From positions 1-60,000 of the forward strand of contig NZ_CP048796.1 of NCBI RefSeq assembly GCF_010748935.1: 60,000 nt of DNA, written 5' to 3'. The notes under the pieces were generated by a model. That model was given only the letters and a program-made list of their open reading frames with translations, was not told where the DNA came from and made no database searches. Positions 1-60,000 of this stretch are shown here, one piece after another. Source of the DNA: Providencia vermicola. Lineage in GTDB: Bacteria > Pseudomonadota > Gammaproteobacteria > Enterobacterales > Enterobacteriaceae. Each line of letters begins with the position of its first letter. Positions within the stretch are counted from its first letter, which is position 1. Position numbers and translations under genes: made by a program.

Positions 1-1392
1 GTGTCACTTTCGCTTTGGCAGCAATGTCTTGCCCGATTGCAGGATGAACTACCTGCCACAGAATTCAGTATGTGGATACGCCCTCTTCAAGCTGAATTAA
101 ACGATAATACACTGGCACTTTATGCCCCGAATCGTTTTGTCCTTGATTGGGTAAGAGATAAGTACATCAATAATATCAATGAATTATTGAATGACTTTTG
201 TGGTACTGATGCACCAGTACTACGTTTTGAAGTGGGGAGCAAACCAATAACGACTCCTCCAGCGAGTACGCAATCTCGCCATGCTCATGAAGTGCCTGCG
301 ATTGCCATTCCATCGGCACCTGTGAAACCAAGTTGGGACAACTCAACCAAAGCACAGCCTGATGTCGCCTATCGCTCAAATGTGAATCCAAAACACACAT
401 TTGATAACTTTGTTGAGGGTAAATCAAACCAACTCGCTCGCGCTGCTGCGAGGCAAGTAGCTGAAAATCCCGGCGGAGCCTATAACCCTTTATTTCTTTA
501 TGGGGGAACGGGTTTAGGTAAAACGCACTTATTACACGCCGTTGGTAATAGCATCATGCAACACAAAGCAAATGCGCGCGTGGTGTATATGCATTCTGAA
601 CGTTTTGTTCAAGATATGGTCAAAGCTTTACAAAACAATGCGATTGAAGAGTTCAAACGCTATTACCGTTCTGTCGATGCATTGCTTATCGATGACATCC
701 AATTTTTTGCGAACAAAGAGCGTTCTCAGGAAGAATTTTTCCATACCTTCAACGCATTACTAGAAGGTAATCAACAAATTATTTTAACTTCCGATCGCTA
801 CCCTAAAGAAATCAACGGGGTCGAAGATCGTTTAAAATCGCGTTTTGGCTGGGGGCTAACTGTCGCCATTGAGCCACCAGAGCTAGAAACTCGAGTCGCG
901 ATTTTGATGAAAAAAGCCGATGAGAATGAGATCCAACTTCCAGGAGAAGTGGCCTTTTTTATCGCAAAACGCTTACGTTCCAACGTTCGTGAGTTGGAAG
1001 GGGCGCTAAACCGTGTTATTGCAAATGCAAACTTTACAGGCCGCGCCATCACCATCGATTTTGTACGTGAAGCGCTGCGAGATTTACTAGCACTACAAGA
1101 AAAACTGGTAACTATTGATAACATTCAGAAAACTGTCGCTGAATATTACAAAATAAAGGTTGCAGATTTACTTTCTAAACGCCGTTCCCGTTCTGTCGCT
1201 CGCCCGCGTCAGATGGCAATGGCACTGGCGAAAGAACTGACGAATCATAGTTTGCCTGAAATCGGGGATGCCTTTGGTGGCCGTGATCATACAACGGTAT
1301 TGCATGCTTGCCGTAAAATTGAACAATTACGGGAAGAAAGCCATGACATCAAAGAGGATTTTTCTAATTTAATCAGAACTTTATCATCTTAA
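1..1392 (+). CDS. dnaA: Chromosomal replication initiator DnaA
   Basis: DnaA is the AAA+ ATPase that binds 9-mer DnaA boxes at oriC, melts the origin and loads DnaB helicase. The 463-residue protein is complete; E. coli DnaA is 467. It begins with GTG at the first base of the window. The order is an N-terminal DnaB/DiaA-contact domain (about 1-80), a variable linker (about 80-130), an AAA+ core with Walker A GGTGLGKT at 168-175 and the DDIQFF Walker B, and a C-terminal DNA-binding domain with the [15 protein letters not shown] signature. dnaN follows after 5 bases, so the two are probably cotranscribed. The promoter, which in E. coli carries DnaA boxes for autoregulation, lies outside the window. 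The origin it acts on is about 48 kb to the right. Confidence 0.99.
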
Positions 1393-1397
1393 TTGCT

Positions 1398-2498
1398 ATG
1401 AAATTTACTATTGAACGCGAGCAGTTATTAAAACCGTTACAACAGGTTAGTGGTCCATTAGGCGGGCGTCCAACGCTACCTATTTTGGGCAACCTTCTCT
1501 TACAAGTTAAAGAAGGTGCTTTGCTATTGACGGGAACCGACTTAGAAATGGAGATGATGGCCAATGTTCCTTTAACACAGGAACATGACGTTGGAGCAAC
1601 AACCGTTCCAGCACGCAAGTTTTTTGATATCTGGCGTGGGCTACCTGAAGGTTCTGAAATTCGAGTCGAACTTGATGACGACAGATTGCTCGTTCGCTCT
1701 GGACGTAGCCGTTTTTCACTGTCAACCTTACCGGCGACCGATTTCCCAAATTTAGATGATTGGCAAAGTGAAGTTGAGTTTTCACTTCCACAGTCAATCC
1801 TTAAGCGCTTAATTGAAGCAACCCAGTTTTCAATGGCACACCAAGATGTTCGTTATTACCTCAACGGCATGCTATTTGAAACAGAAGGTCAACTTTTAAG
1901 AACCGTTTCTACCGACGGTCACCGCCTTGCCGTCTGTGCCATGGATATCGGACAAGACTTACCTTCTCATTCAGTCATTGTGCCGCGTAAAGGGGTGATT
2001 GAATTAATGCGCCTGTTAGATGGCGGCGATTCTCCGGTACAATTACAGATTGGTAGCAATAATATTCGCGCGCATGTCGGTGACTTTATTTTCACGTCAA
2101 AACTCGTTGATGGCCGGTTCCCTGATTATCGCCGTGTACTGCCGAAAAACCCAGACAAAACATTAGAAGCTCGCTGTGATTTACTCAAACAAGCGTTCTC
2201 ACGTGCAGCGATTCTATCCAATGAAAAGTTCCGTGGTGTTCGTTTGTATTTCAGTGAAAATCAACTTCGCATTACCGCGAACAACCCTGAGCAGGAAGAA
2301 GCGGAAGAGATTGTTGATGTGAGCTATCAAGGCACAGAAATGGAAATCGGTTTTAACGTGAGCTACATCTTAGATGTCCTCAATGCGCTGAAAAGTGAAA
2401 ATGTCACTCTGTTTTTAACCGATGCCGTGTCGAGTGTTCAAATTGAAGACTCCGCCAGCAACGCAGCGGTTTATGTCGTCATGCCAATGCGCTTGTAA
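1398..2498 (+). CDS. dnaN: DNA polymerase III sliding clamp, beta subunit
   Basis: This is the ring-forming processivity clamp that tethers DNA polymerase III and other replication and repair proteins to DNA. The 366-residue length equals that of E. coli DnaN. The N-terminus ([19 protein letters not shown]) and the C-terminal PMRL tail, which forms part of the peptide-binding pocket, are both intact. The gene sits 5 bases after dnaA and 8 bases before recF, the standard dnaA-dnaN-recF operon order. No insertion or frameshift is visible. Confidence 0.99.
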
Positions 2499-2506
2499 TT
2501 ATTTTT

Positions 2507-3601
2507 ATGATACTTTCGCGTTTATTGATCCGCGATTTTCGTAATATTGAAGATGCCGATCTCACTTTAGCTAATGGATTCAATTTTTTAATCGGTCCTA
2601 ATGGCAGCGGTAAAACCAGTGTACTGGAAGCGATATACACGTTAGGCCATGGTCGTGCATTTCGCAGTATTCAAGCGAACCGCGTCATTCGTCATGAACA
2701 AGCGCAATTTATCCTACATGGGAAATTAGGCCATCTTGATGAATCACGCAAAGAACTGTCACTCGGTTTAAGTAAAAATCGTGAAGGTGACAGCAAAGTC
2801 AGAATTGACGGGACAGATGGTCATAAAATTGCAGAGCTAGCAAAACTGCTGCCAATGCAATTAATTACCCCTGAAGGGTTTACGTTGCTAAATGGTGGAC
2901 CTAAGTATCGGCGAGCCTTTATCGATTGGGGGTGTTTTCATAATGAACCCTTGTTTTTTTCCGTTTGGTCAGACTTAAAACGGTTATTAAAACAACGTAA
3001 TGCCGCTTTACGGCAAGTTAGCCATTATGAACAAATACGCCATTGGGATAAGCAGTTAGCTCCCCTTGCAGAGCAAATTAGCCGATGGCGGGATGAATAT
3101 ATTGCAGGTATTGCGGAGAATATTGAGCAAACTTGCCAACAGTTTTTGCCTGAATTTGTTTTATCGGTCTCTTTTCAACGCGGTTGGGATAAAGAAACCG
3201 ATTATTCAGAGCTATTAGAGCGCCAATTTGAGCGCGATAAAGCGTTAACCTATACCGCGTCAGGGCCACATAAAGCAGATTTACGGATCAGGGCAAATGG
3301 AACCCCTGTGGAAGATATGCTTTCACGCGGTCAGTTAAAACTTTTAATGTGCGCATTAAGGTTAGCGCAGGGTGAGTTTTTCACCCGACAGAACGGGCAA
3401 AGATGCCTGTATCTACTGGATGATTTTGCCTCGGAACTTGATTCGGGCCGTCGTCAATTATTAGCGGCTCGACTCAAGGCTACGCAAGCTCAGGTATTTG
3501 TTAGCGCAATAACACCTGAGCAAGTTAAAGACATGATTGATGTAAATAGCAAGATGTTTAGCGTAGAACGTGGCAAAATAGAAGTTAAACCACAGGAATA
3601 A
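2507..3601 (+). CDS. recF: Recombination mediator RecF
   Basis: RecF is an SMC-like ATPase that, with RecO and RecR, loads RecA at single-strand gaps and stalled forks. The 364-residue protein carries an N-terminal Walker A in GPNGSGKTS (residues about 30-38), the ABC-type signature region SRGQLKLL, and the Walker [13 protein letters not shown] near the C-terminus. It is slightly longer than E. coli RecF (357). It starts at ATG 8 bases after dnaN and is followed after 18 bases by gyrB, so it sits inside the replication operon. Confidence 0.98.
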
Positions 3602-3607
3602 ATATAG

Positions 3608-6034
<2,427 letters not shown>

Positions 6035-6063
6035 TTACCGCCGATAAAAAATGTTATAAAACA

Positions 6064-6100
6064 GAAAACCTCGTGTAAAAACATGGGGTTTTCTTTTTTT
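6064..6100 (+). terminator. Rho-independent terminator of the dnaA-gyrB operon
   Basis: The arms GAAAACCTCGTG and CATGGGGTTTTC form a 12-bp stem, two of the pairs G-U wobbles, around a TAAAAA loop. Seven T residues follow directly. The hairpin starts 30 bases after the gyrB stop. Confidence 0.85.
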
Positions 6101-6258
6101 ATGACTTAACATAACGCTAGTTTACAGTTTTTTACCCCCTCAATATTAATTACACACGCATTTTTTATGTTATAAACGCTTAACACATACCTAATTAACT
6201 AAAAGTAATACCTATTGGAATTTTTATTAAGCAAGGTATCTAGAACACTATTATTATT

Positions 6259-7848
6259 ATGCGTTTATTTATCATTTTAGTTTATTTTTTACTGATCTCC
6301 GCTATCCCTGCATTATTGAGTGGTGATATTAGTTTACTTTCCAAGCTAGCTATTACGGTAACTGGCACCCTAATTATGTTACTGTGCGCAGGGAGCTATA
6401 AAACGCTAGTGGGTAAAATTGCCACCGTGTTTGTTGCCTTTTTATGGGCGCTCAATCTCTCGGTTTCTTTTTTCTTTTACCAAAAACATGACATCCGCTT
6501 TTCCTCATCAATAGCCGAAACCTTTATCAATACAAATAGCAGTGAAACAGTCGGTATGCTTTCCTACAATAAATACTACGTACTGTTTTATCTTGTTGTG
6601 TTTACTGTTTATTTTCTCAGTATTCATAAGTGTGCTAAATACCTTAATCGTAAGGTCACTTTAGCTAGTTTTGGCCTATTCTGCGTCTATCTTGCGGCAG
6701 TTCCCGCCTATTATTCTGCATTATTCGCAAAACAAGATAGCTACCTACTGTTAGGGGAGCAATACCTCTCCCATACGCCTTTTTATAACGCCTCGGCACT
6801 GATTAGGAATCTCTATGAAAATCGAGGTATTAGAAAAATATCTAGCCATGTCGTTAAATATCAATATGATAAAAAACAACCTGATGCCGATATTTATGTG
6901 CTCATCATTGGTGAATCAGTACGTCGTGACCACCTTAGCCTTTATGGTTATGAATACGACACCACGCCGAACCTCAATCGACGTAAACAACAAATGTTAG
7001 TGTTTCAACAAGCCTACTCCCCTGCACCAGTCACCATCTTATCGGTTCCTGTATCGCTTTCTAATATCAGTTTTTCGCAAATGCAGGATAAGCAACATTA
7101 TGCAGATAACATTATTGCCTTAGCTAACCATGCTGGTTTTGAAACCTATTGGATTAGTAATCAAGGTAAGACAAATAAAAAAACCAGTGTCATTTCTTCC
7201 ATTGCCAGTATGGCAAAATACAAAAAATGGAATGAATTCGTCGGTTACGATGAAGAAATTTTGGATTATGTTGAGCACGCGATAAACACTGAGCTGGATG
7301 ATTCTAAAAAGAAAAAACTGATAGTACTACACACCTATGGTAGCCATGAGCCATCCTGTAACCGCTTCCCTGAAGAAGAATATCAGGCATTCAGTGAGCA
7401 AGAGGATGATAATTGTTATGACAGCTCTATCGCCTATACCGATAAATTTATCGATAAAATTCTACAGCAGCTGGAAGGAAAATCGGCTTCGGTGATGTAT
7501 TTTTCTGACCACGCTTTACAACGGTTAGATAGCGATAATCAAATACACTATCACCATGGCGTCAATAGCCCGCGTAGAGAAGCTTATGAAATTCCGCTAT
7601 TTATATGGTACAGCCCCAATGCCACTAGGCCTGAATTAAATGAGCAGGTTCTACATCAACCATACTCAACAGCGAATAATTATTGGCTAATGAGTGATTG
7701 GTTAGGCATACAACAAAAAGCGGCGAAAGCCTGTTTATCTCCCTTACGCCATTGCTACCAACCACAAAAAGAGATCAATATGATCGATGGAAATCGTAAT
7801 CTATTGAATTTGAAAACATTACCATCTGAGTTATCCTCTCCACAATAA
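6259..7848 (+). CDS. Membrane phosphoethanolamine transferase, CptA/OpgE-like
   Basis: This protein belongs to the sulfatase/alkaline-phosphatase-fold transferases that move phosphoethanolamine onto an envelope acceptor such as lipid A, LPS core or periplasmic glucan. Its 529 residues have about five N-terminal membrane segments (roughly 1-20, 28-45, 51-73, 104-122, 133-155) and a periplasmic catalytic domain. Visible motifs are GESVRRDHLSLYGY (metal ligand E219), a probable nucleophile T259 in VTILSVP, SDH at 416-418, and HHG at 432-434. The usual SDHG is SDHA here. Layout and length resemble E. coli OpgE more than EptA. No clear ribosome-binding site precedes the ATG, and the gene stands alone. 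The acceptor cannot be read from sequence, and a role in cationic-peptide resistance is only a possibility. Confidence 0.8.
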   Translation: MRLFIILVYFLLISAIPALLSGDISLLSKLAITVTGTLIMLLCAGSYKTLVGKIATVFVAFLWALNLSVSFFFYQKHDIRFSSSIAETFINTNSSETVGMLSYNKYYVLFYLVVFTVYFLSIHKCAKYLNRKVTLASFGLFCVYLAAVPAYYSALFAKQDSYLLLGEQYLSHTPFYNASALIRNLYENRGIRKISSHVVKYQYDKKQPDADIYVLIIGESVRRDHLSLYGYEYDTTPNLNRRKQQMLVFQQAYSPAPVTILSVPVSLSNISFSQMQDKQHYADNIIALANHAGFETYWISNQGKTNKKTSVISSIASMAKYKKWNEFVGYDEEILDYVEHAINTELDDSKKKKLIVLHTYGSHEPSCNRFPEEEYQAFSEQEDDNCYDSSIAYTDKFIDKILQQLEGKSASVMYFSDHALQRLDSDNQIHYHHGVNSPRREAYEIPLFIWYSPNATRPELNEQVLHQPYSTANNYWLMSDWLGIQQKAAKACLSPLRHCYQPQKEINMIDGNRNLLNLKTLPSELSSPQ

Positions 7849-7853
7849 GCATA

Positions 7854-7886
7854 AATCACTCCCTGTGATGCCATGGGGGAGTGATT
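7854..7886. terminator. Hairpin between convergent genes, likely bidirectional terminator
   Basis: AATCACTCCC pairs with GGGAGTGATT across a 13-base loop. It sits exactly between the stop codons of the transferase (+) and the MarR gene (-). Neither side has a strong T run, so termination is inferred mainly from position. Confidence 0.5.
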
Positions 7887-7890
7887 GTGC

Positions 7891-8346
7891 TTAATCTTCA
7901 CCGAATCGTTCGGGAAAATCTTTAACTGTCATTTCTACGGCATTCTTCGCTAGGCTGTCTAAAAAACCAAATAACTGTTGTGCATTTTGCTCGGTTAAAT
8001 CAGCCGCCAAGTAATCATTCCATTTGTTTAATTTGTGATTTAACTCATCGACCACTTTGTTTCCCAAAAGGGTCAACGAAATATGATACGCACGTTTATC
8101 AACATCACTATTTTTCTTTTCCACCCACTTTTGTTCGAGAAACTTGCTGATCCCTCGCGTGGTGACTGACTTATCAATCACCATCGCTCGCGATATTTGC
8201 TCAAGCGTAGATTCATCATATTGTTGAATATGAAGTAACATCAAACACTCGATGGCATTAAGCCCATAAGGCTCCCCCATCCATTTCATATAACGGTGAG
8301 CCGCACGACTGATGATCCCAAAAACACGAGCTTGGTCTGTACGCAT
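7891..8346 (-). CDS. MarR-family transcriptional regulator
   Basis: This is a 151-residue winged-helix regulator of the MarR type. The wHTH runs from about 45 to 105 and shows a STLEQISRAMVIDKSVTTRGISKFLEQKW recognition region, split here by function into the helix pair and the wing residues DVDKRAY. I chose the ATG at 8344-8346 (MRTDQARVFG) because GAGG lies 6 bases upstream. The upstream in-frame TTG lies inside an operator palindrome and is unlikely to be a start. The gene is divergent from a FUSC efflux protein, and two copies of TAGTTGA-N5-TCAACTA lie between them. The simplest model is that it represses itself and the transporter until an aromatic or lipophilic ligand binds. The ligand is unknown. 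Confidence 0.85.
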   Translation of the reverse strand: MRTDQARVFGIISRAAHRYMKWMGEPYGLNAIECLMLLHIQQYDESTLEQISRAMVIDKSVTTRGISKFLEQKWVEKKNSDVDKRAYHISLTLLGNKVVDELNHKLNKWNDYLAADLTEQNAQQLFGFLDSLAKNAVEMTVKDFPERFGED

Positions 8347-8357
8347 AAACACCTCAT

Positions 8358-8376
8358 TAGTTGATTTTGTCAACTA
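8358..8376. promoter_or_regulatory. Operator 1 for the adjacent MarR regulator
   Basis: TAGTTGA and TCAACTA are separated by five bases (TTTTG). The site lies directly upstream of the marR ribosome-binding site, so occupancy should block marR transcription. A second copy with the same geometry is 44 bp away. Confidence 0.7.
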
Positions 8377-8400
8377 TTTAGTCGATAATTCGCTATCCAT

Positions 8401-8421
8401 TTAGTTGATATTATCAACTAA
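8401..8421. promoter_or_regulatory. Operator 2 for the adjacent MarR regulator
   Basis: TTAGTTGATA and TATCAACTAA form a perfect 10+10 palindrome around one T. Its core is the same TAGTTGA-N5-TCAACTA as operator 1. It ends 42 bp before the FUSC start codon, so it could repress the transporter. Confidence 0.75.
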
Positions 8422-8463
8422 TCTTATTATTCACACGCAGATATTACTCATATTCAATACTTT

Positions 8464-10281
8464 ATGTCACATAATAATGCCTTATTGCAGCGTTTAGGGT
8501 TTAGCCCAGATCGTTTACGTTTTGCCACAATTACGGCTTGTGCCTCCATTATTGCGCTATTTATCGCACAATATTTTCAGCTCGTTCATCCGCAGTGGGC
8601 GGCAATGACAGTATGGGCATCGGCGCAACCTTGGCGTGAAAACCTACTCGAAAAGAGTTGGTGGCGTTTTGCTGGCACCGTCAGTGGTGTACTCGCGGGC
8701 GTATTGCTTATTTATCTGCATATGCTTCATCCCCTCTTGTTTATCCTTGGGCTTGCCGTCTGGTTAGGCGCATGTAGTGGCATTGGCCAATTACAAAAAG
8801 GATTCGTTGCCTATGGTACGCTACTTGCAGGCTATTCAGCCGTCATGGTGAGTATGCTTAGCGTACATGATACCAATAATATTTTTATGGTCGCATGGGA
8901 TAGATTTTGGACAATCCTGGTCGGTGTGCTATCTGCCGTTATTTTTAATTACCTGTTTACCCCTAAGCGAGATCAAGCACCAGCAACCGTGCTAAAAAAT
9001 CAAATTGACCAACGATTTTATGCCGTTTTGCATCATGCATTAAATAAAAAAGAGTCGGTTAAACAAGAGGATATTGACACGTTATGGCAACAAATTGCCA
9101 GTTATGATGAGTTGCTTGAAGCAAATCGTATTGGTTGGCGTTACCATCGAAAACAGGTGGTTCAGGCTCGACAACGATTAATAGCACAAAGCCAAATATT
9201 ACTTCATCTCGCCCAATTTAGATCCATTGCAGCATTCCCTTTTCCTGAACATGAGCCTTCAGAAAAAGAATGGAAACATTTACTGTTCCTTTGCCCTAAC
9301 GGTCCATTAAAAAGTCTTTTAATCACGCTTTATTACGCCATTAAAGGCACATCCATCAAAAGAGTTAGCCGCATCGATAAGTTAAAACTACATCAAGACA
9401 AAATATCGGCATGGCATGCCTTCACGCGTTCATTTATCACCATTGGAGTGGTCGGGGTACTTTGGTCACTCACGCAATGGCAAACACTCGCTTATCTCAC
9501 TCTAGGGCTCTCCGTGATGTTAACCATATTTGCCTCATTCGATTACCCTGATAGGTTTATGAAAAATGTCTTTATGGGGCAATTTTTAGGTGCTGTTGCG
9601 GCATTACTCTGTACTTGGTTCCTATGGCCCTTTGCAAATTCATCGTGGCAGATGGCCTTATTCATTATCCCTGTTATCGTTAGCGGTATTTTAGTTTTTG
9701 CTCACAGTCGACTGATTTTTATCGCTTTTGACTACATCATGGTGTCATTGATTTTACTGCAACCAAGCTACCCATTTTCCCTCTCGTTACCAACAAGTAT
9801 CGGGAATGCAATAGCCATTGTTTGCGGCCCTCTGGTTGCTATGGCGGCGTTTATGTGGATCTACCCTACTAATCCGCAAAAACGATACCAGCACCTACTC
9901 AGGCTCGCACATCGGCAATTTAAGCAGGGTATTTTACATCTTGCTCAGGGTAATAAGCCGTCAACGACTCGAATAATGCACCGTTTATTAAATGGATTAG
10001 CACTCGCCAAAAAAAGTGAGTTTCCCTTTAAGTCGACCCTTGAGTTTTTCGAAATAAGACATGGCATTTGGTTAGTTTTATTAATGCTATATAAGCAGTT
10101 TTCACATAATCCATCGAAAAAACGCGCATTAAATGTATTAGTATTTCGTCTACAACACGACAAAATGACCCCATACAATATCGAACGCATTATGCAGCGA
10201 TTACAACGCAACGAAAATTCAAATAGAGTGGTGTTGTTACACCGCTATTTAAATAAATTATCTGCGGAAAAGATAAGCTAG
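8464..10281 (+). CDS. FUSC-family inner-membrane efflux transporter
   Basis: This is a fusaric-acid-resistance/AaeB-type exporter component of 605 residues. It has two clusters of membrane helices (about 18-165 and 320-470), each followed by a soluble helical region, which is the duplicated FUSC layout. Family members export aromatic carboxylic acids, usually with a membrane fusion protein and sometimes an outer-membrane factor. No such partner gene is adjacent here. It is transcribed away from the MarR gene, whose operators sit in the shared promoter region. The start ATG at 8464 lacks a strong ribosome-binding site. The substrate is unknown; E. coli AaeB (655 residues) is a relative in architecture only. 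Confidence 0.82.
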   Translation: MSHNNALLQRLGFSPDRLRFATITACASIIALFIAQYFQLVHPQWAAMTVWASAQPWRENLLEKSWWRFAGTVSGVLAGVLLIYLHMLHPLLFILGLAVWLGACSGIGQLQKGFVAYGTLLAGYSAVMVSMLSVHDTNNIFMVAWDRFWTILVGVLSAVIFNYLFTPKRDQAPATVLKNQIDQRFYAVLHHALNKKESVKQEDIDTLWQQIASYDELLEANRIGWRYHRKQVVQARQRLIAQSQILLHLAQFRSIAAFPFPEHEPSEKEWKHLLFLCPNGPLKSLLITLYYAIKGTSIKRVSRIDKLKLHQDKISAWHAFTRSFITIGVVGVLWSLTQWQTLAYLTLGLSVMLTIFASFDYPDRFMKNVFMGQFLGAVAALLCTWFLWPFANSSWQMALFIIPVIVSGILVFAHSRLIFIAFDYIMVSLILLQPSYPFSLSLPTSIGNAIAIVCGPLVAMAAFMWIYPTNPQKRYQHLLRLAHRQFKQGILHLAQGNKPSTTRIMHRLLNGLALAKKSEFPFKSTLEFFEIRHGIWLVLLMLYKQFSHNPSKKRALNVLVFRLQHDKMTPYNIERIMQRLQRNENSNRVVLLHRYLNKLSAEKIS

Positions 10282-10313
10282 CTGCACCTCAACGCTGAGG
10301 TTTCAGGTGCAGC
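10281..10313. terminator. Inverted repeat between convergent FUSC gene and asd
   Basis: GCTGCACCT and AGGTGCAGC form a perfect 9-bp stem around a 15-base loop, starting at the last base of the FUSC stop codon. It is placed to end both convergent transcripts. There is no T tract on either strand, so intrinsic termination is uncertain. Confidence 0.5.
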
Positions 10314-10328
10314 GATAATTGAATGCAT

Positions 10329-11435
10329 TTACAGCAAAATATTTAACATACGACGCAGTGGCTCTGCTGCTCCCCACAATAGTTGGTCACCAACTGTGAA
10401 GGCTGACAGGTATTCAGGCCCCATATTCAATTTACGAAGACGACCAACAGGTGTACTTAATGTACCTGTTACCGCCGCTGGGGTAAGTTCACGCATAGTG
10501 ATTTCACGATCATTAGGGACGACTTTGACCCACTCATTATGCGATGCCAGTAGCTGCTCAATCTCATTAAGTGCAATATCTTTTTTGAGTTTTAGTGTGA
10601 ATGCTTGGCTATGGCAACGCAGTGCACCAACACGAACACAAAGCCCATCAACAGGAATAATATTGTTACCTGTCGCCAAAATTTTATTGGTTTCTGCTTG
10701 GCCTTTCCATTCTTCGCGGCTTTGGCCATTTTCGAGTGCTTTATCAATCCATGGGATCAAACTACCGGCTAAAGGTACCCCAAACGCATCGGCTGGCATC
10801 GCGCCGCTGCGTGTAAAGTCTGTCACTTTTTTCTCGATATCTAAGATAGCGGATGCTGGGTCTTGTAGCTCTTTAGCAACTTGAGTATGCAAAGCGCCCA
10901 TTTGTATCAATAATTCGCGCATGTTACGTGCACCAGCACCTGACGCGGCTTGATAAGTTGCTACAGAAGCCCATTCAACTAAATTATGAGTAAATAAGCC
11001 GCCTAATGACATGAGCATTAGACTGACGGTACAGTTACCGCCAACAAAGGTTTTGATCCCTTTATTCAAACCGTCTTGGATATGTTGTTGGTTGACCGGA
11101 TCAAGAATGATGATCGCATCATCTTTCATACGTAATGCTGAAGCAGCATCAATCCAATAGCCATCCCAACCTGCCGCGCGCAATTTAGGATAGATATCAT
11201 TGGTATAATCACCGCCTTGACAACTAATAATGATATCTAACGCTTTTAATGCATCAATATCATTGGCATCTTGTAGTGTACCGCGATGACCGCCATACGC
11301 TGGAGCTTCTGCACCATGCTGAGAAGTGGTAAAAAATACAGGATGAATTGCGTTAAAATCACCTTCTTCTACCATTCTTTGCATTAAAACTGAACCGACC
11401 ATGCCCCGCCAGCCGACAAATCCTACATTTTTCAT
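10329..11435 (-). CDS. asd: Aspartate-semialdehyde dehydrogenase
   Basis: Asd reduces aspartyl phosphate to aspartate semialdehyde with NADPH, the branch point to lysine, diaminopimelate, methionine and threonine. I chose the start at [16 protein letters not shown] (11435), preceded by AGGGTG, giving 368 residues against 367 in E. coli; an upstream ATG would add six residues without support. The N-terminal dinucleotide-binding motif GWRGMVGS and the catalytic Cys135 in GGNCTVS are present. It is monocistronic, with convergent FUSC on one side and a long non-coding stretch upstream. Confidence 0.98.
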
Positions 11436-11855
11436 TGTGTTCACCCTGTCCATTTAAACATTTTTACCCAAATAAATTTCGAGATCCCCTGTATCCCTTC
11501 TTTCTTTATTCACAGAAATTAGAAATTCACTAGGTACATTAAAGCTGACAAAATATGAACCAGTGTGCAAGTGAAATTATTCACTAATAATAAGAAGATT
11601 AGTAATATCGCTAATATACTTGCCATACGGCCAGGCTTAGAACGACTCACTAAACTCAATATTTGACTTACCTTCTACTTTACTGGCTCTAAATCGTTAT
11701 CCATATGCCCGCCTGCTACCGAAAAAACCGGCTATTGAGTCGCCTTTTCTTTCCAAAACAACAATAAAAAATGCTTTTTTGTTATTAATTAATATCATGA
11801 ATGATCACTTTTGATTAAAATCCCCACCTGCTTTTCTCAGGATACTCTTTGCCCT
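11436..11855. other. Non-coding region between asd and mdtL
   Basis: This 420-base divergent intergenic region must carry promoters for asd (-) and the mdtL-like gene (+). The only clear structure is the inverted repeat AGTGAA-ATTA-TTCACT at 11570-11585, a possible operator. I see no lysine riboswitch, RNA gene or credible small ORF. A TTG at 11811 is in frame with mdtL but lacks support. Confidence 0.4.
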
Positions 11856-13046
11856 ATGATCAAATATGTTCTTTTTAGTTTCTGGATAGTGTTAATTTAT
11901 CCTTTAGGTGTCGACCTGCATCTAACAGGTATTCCGCTCATCGCCGCAGACCTACAAGCAACTGAAAGCCAGTTGCATATGGCCTTCTCTATTTATCTCG
12001 CGGGAATGGCATCAACAATGTTAATTGCTGGCTGGTGCGCCGATCATATTGGGCGTAAACCTGTTGTTCTGGTGGGTGCCATGATATTTGCGGCCTCATC
12101 CATCATGGCTGGCACATCCACTACCGCTAATTTCTTTTTGATTGCTCGTTTTTTACAGGGAATTGGGGCGGGATTCTGCTATGTAGTCACCTTCGCCATA
12201 TTACGTGATGTATTATCGGCAAGAGTACGTACTAAGGTACTCGCGATGATGAATGGGATTACTTGCATTGCGCCAGTACTTGCCCCTGTTATCGGTTTTG
12301 CCATTTTACTCTTTTACCACTGGTCAGTGATGTTTTACTTTATGGCTGCCTACGCGGTCGTCAGTATTTTGTTTTGCCTTATCGGTATCAAAGAAACCAA
12401 ACCGGTCATCAATAAAAATCAGCACAATGACACGCTAGCAACCTCCGCCGCAGAGGAACGTTTTCTTAATAGCTTCTTTTTGACTCGCTTGATCATTTCC
12501 TGTTTCGGTATTGCGGTGATTTTAACCTATGTTAATGTCTCCCCAATCATTTTGATGGGTAACTTAGGCTTTACAACGGGGCAATTTTCTACGGCAATGA
12601 CACTACTGGCGATGCTGAGCATGGCAACATCATTTTCCATGCCAAAGCTGATTTCTTTATTTAAGAGCCAATCTCTTATTTATACTGCCCTCAGTTTATT
12701 TTTAGTCAATGCGCTGATTTTGCTGTCCTACTTATCAGGCATTGAACATATTGCGCTGCTATTTGTTGTGTTTGGTTTTTGCGGTGTAGGCTTTTCAATG
12801 TTATTTGGCATTATTATGAGCCAAGCGCTCTCACCCTATTCAAGAAAAGCGGGTATCGCCAGTTCTATTCTCGGTATTTCACAACTGAGCTTTGCTTCTC
12901 TTTATATCTGGATTATGGGTTGGATTGGCGTACAGTCCATGCATATGCTGTTGATCATTTTATTAGCGGCGGGTCTTATCAGTATGATATTACTAAGAAT
13001 ATCAGCCCAATCAAGTTTGAAAACTGCAACGATAGAGTCAATATAG
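11856..13046 (+). CDS. mdtL: MdtL-like multidrug efflux transporter (MFS, Bcr/CflA type)
   Basis: This is a 12-helix proton-drug antiporter. E. coli MdtL has the same length class (391 residues) and shares the motifs seen here: YPLGVDLHLTGIP in helix 1, SIYLAGMAS, the GRKP loop between helices 2 and 3, RFLQGIGAGFCYVV, and the motif-C stretch MNGITCIAPVLAPVIG. I chose the ATG at 11856 (MIKYVLFSFW), giving 396 residues, over the TTG 45 bases upstream. The gene is monocistronic. Its actual substrates are not known from sequence. Confidence 0.82.
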   Translation: MIKYVLFSFWIVLIYPLGVDLHLTGIPLIAADLQATESQLHMAFSIYLAGMASTMLIAGWCADHIGRKPVVLVGAMIFAASSIMAGTSTTANFFLIARFLQGIGAGFCYVVTFAILRDVLSARVRTKVLAMMNGITCIAPVLAPVIGFAILLFYHWSVMFYFMAAYAVVSILFCLIGIKETKPVINKNQHNDTLATSAAEERFLNSFFLTRLIISCFGIAVILTYVNVSPIILMGNLGFTTGQFSTAMTLLAMLSMATSFSMPKLISLFKSQSLIYTALSLFLVNALILLSYLSGIEHIALLFVVFGFCGVGFSMLFGIIMSQALSPYSRKAGIASSILGISQLSFASLYIWIMGWIGVQSMHMLLIILLAAGLISMILLRISAQSSLKTATIESI

Positions 13047-13059
13047 CCCCTTTAATCGA

Positions 13060-13098
13060 TAAAAAATAACCATCGCGGCACAGGACTGCGCGATGGTT
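13060..13098 (-). terminator. Hairpin terminator, T run on the minus strand
   Basis: AACCATCGCG and CGCGATGGTT form a perfect 10-bp stem around an 11-base loop. On the minus strand the stem is followed by ATTTTTT, so it can terminate the leftward ribosomal-protein transcript. It lies 21 bases past the mdtL stop and may act on both strands. Confidence 0.75.
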
Positions 13099-13239
13099 CA
13101 GGAAAACGGAAGCAAGTTCAATAGCCACTCACTGTTCTTCCATAAACACATTATTCAAATTTCCCATCGACTTTTACGCCAATTTATTAACGTATTGATG
13201 ATTTATTCCGTTGTGAACATCCCTGGCATTTAAGGCAAA

Positions 13240-13380
13240 TCAGCGTTTTTTCTTACAACCTTGGACAGCTTTAAAACGTGGGTTGGTTTTACAAATAACA
13301 TAGACACGGCCACGTCGACGTACGATTTGACAATCAGGATGGCGCTGTTTCGCCGTTTTTAATGAACTCAACACCTTCAT
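13240..13380 (-). CDS. ykgO: Type B 50S ribosomal protein L36 (YkgO)
   Basis: This is a 46-residue alternative bL36, read directly from the sequence as [20 protein letters not shown] through [11 protein letters not shown]. It is nearly the same as E. coli YkgO, also 46 residues. The type B form lacks the four-residue zinc ribbon of the normal L36 and replaces it when zinc is scarce. Cysteines remain at 17, 30 and 42; the one at 42 stands where I recall E. coli having Arg. It starts 2 bases after the L31B stop codon, so the two genes form one operon under the Zur box upstream. Confidence 0.95.
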
Positions 13381-13382
13381 GA

Positions 13383-13643
13383 TTATTTTTCCTCTTTTGA
13401 CAAGAAGCGAGCAAAACGTTTTTGGAACTGTGCCGTTTTCCCTTCTTGTGAAATCATTTTTTGTTTACCTGTATAAAACGGATGTGATTGTGAAGAGACA
13501 TCCAGCGTGACATAAGGATAGGTTTCCCCTTCAAATTCAATGATTTTTTCCGTTTTAATCGTCGAACCTACTTTAAAATAGGCATCAGCACTTGTGTCGT
13601 GAAATACAACAGTTCGATATTGTGGATGGATACCGTCTTTCAT
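13383..13643 (-). CDS. rpmE2: Type B 50S ribosomal protein L31 (YkgM)
   Basis: This is an 86-residue bL31 paralogue without any cysteine, so it cannot bind the zinc that the normal L31 carries. The pattern [20 protein letters not shown] and [13 protein letters not shown] matches the YkgM/RpmE2 family. When zinc is low, replacing zinc-bound L31 with this copy frees zinc for other proteins. It is the first gene of a two-gene operon with L36B. A palindrome matching the Zur consensus lies 20 bases before the start codon, so regulation by Zur is well supported. Confidence 0.97.
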
Positions 13644-13662
13644 CTTAATACACCATTTGTTA

Positions 13663-13677
13663 TGTTATAATATAACA
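13663..13677. promoter_or_regulatory. Zur box controlling rpmE2-ykgO
   Basis: TGTTATA-A-TATAACA is a perfect 7+1+7 palindrome and matches the core of the enterobacterial Zur consensus as I know it. It lies 20 bases upstream of the L31B start codon, where bound Zur would block transcription while zinc is sufficient. Confidence 0.88.
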
Positions 13678-14189
13678 ATATTAAATTTAAAATGATGATG
13701 CAACCTTTTTGTGAAAAAGAAAACGCATCAACGAATCAACTACTTGTTTTAATTAGAAAATAGTCACAGATAAACCGTCTTCTTTATTTTGCATATTGAG
13801 TATTTATCCTGTTAATGCAGCGGTGAGTTGCTTAATAGGGTTACCGACGGAGAATATGAAGTTATTCAGCTAACAACAAATAAAGTTCAATCGAGAGAAA
13901 TCGTTCTTTTTGGCTTATTGGTGATGACGTATGTCCATACAAGAAGAACATCATTGATAGGTAAGCGAGAAAACGGTGGATTCGAACATGCCTCTTCCAC
14001 ATTCACCGTAGAGAAATGAGCATATCCATCGCACCTAGCATTTCAATCCCCGTAAAAAATAAAGATCAAAACGCTAATTCCCCCTATCAAGAACTTTTGT
14101 ATAATTAGGCAAACACACACTATTCATTTATTATTTATCAAATAGATACAGTAGTATTAATGATGAATTAACCACAAAGGGATAACAAA
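13678..14189. other. Non-coding region between Zur box and nagK
   Basis: This stretch of about 510 bases has the Zur-controlled promoter at its left and the nagK promoter at its right. An open frame at 13828-14019 would need a TTG start and resembles nothing I know. No RNA gene or clear hairpin was seen. Confidence 0.4.
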
Positions 14190-15101
14190 ATGTATTACGG
14201 CTTTGATATGGGCGGTACTAAAATTGAACTTGCTGTGTTTGATGAGTCACTCAACCCTATTTGGCAAAAACGTGTGCCGACACCTAAAGAAGATTATCAA
14301 GCTCTTTTACATGTCTTCCAAAGTCTTACTGAAGAGGCCGATGCAAAATTTGCTTGTCATGGAAAAATAGGCGTCGGCGTGCCAGGTATTGTGAATCATG
14401 CCAAAGGAACGGTGTTTACCACTAACGTTCCCGCAGCGCAGTACCAACCTTTGATACAGGACTTAGCGAATACCTTACAGCGCCCAGTCAAAGTCGAAAA
14501 TGATGCTAACTGCTTTGCACTTTCAGAAGCTTGGGCCCCCGATTTCACTCGTTATCCTACCGTACTCGGCCTAATATTAGGCACCGGTGTTGGTGGTGGT
14601 TTCGTTACGCAAGGTAAAGTACTTTCAGGAAAAAATGGTATTGCAGGTGAAATTGGTCATATGAATATTTCACTGCAAGGCGCTCGACGCCTCGGTGATA
14701 GTGTTCCTGAAATAACTTGTGGTTGTGGAAAGAAGGCTTGCTTTGAAACCTATTTGTCCGGCCCAGGTTTTGAGCGAATTTATGCTTCTTTTACTGGTGA
14801 AAAAAAATCAGCCATCGAAATCATTCAGCTTTATCAGCAAGGTGATGTTGCCGCTAAACAGCATGTTGAACGTTATATTGATCTATTAGGTATGTTTTTA
14901 GGCCAAGTATTAACGGTTCTTGATCCTGATTTAGTCGTGATTGGTGGTGGCTTATCTCAATTTGATGGTATTTATCAGTTATTACCCGATGTACTTCCAC
15001 AATACTTATATGGCATCGCTAATCTGCCTGCGATTGAAAAGGCGCGATATGGCGATTCAGGGGGAGCAAGAGGCGCTGCTTGTTTAAACTTACGCGATTA
15101 A
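14190..15101 (+). CDS. nagK: N-acetylglucosamine kinase (ROK family)
   Basis: NagK phosphorylates N-acetylglucosamine recovered from peptidoglycan or chitin to GlcNAc-6-phosphate. The 303 residues equal the length of E. coli NagK. Motifs are the N-terminal phosphate loop DMGGTKIELAVF, the ENDANCFALSEAW catalytic region, GLILGTGVGGG, and the ROK zinc site CGCGKKACFETYLSG. AGGG lies 7-10 bases before the ATG. It is a single gene ending at a hairpin. It stands far from other nag genes in this window. Confidence 0.93.
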   Translation: MYYGFDMGGTKIELAVFDESLNPIWQKRVPTPKEDYQALLHVFQSLTEEADAKFACHGKIGVGVPGIVNHAKGTVFTTNVPAAQYQPLIQDLANTLQRPVKVENDANCFALSEAWAPDFTRYPTVLGLILGTGVGGGFVTQGKVLSGKNGIAGEIGHMNISLQGARRLGDSVPEITCGCGKKACFETYLSGPGFERIYASFTGEKKSAIEIIQLYQQGDVAAKQHVERYIDLLGMFLGQVLTVLDPDLVVIGGGLSQFDGIYQLLPDVLPQYLYGIANLPAIEKARYGDSGGARGAACLNLRD

Positions 15102-15135
15102 TGACATTCAAAAATAGCCTATTTTTCTTATACTA

Positions 15136-15191
15136 AAAAAACTGAAGCAGCGCTAAATACATCGTGTCTCTTTTCGTTGTTTCAGTTTTTT
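15136..15191 (+). terminator. Probable nagK terminator
   Basis: AAAAAACTGAA and TTCAGTTTTTT form a perfect 11-bp stem around a 34-base loop. The descending arm supplies its own T run. The hairpin begins 34 bases after the nagK stop; the large loop makes it less typical. Confidence 0.6.
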
Positions 15192-16149
15192 AAATAGCGA
15201 GATCGGGAACCAAAATACCGTAAAACACCCCATTTTAATGATCAAAAAGAGATTCACTCATTCACATTTGGCCTTGTTATTTTTAACAGCGCCTAAACAA
15301 ATATTCCAAATCTATCAATAGATAGATTGATTAAATATTCATTAATGGCAATCTCATCTTCTTTATCAATTGATTATTGTCACCGTTAAAAATGATGTAT
15401 TGGTTTTTAATTAAACCTCAAACATTAATGTTACATACTGTTTTTATTGATTTTTTTTCGTGTTAATCCCAATAAATAAATTTAAATTAATGATTGAGTT
15501 CGTTGACGTTAATCCCTATGAATAACTTAAACATACAGTTAATTATAATATCGCCTCATTTTTAATCAGGCGAAATTTAGCTTAAATAATCAAATAACGC
15601 CATAAGTCATCGCCATTTAATAAATTGATAATAGTCCGTTATATTAATAAAAAAGAGGCGTTATCATCCACATATGAGGGAACAACCATTTAAAATGCCC
15701 TAACGATTAAACAATAAAACATGACTAACTACATCACTATTTTATTAATTGTTTGATTAGAACACACGACCGTCTCTTACTCATTTTGAATTATAAATAA
15801 AGCAAAATAACCATGAATAAATGATTGTTAAGTTTTTTGCCAACTTCATCACAAAAAAATAATTATAATTCATGATTAAATTAAATATGAACTATATGTT
15901 TATTATTGCTAGGGCTCATTAAAATTATTAGTGGCCTTAGCAGAACTTATCGGTTATCAGATAAACCAGTCCTTTTAATCTTTAAATACAGAACATCACT
16001 TATCAGATATTTTCAAAATATCAATTGATTAGTGACTGTGATTATAATGGTAAAAGATAACTCCGATATTATTTAAATAAGCTTTCTGTTTCATCTGATT
16101 AATTAAATCATATGAAATAAAGCATCACATTTAATCAATGAGGTATATC
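15192..16149. other. Long AT-rich non-coding region upstream of the toxin locus
   Basis: Nearly 1 kb has no credible gene. It contains two imperfect 18-base direct repeats beginning GTTAATCCC (15462-15479 and 15508-15525), an inverted repeat AATCTAT-N6-ATAGATT at 15309-15328, and the palindrome/promoter region at 16006-16048. The composition is clearly more AT-rich than the flanking core genes, which fits acquired DNA. Confidence 0.5.
16006..16048 (+). promoter_or_regulatory. Putative toxin promoter with overlapping palindrome
   Basis: A perfect palindrome, GATATTTT-C-AAAATATC, occupies 16006-16022. A consensus -10 hexamer TATAAT is at 16043-16048, so the palindrome touches the expected -35 position near 16020-16025. 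The -35 match itself is weak. This would give a leader of about 95 bases before the toxin start. A regulator is inferred, not identified. Confidence 0.4.
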
Positions 16150-17223
16150 ATGAACTTTAGTCAATCACCTTTAGTCATCAATAATGCAAATAAAAAACAA
16201 TCCAGCTCTGACTTGATTGTACAAAGTAGTTGCCGATCCGTTCTGCAACAGCCATTTGTTAATTTCACTAATAATCCATCATTAATTAACTTACAGCAAG
16301 ATGTCAATTCTGCATTAGGCATAGCAAAAGAAAATTCAAATTATTATCTTGATACTATACAACCAATGATAATTAGTAATATTTCTAGCATTAGTGCTTA
16401 CTATACCATGCATAATTCAATAGCAACCCAAGTTCCAGCGGGAACAAGTATTTCTGATTGGCTAAATATTTTAAGTGCGATTAGAGATCAATCAAAAACA
16501 TATGCAAGTGAGGCGCATATCACTAGCACGCTTTTGTCACAATTTAGTCATAAGTTAGATAATAGTGTATCGAGCTTCTATAGTGTTGTTGATAAATTAA
16601 ACGCCGCTATACTGGGTGATAACGGTGCGCTAGCTCAAAATAGAAATAAATTAATCGATATACAAACACAAATAGCTGTTGATGAGGTAGGTATAACACT
16701 TGGTGCGATAAGTATTGTGGGAGGGCTTATATCGATTGTTGTCGGGATTGCAAGTTCCTTTTTTACCGGAGGCGCAACAATTACCATGGTGATAGGTGGG
16801 GGAGTGGCAATAGCAACGGGTGTTGCTGGTATTACAGGTGCCACATTAAAACTTAAGGGTGACCTTAAATTAAAAGAGATCTTATTAGTTGAGGATGCTA
16901 ATTTGAAAAATGAGGTTAGAGTCGCTCAAGCATGTTCAGCTGGAAATGCACAACTGGCAGTGTGTATATCACAAGCAGCTCAATCTTCACTTGATATGTC
17001 AAATGCATGGGGTTTTCTCTCTAATGATATAGAGAGCCTTATTAATGATCTAAATATGGGGATTATCAGTGGTGATAAGGTTAGAGAGTTATTCTTATCA
17101 AGTGCGAATAACCAAGTTAAGATCGTCTTAAAAGATACTGATATAATTAAATCACAAATGAGTGGTATTGAATATGTCATTAACCCTACAAAGTATACTT
17201 ATGATTTAATTAATGTTAATTAA
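16150..17223 (+). CDS. Probable alpha-helical pore-forming toxin (HBL/Nhe/ClyA-like)
   Basis: I do not recognise a named gene. The 357-residue product is almost entirely helical, with a single long hydrophobic hairpin at about 181-232 (runs of Ile, Val, Gly and Ala with SSFFTGG in the turn) flanked by amphipathic helices. That is the layout of the head domain in HblB/NheB, ClyA-superfamily and related Gram-negative toxin components. Helix features such as DNGALAQNR before the head and a conserved Trp near 287 (NAWGFL) fit. There is no signal peptide. I chose the ATG at 16150 because GAGG lies 6 bases upstream; an ATG 12 bases earlier overlaps that site. A second helical gene follows after 72 bases, and an insertion-sequence relic lies beyond, suggesting horizontal gain. 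Confidence 0.65.
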   Translation: MNFSQSPLVINNANKKQSSSDLIVQSSCRSVLQQPFVNFTNNPSLINLQQDVNSALGIAKENSNYYLDTIQPMIISNISSISAYYTMHNSIATQVPAGTSISDWLNILSAIRDQSKTYASEAHITSTLLSQFSHKLDNSVSSFYSVVDKLNAAILGDNGALAQNRNKLIDIQTQIAVDEVGITLGAISIVGGLISIVVGIASSFFTGGATITMVIGGGVAIATGVAGITGATLKLKGDLKLKEILLVEDANLKNEVRVAQACSAGNAQLAVCISQAAQSSLDMSNAWGFLSNDIESLINDLNMGIISGDKVRELFLSSANNQVKIVLKDTDIIKSQMSGIEYVINPTKYTYDLINVN

Positions 17224-17295
17224 AAGTAAGTACTAAAAATAGCAGTGGAAGTTAATAACATGAAGTAAAATTAACTCAATCATATGGTGAAAAAT

Positions 17296-17898
17296 ATGAA
17301 CATTTTAAGTTATAAAAGCCTAATGTTTAATTATCTAGGTATAATAGGCAAGTACAATAATGCACAATGGAACTTGCCCTTCTATGCCCAAAAAATAATT
17401 GTCTCAATTAATAACTCAATGCTTATATGTGAAAAAATTATTGAGCTTTCATCAGCTCAAATCCAAAATTGGATTAACGAACTTAAATCAATATCCAATT
17501 TTATAAATATGAATGACATATCGAGTTCTCGTGAATCATTATCTAAAATGCAACTTGATTCATCTAATGTCATTAATGGTCTATTGTTACAAATAAGTGT
17601 CCTGAAAGACTGTGTTCATACTATAGAAGACATCATGTCAACACCTGAAGTTTTCTTTGGAGATCCTAAAATTAGCGAACTAAATGAATTTAAAAATGAT
17701 GTGATTGGTTTTTTTAATATTGAAGTCAACTTTCAAGTCTATCTATTTGGATTATTGTCGGATTATAAAACGCTAAATAATATATTTAGCATAAGTATAC
17801 AACCATACAACTATGAACAATATAATTCGATGTCAGTTGTTAAAGTGCAAACCGAAGCATCATTTGTAAAAGTGAAGGAATTAAGATTGTCACTTTAA
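17296..17898 (+). CDS. Unrecognised helical protein, possible toxin partner
   Basis: No family is recognised. The product is about 200 residues from the ATG at 17296, which has GGTGA 5 bases upstream; an ATG at 17284 would add four residues without a ribosome-binding site. It is predicted mostly helical, rich in Asn, Ser, Ile and Leu, without a signal peptide or clear membrane segment. It has two cysteines (in MLICEK and LKDCVH). It shares the AT-rich composition of the preceding toxin-like gene and lies 72 bases after it on the same strand with no obvious terminator. It could be a second toxin component lacking the hydrophobic head, a chaperone or an immunity protein. The sequence does not decide. 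Confidence 0.5.
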   Translation: MNILSYKSLMFNYLGIIGKYNNAQWNLPFYAQKIIVSINNSMLICEKIIELSSAQIQNWINELKSISNFINMNDISSSRESLSKMQLDSSNVINGLLLQISVLKDCVHTIEDIMSTPEVFFGDPKISELNEFKNDVIGFFNIEVNFQVYLFGLLSDYKTLNNIFSISIQPYNYEQYNSMSVVKVQTEASFVKVKELRLSL

Positions 17899-17912
17899 GA
17901 TTTAGGGATCAA

Positions 17913-18180
17913 CGGAGTTTATTGCAAAAGTGCATTAATGTGACGTTATTGCTCATTACTGAGGAGAATAACCATGTCACTGAATGATTTCAAATGGAAG
18001 TATTTTGCGCCCTCTATCACCTTTTGGTGTATACGTAACGATGATTCAATATCTCAGAGCTATACCGATGTTAGTGATATTTTGGCTGAACGAGGCGTTT
18101 TTTCATCGTTCAGCCATTTATCGCTATTTTATCAACGATACTCCGATAGAAGATGTCAGAGATATCAAGTAAATCTGACC
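17913..18180 (+). pseudogene. Decayed 5' end of an IS6-family insertion sequence
   Basis: The stretch from about 17913 looks like an IS6/IS26 left end: it has TTGCAAA inside a terminal-repeat-like GGAGTTTATTGCAAA, then about 60 bases to an ATG at 17974. The translation MSLNDFKWKYFAPSITFWCIR then DVSDILAERGV resembles the start of IS6 transposases. The continuation, RSAIYRYFINDTPIE (compare HSTIYRWVQRYAPE), is in another reading frame, so there is at least one frameshift. The catalytic DDE domain and a right terminal repeat were not found. It is therefore a dead remnant directly downstream of the toxin locus. Confidence 0.65.
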
Positions 18181-18743
18181 CAGTGATGACCTACTGATAG
18201 CGGCGTATAGGTGAACTATTTTCATAATACGAATTAAGTGAAAGATCACCATCGGTCTATTGGCAAATTGTAGGTAAAAATAGCAATGCTTGATGTGAAT
18301 TGGCGAATGTCTAGTTAACCATGAAAATGGATCGGTTTACTGGTTTTTTGAGTCCATAGCACACCGCTAATCTCACTTTTTTCCTTTTAATAATCATTTC
18401 ATTGTTTATCGCTAGAAAAAATATAATCAAAAAAATAACATTATTGTATTAATTAATTTTTCAGACTCTTTTAATCTTACCGCTTCAATAAATTATAATA
18501 TAATCTTACACATTGCTGTTATGATTCATTATCTTTTATTAACAATTAATGGCAAAATAACCTTTATCTAGCCTGTTTTTATCAGTCATTAATGAAATTG
18601 AAAATACTTCATGAATAACTCATAAAAATCAGCCAGATAATAAAGACTAGTCCTATATTGATAATCATTAAATCTAATATGATCAAATTAAAGGTTATAG
18701 TCATCACCAAGTTACAACTCTAAATATTATAGCGAGAACAACT
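18181..18743. other. AT-rich non-coding region upstream of the flotillin operon
   Basis: About 560 bases with no credible gene. It should hold the promoter of the following four-gene cluster. A Fur-box-like segment, TATATT-GATAAT-CATTAAA, at 18654-18672 matches 15 of 19 positions of the Fur consensus, but in AT-rich DNA this may be chance. A weaker similar match is at about 18388-18402. Confidence 0.35.
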
Positions 18744-19382
18744 ATGAGTTTGTTTCTACAAAACTGTCTGGCCTTCCCCGCTGTTCTTTTTAGCGGGTTA
18801 CTGATTATTGTCATGTTTTATTGGGTTTGTGCTGCTTTTGGGTTGTTAGATATTGATTTATTTAATGTCGATACATCGGTAGATAGCGGAGGTTTTGATG
18901 CCACAGGCTTTGCAGGATGGCTGACAAAATTAGGGCTAGCAGGCATTCCAGTCACCATTATTCTCACTCTATTTACACTATTTGGTTGGCTACTGAGCTA
19001 TTTTAGTGTTCATTGGTTTATCCGATTTATTGATATTACCCTGCTACGCTACCTCGTGGGTTTCGTCGTGTTATTGGTCACGGCCTTTATTTCAATTCAT
19101 CTTACTGCCTTATGTCTAAAACCATTACGTGAAAAATTAGCTAAATCCTCTTCCCCAAAAAGCGTAAGCCAATTGATAGGCAAACTTGCAACAGTACGTT
19201 CCGGTGATGTAACTGAGCATCGAGGAGAGGCTATTTTAGAAGATGGTGGTGCCGGTTTGATCTTACAAATTCGCGCCGCTTCAACTGAAAACATAAAGCG
19301 CGGTGACCGCGTTGTCATTATTCGCTATGACGCTGAGTCACACACTTATGATGTGGTGACTGAAGAAGAATTCCGCCGCTAA
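18744..19382 (+). CDS. OB-fold membrane protein of the YqiJ/NfeD-like type
   Basis: The 212-residue protein has three or four membrane helices (about 10-35, 60-88, 92-120) and a C-terminal cytoplasmic beta-rich OB-fold domain (about 140-205, from QLIGKLATVRSGDV to RGDRVVIIRYD). E. coli YqiJ (209 residues) has the same plan and is likewise encoded just before a flotillin. Such NfeD-like proteins are thought to associate with their flotillin partner in membrane microdomains. It is the first gene of the cluster, 59 bases before the flotillin. Its weak ribosome-binding site (GCGAG) is noted. Confidence 0.75.
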   Translation: MSLFLQNCLAFPAVLFSGLLIIVMFYWVCAAFGLLDIDLFNVDTSVDSGGFDATGFAGWLTKLGLAGIPVTIILTLFTLFGWLLSYFSVHWFIRFIDITLLRYLVGFVVLLVTAFISIHLTALCLKPLREKLAKSSSPKSVSQLIGKLATVRSGDVTEHRGEAILEDGGAGLILQIRAASTENIKRGDRVVIIRYDAESHTYDVVTEEEFRR

Positions 19383-19441
19383 TAATCAACAATACTGTAA
19401 TTAGTTAACGACGACATTATCGAAACCCATGGAGAGAAAAT

Positions 19442-21640
19442 ATGGAATTGGCTGAACTAATGCCCTTTTTGACCATTGTCGGGGGCATCATCGTAGTCAT
19501 ACTTGGATTTTTTGGGCTATTTAAAGCCTTCTATATCAAAGTTCCACAAGGAACAGCGCTGATTGTTAACGACATGTCGTCACAGCCAAAAGTTCACTTT
19601 ACTGGTGCTTTAGTTTACCCCGTTATCTACAAAAAAGAGTTTATGAGAATATCTCTCTTAACTTTAGAAGTGGATCGCCGTGGGAAAGATGGCTTGATTT
19701 GCCAAGATAATTTACGTGCTGATATTACCGTTGCCTTTTATTTACGCGTAAATGAAACAACGGAAGATGTACTTAAAGTCGCTAAGGCGATTGGTGTTGA
19801 CCGTGCTTCTGACCATCAAGCCGTAAGCACCTTATTTAGTGCTAAATTCTCAGAAGCACTCAAAACGGTTGGTAAGCAGTTTGAGTTGTCTAAACTTTTT
19901 GAAGATAGACAAAACTTCCGTGATCGTATTGTTGATGTTATCGGTAAAGATCTCAATGGCTATGCGCTTGAAGACGTTGCCATCGACTATTTAGAGCAAA
20001 CACCAAAAGCAGCGCTCGATCCAAATAATATTTTCGACTCCGAAGGTATTCGCAAAATCACTGAAATTACCGCAATCCATAATATTGAAACGAACCAGAA
20101 AGAACGTGACCAAGAACTGGCAATTCAAAAGAAAAATGTGGAAACCCGCGAAGCTAGCTTAGCACTTGAGCGTCAACAAGCCGATGCAGAAGCCCGTCAA
20201 AAACGTGAAATTGAAAATATTCGAGCGCGTGAACAAGCTGAAACATTACGTGTACAAGAAGAAGAACGCTTAAAAGCAGAACAAGCACGGATTCAAACTC
20301 AACAAGAAATTGAAATCCGTGAAGAAAACCGTATGCGTGAAGTTGAAGTTGCTCAACAAAACCGTACCCGTGCTGTCACTATCGAAGAAGAGCGAGTCAA
20401 ACGCGCTCGTGACCTTGAAATTGTTGCTCGCGAACGTGAAGTTGAACTACAACGCATTGAAAAAGAAAAAGCATTAGAAGAAGAACGCAAAAATATTTCT
20501 AATGTCATTCGCGAACGTGTGGTGGTAGAAAAAAGTGTTGCTCAAGAAGAAGAGCGTATTAAAGAAGTTCGTGAAATTTCAGAAGCCGATCGTTTAAGAC
20601 AAGTCACTGTCATTAACGCTCAAGCAGAAGCGGAAGAATCCTTAGTACGTCAAGTGAAGAAAGCGGAAGCCGACGAGGCAAGTGCTAAACACAAAGCTGA
20701 AGAGATCAGTACCATGGCTCAAGCCGAGCTTGAAGCCTCAGCAAAACAAGCAGAAGCCAAAAAACGCTTAGCAGAAGGGATTGAAGCAGAACATGCAGCA
20801 TTAGGCTTAGCCGAAGCACGAGTACGTCAAGCGGCGGCAGAAGCGGAAGAAAAAGAAGGGTTAGTACAAGCTAACATCACAGCAGAAAAACTCCTTGCCG
20901 AAGCGAGAGGCTTAAAAGAAAAAGGCTTAACAGAAGCGCAAGTGAGGGAGGCGATGGCGCTAGCAGAGCAACAACAGGGCTTTGCTGAAGCGAAAATCCT
21001 TGAAGAGAAATTAACAGCGCAAGCGCGTGGTGAAGAGCAACAAGCGAATGCGAAAGAGAAATTAGGTCTGGCGGATGCAAAAGTACTTGAAGAAAAACTG
21101 GCCGCACAAGCTCGCGGTGAAGGCCAATTAGGTGCTGCACAAGCCGAAGTCATTCGTCAGCGTCTAAAAGCAGAAGCTGATGGCTTGACGGATAAGTTCC
21201 AATCTATGGATCACCTCAGTGATACAGCTCGCGCCCACGAAGAATTCCGTATGCGTCTTGAGAAAGAGTTTGAACAATCTATGGCTTCAATTGCCGCAAA
21301 TAAAGAAATTGCTCGCGAACAAGCCGATGTACTGGCAGCAGCCTTAACCAAGACAAATATCGAAATTGTTGGCGGAGATGGTAGCTTCTTTAATACCTTC
21401 TCTAAAGCACTTAGCTTAGGCAAAGCCGTTGATGGCTTTATGGATAAAAGCAGTTTTGCGAAGGAGAGTGTCGAAAAGCTGATCAACCGTAAAGACGATA
21501 AAAAAATCGACATCGCCGCTTTGCTAAAAAACCCAGAGGTTCAAGATCTAATTAATGGGTTTATGGCTGTAAAAGGTGCAGGTCAACAGGTAAAAACTGT
21601 CACAGCAAAACCTGAAAACCAAAGCGATAATCAACTCTAA
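19442..21640 (+). CDS. Flotillin/SPFH-domain protein, YqiK-like with long coiled coil
   Basis: Flotillins are oligomeric scaffolds of membrane microdomains. This 732-residue protein has one N-terminal membrane segment (about 9-30), an SPFH domain (about 30-200), a very long charged coiled coil (about 210-580), and a C-terminal tail with few charges around 640-700. It is longer than E. coli YqiK (553 residues). Within 473-572 are degenerate repeats of the type GLADAKVLEEKLAAQARGE (542-560) and GFAEAKILEEKLTAQARGE (513-531), spaced 29 residues apart, so part of the extra length comes from internal duplication. GGAGAG precedes the ATG. A 201-base gap separates it from the ATPase gene. Confidence 0.85.
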   Translation: MELAELMPFLTIVGGIIVVILGFFGLFKAFYIKVPQGTALIVNDMSSQPKVHFTGALVYPVIYKKEFMRISLLTLEVDRRGKDGLICQDNLRADITVAFYLRVNETTEDVLKVAKAIGVDRASDHQAVSTLFSAKFSEALKTVGKQFELSKLFEDRQNFRDRIVDVIGKDLNGYALEDVAIDYLEQTPKAALDPNNIFDSEGIRKITEITAIHNIETNQKERDQELAIQKKNVETREASLALERQQADAEARQKREIENIRAREQAETLRVQEEERLKAEQARIQTQQEIEIREENRMREVEVAQQNRTRAVTIEEERVKRARDLEIVAREREVELQRIEKEKALEEERKNISNVIRERVVVEKSVAQEEERIKEVREISEADRLRQVTVINAQAEAEESLVRQVKKAEADEASAKHKAEEISTMAQAELEASAKQAEAKKRLAEGIEAEHAALGLAEARVRQAAAEAEEKEGLVQANITAEKLLAEARGLKEKGLTEAQVREAMALAEQQQGFAEAKILEEKLTAQARGEEQQANAKEKLGLADAKVLEEKLAAQARGEGQLGAAQAEVIRQRLKAEADGLTDKFQSMDHLSDTARAHEEFRMRLEKEFEQSMASIAANKEIAREQADVLAAALTKTNIEIVGGDGSFFNTFSKALSLGKAVDGFMDKSSFAKESVEKLINRKDDKKIDIAALLKNPEVQDLINGFMAVKGAGQQVKTVTAKPENQSDNQL

Positions 21641-21716
21641 TTAAGATGATAATTCAAAGGCATATACTATATCCTTTAGGTAACAAGTCATGTTGTTGAT
21701 GTCGATGTAAAAGGTA

Positions 21717-21749
21717 GCCCAAGAACTTAGACATTTAAGTGACTTGGGC
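21717..21749 (+). other. Hairpin in the gap between flotillin and ATPase genes
   Basis: GCCCAAG and CTTGGGC pair, and inside them ACTTA pairs with TAAGT, with a small internal loop. No T run follows, so it does not look like an intrinsic terminator. It could be an mRNA-stability or processing element that sets different levels of flotillin and ATPase. Confidence 0.4.
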
Positions 21750-21841
21750 CACTAAATACAAATACATCAACCTTATATTGGCTTGAAGTATCACCTGTAT
21801 ATGTCTTGTGTTTTTGTTATAGCCAAGGAAATCAGCGATAC

Positions 21842-24800
21842 ATGTCAATTCAGGAAACAGATCACGAGCAGGAAATACTGGATAGCGCGGTTGCACAAGG
21901 TGGCGCATATGAAATATTACGCAAACGCCTCACCGAGCAAGGGCAACAGCTTCATCAAAAAGCAGTGCAGCTCAATGACAGTCGTTTGCAAGAGTTCGGC
22001 CAAAGCCAAATGGATATTATTGGTCGTATCCGTATTCGCACAGAAAACAATTGCCAAGCAAGGGATATTGTTCGTGTCGGTGAATGGCTTCTGTTTGGTT
22101 ATAACGTCTTCTTAGGTCTCAAAAAAGAAACCCACATTGAAGATGTGTTTTCACTGTATCGGCTAATCGATAACCACGGTGAATTTGATGTTGAAGAAGC
22201 CCCTTATGAAGGGACATTCCTGAGTGATCCTCGCTTTACCCAAGACTTTACTGAATTATATACCTACTACAAAAATACCCAACTGCTACAGCTCGTCGAG
22301 CGTGATGGAAAACTGTTAGCTAGTTTCCAAATTGGCGATCGTATCACCGATGTCAGGGTCTTCCGCTGGTCTATCTCCAGTGATAAAAGCAAAATCGACT
22401 ATATCGATAACCGGGGTGAACGTGATATCGCACTACCTCCAGCCTATGATTTCGAATGGGTTAAAACCACGCGTGAAAATACGGTAAATGGCCGATTTCC
22501 ACATATTAATATTTTAGATACCGTCTTCGTCGAAACTATCGGGGGTGATCTCACGATTAAGTGTGAAAATAACACGGAAGATGGTCTCGGAATTTATCGA
22601 GAAGCGGTTTTAGATAAAAACCAATCCCTCGATGATGCGCAGATTGAATATGCTCAAACTGGCAGCCTTATCTTATTAAAGATATTACCTTATCGGGAAG
22701 AAAGTTGGCGCTATCTCGTTTACAACACGCTCACTCAAACCGTTCAACGGATTGATGCTATTGGCCAAGCATGTGTGCAGTTACCTGAAGATCACGGCAT
22801 TATTTTCCCTGGTGGCTATTATCTACAAAATGGTGAATACAAAACCTTTGACCAACCCATGGATGGCATGCGCTTTCGCCGTTTACGTCGCTCCCCCAAT
22901 GGTGAAGATGTTCTCTATGTGTTTTATTCACCAAATCAAGGCCGCATTGCCTTATTTAACTACAACTTGATTGAGCGAAAACTGGCTATTCCGCTGATCG
23001 GGCATGGTTATGCCATGCTTGAAGATGGAAAAATGGTGTTATTTGAAGGTGAAGGAGATGAAGCCACTCGTGTTCATCCTATGCAAGTCTGGCAAACACC
23101 GTTTTATTCCGAAGAATTTGCAGATCAACAACCTCCACGTAGTGGCTTTTTTGGCCGCATTGGTAATGCTGACCTTGTGCGCGGTATTTCAGAAATCTTA
23201 CATATCGCCAAAGAAATTGAAGGTAATCAAGTTTCCGTTACCCGTTACGAACAACTGAGCCAGCAGCCCAAAAACTTGCTGGATATCTATTATTGGTTCA
23301 ATGACGAACCGTGTTTAGGTATTGGTAAATTACTCAAAGAGATCACGCAAACTAGCGAATTGGTTTTAGATGAGTATGAGAAAGTCGAGAGTATCCGCCA
23401 GCAATCAGCAAAATCGATGAGCGAAGCGGTTAGTCGACAAAAATCGTTGATTTCTTTAACCCTTCCTGAAAGCTGGGATGATATTCAACAGTTTGTTGAT
23501 GGGTTAAATGCACTGAGTGCACAGCGTGGTCATCTGATTTCTCTACGCGAATTCCGTTATATGGATTTAGCAAAGCTCGCACAAATGGAAGAGGAAATCA
23601 CCGAAGCGCAGCAATATGTTTCCCAATCGACAGCGACGTTCCTAGCCAGTGACAAAGCGCTACAACCGTTTAAAACGCAACTCGCTACGTTTGAAGAACA
23701 GGTGGAGAACGCCCAAAATAGCGCTCAGTTAGATATCCCAATGAATGGCATGGAAAAAATGTCTGCCGACTTGGATATGCTATCGAACTTAATGGCCTCT
23801 CTAAAATTTGACGATGTGACCCAGCAAACCCATATTATTGATGCTATTTCACAAATTTATGCTCAATTAAATCAGTCTCGCGCTCGCTTACAACAAAAAC
23901 GTAAATCCCAAAGCAGTGTTGAAACGGTCGCCCAATTCGGCGCACAATTCCGCTTATTCAGCCAAGGTATTACCAACGCGCTCTCTCTTTCTACAGATCC
24001 TGAACGTTGTGATGACCAATTGTCACGATTATTAGTGCAGTTAGAGGAATTAGAAAGCCAATTCAGTCATCATGATCAATTTCTCGATGATATTCTCTCT
24101 AAGCGCGAAGAGTTGTTAGAAACCTTTGAATCACACAAGCAAACGCTACTGGATGAACGCCAGCGCCGTTCACAAAATTTACAAACCGCAGCAGAGCGTT
24201 TATTAGAAAGTCTACAGCGTCGTACTTCACGCTTGCAGTCACAAGATGAACTCAATGCCTTTTTTGCTTCTGATCCATTAGCAGCAAAAACCCGCGAAAT
24301 CATTGAAAAGCTGAGGGAAATCAACGATAACGTCAAGGCTGACGATATTGATGCTAAATTGAAGGCCGCACGTGACCAAGCAATTCGTACACTGAGAGAT
24401 AAAACAGATATATTTGAAGATGGCGGTAATGTCATTAAATTAGGGCCTCGCCATCGCTTTAGCGTTAATACCCAAGAGCTTGATTTAACCATTTTACCTA
24501 AAGATAACCAGCTTTGGTTGTATCTCACAGGAACAGATTTCCAAGAACCGATAGATAATCCACAGTTATCCAAATTGCAGCCTTATTGGACTGCAATGCT
24601 TGAATCTGAATCGGATAATGTGTACAGAGCTGAATATCTTGCCTATTCAATTATCTATGCAGCAAGCAAACGCCAAGATGGACTCGACTATAATAGTCTC
24701 AAGTCAGCGTTATCTGTACCAGAGAAACTAGAAAAAATTGTCCGTGACTTCGCAGCTCCCCGCTATAAAGAAGGTTACGAAAAGGGAATTCATGATCATG

Positions 24801-26779
24801 ACGCTATAGCGATTTTGAAAAAGTTAATTCCGGTTGGTGAAAGTGCCGATTTACTGCGTTATAACCCAACATCGCGAGCAATTGCGGCGATTTTCTGGGA
24901 AAAAATGCAATCTCATGATTACCCAGCACTGTGGCCAGAACGTGCCAGAACAGCGATGAATATTCAGCAATTATTTCACAATGATGATGCGTTACTGGAT
25001 TTACAAGCTGAAATTGAGGCTGATATTAGCCTCTTTCTACAAGAACACCCTATCGCATGTGAAAGCTATCAACAAACTCAGGCAGCAGAGTATCTCAGTT
25101 TTGCTTTAGCGCGCACCCCTATCGAGTTAGTTTACAGTAAATATGCACGTGACTTAGTCGTCGCCTTACAGAGTCGATTAGAAGAAGCACATATGTGGAT
25201 CGATTTTAATCGTTCACAACAGAACCTTTCAGATCGCTATGCTCAGCGCTGGGCCTTGATTCAAAATTGGTTAAAAGGGTTATGCTCAAATTCAGAATTT
25301 GCCCATCTCACGCCTTATATTCCTGGCGCAATCGCCATTATTATCTTAGATAAGGTCGCTTCTGCACGTTATAGTGAGGCGGATCTCTATTTCAAAGTGA
25401 GTGGTTTGCTTGGCGAGCATCCAATGATTGAGAACCAAACGCTGTCATTGAGCTTAGATAACTATTTCAGTCGCATGCGTCAGCAGAGAAAGCAATTTAT
25501 ACCGGCATTCCGTGAGTACCAAGCCCTACGCCAACGCATTGTTATTGATGAACGTCGTCGTTTGAAGTTGCATGAATTCAAAGCACGCCCGTTAAGCTCT
25601 TTTGTACGCAATAAGCTCATTAATGATGTCTATTTACCCATTATCGGCGACAATATGGCAAAACAAATCGGTGCTCTCGGTGAGGGCAAACGTACCGACT
25701 TGATGGGCCTACTTTTAATGATCTCCCCGCCGGGCTACGGAAAAACGACGCTCATGGAGTATGTTGCTGACCGTCTAGGCCTAATTTTCATGAAAATTAA
25801 CGGCCCTGCATTAGGTCATGAAGTGTTATCGCTCGACCCTGAACAAGCTCCCAATGCAACCGCAAGACAAGAGCTAGAAAAACTCAATTTAGCCTTAGAA
25901 ATGGGCAATAATGTCATGCTGTATGTTGATGATATTCAGCATACCCATCCAGAGTTCTTACAGAAATTTATTTCTTTGTGTGATGGCACAAGACGCATTG
26001 AAGGGGTTTGGAAAGGAAAAACCAAAACATATGATATGCGCGGGAAAAAATTCTGTGTTGTTATGGCGGGTAACCCCTATACAGAATCCGGTGAAGTGTT
26101 CCGCATACCTGACATGCTTGCAAACCGAGCTGATATCTATAATTTAGGGGAAGTCCTTGGTGGCATGGATGATGCCTTTGCATTAAGCTACATTGAAAAC
26201 AGTTTAACTTCAAATTCAGTATTGGCTCCACTTGCCTTACGTGACCTGAATGACCTCTACCTGCTCGTAGATAAGGCTATGGGGAAATCAATCTCCACCA
26301 ATGCGTTAAACTACCCTTATTCAGATGCAGAAATCAGTGAGATCGTTGCAGTGATTAAGCATCTAATCACCTTGCGGGATATCGTGCTTAAAGTAAATCA
26401 GCAATATATCGCGAGTGCTGCGCAATCCGATAAATATCGAACTGAACCCGCCTTCCGCCTACAAGGTAGCTATCGCAACATGAATAAATTAGCTGAAAAA
26501 GTTTCATCCGTTATGAATGAGGAAGAACTTGAGCGTTTATTAGATGATCACTACCTAGGTGAAGCGCAATTACTCACGACAGGGGCTGAAGAGAATTTAC
26601 TCAAACTAGCCGAGATCAGAGGTAGGCTTACTGAACAAGAAGCTGCGCGTTGGCAACAAATCAAGAAAGACTTCATGCGCAATAAAGCACTTGGTGGAGA
26701 TAATGCCGATATTGGTGATCGAGTTGTTGCCCAACTCGCCGATCTGGTTGAAAGCGTACAAGCACTAGGCCAGCACTGA
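21842..26779 (+). CDS. Giant coiled-coil AAA ATPase (DUF3686-type, labelled DNA repair ATPase)
   Basis: This 1645-residue protein belongs, as far as I can judge, to the DUF3686/AAA family often labelled DNA repair ATPase without experimental basis. The N-terminal ~450 residues are beta-rich with repeating short strands. A coiled-coil region spans about 500-855. A helical middle follows, then an AAA module with Walker A ISPPGYGKTT at 1294-1303 (Lys1301) and Walker B VMLYVDD ending at Asp1363-Asp1364. The ring part shows AGNPYTESGEVFRIPDMLANRAD, like MoxR-type AAA proteins. I chose the ATG at 21842 (MSIQETDHEQ), with AAGGAA about 12 bases upstream, over a TTG at 21806. Its stop overlaps the rhomboid start. 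Its role in the cluster is unknown. Confidence 0.75.
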   Translation: MSIQETDHEQEILDSAVAQGGAYEILRKRLTEQGQQLHQKAVQLNDSRLQEFGQSQMDIIGRIRIRTENNCQARDIVRVGEWLLFGYNVFLGLKKETHIEDVFSLYRLIDNHGEFDVEEAPYEGTFLSDPRFTQDFTELYTYYKNTQLLQLVERDGKLLASFQIGDRITDVRVFRWSISSDKSKIDYIDNRGERDIALPPAYDFEWVKTTRENTVNGRFPHINILDTVFVETIGGDLTIKCENNTEDGLGIYREAVLDKNQSLDDAQIEYAQTGSLILLKILPYREESWRYLVYNTLTQTVQRIDAIGQACVQLPEDHGIIFPGGYYLQNGEYKTFDQPMDGMRFRRLRRSPNGEDVLYVFYSPNQGRIALFNYNLIERKLAIPLIGHGYAMLEDGKMVLFEGEGDEATRVHPMQVWQTPFYSEEFADQQPPRSGFFGRIGNADLVRGISEILHIAKEIEGNQVSVTRYEQLSQQPKNLLDIYYWFNDEPCLGIGKLLKEITQTSELVLDEYEKVESIRQQSAKSMSEAVSRQKSLISLTLPESWDDIQQFVDGLNALSAQRGHLISLREFRYMDLAKLAQMEEEITEAQQYVSQSTATFLASDKALQPFKTQLATFEEQVENAQNSAQLDIPMNGMEKMSADLDMLSNLMASLKFDDVTQQTHIIDAISQIYAQLNQSRARLQQKRKSQSSVETVAQFGAQFRLFSQGITNALSLSTDPERCDDQLSRLLVQLEELESQFSHHDQFLDDILSKREELLETFESHKQTLLDERQRRSQNLQTAAERLLESLQRRTSRLQSQDELNAFFASDPLAAKTREIIEKLREINDNVKADDIDAKLKAARDQAIRTLRDKTDIFEDGGNVIKLGPRHRFSVNTQELDLTILPKDNQLWLYLTGTDFQEPIDNPQLSKLQPYWTAMLESESDNVYRAEYLAYSIIYAASKRQDGLDYNSLKSALSVPEKLEKIVRDFAAPRYKEGYEKGIHDHDAIAILKKLIPVGESADLLRYNPTSRAIAAIFWEKMQSHDYPALWPERARTAMNIQQLFHNDDALLDLQAEIEADISLFLQEHPIACESYQQTQAAEYLSFALARTPIELVYSKYARDLVVALQSRLEEAHMWIDFNRSQQNLSDRYAQRWALIQNWLKGLCSNSEFAHLTPYIPGAIAIIILDKVASARYSEADLYFKVSGLLGEHPMIENQTLSLSLDNYFSRMRQQRKQFIPAFREYQALRQRIVIDERRRLKLHEFKARPLSSFVRNKLINDVYLPIIGDNMAKQIGALGEGKRTDLMGLLLMISPPGYGKTTLMEYVADRLGLIFMKINGPALGHEVLSLDPEQAPNATARQELEKLNLALEMGNNVMLYVDDIQHTHPEFLQKFISLCDGTRRIEGVWKGKTKTYDMRGKKFCVVMAGNPYTESGEVFRIPDMLANRADIYNLGEVLGGMDDAFALSYIENSLTSNSVLAPLALRDLNDLYLLVDKAMGKSISTNALNYPYSDAEISEIVAVIKHLITLRDIVLKVNQQYIASAAQSDKYRTEPAFRLQGSYRNMNKLAEKVSSVMNEEELERLLDDHYLGEAQLLTTGAEENLLKLAEIRGRLTEQEAARWQQIKKDFMRNKALGGDNADIGDRVVAQLADLVESVQALGQH

Positions 26780-27357
26780 TGATGAAGCAATGGCTAAGTC
26801 AGCGTTTAAAATTACTCGCTATTTTAGCTGGGCTATTGGTTATCATCCAAGTAATCAATAGCCTAACCGATTATGCTCTCACGCGCTTCGGTATTATCCC
26901 GCGAGAGGTAAATAGTTTAATCCGTATTCCACTTGCCCCCTTTATTCATGGTAGTTGGGGGCATTTACTGAGTAACCTACCACCTTTACTGATCCTCAGT
27001 GCAATCCTTATGCATAGAACTATTCGTGAATATGTATATGCCTCATCATTTATTATTATTACCAGCGGATTAGCGGTTTGGCTGGTTGGTCGCTATGCCA
27101 TCCATGTGGGTGCAAGTGGTTGGATTTTTGGGCTTTGGGGACTACTGATTGCTCAAGGCTTCTTTAGACGCCAACTTGTCGATATCCTCATTGCATTATT
27201 GGTACTCTTTTATTTTGGTGCCATGGCAGCAGGCTTACTCCCTATTCATCAATATATTTCGACTGAGTCACATATAGCTGGTGCAATATCCGGCATTTTC
27301 TATGCTTGGTGGATTAATCGCCGTAAAAAAAAGCCCCTTTCATCTACAGAACGCTAA
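26779..27357 (+). CDS. Rhomboid-family intramembrane serine protease
   Basis: The 192-residue protein has about six membrane helices. It carries the rhomboid hallmarks HGSWGHLLSN (57-66), GASG with catalytic Ser113, and SHIAGAISG with catalytic His165. Rhomboids cleave membrane-protein substrates within the bilayer. The start ATG overlaps the ATPase stop codon by one base (TGATG), so translation is probably coupled. This is not the well-known Providencia AarA rhomboid, which is longer (about 280 residues). An alternative start is the next codon, also ATG. The substrate is unknown; the neighbouring flotillin and OB-fold membrane protein are candidates by context only. Confidence 0.85.
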   Translation: MMKQWLSQRLKLLAILAGLLVIIQVINSLTDYALTRFGIIPREVNSLIRIPLAPFIHGSWGHLLSNLPPLLILSAILMHRTIREYVYASSFIIITSGLAVWLVGRYAIHVGASGWIFGLWGLLIAQGFFRRQLVDILIALLVLFYFGAMAAGLLPIHQYISTESHIAGAISGIFYAWWINRRKKKPLSSTER

Positions 27358-27365
27358 TTTACAGC

Positions 27366-27387
27366 TAATGTGATTAGATTCACTTTT
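27366..27387. promoter_or_regulatory. CRP-cAMP site upstream of penicillin acylase
   Basis: TGTGA-TTAGAT-TCACT matches the CRP consensus TGTGA-N6-TCACA at 9 of 10 core positions. It starts 9 bases after the rhomboid stop and is about 140 bases before the acylase start. Catabolite control is known for the E. coli pac gene, so this fits. Confidence 0.7.
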
Positions 27388-27523
27388 AATATTTTTTTAT
27401 TTTTTATGTATCCTTTTTTATCTACTTAGTTCACATATTAATAATTTAACCATTATTTAACCCTTTATTTACAAATTAGTGATTGTTAGTCTCGTAATAC
27501 AATAAAAAATGGAGGCTCATCTG

Positions 27524-30040
27524 ATGAAGAAAAATAATATATTATCTGCAATGGTTATTTTTGGATTCGCAACACTTGCATCCACCAGCTACGCTGAACC
27601 GAATAAAATAAAGATAGATCGTGATAGCTACGGTGTTCCACATATCTATGCAGATGATGTTTATAGTCTTTTTTATGGTTATGGCTATGCCGTCGCCCAA
27701 GATAGACTTTTCCAAATGGAAATGGCCAAACGCAGTACACAAGGCACGGTTTCGGAAGTACTAGGTAAAGATTTCATTGCTTTTGACAAAGATATCCGCA
27801 GTAATTACTGGCCAGATTCTATCCATCAACAGATCGACAATCTTCCCAAAAAAGAACAAGATATTCTACGAGGCTACGCCGATGGCATGAACGCGTGGAT
27901 AAAACAAGTCAATACCACACCTGATAAACTCATGCCTAAACAGTTCATGGATTATGGTTTTACCCCCTCTCAATGGAACAGTTTTGATGTTGCTATGATT
28001 ATGGTCGGTACCATGGCTAACCGTTTCTCTGATATGAATAGTGAAATCGATAATTTAGCCTTATTAACCGCCTTAAAAGATAAATATGGTGAACAAAAAG
28101 GGTTAGCGGTATTCAACCAAATAAATTGGCTGAATAATCCTAATGCCCCCACCACTATTGACGCTCAAGAATTCACTTATCTAGATACAAAAAATAAAAA
28201 CAATCAATCACAGGTGAATCAAATAGGTGATTATCGCCTAATGCCGCCGATGTTTGAACGTCCTGCTAAAGACGCCTCTGGCAAATTAATCGCATTAACA
28301 ACACAGCAAAATAGTCAATTGATAGCCAAACAATATGCGCAAAGTGGTGCAAATGGCTTAGCGGGTTATCCAACAACAAGTAATATCTGGGTTGTCGGGA
28401 AAGCAAAAGCTGATGGCGCCAATGCAATTTTGCTAAACGGCCCACAATTTGGTTGGTTTAATCCTGCTTATACCTACGGGATTGGTTTACATGGCGCTGG
28501 TTTCGACTTAGTGGGTAACACCCCCTTCGCCTATCCCGCCATATTATTTGGTCATAATGGCAATATCGCGTGGGGATCAACGGCTGGCTTTGGGGATGGC
28601 GTTGATATATTTGCAGAAAAATTGGACCCACAACGCCCTGATTATTATCAACACCAAGGCCAATGGAAAAAAATGCTCAGCCGCCAAGAGATAATTAATG
28701 TGAAAGATGCCCCGTCCGTTACATTAGATATTTATCGAACGGTGCACGGTAATGTCATGAAAACAGATGATAATGCCAATATCGCGTACAGCAAGGCACG
28801 TGCATGGGATGGAAAAGAGGTCTCCTCTTTAATGGCATGGGTAAAACAAGCACAAGCCAAAAATTGGCAACAATGGCAAAATCAGGCACAGAACCAAGCC
28901 TTAACCATTAATTGGTATTATGCAGATAAAGACGGCAATATTGGTTATATCCATACTGGGCATTATCCTGAACGCCAAGAAAATCATGACCCTCGACTCC
29001 CCGTTCCCGGCACTGGTGAATGGGACTGGAAAGGCATGCAGCCCTTTGCTAATAACCCGAAAGTGTACAACCCTAAATCGGGTTATATTGCTAACTGGAA
29101 TAATTCCCCAGCAAAAAATTACCCCGCGAGTGACTTGTTTGCGTTTTTATGGGGATCTGCTGATCGCGTCACAGAAATCAATAAGCTAATAGAATCAAAG
29201 CATCTGTTAAATCAAGAGGACATGTGGGATATTCTAAAACAGACGAGTCGTGTTGACCTGAATCATCGCCTATTTACCCCTTATATTCTGCGTGCGACAC
29301 GCGATTTACCTGCCGATGACGATGCCGTAAAACTTGCATCTATTCTTAACCAATGGAATGGAATTAATTATCTTTCAAAAGAGGGCAAACATTATATTCA
29401 ACCAGGCTCAGCAATATTGGATATTTGGCTAAAAGAGATGCTAAAAGCCACGCTGGGCCAAACAGTCCCCGCTCCTTTTGATAAATGGTATTTAGCCAGT
29501 GGCTATGAAACAACACAAGAAGGTCCTACAGGCTCGTTAAATATTAGTACAGGCGCAAAAATCTTATATGAATCATTATTAGGGCAACAATCTGCTATTC
29601 CACAAGCTATTGACCTATTTTCAGGGAAATCACAAGATGATGTTATTCGCCAAGCATTACGTACAACTTATCAGCAAATGACCCAGCAATATGGTCATCA
29701 TCCTGCGAGTTGGCAAACTCCAGCGACAGCACTAACTTTTAGAGCCAATAATTTCTTCGGTGTTCCTCAAGCTAGTAGCGCAGAAAGTCTACACCAAAAT
29801 GAATATCATAATCGAGGAACCGAAAATGACTTGATTGTGTTTACCGACGATAAGGTGAAAGCTTGGGATGTTGTTGCTCCAGGACAAAGCGGTTTTATTT
29901 CACCGCAAGGAAAACCATCTCCTCATTATCAAGACCAATTATCCCTTTATGAACAGTTTGAAAAAAAACCATTGTGGCTCACTGCTGAAGAATTAGCTCC
30001 CCATATCGAAACCAGTGAATTGATTGAAGTTACAAAATAG
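27524..30040 (+). CDS. pac: Penicillin G acylase precursor
   Basis: This periplasmic Ntn-hydrolase removes the phenylacetyl side chain of penicillin G and related phenylacetamides. I chose the ATG at 27524 ([10 protein letters not shown]) because GGAGG lies 8 bases upstream, giving 838 residues (E. coli precursor 846). The signal peptide is about 1-24, cleaved after TSYA. The alpha chain follows, then a spacer removed by self-processing, then the beta chain starting at the nucleophile Ser286 in [12 protein letters not shown] and running to 838. The conserved [16 protein letters not shown] and NWNNSP segments are present. The gene is monocistronic between a CRP site and a strong terminator. 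The natural role is thought to be use of aromatic amides. Confidence 0.97.
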
Positions 30041-30051
30041 TCTCTCAACAT

Positions 30052-30086
30052 GGCCGAGAGCAAACTCTCGGCCTTTATTTTATTTT
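30052..30086 (+). terminator. Terminator of the penicillin acylase gene
   Basis: GGCCGAGAG and CTCTCGGCC form a perfect 9-bp stem around a CAAA tetraloop, followed by TTTATTTTATTTT. It starts 12 bases after the acylase stop, and its T tract runs into the end of the convergent regulator gene. Confidence 0.92.
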
Positions 30087-30737
30087 CTGAATACGGTAAA
30101 CACAGCGCCCACCACCATTGAGTAAATACTGCTCTCGCTCAATCGTAACTTCATCGCCCATAATTTCACGAAATAATTGTAATTCGGAGCGACAAAAATT
30201 TTGGCAAACAGTCGCCGCAGCACAGATTGGGCAATGGTTTTCAATTAATAACCAACTGTCCCCCTCTTGTTCAATACGTGCCATATAACCCTCTTCACTA
30301 CGAATATCGGCTAATGCCTGTAGTCGTTCAATAAAAGGTCGCTGTGCACAACGAGATAGATATTTGGTTTTAATTGCACTTTCTCTTTGGCTAATCAGTT
30401 TTTCTAGCCCTTCATTCCCAAAAATACTTTTTACTGAATCAATGAGCTGCAACGTAAGCTGTGCATGCGTATCTGGAAAACGCTGATGTCCTAATTCAGT
30501 CAGCACCCAATTCTGCCTCGGTCGACCAGCACCTGTTTGAGAAGTGCACTGCACCCCCTCAACTAAACCTAGTGATAGCAATTTTTGAAGATGTTGGCGG
30601 ACAGCTTCCCCCGTCATGGCTAAGTCTTTTGCAATCACAGCGGTTGAGATAGGCGCTTTAGTTTTGATACAAAACAACACTTTATCAACCGCTTGGCTGA
30701 GATTTAAATTATCAAAGTAATTACTTGCATTAATCAT
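30075..30737 (-). CDS. HTH regulator with a probable iron-sulfur cysteine cluster
   Basis: The 220-residue protein has an N-terminal winged helix (about 12-85, with a TGEAVRQHLQKLLSLGLVE recognition region and a GRPRQNWVLT wing). Its C-terminal domain holds Cys169-x2-Cys172-x5-Cys178-x3-Cys182. That layout matches the COG2345/SufR-like regulators, some of which bind an Fe-S cluster. Extra cysteines are at 23, 64, 130 and 212. It is divergent from an MFS transporter, and a perfect 11-bp inverted repeat lies between the two starts, so it probably controls itself and the transporter. The signal it senses is inferred to be redox or iron status, not shown. Confidence 0.75.
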   Translation of the reverse strand: MINASNYFDNLNLSQAVDKVLFCIKTKAPISTAVIAKDLAMTGEAVRQHLQKLLSLGLVEGVQCTSQTGAGRPRQNWVLTELGHQRFPDTHAQLTLQLIDSVKSIFGNEGLEKLISQRESAIKTKYLSRCAQRPFIERLQALADIRSEEGYMARIEQEGDSWLLIENHCPICAAATVCQNFCRSELQLFREIMGDEVTIEREQYLLNGGGRCVYRIQKIK

Positions 30738-30747
30738 GATGCCACTC

Positions 30748-30775
30748 TAATATCCAAGCTAATACTTGGATATTA
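30748..30775. promoter_or_regulatory. Operator palindrome between regulator and MFS gene
   Basis: TAATATCCAAG and CTTGGATATTA are perfect inverted repeats separated by six bases (CTAATA). The element begins 10 bases from the regulator start and ends 36 bases before the MFS start. It is the obvious binding site for the divergent HTH regulator. Confidence 0.8.
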
Positions 30776-30811
30776 ACTTTTTTTTAACTCTCTCGTCTAG
30801 CAGGTCTCGCT

Positions 30812-32221
30812 ATGAGCAATGATCCATCAACGACAAATCAAGCCAAATGGGCTGATTTACTCAGTGGCACTAATGCATTACTGACTATCGCCCTTACTGG
30901 TGGTGTCGCACTCCATGCGATCAACATTTATATCGTTACAACGATTCTTCCGAGCATTGTCAATGATATCGGTGGCCTAGAATATTATGCATGGAATACC
31001 ACCATATTTGTTGCCACCTCTATTGTCGGCTCAACATTATCAAGCAAAATCCTCAACCAATTAGGACCTAAATTTGCTTATTTAACCGCCTTATTTTTAT
31101 TTTCATTAGGGTCGATTTGGTGTGCCGCTTCCCCTTCAATGCTAACGTTACTTGTCGGACGTGCGCTTCAAGGGCTAGGGGGCGGTATTTTATTTGCCTT
31201 AAGCTATGCATTAATTCGCATTGTTTTTACCGAAAATCTCTGGTCACGTGCTATGGGGGTCGTTTCCGGTATGTGGGGAATTGCCACGCTCTGTGGGCCT
31301 GCAATTGGTGGGATATTTGCCCAAGGTGGACATTGGCGCTGGGCTTTTTGGTCATTATTGCCAGTTGCTGTTTTTCTTACTTTAATTGTTATTAATCAAT
31401 TACCTAAAAAAACAAACCAACAACCACAAACCAGTAAATTGCCTTTTCTTGCTATTACATTATTAGTTGCTTCTGTGTTAGCGATTTCGATCGGAAGTTT
31501 ATCTCAAGAACTCATATTTAATGTCGTGGGTCTGCTAGTTGGCATCACCATGCTAATTACCATTGCTCTCATTGATGGTAAGCAAGGTAAACGCTTACTC
31601 CCTACAGGCACTTATTCATTCAAAAATCCGCTTGCTATCATTTACTTAACGATGAGTTTACTGGTTGGTGGTATGACAACGGAAATTTATGTCCCTTATT
31701 TCTTACAAACTATCCATCAATTTTCTCCATTATCAGCAGGTTATCTCACCGCAATTATGGCCGCAGGTTGGACAATTGGCGCATTACTCAGTGCGAATAA
31801 AACGGGGCCACTCGTATTAAAAATACTTCGTTTAGGCCCAATTATTATATTTATCTCATTAATCTTACTGGCTATTTTAACGCCTAATACAAAATTAGTG
31901 GATTCAATACTTCTGTTTGCCATCTATTTAATTGCCATGATGGGAGTTGGTCTAGGAATTGGTATTTGCTGGCCACATCTTGTTTTAAAGGTTTTTAACG
32001 TCGCCCCTAACGGCGAAGAGAATCTTGCATCCTCATCAATTATTACCGTTCAACTGTACGCAACAGCACTATCAGCAGCATTAGTTGGTGTAGTCGTCAA
32101 TAATAGTGGACTTATTAGCCCTGGAGGGTTAGCTGGAGCCCAACAAGCTTCAATCTGGTTATTTGCGCTATTTGCTATTTGCCCCTTCTTTGGTGCATTA
32201 CTCATCAGAAAGATTCAATAA
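30812..32221 (+). CDS. MFS multidrug transporter, DHA2-like
   Basis: The 469-residue membrane protein has about 13-14 predicted helices. It shows VTTILPSIVNDIGG in helix 1, the GRALQGLGGGILFALSYALI motif in helix 4, and motif C GMWGIATLCGPAIGG in helix 5, typical of proton-driven drug exporters. The start ATG has AGG 8 bases upstream. It is transcribed divergently from the cysteine-rich regulator across a strong operator and ends at a hairpin. The substrate is not evident. Confidence 0.82.
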   Translation: MSNDPSTTNQAKWADLLSGTNALLTIALTGGVALHAINIYIVTTILPSIVNDIGGLEYYAWNTTIFVATSIVGSTLSSKILNQLGPKFAYLTALFLFSLGSIWCAASPSMLTLLVGRALQGLGGGILFALSYALIRIVFTENLWSRAMGVVSGMWGIATLCGPAIGGIFAQGGHWRWAFWSLLPVAVFLTLIVINQLPKKTNQQPQTSKLPFLAITLLVASVLAISIGSLSQELIFNVVGLLVGITMLITIALIDGKQGKRLLPTGTYSFKNPLAIIYLTMSLLVGGMTTEIYVPYFLQTIHQFSPLSAGYLTAIMAAGWTIGALLSANKTGPLVLKILRLGPIIIFISLILLAILTPNTKLVDSILLFAIYLIAMMGVGLGIGICWPHLVLKVFNVAPNGEENLASSSIITVQLYATALSAALVGVVVNNSGLISPGGLAGAQQASIWLFALFAICPFFGALLIRKIQ

Positions 32222-32285
32222 CCCTGTAGGCCAAGAAGCAAATATGCATTCATTGCAGAGATAAATAAGAGATTATTATCACAAT

Positions 32286-32313
32286 AGGGAAGTGTTTTTG
32301 ATGGCACTTCCCT
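32286..32313 (+). terminator. Hairpin terminator between convergent MFS genes
   Basis: AGGGAAGTG and CACTTCCCT form a perfect 9-bp stem around a 10-base loop, followed by TTTAATTA on the plus strand. It lies between the stop codons of the two convergent transporter genes. Confidence 0.72.
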
Positions 32314-32327
32314 TTAATTATTAGCCT

Positions 32328-33809
32328 TTATGTTTTGCGAAAAAAATGAGGAATAACTAATGAGCAAAGAATCAAAATAATAATTGTTGATATCATTACG
32401 CCACCAAATGCTTGATCGAAAGCAGTATGCGCTTGGTTAATCAAGATATTTGCACTCTCTTGTGGCAAATGCTCCGCGATAATAAAAGCTTCATCAATGC
32501 TATCATAAGCTTTCTCATCCACCGCTAAGTTGTCTGGTAACGATAGCTTCATTGTATAAATGGCGCTCATCAATCCCCCCATAAAAGTCACCCCCAACAC
32601 ACTACCGATTTCATAAGCGACTTCTTCAATTGACGCTGCCATACCCGCTTTTTGATCAGGTGCATTCAACATCACTGTGGTTGAGGCGGTAGTAAAAATC
32701 ACACCAAGACCAAAGCCAATCAAAAATAAGTATGCCAATAATATGAAACCGGTAGCAGTTTGGTAAACATAATTAAGGCCGATGACACCGATCAAGGTAC
32801 AGACGAAACCAAATATTGTTAACCGTCTCTCGCCAATTTTATGTAATAACATTCCAGCTAATGGGCCAGCCAATACCGAGGCGATAGGGATAGGAATAAT
32901 ATACAGAGCCGCTTGAAACGGTGTATATCCCATCACAAGCTGTAATCTTTGGCTTAACAGAAGCTCGACGCCAACAATGATGACCATCGATAATATTGCC
33001 ATTAAGATACCCGCACTAAAGCGTGGGTTAGCAAATAGCTTAAAATCAATCATTGGCGAATCAGATGACATTTGTCTACGGCTAAAGATACACAAGAACC
33101 AAACACCTATGATGCCTGCAACAATAAACGCCCACCAATTCGTATAAGGCTTACCAAACTCTTTTAGGGCATAAATAGTACCAACTAACCCAATAAGCAC
33201 TAACACAGAGCCGATATAATCGATTTTTTGTGAACCTTCTCCGCCACATTTAGGAATTAAAAAGTAAGCGAAAGGCAATACGAATAATACTACCGGTACA
33301 TTGATTAAAAATACTGAGCCCCACCAAAAATGGTTAAGCAATATACCGCCAACGAGTGGACCGATAGCGGCGCCACCTGACGCAACAGCCGACCAAATCC
33401 CTATCGCAAGAGCACGCTCTTTTGGATCTAAAAAAACATGCCTAACAATTGATAACGTTGCGGGCATGCTCATTGCAGCCCCTACGGCCAAAAAGCCTCT
33501 TGATAAAATCAAGCTCAATGCAGTTGGGGAAAATGCAGCGCACAAAGAGGCGATGGCAAATAAAGGTAACCCTAAAAGAAACATCACCTTATGACCTATA
33601 CGGTCACTAAGCATCCCCGCTGCCGGTAATAATCCCGCGACAATTAACGGATATGCATTCATAATCCATAATTTTTCGGAGGATGTGGCGCCTAAATCAT
33701 GTGTTAATCGAGGTAGAGCCGTGTATAACACCGTTACATCGATCACAATGAGAAACAGTACACTTGATACTAAAAGTAAAATAATCCAGCGTTTATAATC
33801 AGCTAGCAT
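32328..33809 (-). CDS. smvA: SmvA-type efflux MFS transporter
   Basis: The 493-residue, 14-helix DHA2 transporter matches the SmvA family, which exports methyl viologen, quaternary ammonium compounds and chlorhexidine. Visible features are VIDVTVLYTALPRL in helix 1, the DRIGHK loop, and motif C (SGGAAIGPLVGGIL). It is divergent from a TetR regulator, the same smvA-smvR arrangement known in other enterobacteria, where loss of the repressor raises biocide tolerance. The reading frame is intact. Confidence 0.85.
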   Translation of the reverse strand: MLADYKRWIILLLVSSVLFLIVIDVTVLYTALPRLTHDLGATSSEKLWIMNAYPLIVAGLLPAAGMLSDRIGHKVMFLLGLPLFAIASLCAAFSPTALSLILSRGFLAVGAAMSMPATLSIVRHVFLDPKERALAIGIWSAVASGGAAIGPLVGGILLNHFWWGSVFLINVPVVLFVLPFAYFLIPKCGGEGSQKIDYIGSVLVLIGLVGTIYALKEFGKPYTNWWAFIVAGIIGVWFLCIFSRRQMSSDSPMIDFKLFANPRFSAGILMAILSMVIIVGVELLLSQRLQLVMGYTPFQAALYIIPIPIASVLAGPLAGMLLHKIGERRLTIFGFVCTLIGVIGLNYVYQTATGFILLAYLFLIGFGLGVIFTTASTTVMLNAPDQKAGMAASIEEVAYEIGSVLGVTFMGGLMSAIYTMKLSLPDNLAVDEKAYDSIDEAFIIAEHLPQESANILINQAHTAFDQAFGGVMISTIIILILCSLVIPHFFRKT

Positions 33810-33871
33810 AAAATCATCTCAACAAGTTTATTTAATCATCATTTATTAATGATTGTGCTACAATATAAATC

Positions 33872-33881
33872 CATACGTATG
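33872..33881. promoter_or_regulatory. Putative SmvR operator
   Basis: CATACGTATG is a perfect 10-bp palindrome, extended by one base on each side with one mismatch. It sits 23 bases upstream of the smvR start and 62 bases from the smvA start, the expected place for a TetR-type operator. Confidence 0.55.
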
Positions 33882-33904
33882 TATTGAAAAGAGGTTTTTG
33901 TTAA

Positions 33905-34441
33905 ATGGGACGTCAACGAACAATCGATCGAGATAAAGTGCTCGATGCTGCTGAAGAGATTGTGCTCACACAAGGAGCCGCCGCTCTAACCATTGATGCC
34001 GTGGCCAAATCCATGGGAATTTCTAAAGGTGGTGTGCAATATTGCTTTGGTAACAAAGATGCTCTCATCGATGCGATGTTTGAACGTTGGGGATATACCT
34101 ATGAACAAATATTCAATCGTGAAATAGAAAAAGATAATTCACCTGAGAATCGAATTAATGCCCATCGGCTCGCGACGTATGAACACGATAAAGTCGCTAT
34201 GGCGAAAGGGGCAGCATTGATGGCAGCTTTATTACAAACGCCAGAATACCTAGAAAGTACACGTCATTGGTATCGCGACAGATTGCGTCATTTAGACACC
34301 TCGACCGAACAAGGAAAACGCGCTCGATTGATGTTTCTTGCCACTGAAGGTGCTTTTATGTTGCGCTATTTTGGATTGATGGAAATTGATGAAGATGAGT
34401 GGCAATCCATGTTTAACGATATGTCACGATTATTAAGCTAA
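33905..34441 (+). CDS. smvR: TetR-family repressor SmvR
   Basis: The 178-residue regulator has an N-terminal TetR HTH (about 7-55: VLDAAEEIVLTQGAAALTIDAVAKSMGISKGGVQYCFGNKD is the family pattern, listed here in outline) and a helical ligand-binding domain. It is divergent from smvA, as in the characterised smvAR pairs, and is therefore the likely repressor of the pump. The open frame is complete, with no damage that would suggest constitutive efflux. The weak TTTTTG-rich leader has no strong ribosome-binding site. Confidence 0.85.
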   Translation: MGRQRTIDRDKVLDAAEEIVLTQGAAALTIDAVAKSMGISKGGVQYCFGNKDALIDAMFERWGYTYEQIFNREIEKDNSPENRINAHRLATYEHDKVAMAKGAALMAALLQTPEYLESTRHWYRDRLRHLDTSTEQGKRARLMFLATEGAFMLRYFGLMEIDEDEWQSMFNDMSRLLS

Positions 34442-34548
34442 TCATCTTACAACTCAATGACAGGCTGCTAACCGCTGAATTATCGTCATCAATAATATCA
34501 TCCTCTCTGACTACCCCAGAAAACCCTCGGTTTGATAACATTAAATAA

Positions 34549-34590
34549 TAAAAAACCCGACTATATAATTAACGATATAATCGGGTTTAA
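34549..34590 (-). terminator. Terminator of glmUS
   Basis: Read on the minus strand, AAACCCGA and TCGGGTTT form an 8-bp stem with an AT-rich 20-base loop that can extend the pairing, followed by TTTTATTA. It begins 29 bases after the glmS stop. Confidence 0.8.
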
Positions 34591-34616
34591 GCTATTCACG
34601 TCTTTATTTCACAGTA

Positions 34617-36449
34617 TTATTCAACTGTCACTGATTTAGCTAAGTTACGAGGCTGATCAACATCGGTTCCTTTGATCAACGCCACATGATAAGACAATAG
34701 CTGTAGTGGCACAGTATAGAAAATCGGTGCGATAAGCTCTTCAACATGTGGCAGAGAAATAATTTTCATATTTTCACTCGCCTCAAAGCCCGCATCTTGA
34801 TCAGCAAATACATATAACAAGCCACCACGTGCACGAACTTCTTCAATGTTAGATTTTAATTTTTCTAACAGTTCATTGTTCGGTGCAATGATAATCACTG
34901 GCATATCTGCATCAATCAGTGCCAATGGGCCATGTTTTAACTCACCAGCTGCATAGGCTTCAGCATGAATATAAGAGATTTCTTTGAGCTTCAACGCCCC
35001 TTCAACGGCTATTGGGAACTGCTCGCCACGGCCAAGGAATAAGGCATGGTTTTTATCCGAGAAATCTTCCGCCAGCGCCTCAATCACTTTATCGTGAGAT
35101 AACATACTTTCAATGCGTGCTGGTAACGCGTGTAACGCATTCGCGATGTTCTCTTCTAACTCTGGATTCGCGCCTTTAATGCGCCCCATATACGCAACCA
35201 ACATCAACAGTACCGTTAATTGAGTGGTAAACGCTTTCGTTGAAGCAACCCCAATTTCAGCACCAGCCTTAGTCATTAAAGCAAAATCAGATTCACGCAC
35301 TAGCGACGAACCCGCTACGTTACAAACTGCTAAAGATGTTAAGTAACCTAATTCTTTCGATAAACGTAACGCTGCTAATGTATCCGCGGTTTCACCTGAC
35401 TGAGAAAGCGTAATCATTAAGCTGCCTTTACGGTGAGCAGGCTTACGATAGCGGTATTCAGAGGCAATCTCTACATCACAAGGAATTCCTGCTAAAGATT
35501 CAAACCAGTAACGAGCCACCATTCCCGCATTATAAGAGGTTCCACAAGCAACAATTTGAATATGCTCAACTTGCGATAAAATCTCTTCTGCTTTAGGGCC
35601 TAATTCACTAAGGTCGATACCATTGTCTTTACTAAAACGCCCTTCAAGGGTGTTTTTGATCGCCATTGGCTGCTCATAGATTTCTTTTTGCATATAGTGG
35701 CGATAAATACCTTTATCACCTGCATCGTATTGAACATTTGACTCTATTTGTTCACGTTCAACTGGTTCACCTTGATGATTAAAGACACGTACTGTACGGC
35801 GAGTCACTTCCGCAATATCCCCTTCTTCGAGATAAATAAAACGACGTGTCACAGGTAATAATGCCAATTGATCCGATGCTAAGAAGTTTTCGCCAACACC
35901 GAGCCCAATAACTAATGGGCTTCCCGAGCGAGCAGCGACTAATAATTCAGGAGTACGGCTATCCATGATCACGGTACCATAGGCACCACGTAACTGAGGG
36001 ATAACACGTTGAACAACTTCAACTAAAGAACCGCCTTTTTGTTGCTCATGATGAACAAGGTGAGCAATCACTTCAGTATCAGTTTCAGAACTAAAGACAT
36101 AACCGAGCTGTTTCAGCTCTTCTTTTAATTCCAGATAATTTTCAATAATGCCATTATGTACAACAGCAATGAAACCAGAAGTATGCGGATGAGCATTACG
36201 TTCGCTTGGAACACCATGAGTAGCCCAACGCGTATGCGCTATACCTGTACCGCCAGATACTGGGTTTTTCTCTGCTTCTTCCGCCAGCATTTGAACTTTA
36301 CCGACTTCACGTAAACGCTGAAGATGACCTTCATGATCAACAACAGCCATACCTGCCGAGTCATAACCACGGTATTCAAGACGACGAAGACCTTCAATGA
36401 GAATTTCTGCGATATCACGTTGTGCGACAGCACCTACAATTCCACACAT
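34617..36449 (-). CDS. glmS: Glucosamine-6-phosphate synthase
   Basis: GlmS makes glucosamine-6-phosphate from fructose-6-phosphate and glutamine, the first step to UDP-GlcNAc for peptidoglycan and LPS. I chose the start at [10 protein letters not shown] (36449), which puts the catalytic Cys at position 2; an upstream in-frame start would bury it. The 610 residues (E. coli 609) comprise a glutaminase domain (about 2-240) and two SIS sugar-isomerase domains (about 285-600), ending in the usual KSVTVE. It follows glmU after 171 bases that contain a hairpin. In enterobacteria this transcript is controlled by the small RNAs GlmY/GlmZ. Confidence 0.98.
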
Positions 36450-36584
36450 ATTTAATTTATTCCTAAACAAAGAGCCGTAGCCCTTACGATGTCGCTACCT
36501 GATTGTTATTACAGCTTTTGCTGTTTCCCCGAGCCTTGTAGAGAATGGGGTTATTATATTTTTATCTATTTAATACTAATAAAT

Positions 36585-36607
36585 GGAGGAGAAACTTCGT
36601 CTCCTCC
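36585..36607 (-). other. Hairpin between glmU and glmS
   Basis: GGAGGAGA and TCTCCTCC form a perfect 8-bp stem with a 7-base loop, 14 bases past the glmU stop. The following bases on the minus strand (ATTTATTAG) are a poor T tract. It may attenuate read-through or mark the site where the glmUS transcript is processed. Confidence 0.5.
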
Positions 36608-36620
36608 TTTAAAATTTATC

Positions 36621-37991
36621 TTATTTTTTCTTGACTGGACGTTGCCAGTTTTTAATGTGCACTTGTTTAACACGGCTAACCACTAACTCACCTTCATTAA
36701 TATCACGAGTGACTGTCGTGCCTGCACCAATGGTTGCGCCATTTGCAACAGAAACTGGCGCGATTAGCTGGGTATCCGATCCAACAAACACATCATCGCC
36801 GATGACCGTTTTATATTTATTCGCGCCATCGTAGTTACACGTAATCGTTCCTGCGCCAATATTTACATTATCACCCACTTCTGCATCACCTAAATAGGTC
36901 AAGTGGCCAGCCTTGGAGCCGAGGCCTAATGATGCATTTTTCATTTCAACAAAGTTGCCAACATGGGCTTTAGATGCCAATTTAGCACCAGGACGCAAAC
37001 GAGCAAAAGGACCTACCGTACATTCGGTAGATAATTCAGAGTTTTCTATCACTGAATAAGGGCTGATCACTGAGTTATCACCAATAACACAGTTTTTCAA
37101 AATACAGCCAGATTGAATATGTACGTTATGACCTAAAGTGACATTTCCTTCAATGATCACGTTAGTATCAATGATCACATCTCGACCATGGGTTAAGGTT
37201 CCGCGAATATCGAAACGTTCAGGATCAATTAGCATCACGCCGGCTAGGAGTAATTTCTCTGCCTGCTCTTTTTGATAAACACGCTCAAGAGCCGCTAATT
37301 GTAAACGGTTATTGACCCCTTCCATTTCGCTCAAACGGCTAGGATGAACAGTTTCTATCTTATTACCTTCTTTATGTGCCAATGCAATAACATCAGTAAT
37401 ATAGTATTCACCTTGGGCATTATTGTTATTCAGTTGAGCTAACCAACGTTTGAAGTCTTTACCACTCGCAACCATGATCCCAGTATTGATTTCTTGAACC
37501 TTAAGTTGTTCTTCTGTAGCATCTTTTTGCTCAACAATACCAACAACTTCACCCTGTTCACGAATAATACGGCCATAACCCGTTGGGTTATCTAAAATCA
37601 CCGTTAATAAACCAATCCCCCCTTTAGGCTTAGCATCAACCAAGCGCTGTAGGGTATCTTGAGCGATCAATGGCACATCGCCATAAAGCATAATGATGTC
37701 TTCATCGTCTTGAAAATGAGGCGCTGCTTGTTGCATGGCATGCCCTGTTCCCAATTGCTCTGCCTGCAAGACCCAATTAAGGTTTTGTTCACCCAATTTC
37801 TTTTTCAGTAAATCGCCACCATGCCCATAAACGAGATGGATGTCTGATGCCCCAATTGATTTTGCAGTATCAATAACATGCTGAACCATTGGTTTGCCTG
37901 CCAATAAATGCAAGACTTTAGGCAATTCTGAATACATTCGAGTGCCCTTACCAGCAGCAAGAATGACGACACTTTTTCTTTGCACAGTCAT
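36621..37991 (-). CDS. glmU: Bifunctional GlmU uridyltransferase/acetyltransferase
   Basis: GlmU acetylates glucosamine-1-phosphate and then couples it to UTP to give UDP-GlcNAc. The start chosen is ATG at 37991 ([19 protein letters not shown]), with AGGA just upstream, giving 456 residues exactly as in E. coli; an upstream TTG is rejected. The N-terminal nucleotidyltransferase (about 1-230) has the LAAGKGTRM loop. The C-terminal left-handed beta helix carries the hexapeptide repeats ([16 protein letters not shown] and following). It lies between the atp operon terminator and glmS. Confidence 0.98.
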
Positions 37992-38060
37992 AATTTCCTG
38001 AAACTCCAACTTTAGGGTGAAAGTAAACCTATTTCCTACGTAAAATACTACATATTTCGC

Positions 38061-38101
38061 ACAAATAAAAAAGCCAGTCAGGGATTAACCGACTGGCTTT
38101 T
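38061..38101 (-). terminator. Terminator of the atp operon
   Basis: On the minus strand AAGCCAGTC and GACTGGCTT form a 9-bp stem (extendable with A-T pairs) around an 11-base loop, followed by TTTTTTATTTG. It begins 17 bases after the atpC stop. Confidence 0.92.
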
Positions 38102-38117
38102 CTTTATACTGCCTTCA

Positions 38118-38543
38118 TTACATCAGCTTTTTAGTTAACTCGATAACTCGAAGTTTCGCTATTGCTTTCGCAAGTTCTGCCGATGCCTGAGCATAATCAA
38201 CATCACCGTGAGCTTTACGGACATGTTCTTCCGCTCTGCGTTTAGATTCCAGCGCACGCGCCTCATCTAAATCTTTACCACGGATAGCTGTATCAGCCAG
38301 CACGATAACGCCATTTGGTTGAACTTCTAAAATACCTCCGGAGAGGTAAATTAACTCTTCTTCACCAAACTGCTTAGTAATACGTACCATGCCCGGTTTT
38401 ATGGCAGTCAGCAGTGGGGTGTGCTGTGGGTAAATACCCAGTTCACCTTCACTACCTGTCACCTGAATTTTTTGTACCAGTCCGTCAAACATCTGTTTTT
38501 CAGCACTGACAACTGTCAGGTGGTATGTCATTGCAGCTACCAT
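38118..38543 (-). CDS. atpC: F1 ATP synthase epsilon subunit
   Basis: Epsilon is part of the central stalk of F1 and regulates ATP hydrolysis through its movable C-terminal helices. The 141-residue product has the N-terminal beta sandwich ([28 protein letters not shown]) and a C-terminal helical hairpin. The start at 38543 (MVAAMTYHL) has GGGAGG 5 bases upstream and adds two residues relative to the E. coli form. It is the last gene of the operon, 21 bases after atpD, and is followed by the operon terminator. Confidence 0.98.
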
Positions 38544-38564
38544 ATCAACCTCCCGTCAGCCAGA

Positions 38565-39974
<1,410 letters not shown>

Positions 39975-39981
39975 CTAGCTG

Positions 39982-40845
39982 TTAAACCGCGGCAGCACCC
40001 GAAACAATTTCGGTAAGCTCCTGAGTAATGCTGGCCTGACGAGCTTTGTTGTAAACCAACTGCAACTCTTTGATCAGGTTTCCACCATTATCGGTAGCTG
40101 CTTTCATTGCTACCATTCGTGCGGCCTGCTCACTAGCCAGGTTTTCAACGACGCCCTGATAAACCTGCGACTCGATATAACGACGCAGCAGGGTATCCAG
40201 CAACGCCTTAGGATCGGGTTCATATAAATAATCCCAAGATTTTTTCTTCAAGGTTTCATCATTACTTTCAGGTAATGGAAGAAGTTGAAGAATAGTTGGC
40301 TCCTGAGACATTGTATTGATGAACTTATTGGTCACCACATACAGTTTATCCAAACGCCCTTCATCATAGGCTTGTAGCATAGAGTTAACTGGACCGATCA
40401 AATCAGAAAGCGTTGGGTTATCCCCCATTCCTGTAACCTGAGTGACGACATTGCCGCCGACAGATCCAAAGAATGAAACTGCTTTAGAACCGATCAAAGC
40501 CAAATCAACTTGAACGCCTTTTTCAGACCATGTTTTCATGTCTGATAGTAGTTTTTTGAACAGGTTAATGTTCAAACCACCACACAAACCACGGTCTGTA
40601 GAAACAACCAAATACCCAACACGCTTAACTTCACGCTCTTCAAGGTATGGGTGTTTATATTCCAGATTACCTAACGCAAGGTGACCAATCACACTGCGCA
40701 TAGTTTCTGCATAAGGACGGCTGGCCGCCATGCGTTCCTGCGTTTTACGCATTTTGGACGCCGCGACCATTTCCATCGCTTTAGTGATCTTCTGCGTGTT
40801 TTGCACGCTGGCGATCTTGGAACGTATCTCTTTTGCGCCGGCCAT
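39982..40845 (-). CDS. atpG: F1 ATP synthase gamma subunit
   Basis: Gamma forms the rotor shaft coupling proton flow to catalysis. The 287-residue product has the conserved terminal helices that make the coiled-coil shaft ([20 protein letters not shown] at the start and [20 protein letters not shown] near the end). It has the central [10 protein letters not shown] motif. It sits 55 bases downstream of atpA and 34 bases upstream of atpD. Confidence 0.99.
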
Positions 40846-40900
40846 TTCTGCTTCTCCTTATTAACCAGACGGCCCATTAAAATTCACGGGCCGAATAGTA

Positions 40901-42442
40901 TTACCAGGACTGAGTTGCTTTAAATGATTCGAGCAGTTGTTTCAACTTACTTTCGATATCATCGTTATAGTTACCCGCCGGGCCGATTTGATTCATAAGG
41001 TCAGCATGCTCGCGCAATGCATAAGAAACTAATGCAGCTTCAAATGCACCAATTTTCGCTAACTCAACATCTTCCAAATATCCACGTTCTGCCGCAAACA
41101 GAGACAGTGCCTGCTCTGCAACTGACATTGGTGCATATTGTTTCTGTTTCAGCAATTCAGTTACTTTCTGACCATGGCTCAACTGCTTACGCGTAGCGTC
41201 ATCAAGGTCTGAAGCAAACTGGGAGAATGCTGCCAGTTCACGATACTGAGCGAGTGCTGTACGGATACCACCAGACAGTTTCTTGATAATTTTTGTCTGA
41301 GCAGCACCACCAACACGCGAGACTGAAATACCTGGGTTAACCGCTGGACGAATACCAGAGTTAAACAGGTTAGATTCCAGGAAGATCTGACCATCTGTAA
41401 TTGAAATTACGTTAGTCGGAACGAATGCAGAAACGTCACCAGCCTGAGTTTCAATGATAGGCAACGCTGTCAATGAACCCGTTTTACCTTTAACTTCGCC
41501 TTTTGTGAAGTTTTCAACATACTCAGCGTTAACACGAGCAGCACGCTCCAGCAAACGTGAATGCAGATAGAAAACATCACCAGGGTAAGCTTCACGTCCA
41601 GGTGGACGACGTAGCAACAGAGAAATCTGACGATACGCAACGGCTTGTTTAGACAGGTCATCATAAACAATCAGTGCATCTTCACCACGGTCACGGAAGT
41701 ATTCACCCATCGCACAACCAGAGTATGGTGCTAAATATTGCAGAGCAGCTGATTCAGATGCCGTTGCAACAACAACGATGGTATTTGCCAGTGCGCCATG
41801 TTCTTCTAGTTTACGAACAACGTTAGAAATCGTTGACGCTTTCTGACCGATAGCGACGTAAACACATTTGATGCCTGAGTCGCGTTGGTTGATGATTGCA
41901 TCGATTGCCAAAGCAGTTTTACCTGTTTGACGGTCACCGATAACAAGCTCACGCTGACCACGACCGATAGGAATCATCGCATCGACTGATTTATAACCAG
42001 TTTGTACAGGCTGATCAACCGATTGACGGTCGATAACACCTGGAGCAATGACTTCTACAGGAGAGAAACCATCGTGCTCAACAGGGCCTTTACCATCAAT
42101 AGGCTCACCCAGTGTATTCACTACACGTCCTAGCAGGCCACGGCCAACTGGAACTTCAAGAATACGACCAGTACATTTTACTTTCATGCCTTCTGCTAAA
42201 TCAGCATAAGGACCCATTACAACAGCACCAACGGAGTCGCGCTCCAAGTTCAATGCAATTGCATAACGGTTGCCAGGCAGTGCGATCATTTCACCCTGCA
42301 TGACTTCGGCTAAACCGTGAATACGAATGATACCGTCACTAACGGATACAATCGTACCTTCGTTGTGAGCTTCACTCACAACATCGAACTGAGCAATACG
42401 CTGTTTGATCAGTTCGCTGATTTCGGTGGAATTCAGTTGCAT
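40901..42442 (-). CDS. atpA: F1 ATP synthase alpha subunit
   Basis: Alpha alternates with beta in the F1 ring and holds non-catalytic nucleotide sites. The 513 residues equal E. coli AtpA. The P loop GDRQTGKT is near 169-176 and the family signature [14 protein letters not shown] near 365-378 includes the arginine finger. It follows atpH after 14 bases, consistent with translational linkage. Confidence 0.99.
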
Positions 42443-42456
42443 ATGCTCCAGTCCCC

Positions 42457-42990
42457 TTAAGACTGCAAGACGTCAGTTAAACGCTCTAAGCGACCGCGGA
42501 CACTCCCGTCAATAACGAGGTCTCCAGCACGAATAATCACTCCAGCAATAACAGACTTATCAATTTTGCAATTCAGCTTAACTTTGCGTGACAGACGTTT
42601 TTCCATCGCTGCAGAAATTTTGGCTAACTGCTGTTCATTCAGTTCGTTGGCAGAAATTACATCAACTTCAATCGTTGATTCCATGGTATCACGCAATTGG
42701 ATAAATTGAGTTAATACTTCTGGTAGCGTACTTAGACGCCCGTTTTCAGCCATAATACGAATCAGATTTTGAACATGCTCGTCAATTTCATCTCCACAAA
42801 CAGAGATAAACGTTTTTGCTAATCTTTCTGGCGCAATAGAACCAGAAAGTAGCTCACCAACCTGTTCATTGCGCGTCACCTCAGAGGTGAAGGCCAGCAT
42901 ATTTTGCCATTTTTCAACAGACTGGTTTTCCACAGCAAAGTCAAAAGCTGCTTTGGCGTAGGGGCGAGCTACAGTAGCGATTTCAGACAT
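42457..42990 (-). CDS. atpH: F1 ATP synthase delta subunit
   Basis: Delta is the peripheral-stalk cap that joins the top of F1 to the b dimer. The 177 residues equal E. coli AtpH. It has the N-terminal six-helix bundle ([17 protein letters not shown]) and the C-terminal [22 protein letters not shown] segment. It lies 12 bases after atpF and 14 bases before atpA. Confidence 0.98.
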
Positions 42991-43002
42991 GCCCCTCCCT
43001 CC

Positions 43003-43473
43003 TTACAGTTCAGCGACTAGTTTATCAACGATGTCGCTGTTAGCAGCTTCATCCACGGAACGTTCAATGATCTTCTCGGCACCTGCGACAGCAAGCATCG
43101 CAACCTGTTTACGTAGCTCTTCACGTGCACGTTTGCGCTCAGCATCAATTTCTGCTTGAGCTTGTGCGACGATTTTTGCACGTTCTGTTTCAGCTTCTGC
43201 TTTGGCTTCTTCAATCATCTGGCTGCGTTGTTTATTCGCTTGTTCGATGATGACCTGAGCTTCTGCTTTTGCTTTTTTCAGTCGGTCGGTTGCGTCGGTT
43301 TGCGCCAGTTCCAGGTTCTTTTTAGCACGTTCTGCGGAAGATAAACCGTCAGCAATTTCTTTTTGACGTTTTTCTATGGCCGCCATAATCGGTGGCCATA
43401 CATACTTCATACAGAACCAAACAAACAGGACAAACGCGATAGCCTGGCCGAGGATTGTTGCATTTAGATTCAC
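43003..43473 (-). CDS. atpF: Fo ATP synthase subunit b
   Basis: Two copies of b form the peripheral stator. I chose the GTG at 43473 (read as [14 protein letters not shown]), 7 bases after AGAGGT; this gives 156 residues and the same start type as E. coli. A TTG two codons upstream is less likely. One N-terminal membrane helix (about 5-26) is followed by a long charged helix ([18 protein letters not shown] onward) that dimerises. It is 56 bases after atpE. Confidence 0.97.
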
Positions 43474-43529
43474 AGACAATACCTCTTGTTAATTAATAAG
43501 TTAACGTTCTAAGTGTTCTGTAACTAAAG

Positions 43530-43787
<258 letters not shown>

Positions 43788-43814
43788 TCAGTTAAGACAA
43801 TATTGATAGTTAAA

Positions 43815-44666
<852 letters not shown>

Positions 44667-45044
44667 TTACCGCCTTAAAACGGCTGGTGCAACAATCTGA
44701 ACAATTAGCACCGCTAAATAGGTCAAACCCAGTGGTGTCAATGACGCTTTAAACACACCGAAAGCAATGACTAACACAGTAATGGTTGTTACAACCTTTA
44801 GCCCTGCTCCTAATGCAAAGAACCAGGCAATGCGGACAGGTTCATCCTCTTCTTTTGCTTTCTGAAAATGGGCTAGCAGCATAAATACGATATTAGGTAA
44901 CCAGCATGCTAAACCACCCGCAAGAGCAGAGGCCCCCCATTCTATACTATTTGCACAGAAAGCCCCACTGAGGATCACAAAAGTTATTAGCTGAAATGAC
45001 AACTGCTTTACTGCATGCTTGTTGTCGTAAAGGGATACAGACAT
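44667..45044 (-). CDS. atpI: ATP synthase assembly protein AtpI
   Basis: AtpI is a small membrane protein that assists c-ring assembly. The 125 residues form four helices, close to the 126 of E. coli AtpI, and share MSVSLYDN at the start, GGLACWLPN in the middle and VQIVAPAVLRR at the end. It is the first gene of the atp operon; the operon promoter must lie in the 600-base gap upstream. Confidence 0.93.
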   Translation of the reverse strand: MSVSLYDNKHAVKQLSFQLITFVILSGAFCANSIEWGASALAGGLACWLPNIVFMLLAHFQKAKEEDEPVRIAWFFALGAGLKVVTTITVLVIAFGVFKASLTPLGLTYLAVLIVQIVAPAVLRR

Positions 45045-45566
45045 AACTTTTTGTACTCCCAGCTGTTCTCAGCCTCAGAAACGCTAAGTGTTGTATAAAA
45101 CTGTCTTTGCTTAAATGTGTCAAGAGACAAAAACGAGCAAATTATACGGGCAGGCGAAATGAATTCAATCAGTAAGTAGCGAAAAGGTGAATAAATATTT
45201 AATTTTTTCGAGATAGCGCAGAAATGTGGCAATAATAATTAATAAATAGTTAATGACTCGACAATCAAAAACATTTTTCTGTGATACAAATCACATTTCA
45301 TGTTAGTTACATTATTAACGAGGTCAAGGTTTCTAATTAAGAAAAAAAAGATTTAAGCTTTAAATCAAATAATTAAAAACGTTATTTTTCAATCGAAAAA
45401 AAGATGTAATAAATCAAATATTTCATTATTAATGATCTTAAACATCCAAGTGATTTATCTAAAATCTCTGTTTAGCGATATTTTTTAATGTCTAATGTGT
45501 ATTTTTGATAGTTATTCGTTATTACCGTGTAAAAGTAACGTAAAATCCGAATTGGTAAAATCCCCC
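45045..45566. promoter_or_regulatory. atp operon upstream region with a consensus CRP site
   Basis: This AT-rich non-coding stretch lies upstream of atpI. It contains TGTGA-TACAAA-TCACA at 45280-45295, a perfect CRP core and a palindrome, about 236-251 bases from the atpI start. The same bases give an 8 of 10 match to an FNR site. The promoter itself was not assigned with confidence. Confidence 0.6.
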
Positions 45567-45607
45567 TAAAAATAAAAATAGCAGTAACATTGTAAATGTG
45601 ACTGCTA
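45567..45607 (-). terminator. Terminator of mnmG-rsmG
   Basis: On the minus strand TAGCAGT pairs with ACTGCTA and ACATT with AATGT across one mismatch and a three-base loop, followed by TTTTTATTTTT. It begins 40 bases after the rsmG stop and separates it from the atp operon. Confidence 0.9.
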
Positions 45608-45646
45608 AAGCTCTAAAAGATAAAATTTAATTGATAAAAAGCAACT

Positions 45647-46270
45647 TTATTTTAAAGATAAAATCACTAAATGACGTTGCTCATCAAGATCAGGGACTTT
45701 CAACTCAGTGATAGAGTCAATGGAAAATGGGTTAGGTAGGTCAGAAAGTTCATCCTCACGCACGACACCTTTCAATGCATAAAACTTCCCAGACGACTTA
45801 GGAAGATGGTGACACCAGTTCAACATATCGCTTAAAGAAGCAAATGCGCGGCTAATCACACCATCAAAACCGATTTCGGGTTGATACTCTTCGACACGAA
45901 ATTGCACTGGCTCAATATTACTTAGCCCTAACTCATGTTGAACCTGTTTCAGGAAGCGAACTCGCTTCCCTAGGCTGTCAAGTAACACAAAATGTGAGTC
46001 AGGACGAACAATCGCAAGAGGAACTCCCGGTAAACCGGGTCCAGTTCCAACATCAATAAATGATGTCCCCTTTAGCTGACCGTTCACCACTATGCTATCC
46101 ATAATGTGGCGAATAAGCATTTGTTGAGGATCACGAACAGAAGTCAGGTTATATGCCTTATTCCATTTATTAAGTAATTCCACATACCCAACTAACTGTT
46201 GTTTTTGTTTCTCCGTTAATTCGATATTCGCAAGTGTCGATAAACGCGTTAGGTGCGCTAATAAACTCAT
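45647..46270 (-). CDS. rsmG: 16S rRNA m7G527 methyltransferase
   Basis: RsmG (GidB) methylates N7 of G527 in 16S rRNA using S-adenosylmethionine; its loss gives low-level streptomycin resistance. The 207 residues equal E. coli RsmG. The AdoMet site [16 protein letters not shown] is at about 70-85, and RAFASL and YALKG follow. It starts 2 bases after the mnmG stop, so it is cotranscribed with it, and a terminator follows. Confidence 0.98.
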
Positions 46271-46272
46271 TT

Positions 46273-48162
46273 TTAAGCACTCCTACGTAGCATGCCTTGC
46301 TTTTTCAACCAAACAAGCAAAATGGAAATAGCCGCTGGGGTAATTCCTGAGATACGTGAAGCTTGGCCAATTGAAGTTGGTTTATGATCATTCAATTTTG
46401 CCATCACTTCATTTGACAGCCCTTTCACTTGCTTATAATCAAGGTCGACAGGGAGTAATGTATTTTCATTACGTAATTGTCGTTCTATCTCTTCTTGCTG
46501 ACGAGCGATATAACCTTCATATTTAACTTGTATTTCAACTTGATCAGCAGCTTGAGGATCTGTGATCCCCGGCGCAAAACGGCTCAGTGACGTCAATAAT
46601 TGGTAATCCATTTCTGGACGACGCAGTAAATCTTCACCATTGGCTTCTTTAGAAAGTGGTACTGACAATATTTGGTCTATTTCATCATGGCCTTCTGCTT
46701 TAGGATGAACCCAAATGTCTCTCAAGCGCTGACGCTCTTTTTCAATCAATTCCACTTTGTTATTAAAGTGAGCCCAACGTACATCATCAACGAGGCCTAA
46801 TTCACGACCTTTTTCGGTTAAGCGAAGATCCGCGTTATCTTCACGTAGCATTAATCGATATTCTGCACGGGAAGTAAACATACGGTATGGTTCTTTGGTA
46901 CCTAACGTACAAAGATCATCAACCAACACGCCCATATAAGCCTGATCGCGACGAGGGAACCAGCCTTCTCGATCAAAGGCATATTGAGCAGCATTCAGTC
47001 CAGCGAGTAAGCCTTGTGCTCCCGCTTCTTCATACCCAGTTGTACCATTGATCTGGCCAGCGAAAAATAAGCCATTAATAAACTTGCTTTCAAGGGTTTG
47101 TTTGAGATCTCGAGGGTCAAAGAAATCATATTCGATAGCATAACCTGGACGTATGATCCTCGCGTTTTCCATTCCTTTCATTGAGTGAACTATTTGCATT
47201 TGCACATCAAATGGAAGGCTGGTGGAGATACCATTTGGGTATATCTCATTACTTGTTAATCCTTCAGGCTCTAAAAAGATTTGGTGTGCATTGCGATCAG
47301 CAAAGCGCATCACTTTATCTTCGATAGAAGGACAATAACGAGGACCGATCCCTTCAATGATCCCTGCATACATAGGACTACGATCAAGGTTATTTCTGAT
47401 CACATTATGCGTTTTTTCATTGGTATGAGTGATATAACAGGGTACCTGCTGTGGATGTTGATCTTGTGATCCTAAAAAGGAGAAAACAGGCATGGGATCA
47501 TCACCAAGTTGCTGAGCTAATTGGCTAAAGTCAATTGTTCTAGCATCTATTCTCGGTGGGGTACCTGTTTTTAAGCGATTGACCCGTAAAGGCAGTTCTC
47601 TTAAACGCTGTGAAAGAGAAATAGAAGGTGGATCACCTGCTCGGCCACCGCTGTAGTTTTCTAAACCAATATGGATTTTTCCATCAAGGAAAGTTCCAAC
47701 GGTTAGTACAACGGCTTTAGCTTTAAATTTTAGCCCCATACGGGTAATAGCACCCGTTACCGTATTGTTTTCAACAATTAAATCTTCAACAGGTTGTTGG
47801 AAGATCATTAAGTTAGGCTGGTTTTCTAAAGCGGTTCTGACGGCTTGACGATAAAGTACTCGGTCTGCTTGTGCACGTGTTGCACGAACAGCAGGTCCTT
47901 TACTGGCATTCAACGTTCTAAATTGAATACCCGCTTTGTCAGTTGCAGTGGCCATTAAGCCACCAAGGGCATCGATCTCTTTAACCAGATGTCCCTTACC
48001 GATCCCACCGATGGCTGGGTTGCAGGACATCTGGCCCAAAGTATCAATATTGTGAGTCAGTAATAGGGTTTGACGCCCCATACGTGCAGCTGCCATTGCT
48101 GCTTCAGTACCGGCATGACCACCACCAATTACGATGACGTCAAATTGCTCTGGATAAAACAT
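46273..48162 (-). CDS. mnmG: tRNA uridine 5-carboxymethylaminomethyl modification enzyme MnmG
   Basis: MnmG (GidA) works with MnmE to modify the wobble uridine of several tRNAs. The 629 residues equal E. coli MnmG. The FAD-binding [10 protein letters not shown] motif is at 13-22, the [21 protein letters not shown] block follows, and the family-specific cysteine is in PPCYI-like segment [17 protein letters not shown] precedes the ATG. Its promoter lies at the left edge of oriC; in E. coli, transcription here influences initiation. Confidence 0.99.
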
Positions 48163-48240
48163 GTGTGAACCTTAACGTTAGAAAAATGCTGACTGTTGCA
48201 TTCGAGGAGAGAATTCTACTCAAGTTTTAAGGATAGACCA

Positions 48241-48540
48241 AGCTATGTTGATCCGAGCCTTATAATATAAAGATCTTTTTATTTAAAGATCTCTTTATTA
48301 GATCTTTTATTAGGATCATCAGTATCTGTGGATAACTGAATATTCACTATAAAGATCATAAAACTGTAAAGGATCATATACTGTGAATGATCCGTGATCC
48401 TTTTGCGTATAAGCTGGGATCTAAAAGGGTAGTTATACACAGCTCATGGCGACATTAAAACTTATACTCTGGATAACTACCGGTTAATACCGAGATCTTA
48501 CCAGAGTTATCCACATCTGATCGTTGTTATTTTGAACAAA
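48241..48540. other. oriC: Chromosomal replication origin oriC
   Basis: The region between mnmG and mioC is the E. coli-type origin. Three AT-rich 13-mers of the unwinding element are at 48272-48284 (GATCTTTTTATTT), 48288-48300 and 48301-48313. DnaA boxes: R1 TGTGGATAA at 48327-48335; R2 TTATACACA at 48433-48441; R3-like TCTGGATAA at 48468-48476; R4 TTATCCACA at 48507-48515. About a dozen GATC sites for Dam and SeqA are present. The stretch ACTGTGAATGATC near 48380 and GTATAAGCTGGGATC near 48407 are nearly unchanged from E. coli. Box positions were read directly; IHF and Fis sites were not assigned. Confidence 0.96.
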
Positions 48541-48981
48541 TCAGAGTTCGATCGCCCAAGTTTTAACCCATTCACCTGCTGGATCTTCAGGAATTTCATG
48601 TTGCTGAACATCAATTTCGAGTGGTTCGCCGATCCTTTTAGCACCATGATCGATTAATAAGGTGTTTAATTTATGAATTGCGCCACAAAAAGTGTCATAT
48701 TCAGAACTGCCAATTCCTACACTGCCAAATTGAACCTGACTGAGATCAGGCGATTGACTTTCTATTTGTTCAGCGAGAGGTTGAATATTTTCAGGAAGAT
48801 CACCCGCACCGTGCGTTGAACTCACCACCAGCCATAAACCTTCACGTGGTAGTGAATCTAGGTCTGGTCCATGTTGCACTTCGGTTTCATGGCCAAGTTC
48901 TTCTAAGATCTCTGCCATATGTTCTGCAACATACTCAGCACTCCCCATTGTGCTGCCGCTTATTAGGGTTACTTTTGTCAT
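48541..48981 (-). CDS. mioC: Flavodoxin-like protein MioC
   Basis: MioC is a small FMN-binding flavodoxin-like protein; the E. coli form supports biotin synthase in vitro. The 146 residues show the phosphate-binding SGSTMGSAEYVAEHMAE and the VSSTHGAGDLPENI loop near the flavin. It is transcribed toward oriC, and a DnaA box sits upstream of its start, as in E. coli, where DnaA represses it. It is on its own transcript. Confidence 0.95.
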   Translation of the reverse strand: MTKVTLISGSTMGSAEYVAEHMAEILEELGHETEVQHGPDLDSLPREGLWLVVSSTHGAGDLPENIQPLAEQIESQSPDLSQVQFGSVGIGSSEYDTFCGAIHKLNTLLIDHGAKRIGEPLEIDVQQHEIPEDPAGEWVKTWAIEL

Positions 48982-49042
48982 GGTGATTCCCGATCGCTAC
49001 ATTAGGGCGCTATTGTACGCTGTGAATGAGCTGGGATCTACC

Positions 49043-49051
49043 TGTGGATAA
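49043..49051 (-). promoter_or_regulatory. DnaA box upstream of mioC
   Basis: TGTGGATAA (TTATCCACA on the other strand) is a consensus DnaA box 62 bases before the mioC start, where DnaA binding could repress mioC transcription into oriC. Confidence 0.8.
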
Positions 49052-49072
49052 TGTGGTTATAGAAATTTTTTT

Positions 49073-49534
49073 TTATGGGCTAATTGTTCTCATGATCGGG
49101 TTCTGTAGCGAGATCAGTGTTTCTGTGGACTGAATTTCATCTATCGTTTGAATTTTGTTGATAAGTACGTCTTGGAGGGCATCAATCGATCGGCACATCA
49201 CTTTAATAAAAATGCTGTACTGCCCAGTCGTATAGTAGACCTCAACCACTTCTTCTAGGGCGTCTAATTTTTTGAGGGCGGTGTGATAATCTTTAGCACT
49301 TTTCAAAATAATGCCAATAAAGCAGCACACATCAAAACCGAGTTGTTTCGGGCTGATATCAATACGTGTTCCTGTAATGATTCCTGCCTGTTTCATTTTT
49401 TCTACACGCACATGAATTGTGCCTGGGCTGACAGAGAACTTTTTAGCCAGTTCTGCGTAAGCGGTACGTGCATTTCTCATTAATTCGTGAAGTATGTCAC
49501 GGTCGAGATTATCGATATGATAATTTTCAGGCAT
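49073..49534 (-). CDS. asnC: Asparagine-responsive regulator AsnC
   Basis: AsnC is an Lrp/AsnC-family regulator that activates asnA when asparagine is low and represses itself. The 153-residue protein has an N-terminal HTH (about 8-55; DRDILHELMRNARTAYAELAKK then SPGTIHVRVEKMKQAG, described in outline) and a C-terminal RAM ligand-binding domain. GGAGG lies 5 bases before the ATG. It is divergent from asnA with a 161-base gap, the standard arrangement. Confidence 0.97.
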   Translation of the reverse strand: MPENYHIDNLDRDILHELMRNARTAYAELAKKFSVSPGTIHVRVEKMKQAGIITGTRIDISPKQLGFDVCCFIGIILKSAKDYHTALKKLDALEEVVEVYYTTGQYSIFIKVMCRSIDALQDVLINKIQTIDEIQSTETLISLQNPIMRTISP

Positions 49535-49695
49535 TATTACCTCCTTAATTTAATGAATTCTTATTTTTATACCCATTTTTTTAGATAAAATAAATGTGAA
49601 AGTGTTTTTTTAATGAAGTATATTGAATTCCACCCCTGTTTTGTTGCTTAATCTACACATCGGCTAACGCAGCTAACAAATTATGGGTGAATACA

Positions 49696-50688
49696 ATGGA
49701 CAAATCATTTATCGAACAACAGCAACAAATCAGCTTTGTAAAATCTTATTTTTCACGTTTACTTGAAAAAGAACTTGGCTTGATTGAAGTTCAAGGTCCT
49801 ATCTTAAGTCGTTTAGGTGATGGTACTCAGGACAACTTGTCTGGCCATGAAAAAGCGGTTCAAGTAAAGGTAAAATCAATTCCGGATGCAACCTTTGAAG
49901 TGGTTCACTCCTTGGCAAAATGGAAGCGTAAGACATTAGGTCGATTCGATTTTAAGCCAGGCCAAGGTCTCTACACTCATATGAAAGCGTTACGTCCAGA
50001 TGAAGATCGCTTAACCCCAATTCACTCAGTCTATGTTGATCAGTGGGATTGGGAAAAAGTGATGGGTGATGAGGAACGTACTCTTCCTTATCTGAAGCAG
50101 ACAGTGGGTAAAATCTATCAGGCAATAAAACAAACAGAAGCCGCCATTAGTAGCGAATTTGGACTGGCACCGTTCCTGCCAGAACAAATTCACTTTATCC
50201 ACAGTGAAGAACTGCTACAACGTTATCCTGATTTAGATGCAAAAGGCCGTGAACGTGCAATTGCAAAAGAATTAGGTGCCGTTTTCCTTATCGGTATCGG
50301 TGGCAAACTTTCTAACGGTGAAGCGCATGATGTTCGTGCACCAGACTATGATGATTGGACAACCGAAAACGAAGAGGGTTATAAAGGCTTAAACGGTGAC
50401 ATCATTGTGTGGAACCCAGTGTTGCAAGACGCATTTGAAATCTCGTCAATGGGGATCCGTGTTAGCCCTGAGTGCCTGACTCGTCAGCTAAGCTTAACAG
50501 GCGATGAAAAGCGCATGGAGCTAGAATGGCACCAAGCATTAGTCGAAGGCAAAATGCCACAGACTATCGGCGGCGGTATTGGTCAGTCACGTTTAGTGAT
50601 GTTACTGCTCCAACGTCAGCACATTGGCCAAGTTCAATGTGGTGTTTGGTCTCCAGAAACTCGTGAATCTGTTGCGGGTATGCTGTAG
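49696..50688 (+). CDS. asnA: Aspartate-ammonia ligase (asparagine synthetase A)
   Basis: AsnA makes asparagine from aspartate, ammonia and ATP. I chose the ATG at 49696 ([19 protein letters not shown]), giving 330 residues as in E. coli; a GTG three codons upstream is weaker. It is a class II aminoacyl-tRNA-synthetase-like enzyme with [19 protein letters not shown] and GGGIGQSRL motifs. It is divergent from asnC, which controls it, and its stop codon abuts that of viaA with no spacer. Confidence 0.98.
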
Positions 50689-52146
50689 TTAGCGACTAAA
50701 GCGGCGCAATAACCTGCTTTTTAATCCGGTATCAAAGCGCCAGATATGATCAAATATCTTCATGATGCCGGGTTTCCCATAATTTGAAACAGATACCGCA
50801 TGGAAGCGGTATTTCCCTGCCTTTTGTAGTGTTCTTATTTTTTGTATTAATTCGTCAGGTAAACGTTGCGCGACAAAGTCTGAAATAATCACAGTGTCAG
50901 CATCCATCCACGATGGTGATTCAAGTTGTTTGACGGTTTCTTGTAAGCAACTAGCCAAATCAGTTCCGCCACGAAATGTCTGATGCAAAAAGCGCATACA
51001 TTGTTCTAACCCGTCTGCGGAGACTAAGTCATAGTGAACGATTTCAGTAGAAAATAACATGATATGACATGAACGGTTATCCGCCAGCGCAATTTTTAAT
51101 AATGCGAGGCAAAAGGCTTTGGCACAACGTTCATTGATTCCCCCCATCGAACCTGACGTATCAATACAGACAATGAAAGGCCCTCTAGGCTGTTCTTCAT
51201 GATGATGATGAGTGATAGGGCGAAGTACTCGCCTTTCTTGCCAACTTTCCCCCTGTAATCGATAGGTCATTAACTGTTTTTCAAGCAACTTACGATAGAA
51301 TTCAAACTCAACGTCTTCTAACCCCAACATAGCTAATTCTGTGGGGAGTAAGCGTAAAATATCATCACTTTGATTAAGTCCGTTGACTTGCTCAGGTACC
51401 GTTTCTGGTACTTTTTCTAAGAGGGTCATCGGTTCGAGAAGTACGCTATTTTCAGGTAATGAACGCGCAGATTGGCTACGACCTAATAGTTGAGCTATTT
51501 TTTCCAATTCAGGCTGTTGGCGTAAAAAATCACTGTAGTGGTTCAATAACTTATCATTATAGACTGATGCGGTATTGAGCCCTTTGCTTAAATCCCATAG
51601 CCGGCCTGCTGCTCGTTCATTCTCACCGAGAATTTCTTCTAGATTACCACTTAGTGCAAGTCGCCTTTGTAATTCAGCTAATAATTGTTCTTTTTCTTGT
51701 TCTAACAACTCTTTATGTAATGTTGTGACTTGTAAGATTAAATTAATACGCCAACGCTGAATGAATAGGCTTTGTCTCGCACTATAATTATCAATTTTAC
51801 CCGTCGCTAGTTTGCGGGCTTCTGGATAAAAAGGTGAATCTAACTGCTCTAGTTTTGTGATTAAATCCGGTAATTGGTTAAAAAACAGCTCAGTTGCCTG
51901 ACCTAGAGCGCGTTGATACAGTTGAAACTCCTCAGCGAGTTGAGCTGGCACTAAGGCATCTTGCAGCTTTTGTTTAAGATCTTTTTTCCATTCCGATAAA
52001 TCTTTTAATAGTGCTTTCTTGAGCCGAGGATGTTTTTCAAAGAAAACGGCTAATTGCGGTGTGGCGAGAAGCGATATAATGATCTCTTCGATTAATTGGC
52101 TTTCATTAACTGAAAGCAATAGGTCTAGCGTGGCTAAACTCAGCAT
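50689..52146 (-). CDS. viaA: VWA-domain protein ViaA
   Basis: ViaA is the von Willebrand factor A partner of the MoxR-type ATPase RavA. The 485-residue protein has a helical N-terminal half and a C-terminal VWA domain with the metal site D329-T-S-G-S in [10 protein letters not shown]. It begins 2 bases after the ravA stop, so the pair is one operon. In E. coli RavA-ViaA acts on respiratory and membrane-linked targets and affects aminoglycoside entry. Confidence 0.95.
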
Positions 52147-52148
52147 GG

Positions 52149-53663
52149 TTAATCCACCACTTTACCTATGATTTGGTTACGCAAATGAGTTAATTTCTCC
52201 GTTAACTTAATAAAGCTCTCTTCTATGCCAGCCAGCCACTTTGATTCAATAAATAAATTGGGTTGTTGTTTTTCAAATTGGTAACGTGCCGATTGAATAT
52301 CTTGTTGGATTTTATCTAGTTTTTCTAGCCATACTTGATTATCTGTTTTATCACTGCGGGTTGTTAACGCCTGTAGATAGAGGGTTGAAGCTTGATGGCT
52401 AACATCTAATAACTGAATTTGATTCATATTGTTTATTTCAGCTGCAATTTCTTGTGCGAACCCAATACCATTAAGATGAGCTGATAGGGTTGTGCCTTTA
52501 GTGAGAAAATGAGTGAGCGATTTTTTATCTGTAGTAATAAATGTCACTTTTATATCATGCAATTGCAGGGGCTTATGCAGAAACAGTGTTAAACGACCCT
52601 CTTTGATCTCTTCAGGCAACGTATAGGTAGGGCGGCGAGCAAACATCGCCGTGCTTTTAGTGACTTTAAAGGCATTTTGGTTATTTTGTTCTTGTGTTGA
52701 TGATGTCCATTCTTGATAGAGCATTTCCATTTCACGAGTGTATTTTCTTTGCTGCCAACCATCTTCCTCTAATATTGATTTGATTAGCTGAGGCAATGTA
52801 TTCATTGATTGCATGTCATGCCATAAACAATCTTTCAGTAGCACAATATCAAGAGGCGAAACTTCACTTCTACCATTAAAAAATGCGCTTGCTTGTAATA
52901 AATAAACGGCTTTTTTCCAACGCCTATCAGATACATAAAGCTGTTTATCCGTGACATCTAATTGTTGGCGAAGCTGATAAATGAGTTCAAAACAATGATC
53001 GGGCAGCGTTATTTTTGGTATGTGTTGCTGCCACTCAGCATATTCATCATCACTGATTTTTAAATGATCAGGTACGAGTGATTCCTCTTTTGGCGGTTTA
53101 CCGGTTAATAGCGCTCTAAAATTTTGTTTTTCTTGTACTTTATCGAGCCAGATACGAATAAGCATTCTATCAAATAAGGCTTCTAAGCTATTATCTGCAT
53201 CGGGAAGTTCGTTAGATGCGGTCACTAATAAACGCATTGGAATAGCGCTTTCATCATCACCATTTCGAAATTTTCGCTCGTTGATTGCCGTTAAGAGCGT
53301 ATTCAAAATAGCGGGGCCGGCTTTCCAAATCTCATCAAGAAAAACAACTTCAGAATCGGGTAAATAGCCTTTTGTCAGTCGTTGATAGCGCCCTTCATCC
53401 TTAAGAGCTTGTATGGATAATGGACCAAAAATTTCTTCAGGAGTCGAAAAACGCGTCATCAAATATTCGAATGTATTAGCATGACGAAAAGCATACTTCA
53501 TACGGCGAGCTATCAAGCTTTTAGCGATACCTGGAGGACCTAAAAGAAAAACGCTCTCGCCACTTAATGTGGCCAATAAGCATAAACGTATCGTTTGCTG
53601 GCGTTCATACAGTCCACTTTCAAGATAGTTACTCAGTTGGGCAATTCGTTCCGCTAGCTGCAT
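52149..53663 (-). CDS. ravA: MoxR-family AAA+ ATPase RavA
   Basis: RavA is a hexameric MoxR AAA+ ATPase that works with ViaA and binds the inducible lysine decarboxylase in E. coli. I chose the ATG at 53663 ([19 protein letters not shown]), 6 bases after AAGGA, giving 504 residues; the longer frame upstream lacks support. Walker A GPPGIAKS is at 42-49, Walker B is in VVFLDEIWK, and [20 protein letters not shown] follows. The C-terminal LARA region is more diverged from E. coli. It lies next to rbs without the kup gene found between them in E. coli. Confidence 0.95.
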
Positions 53664-53936
53664 ATTGGTTCCTTTATGATTACTTAGGCAACATCTCGTC
53701 ATACTTCAAGTTATCGCTTTGTTAGCTGTTCGTATTATGCATAGAGAGTGAGCCACTCATTGACGAATTAACTGCTTCTCGAATTATTGAGAGTATATAT
53801 TGTTAGGTTATCTATCCTGAGATAATTTGTGCAATGTCTTTTGTTATTTTTTCTTTGATTCCTAATAGTGAATCACAAAAACGATTCAGCTTTAACTAAT
53901 TCAATAAGTTCACCTTTCTATCTTTTTCCCTGTTAA

Positions 53937-53948
53937 CGAAACGTTTCG
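53937..53948. promoter_or_regulatory. Upstream RbsR-like operator
   Basis: CGAAACGTTTCG is a perfect 12-bp palindrome and the same core as the main rbs operator 77 bp downstream (centre to centre). A TCACA half-site of CRP type follows nearby at about 53955-53959. The two operators could support DNA looping. Confidence 0.65.
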
Positions 53949-53977
53949 ATAGCGATCACAAATCTTAGTCAATAACG

Positions 53978-54029
53978 TTGAGTTGTTGACTTTCTTATCT
54001 ATATTAGATTGAGCGAAACGTTTCGCTCA
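53978..54029 (+). promoter_or_regulatory. rbs promoter and main RbsR operator
   Basis: A -35-like TTGAGT (53978-53983) and -10 TATATT (54000-54005) are 16 bases apart. The perfect 20-bp palindrome TGAGCGAAACGTTTCGCTCA covers 54010-54029, just over the expected start of transcription, so RbsR bound there would block initiation. It ends 19 bases before the rbsD start. Confidence 0.85.
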
Positions 54030-54048
54030 GACAGGAACAGTGGAAACA

Positions 54049-54468
54049 ATGAAAAAAGGTATTTTGCTTAATTCCAATATTACGTCAGTCATCGCCAAGT
54101 TGGGCCATACTGATCATATTGCCATCGCTGATGCAGGGTTACCTATACCACAACAAGTTGAGCGTATTGATTTAGCCATCACACAAGGATTACCCGATTT
54201 TATGTCTGTACTGAGTGTTGTTACTCAGGAAATGCAGGTTGAAAAAGTGATTCTGGCTGAAGAAATTATGACGGTAAATCAAAAAATGGAGCAAGCCATA
54301 TTAGCACACCTGAAAGCATTAGAGCTTACGCAAGGAAAGCCAATCGAAGTGGAATATTGTCGTCATGAACACTTTAAAAAAATGACGCACGATAGCAAAG
54401 CGGTGATTAGAACAGGAGAGTGTTCACCTTTTGCGAATGTGATCCTCTGTTCCGGTGTGACCTTCTGA
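54049..54468 (+). CDS. rbsD: D-ribose pyranase
   Basis: RbsD interconverts the pyranose and furanose forms of D-ribose so that RbsK can use it. The 139 residues equal E. coli RbsD. I chose the ATG at 54049 ([20 protein letters not shown]); a GTG three codons upstream is rejected. The active-site His in [14 protein letters not shown] is present. It is the first gene of the ribose operon, 7 bases before rbsA. Confidence 0.97.
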
Positions 54469-54475
54469 GGTGTGT

Positions 54476-55990
54476 ATGCAACCTTTATTAGAACTTATCG
54501 GTATTGAAAAATCTTTTCCGGGTGTAAAAGCGCTAAATGGTGCTTCACTTAATGTCTACCCAGGAAAAGTCATGGCGCTGGTTGGGGAAAATGGTGCCGG
54601 CAAATCAACCATGATGAAAGTACTCACAGGAATTTATAGTAAAGACGCAGGTGCTATTCGTTATTTAGGGAAAGAGGTTACATTTCATGGCCCTAAAAAC
54701 TCTCAAGAAGCAGGGATTGGTATCATTCACCAAGAACTTAATCTGATACCTGAACTTTCTATTGCCGAAAATATTTTTCTTGGCCGCGAGTTTGTGAGTC
54801 GATTCGGTAAAATTGACTGGAAAACCCTATTTAGTGAGTCTGATAAGTTACTAAAACGTCTTAACCTTGATTATGACAGCCATCAATTGATTGCTGAACT
54901 ATCAATTGGCGAACAACAAATGGTTGAGATAGCAAAAGTCTTAAGCTTTGAATCTAAAGTCATCATCATGGATGAACCGACCGATGCGCTTACTGATACA
55001 GAAACGGCATCACTCTTTCGCGTTATTGAAGAATTAAAAGCACAAGGGTGCGGGATTGTTTATATCTCTCACCGCTTAAAAGAAATTTTTGAAATTTGCG
55101 ATGATGTAACTGTGTTTCGCGATGGGCAATTTATCGGCGAAAAAAGTGTAGAAACGTTAAAAGAAGAAACGCTCATAGAGATGATGGTGGGGCGTAAATT
55201 AGAAGATCAATACCCGCGTATTAGTGTGCCCGTTGGGGATGTACGTTTACAAGTTGAAAATCTATCAGGCCCAGGGGTCGATAATGCCAGTTTCTCATTA
55301 AGAAGTGGTGAAATTTTAGGCGTGTCGGGACTGATGGGGGCTGGTCGTACAGAACTAATGAAAATCATCTATGGTGCCGTAAAGAAAAAATCCGGTGAAG
55401 TACGCCTTGATGGCAAAAGTATCACATTAAAAACCCCACAAGACGGCTTAAATAACGGCATTGTCTATATTTCAGAAGATCGTAAGCGTGATGGTTTAGT
55501 ACTAGGCATGTCCGTCAAAGAGAACATGTCGTTGACAGCACTTCGTTACTTTAGCCGTGCTGGCGGCAATCTTAAACATAAAGAAGAACAACAGACGGTC
55601 GGTGACTTTATTCGCTTATTTAATATCAAAACCCCTTCCATGGAGCAGATTATTGGCAACCTATCAGGAGGAAACCAGCAAAAAGTCGCGATTGCGCGTG
55701 GCTTGATGACAAGGCCTAAAGTCCTGATTTTAGATGAACCAACTCGAGGTGTGGATGTAGGGGCTAAAAAAGAGATCTATCAATTAATTAATCAATTCAA
55801 AAAAGAAGGGCTGAGTATCATTTTGGTCTCTTCTGAAATGCCAGAAGTGATTGGAATGAGTGACCGCATTCTGGTTATGCATGAAGGGCGTATTAGTGGT
55901 GAGTTTTCAGCTCAACAAGCCACCCAAGAAGTGTTAATGGCTGCCGCTGTTGGCAAAAATTACGGCTCAGTTCAGGAGTTATCCGTATGA
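54476..55990 (+). CDS. rbsA: Ribose ABC transporter ATPase
   Basis: RbsA powers ribose import with RbsC and RbsB. I chose the ATG at 54476 ([16 protein letters not shown]) because GAGG lies 5 bases upstream; this gives 504 residues (E. coli 501). Two fused ATPase halves are visible: Walker [10 protein letters not shown] at 37-45 in the first, and a degenerate GLMGAGRTE loop in the second with a good [14 protein letters not shown] signature. Its stop overlaps the rbsC start by four bases. Confidence 0.98.
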
Positions 55991-56949
55991 CATCGAATAC
56001 CACAACCTCAAAACGTTGGTTCAGCAAAGCATGGCTAATGGAACAAAAGTCATTAATTGCGTTATTAGTATTAATAGCTATCGTTTCATCGCTTAGCCCG
56101 AATTTTTTCACCCTTAATAACCTGTTTAATATCCTGCAACAGACATCGGTTAACGCCATCATGGCGGTGGGGATGACGTTGGTGATCTTAACGTCCGGTA
56201 TTGACCTATCTGTTGGTTCATTACTGGCCTTAACTGGGGCTGTTGCGGCATCGATGGTGGGGGCTGATGTGAATGCCTTCGTCGCCGTTGCGGGAGCATT
56301 AGCCCTTGGTGCTGCTATCGGTGCATGTACAGGTGTGATTGTGGCTAAAGGCAAAGTGCAAGCCTTCATTGCGACCTTGGTTATGATGCTATTACTGCGT
56401 GGAGTAACCCGTGTTTATACCGATGGCAGCCCAATCAATACTGGTTTTAGTGATAATGCGGATCTGTTCGGTTGGTTTGGTATCGGTCGACCATTTGGGG
56501 TTCCAACACCAATTTGGCTGATGATCATTGTCTTTGCTGCGGCATGGTATTTATTACATCACACACGTTTAGGCCGTTATATCTATGCACTAGGTGGGAA
56601 TGAAGCGGCAACTCGACTATCGGGTATTAATGTTGACCGAATAAAAATTATTGTTTACGCCTTATGCGGGTTACTTGCTGCATTAGCAAGTGTGATTGAG
56701 GTTGCCCGCCTATCTTCCGCACAGCCGATGGCGGGTAATGGCTATGAACTTGATGCGATTGCTGCCGTTGTTCTCGGAGGAACAAGCCTTGCTGGTGGTA
56801 AAGGGCGTATTGTTGGCACGTTGATTGGTGCGCTGATCTTAGGTTTTCTTAACAATGGATTAAACTTATTAGGTATCTCGTCAAACTATCAAATGATTGT
56901 GAAAGCAGTCGTTATCTTATTAGCAGTGCTGGTTGATAATAAAAAGTAA
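55987..56949 (+). CDS. rbsC: Ribose ABC transporter permease
   Basis: RbsC is the membrane channel of the ribose importer. The 320-residue protein has about eight to ten helices and the permease signature [18 protein letters not shown] (in outline) followed by GRLSSAQP-like [28 protein letters not shown]. It overlaps the rbsA stop by four bases (ATGA), so translation is coupled. E. coli RbsC is 321 residues. Confidence 0.98.
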
Positions 56950-56970
56950 CCTATACCCTACAGGAATACG

Positions 56971-57864
56971 ATGATGAAAATGAAAAAACTCGCAACTTTA
57001 CTTTCAGCGGTCGCTTTGAGTGCCACCGTTAGTGTGAATGCAATGGCTAAAGAGAGTATTGCTCTGGTGATCTCTACCCTCAACAATCCATTCTTTGTGA
57101 CGATGAAGGATAGCGCCCAAAAAGAAGCTGATAAATTAGGTTATGAACTCATTGTTCTGGACTCTCAAGATAATCCAGCTAAAGAGTTAGCCAATGTTCA
57201 GGACCTAACCGTTCGCGGTACTAAGCTAATGTTAATTAACCCAACAGATTCAGATGCTGTTGGTAATGCTATCGTTATGGCAAATAAAGCGAATATTCCA
57301 GTTATTACTCTTGACCGTGCGGCAAATAAAGGCGAGGTGGTCAGCCACGTTGCTTCAGATAACCGTATGGGAGGAAAAATGGCGGCCGACTTTATTGCTC
57401 AAAAAACAGGTAATGATGCCAAAGTTATCCAATTAGAAGGGATCACCGGAACTTCAGCGGCACGTGAGCGCGGTGAAGGTTTCAATACGGGAGCTAAAGA
57501 GCATAAATTTAATGTATTAGCGAGCCAACCTGCTGATTTTGATAGAACTAAAGGTTTAAACGTTATGCAAAACTTGCTAACAGCGCACCCTAGCGTACAA
57601 GCGGTTTTTGCACAAAACGATGAAATGGCTCTAGGGGCATTAAGAGCGTTACAAACCGCGGGACGTGATGATGTGTTGGTTGTTGGCTTTGATGGTACTA
57701 ATGATGGTATTAAAGCCGTTGAAGGTGGAAAATTAGGCGCAACAATCGCACAGCGTCCAGATCAAATTGGGATCGTTGGTGTACAAATCGCCGATAAAGT
57801 ATTAAAAGGTGAAAAAGTTGAACCAACCGTACCTGTAGAGTTAGAACTGGTTGTTAAAAAATAA
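56971..57864 (+). CDS. rbsB: Ribose-binding periplasmic protein
   Basis: RbsB is the soluble receptor for ribose uptake and, with Trg, for chemotaxis. The 297-residue precursor has a signal peptide (about 1-26, cleaved after AMA) and a two-lobed periplasmic-binding fold ([38 protein letters not shown]). AGGA precedes a pair of ATG codons, so the start may be one codon later. It follows rbsC after 21 bases and precedes a hairpin before rbsK. Confidence 0.98.
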
Positions 57865-57872
57865 TCGAAACT

Positions 57873-57900
57873 AAACCGCCGTTATGATTAACGGCGGTTT
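57873..57900 (+). terminator. Hairpin between rbsB and rbsK, partial terminator
   Basis: AAACCGCCGTTA and TAACGGCGGTTT form a perfect 12-bp stem with a TGAT loop, followed by GCTTTATTT. Its position inside the operon suggests partial termination, which would lower rbsK and rbsR relative to the transport genes. Confidence 0.75.
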
Positions 57901-57948
57901 GCTTTATTTGCGAATATAAAGAAAAAAATGCAAAAGGAAATACATGTT

Positions 57949-58878
57949 ATGGGCACAGCTAAACTGGTCGTTTTAGGTAGCATCAATGCTGATCATATTT
58001 TAAATATTGAGCAATTTCCGCAGCCTGGAGAAACAGTGAGAGGGAGTCACTATCAAGTTGCATTTGGTGGAAAAGGTGCAAACCAAGCGGTTGCTGCCGG
58101 ACGAAGTGGTGCTGATATAACATTTATTGCTTGTGTAGGTAACGATAGCATTGGGCAAAACATTAAGACACAACTAAAAAATGATAATATTAATGTTGAA
58201 TGCATTGATGCGATTGATAACGAAACAACGGGTGTTGCGTTGATTTTTGTTAATCAACAAGGTGAAAATGTGATTGGCATCCATGCTGGAGCAAACGCAC
58301 ATTTAACAGAAGAAAGAGTTACACATTACCAACAAAAAATCATCGATGCTGACGCAGTATTGATGCAATTAGAATCCCCAATCGAAGCAGTCCAACTCGC
58401 GGCTGAAATTGCGCAAAAAAATAATACCAAAGTGATTTTAAACCCAGCCCCTGCTCAAGCACTTCCTGATTCATTACTTGCTTTGATTGATGTGATTACG
58501 CCAAATGAAACTGAGGCAGAACATTTAACTGGCATTGCAGTGAAAGATGAGCAAGGTGCTCAAGCGGCAGCTCAAATTTTACATGATAAAGGTATCAGTA
58601 AAGTGATGATTACCTTAGGTGCTAGAGGTGTCTGGTATAGTGAAAAAGGTTCAACAGGGACAATTATTGCTGGATTTAAAGTTAAAGCCGTCGATACAAT
58701 TGCTGCCGGAGATACTTTTAATGGTGCCTATGTTACGGCTTTGCTCGAAGGTAAAAGTGATGCAGAAGCGATCATTTTTGCGCATGCCGCAGCAGCGATT
58801 GCTGTGACTAGACCGGGTGCTCAGCCCTCTGTACCGTGGCGAAATGAAATTGATGCATTTTTAACTCAACAGGAATAA
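57949..58878 (+). CDS. rbsK: Ribokinase
   Basis: RbsK phosphorylates D-ribose to ribose-5-phosphate. I prefer the ATG at 57949 (MGTAKLVVLGSINADHI), about 11 bases after AAGGA, giving 309 residues as in E. coli; an ATG at 57928 would add seven residues with a poorer site. The PfkB motifs GGKGANQAVAAGRSGAD and DTIAAGDTFNGAYV (catalytic Asp) are present. The rbsR start follows after 3 bases. Confidence 0.96.
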   Translation: MGTAKLVVLGSINADHILNIEQFPQPGETVRGSHYQVAFGGKGANQAVAAGRSGADITFIACVGNDSIGQNIKTQLKNDNINVECIDAIDNETTGVALIFVNQQGENVIGIHAGANAHLTEERVTHYQQKIIDADAVLMQLESPIEAVQLAAEIAQKNNTKVILNPAPAQALPDSLLALIDVITPNETEAEHLTGIAVKDEQGAQAAAQILHDKGISKVMITLGARGVWYSEKGSTGTIIAGFKVKAVDTIAAGDTFNGAYVTALLEGKSDAEAIIFAHAAAAIAVTRPGAQPSVPWRNEIDAFLTQQE

Positions 58879-58881
58879 CTT

Positions 58882-59883
58882 GTGGCAACTATGAAAGATG
58901 TTGCGCGCCTAGCCGGTGTTTCAACATCCACCGTTTCTCATGTCATCAATCAAAATCGCTATGTCAGCGAAAGTGTGACATTACGAGTCAAAAATGCGAT
59001 TGAACAACTCAACTATGCTCCATCAGCATTAGCACGTAGTTTGAAAATGAATCGCACCAATACAATTGGTATGTTATTGACGACCAGTAATAACCCTTTT
59101 TATGCGGAAGTCGTTCGTGGTGTTGAACGAAGCTGCTATGAACGTGGTTTTAGTTTAATCCTTTGTAATACAGAGGGTGATCTTCAGCGAATGAACCACA
59201 GTTTAGAAACGTTATTACAAAAGCGTGTTGATGGTTTATTAATCATGTGTACGGAAGTGCAAGGGCCATCAAAAGAGGTACTTTCTCGTTATCCAGCCGT
59301 TCCAACTGTGATGATGGATTGGTCTCCATTCGAATCAGGAGGCGACATTATTCAAGATAACTCTTTCCTTGGCGGTGAAATTGCCACACGTTATTTAATT
59401 GATGCTGGATTCACACAAATAGCCTGTATTGCTGGCCCTCAGGATAAATCTCCAGCTCGAGCGCGTTTCCAAGGGTTCATGCAAGCAATGAAACAAGCAT
59501 CATTAAAGATTCCGGATGAATATATTATTTTCAGTGATTTTGAATTTGCTGGTGGTTTTAATTCAATGAATAAACTGTTGGCACTTGATAATCCCCCGAA
59601 AGCTATTTTTGCAGGGAATGACGCGATGGCCGTTGGGGCTTATCAAGCCATTTTTAGCAAAGGTCTTAAAGTCCCTGACGATATTTCAATTATTGGTTAC
59701 GATGATATCGATCTATCACCTTATATGATCCCGCCATTGACGACGATTCACCAACCAAAGGATGAGTTAGGTAAATTAGCAGTCGATCAGCTTATTTTTC
59801 GGATGGATAACCCTGAAGCGGACGCTAATGTTTTAGTATTGACGCCCAAACTTGTTGAGCGCCAATCAGTGAGAAGTAACTAG
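58882..59883 (+). CDS. rbsR: Ribose operon repressor RbsR
   Basis: RbsR is a LacI-family repressor that releases the rbs operator when ribose binds. The 333-residue protein begins with GTG, AGGA being 8 bases upstream and overlapping the rbsK end. The N-terminal HTH ([20 protein letters not shown]) matches E. coli nearly residue for residue, and the periplasmic-binding-like core ends near [27 protein letters not shown]. The two GAAACGTTTC palindromes upstream of rbsD are its expected targets. Confidence 0.97.
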
Positions 59884-60000
59884 TTCTTATCGGATGGTTG
59901 TGACTTATTCTTTATTAAGTTTTGACCATCGCTTTTTTTCAATAATAAGAACACAAATGCGGAAACCAAGGTAATGACACCAATAGTGATAAAGGTGTAA
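59880..60000 (-). CDS. hsrA: HsrA-like MFS transporter, C-terminal fragment cut by the window edge
   Basis: Reading leftward from the window edge, an open frame of 39 codons gives [20 protein letters not shown] then [11 protein letters not shown] and a short polar tail. It is the last membrane helix and tail of E. coli HsrA (YieO), which has [20 protein letters not shown] then KTTDGNNLIK. HsrA is a DHA2-type MFS protein. The stop codon shares three bases with the convergent rbsR stop, and the same neighbours occur in E. coli. The rest of the gene lies beyond base 60000. Confidence 0.85.

Follow-up and report, generated by a model that had tools for sequence, protein, structure and literature searches.

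The role of bacterial flotillins is a question described as long open in the available text of PMC13086221, and a locus on the chromosome of a Providencia strain raises it in a concrete form: does a giant ATPase carrying a DNA repair label instead service the flotillin encoded beside it, and does the rhomboid protease gene that follows belong to the same machine? The window (the whole stretch of DNA analyzed, 60,000 nucleotides) carries four genes on the + strand, as found by the ORF list and a genome search (Table 1). ORFs and family matches agree with the original prediction of four same-strand genes here, made from the sequence alone. The reading we favor, and hold to be somewhat probable, is that a scaffold of flotillin and NfeD-like protein is serviced by a dedicated AAA+ remodeler in membrane stress of the PSP type, the rhomboid being an optional companion.

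Anatomy of the locus

Table 1. Features of the flotillin-ATPase locus, in window coordinates
Feature	Position	Strand	Basis and remarks
YqiJ/NfeD-like membrane protein, trio member 1	18744..19382	+	212 aa ORF
Long flotillin	19442..21640	+	732 aa ORF; SPFH at the N-terminus, then a long stretch resembling coiled coil (by eye) and a C-terminal module of its own
IdIVGG..FF module at the flotillin C-terminus, candidate docking site for the ATPase	21191..21535	+	profile; co-occurrence with ATPase
Hairpin GCCCAAG...CTTGGGC in flotillin-ATPase gap	21717..21749	+	folding; possible attenuator or processing site
DUF3686 AAA+ ATPase, from ATG	21842..26779	+	1645 aa ORF; public label "DNA repair ATPase"
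Walker A SPPGYGKTT of ATPase	25724..25750	+	alignment; position by hand
Walker B core YVDD of ATPase	25922..25933	+	alignment; position by hand
Short rhomboid protease, optional accessory	26779..27357	+	192 aa ORF; six TM helices presumed
Rhomboid catalytic Ser113 (GASG)	27115..27117	+	invariant in 10/10 rows
Rhomboid catalytic His165	27271..27273	+	invariant in 10/10 rows

The predicted overlap of the rhomboid start with the ATPase stop amounts to one base, common to the TGA (26777-26779) and the rhomboid ATG. The program-made ORF list opens the ATPase at an upstream TTG, 21806; the ATG at 21842 is used here. Between the flotillin and ATPase genes lies a gap of 201 bases with a strong hairpin inside, and the mean folding z over 17 loci is -2.68 for this gap versus -0.32 for the yqiJ-flotillin gap. 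No Rfam family matches positions 15000-31000 up to E 0.5. Because of the gap and its hairpin a single common transcript is not a given, and separate expression of the ATPase is permitted. A ROK kinase gene lies upstream of the first three genes (the trio) in 12/12 other Providencia loci compared, so the trio occupies one conserved chromosomal place; across the genus, 23 of 24 genomes give an ATPase match, one of these 23 being a broken ATPase.

The first protein of the trio, hydrophobic by eye in its N-terminal half, is matched by no Pfam family above a cut-off, and a profile of its relatives matches E. coli YqiJ at 1.8e-16. The flotillin matches Band_7/SPFH at 2.4e-7 over its first 220 residues (3.9e-7 in the genome search); a whole-length Pfam scan returns no family. 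E. coli YqiJ-YqiK is likewise an NfeD-like protein and flotillin pair in identical order, but neither ATPase nor rhomboid adjoins it, and YqiK is a protein of 553 aa with a Pfam Flot tail (6.4e-41) and no match to the IdIVGG..FF module.

The ATPase, single copy in the window genome, matches Pfam DUF3686 (5.6e-202), DUF7902 (1.5e-25) and AAA_5 (1.3e-5); a control search of E. coli finds no DUF3686 there. Its Walker A motif is invariant and its Walker B (YVDDIQ) nearly so in an alignment of 17 rows (window and 16 relatives), which confirms the intact nucleotide-binding motifs of the original prediction. Glu is the usual residue where this Walker B has Asp, and the GNP in sensor 1 gives the protein what we take to be a MoxR-like look. 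AAA, AAA_22, AAA_5 and RuvB_N all match it in 17/17 members (in the window row, AAA and AAA_5 above the cut-off and RuvB below), and the PDB sequence matches listed (60 of 89) lie around Walker A, with none in the N-terminal half; several AAA+ subfamilies are therefore candidates. Domain profile scans find no protease or peptidase family in the protein.

A role of the ATPase in DNA repair, as its label has it, is scarcely credible. The label stands in public records and in the Pfam description, the P-loop part has its weak RuvB match in all 17 members (PDB 0.0039), and in a mutant of the Shewanella flotillin SO1377 the number of Gm/Km-resistant colonies rose 100-fold (PMC1468410, in the portion available). 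However, Cdc48-type ATPases match the same P-loop stretch about equally well, domain profile scans place no nuclease or DNA-binding domain above cut-off, and Gao et al., as far as the accessible text goes, attribute the effects in their mutants to iron and oxidative damage. The ATPase also keeps company with membrane-scaffold genes (see below), and the earlier view that its gene neighbors lend the label no support holds. The open-access literature searched yields no paper on DUF3686 and none that brings "DNA repair ATPase" together with flotillin; the term is also absent, among the matches listed, from papers combining at least three of DNA repair ATPase, rhomboid, SPFH, operon and band 7. On the favored reading the label would give way to that of a membrane-scaffold motor.

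The trio and its flotillin tail across genomes

In 63 of 70 ATPase loci, across five phyla, the DUF3686 ATPase gene has both the YqiJ/NfeD-like gene and the flotillin gene for company. Flotillin was not detected beside the ATPase in five loci (L026, which is degraded, L067, L101, L102 and L103), with at least 4 kb upstream of the ATPase examined; among these, only for L067 is a flotillin known elsewhere in the genome (G233, with no flotillin in 6 kb upstream of the ATPase and the module on another contig). Pairwise distances correlate with those of the ATPase at r 0.935 for flotillin, 0.956 for YqiJ, 0.965 for the rhomboid (136 pairs, mostly Providencia near-copies) and 0.828 for PspA, values that carry no weight because shared ancestry alone produces them.

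The ATPase also pairs with the flotillin tail. Among 369 gammaproteobacterial genomes, the 10 with the IdIVGG..FF module are precisely the 10 with the ATPase (Fisher 9e-20, genomes taken as independent; the module profile holds rows from three of these ten genomes and none from the other seven). Module and ATPase also occur in exactly the same 12 of 72,556 plasmid records, a collection in which the SPFH half of the flotillin matches 318 records. A tail module pairing one-to-one with the ATPase in two collections is new. Such co-occurrence is no proof of contact between the two; from it we infer that the module is a candidate docking site for the ATPase. None of the ten flotillin tails, the window's included, reaches the Pfam Flot cut-off, and the E. 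coli YqiK tail as a single-sequence query finds 0/64. A tail wholly free of YqiK-type sequence is nevertheless too strong a claim, given that five of the ten show a weak match to the opening 50-60 positions of Pfam Flot (best 0.0021). The module may be distant kin of Pfam Flot, and its novelty is perhaps incomplete; a "flotillin" domain at the C-terminus of such proteins is mentioned by Ravi et al. 2024 (PMC11237479, available text).

The trio is itself already in print, reached from PspA in that same paper, whose available text describes operons of band-7/flotillin, YqiJ/YuaF and a novel AAA+ ATPase with coiled coil and beta-propeller. The window likewise has an SPFH/flotillin gene next to a YqiJ-like gene and, judged by position, an AAA+ ATPase with a large N-terminal extension (DUF3686 + AAA). 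The full form described there has a CesT/Tir-PspA dyad, which is not among the window's neighbor genes, the one PspA of the genome lying away from the locus; an abbreviated form without PspA is also described and would allow for this. The flotillins are not set apart in the text available, whereas here their tail pairs with the ATPase, and a rhomboid is absent from the main text, whereas here one adjoins the ATPase.

The same strand carries pspA in 16 of the 63 trios, and yjfI accompanies 12 of the 63; 47 trios show no same-strand pspA within the stretch examined. Those 16 trios support the predicted setting in envelope stress of the PSP type. The BAC cluster of P. aeruginosa also groups yjfI, pspA, NfeD-like and flotillin genes, as several trios do (bacA is yjfI-like and bacB pspA-like, and the cluster includes paFlo3), but no ATPase or rhomboid is described in the available text of PMC10948618 and PMC13086221.

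A role in phage defense, which the original prediction had left open, or in conflict with plasmids, could account for the patchy spread of the trio, its presence on plasmids and a transfer that may have taken place between Providencia and Proteus. The ATPase rows reject a clade of Providencia that leaves Proteus out (p 0.0046); the flotillin rows do not (p 0.33). This role is nonetheless very improbable: PADLOC matches none of the four proteins, the ATPase has no match in 50,697 phage records, the chromosomal place is conserved, nearly all genomes of the genus (23/24) have a match, and the neighbors, where annotated, are pspA and yjfI rather than known defense genes.

A possible motor for the scaffold

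Under the favored reading, flotillin and the YqiJ/NfeD-like protein would form a cage or patch at the cytoplasmic membrane, on its inner side, with the giant ATPase as the dedicated motor of this scaffold. Docked on the flotillin C-terminal module, the ATPase would spend ATP on the proteins that the scaffold holds, remodeling, extracting or disassembling them, candidate targets being stressed membrane proteins, or the polymers of PspA or flotillin themselves. The system would take its place among PspA-type membrane-stress responses, and in some lineages a rhomboid, as an optional add-on, might clear membrane proteins on that platform.

An AAA+ enzyme caged by SPFH proteins has a precedent in FtsH-HflK/C (PMC13365137, available text). 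Both this complex and the SLP2-PARL-YME1L (SPY) hub combine an SPFH scaffold with an AAA+ enzyme, SPY adding a rhomboid, but FtsH and YME1L are membrane-anchored proteases, whereas profile scans of the DUF3686 ATPase find no protease family. The likeness is a resemblance of parts only. It counts against the favored reading that deletion of flotillins in P. aeruginosa has little effect and gives weak phenotypes (PMC13086221, in the part accessible). A flotillin subclass with an ATPase-paired tail would provide bacterial flotillins with a specific partner and a defined interface to examine.

A separable rhomboid

The short rhomboid matches Pfam Rhomboid at 6.2e-19, and Ser113 (GxSG) and His165 are invariant in ten rows (window and nine others); the protein is intact by its motifs, as first read, and is a predicted protease. 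As a regular fourth part of the system it is not borne out. It is not seen in 50 of the 70 ATPase loci (in 5 of these 50 the sequence runs on for no more than 0.8 kb past the ATPase) and is linked to the ATPase in 6/56 loci outside Providencia. Counted over genomes, as the original prediction had proposed, the ATPase stays with the flotillin and the rhomboid mostly does not: rhomboids of this kind occur in 73 of 369 genomes, with no association (3/10 ATPase genomes versus 70/359 others, p 0.42). For example, the Providencia genome G371 has lost the trio and keeps the rhomboid intact, G387 has a truncated rhomboid with the trio intact, and Proteus keeps both, but apart. The rhomboid is separable from the trio, an optional companion.

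It may be asked whether it is even that. In Providencia, trio and rhomboid might be neighbors for no other reason than that the trio has its place between a ROK kinase and a rhomboid with no relation to it. ROK kinase and rhomboid are direct neighbors in Proteus (L118, L172) and in G371, and 70 of the 73 genomes with such a rhomboid are without the ATPase. However, the very end of the ATPase gene survives at the G371 junction and this genome is nested within Providencia (100/99), so the trio was once present there and has been lost. An order arising by entry of the trio between long-standing ROK and rhomboid neighbors is thereby rejected for G371, though it may apply to Proteus. Same-family rhomboids adjoin the ATPase also in G394, G595 and two MAGs, the adjacency recurring in four other loci (L075, L084, L017, L027). 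We regard the bystander explanation as possible and rather doubtful.

Same-family rhomboids also lie inside the pspA operons of G418, pQBR103, G348 and G800. A single clade for all linked rhomboids is rejected (p 6.6e-5), so entry of the rhomboid into this operon, or into PspA operons related to it, has happened at least twice. These repeated joinings, together with the overlapping start, the intact catalytic residues and the precedent of SPY (PMC13365137, available text), are what a four-part machine would have in its favor, one with the rhomboid as an integral part, cleaving a substrate that flotillin and ATPase present to it. Its absence from most ATPase loci, the missing genome-level association, the losses in G371 and G387, and the separation in Proteus speak against this, as does the class sample, whose other rhomboid loci have a PspA-type module nearby in 1 case of 64; such a machine is decidedly unlikely. 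With the favored reading, in which the rhomboid is optional, its repeated joining would mean that bacteria possess a simple form of the mitochondrial membrane quality-control hub. We offer tentatively, as speculation that is probably wrong in its full form, that the docking module, found only with the DUF3686 ATPase, is a private code coupling scaffold to motor, and with the rhomboid a convergent counterpart of the mitochondrial SPFH-rhomboid-AAA hub.

By title and start of abstract, the open-access literature searched yields no matching paper on rhomboid, PspA and flotillin together, nor one on a system with at least three of flotillin, rhomboid, NfeD and AAA ATPase; the rhomboid was not found in open-access papers combining at least four of rhomboid, PspA, operon, spermidine and YjfI. 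The protein is not a rhombosortase, its weak match to TIGR03902 (33.8 bits) falling far under the cut-off of 84. Nor is it AarA or GlpG: it is the third rhomboid of the window genome, and the other two, both longer, are presumably the bearers of those names.

A three-gene unit and its distribution

All four open reading frames of the original prediction were confirmed in the window, as was the one-base overlap of the rhomboid start with the ATPase stop (see table). The ATPase most likely begins at the ATG at 21842, preceded by AAGGA as judged by eye, which gives a protein of 1645 residues; coiled coils and transmembrane helices were likewise judged by eye. The nearest relatives of the ATPase come from P. 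stuartii and other Providencia, which is why we assign the genome to Providencia. The genome encodes one DUF3686 ATPase, six Band_7 proteins, three rhomboids and one PspA.

Positions of features, in the window unless another locus is named
Feature	Position	Strand
Two genes resembling alpha-pore-forming toxin subunits	16138-17898	
YqiJ/NfeD-like gene	18744-19382	+
Flotillin gene	19442-21640	+
C-terminal module of flotillin	21191-21535	
Flotillin-ATPase gap (hairpin)	21641-21841	
DUF3686 AAA+ ATPase gene	21842-26779	+
Rhomboid gene	26779-27357	+
Penicillin acylase gene	27509-30040	
ROK kinase/rhomboid junction, L170 (G371)	11440-11500	
Rhomboid and adjoining gene, L171 (G403)	7527-10478	
Array with trio, L104 (pQBR103)	4-13208	

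The ATPase occurs in 10 of 369 genomes of a gammaproteobacterial class sample, 29 of 60 relatives, 8 of 398 in a phylum sample (four of the eight already known), 17 of 194 genomes from the phylum of an Akkermansiaceae locus (that locus's genome included), and 12 of 72,556 plasmid records, among which are two Proteus chromosomes listed as plasmids. No match was found among 50,697 phage records, nor in 20,395 E. coli records by a nucleotide search with 3991 bases, which distant copies could escape. We read 70 ATPase loci: the window, 21 from genome contigs, the nine other class hits, the four new phylum hits, 16 of the 17 from the Akkermansiaceae phylum (the 17th, L023, is already among the 21), ten plasmid records (the two Proteus ones omitted) and 10 of the 28 other relatives, including G139, which is counted with the class hits. 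Two loci, L080 and L016, come from one and the same genome.

In 63 of the 70, by profiles built from these same loci, a YqiJ-like gene, flotillin and ATPase follow in that order on one strand (the trio), so that the proposed company of flotillin and OB-fold gene with the ATPase is borne out. Of the other loci, L088 lies on a contig that stops 2.2 kb upstream, L026 is degraded, L113 has a flotillin with no YqiJ found, and in L067, L101, L102 and L103 no flotillin was found beside the ATPase; L067 has a 714-residue open reading frame upstream. Same-strand pspA accompanies 16 of the 63 trios and yjfI 12. The trio and its PspA link were already published by Ravi et al. in 2024 (PMC11237479). On plasmid pQBR103 a single array unites yjfI-pspA-rhomboid-DUF2491-DUF350-DUF1190-glutathionylspermidine synthase with the trio; a P. 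amygdali plasmid (L117) carries the first part of this array without the trio, its rhomboid apparently in pieces.

A flotillin module that tracks the ATPase

E. coli YqiK ends in the Pfam Flot domain. The last 153 residues of YqiK matched none of 64 ATPase-linked flotillins (single-sequence search, filters off, E up to 10), and none of ten ATPase-linked tails (last 200-232 residues) reached the Flot cut-off of 27 bits in a Pfam scan; five of the ten matched the first 50-60 Flot positions weakly (best 18.6 bits, in L068), and the window's own tail gave no match at all. Because of these absent or sub-threshold matches, the tail is either a far-diverged flotillin tail or one of another kind; Ravi et al. 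name it "flotillin" (PMC11237479). It contains a module of about 100 residues (consensus IdIVGG..FF), whose motif is present in 62 of the 64, and to which YqiK gives no match.

A profile of 15 module sequences, searched in the same class sample, finds 10 of 369 genomes, the identical set to those with the ATPase (G000, G139, G143, G218, G233, G240, G256, G352, G365 and G367). Profile rows came from the first three of these and none from the other seven. In G233 the ATPase is on contig C429, where the 6 kb that we read ahead of it contain no flotillin, and the module lies on contig C400. Among plasmid records the window's module matches 10 and a Streptomyces module 11, the union being exactly the 12 ATPase records; as a control, the SPFH half of the flotillin matches 318. 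Of all the evidence, this one-to-one occurrence, scored in a single class sample and a single plasmid collection, speaks most strongly for a functional pairing of the ATPase with this flotillin subclass. From the co-occurrence we further infer that the flotillin contacts the ATPase through the module.

The rhomboid as an accessory

The short rhomboid has Ser113 and His165 intact; it scored under the cut-off for rhombosortase. The original prediction was that it may belong to one machine with the other three proteins; a place as regular fourth part is not supported: this family occurs within the stretch read in 20 of 70 ATPase loci, 14 of them from Providencia, where one genome counts twice and one rhomboid is truncated. 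The six others are G394, G595, G418, the MAGs L017 and L027, and pQBR103; the rhomboid lies between pspA and yqiJ in G418 and after pspA in pQBR103. Five of the 50 loci lacking it (L023, L086, L087, L088, L101) stop no more than 0.8 kb past the ATPase, and two genomes among these five, G600 and G548, have no such rhomboid anywhere. When the class sample was searched with a profile of ten linked copies, 73 of 369 genomes proved to have the family; its overlap with the ATPase, three genomes, is at chance level (Fisher p 0.42). We read 65 of the 75 match rows, omitting G189 and nine weak rows located after or close to G253. Flanks reached at most about 7 kb, less where a contig ended, and 1.5 kb for the window's own rhomboid; a PspA-type operon surrounds 1 of the 64 other rhomboids (G348). 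Beyond the 70 loci, the rhomboid occurs in yjf-type PspA operons of G348, G800 and, in pieces, the P. amygdali plasmid. The data reject a single clade containing every linked rhomboid (p 6.6e-5), and therefore the joining occurred more than once; in the best tree, however, the ATPase-adjacent copies (not those of G418 and pQBR103) group together with the Proteus copy, a grouping that is not firm (93/90). In G403, where the trio is absent, a family rhomboid at the asd-glmS place adjoins a gene with a weak, sub-threshold GIDE match.

The usual Providencia order, with variations, is asd, ROK kinase, trio, rhomboid, SufR-like gene, MFS gene. In genome G371 the trio is absent and the rhomboid directly follows the kinase; since G371 is nested within Providencia (100/99) and the junction retains the final bases of the ATPase gene, the whole trio was deleted and the rhomboid kept. 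A frameshift splits the ATPase of G379, where the rhomboid remains, and in G387 the trio is intact and the rhomboid is cut ahead of its histidine. Four Proteus genomes have both, but apart, and Proteus ATPases nest inside those of Providencia (AU p 0.0046), a nesting that the flotillin does not show (p 0.33); separation and ATPase nesting together suggest that the rhomboid did not accompany the trio when it moved. The Proteus trios (L012, L021, L022, L024) stand at a different place from those of Providencia, and LemA and TPM-domain genes adjoin that of P. mirabilis (L021). No such rhomboid was found in two Xenorhabdus genomes, one with the trio intact and one with it degraded. From these losses and separations, we take the trio to be the unit and the rhomboid an accessory.

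Expression and possible function

Hairpins recur in the flotillin-ATPase gap of the window and 16 other Morganellaceae loci despite changing sequence, with a mean z of -2.68 over the 17 loci (L016 at +0.68) versus -0.32 in the yqiJ-flotillin gap. By eye, T runs follow some of them, as in terminators; a terminator scan of the window did not list its own hairpin. We read the hairpin as a putative attenuator holding the ATPase amount below that of the scaffold; separate transcription is equally possible.

The related experiments found concern other systems, none of them the DUF3686 ATPase. When SO1377, a COG2268 protein encoded next to a DUF1449 gene, was deleted, iron balance changed, sensitivity to peroxide rose and Gm/Km-resistant colonies became 100 times more numerous (PMC1468410). 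In P. aeruginosa the bac cluster has an effect on biofilm (PMC10948618), but that of its flotillin PaFlo3 is only about 20% (PMC13086221). Functionally, the closest parallel is the pairing of an SPFH scaffold and an AAA+ enzyme in FtsH-HflK/C and in the mitochondrial SPY complex (PMC13365137), and because of it we lean, by a little, towards the trio being a PSP-type machine that remodels a membrane scaffold. On this view the rhomboid would be dispensable.

Of the two toxin-like genes upstream in the window, the first matches Bacillus_HBL (1.5e-22), with a MakA match far under the cut-off, and the second matches no family over the cut-off; among 12 other Providencia loci compared, such a pair precedes the trio only in L014. 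The penicillin acylase gene after the rhomboid is found at the same place in 4 of those 12.
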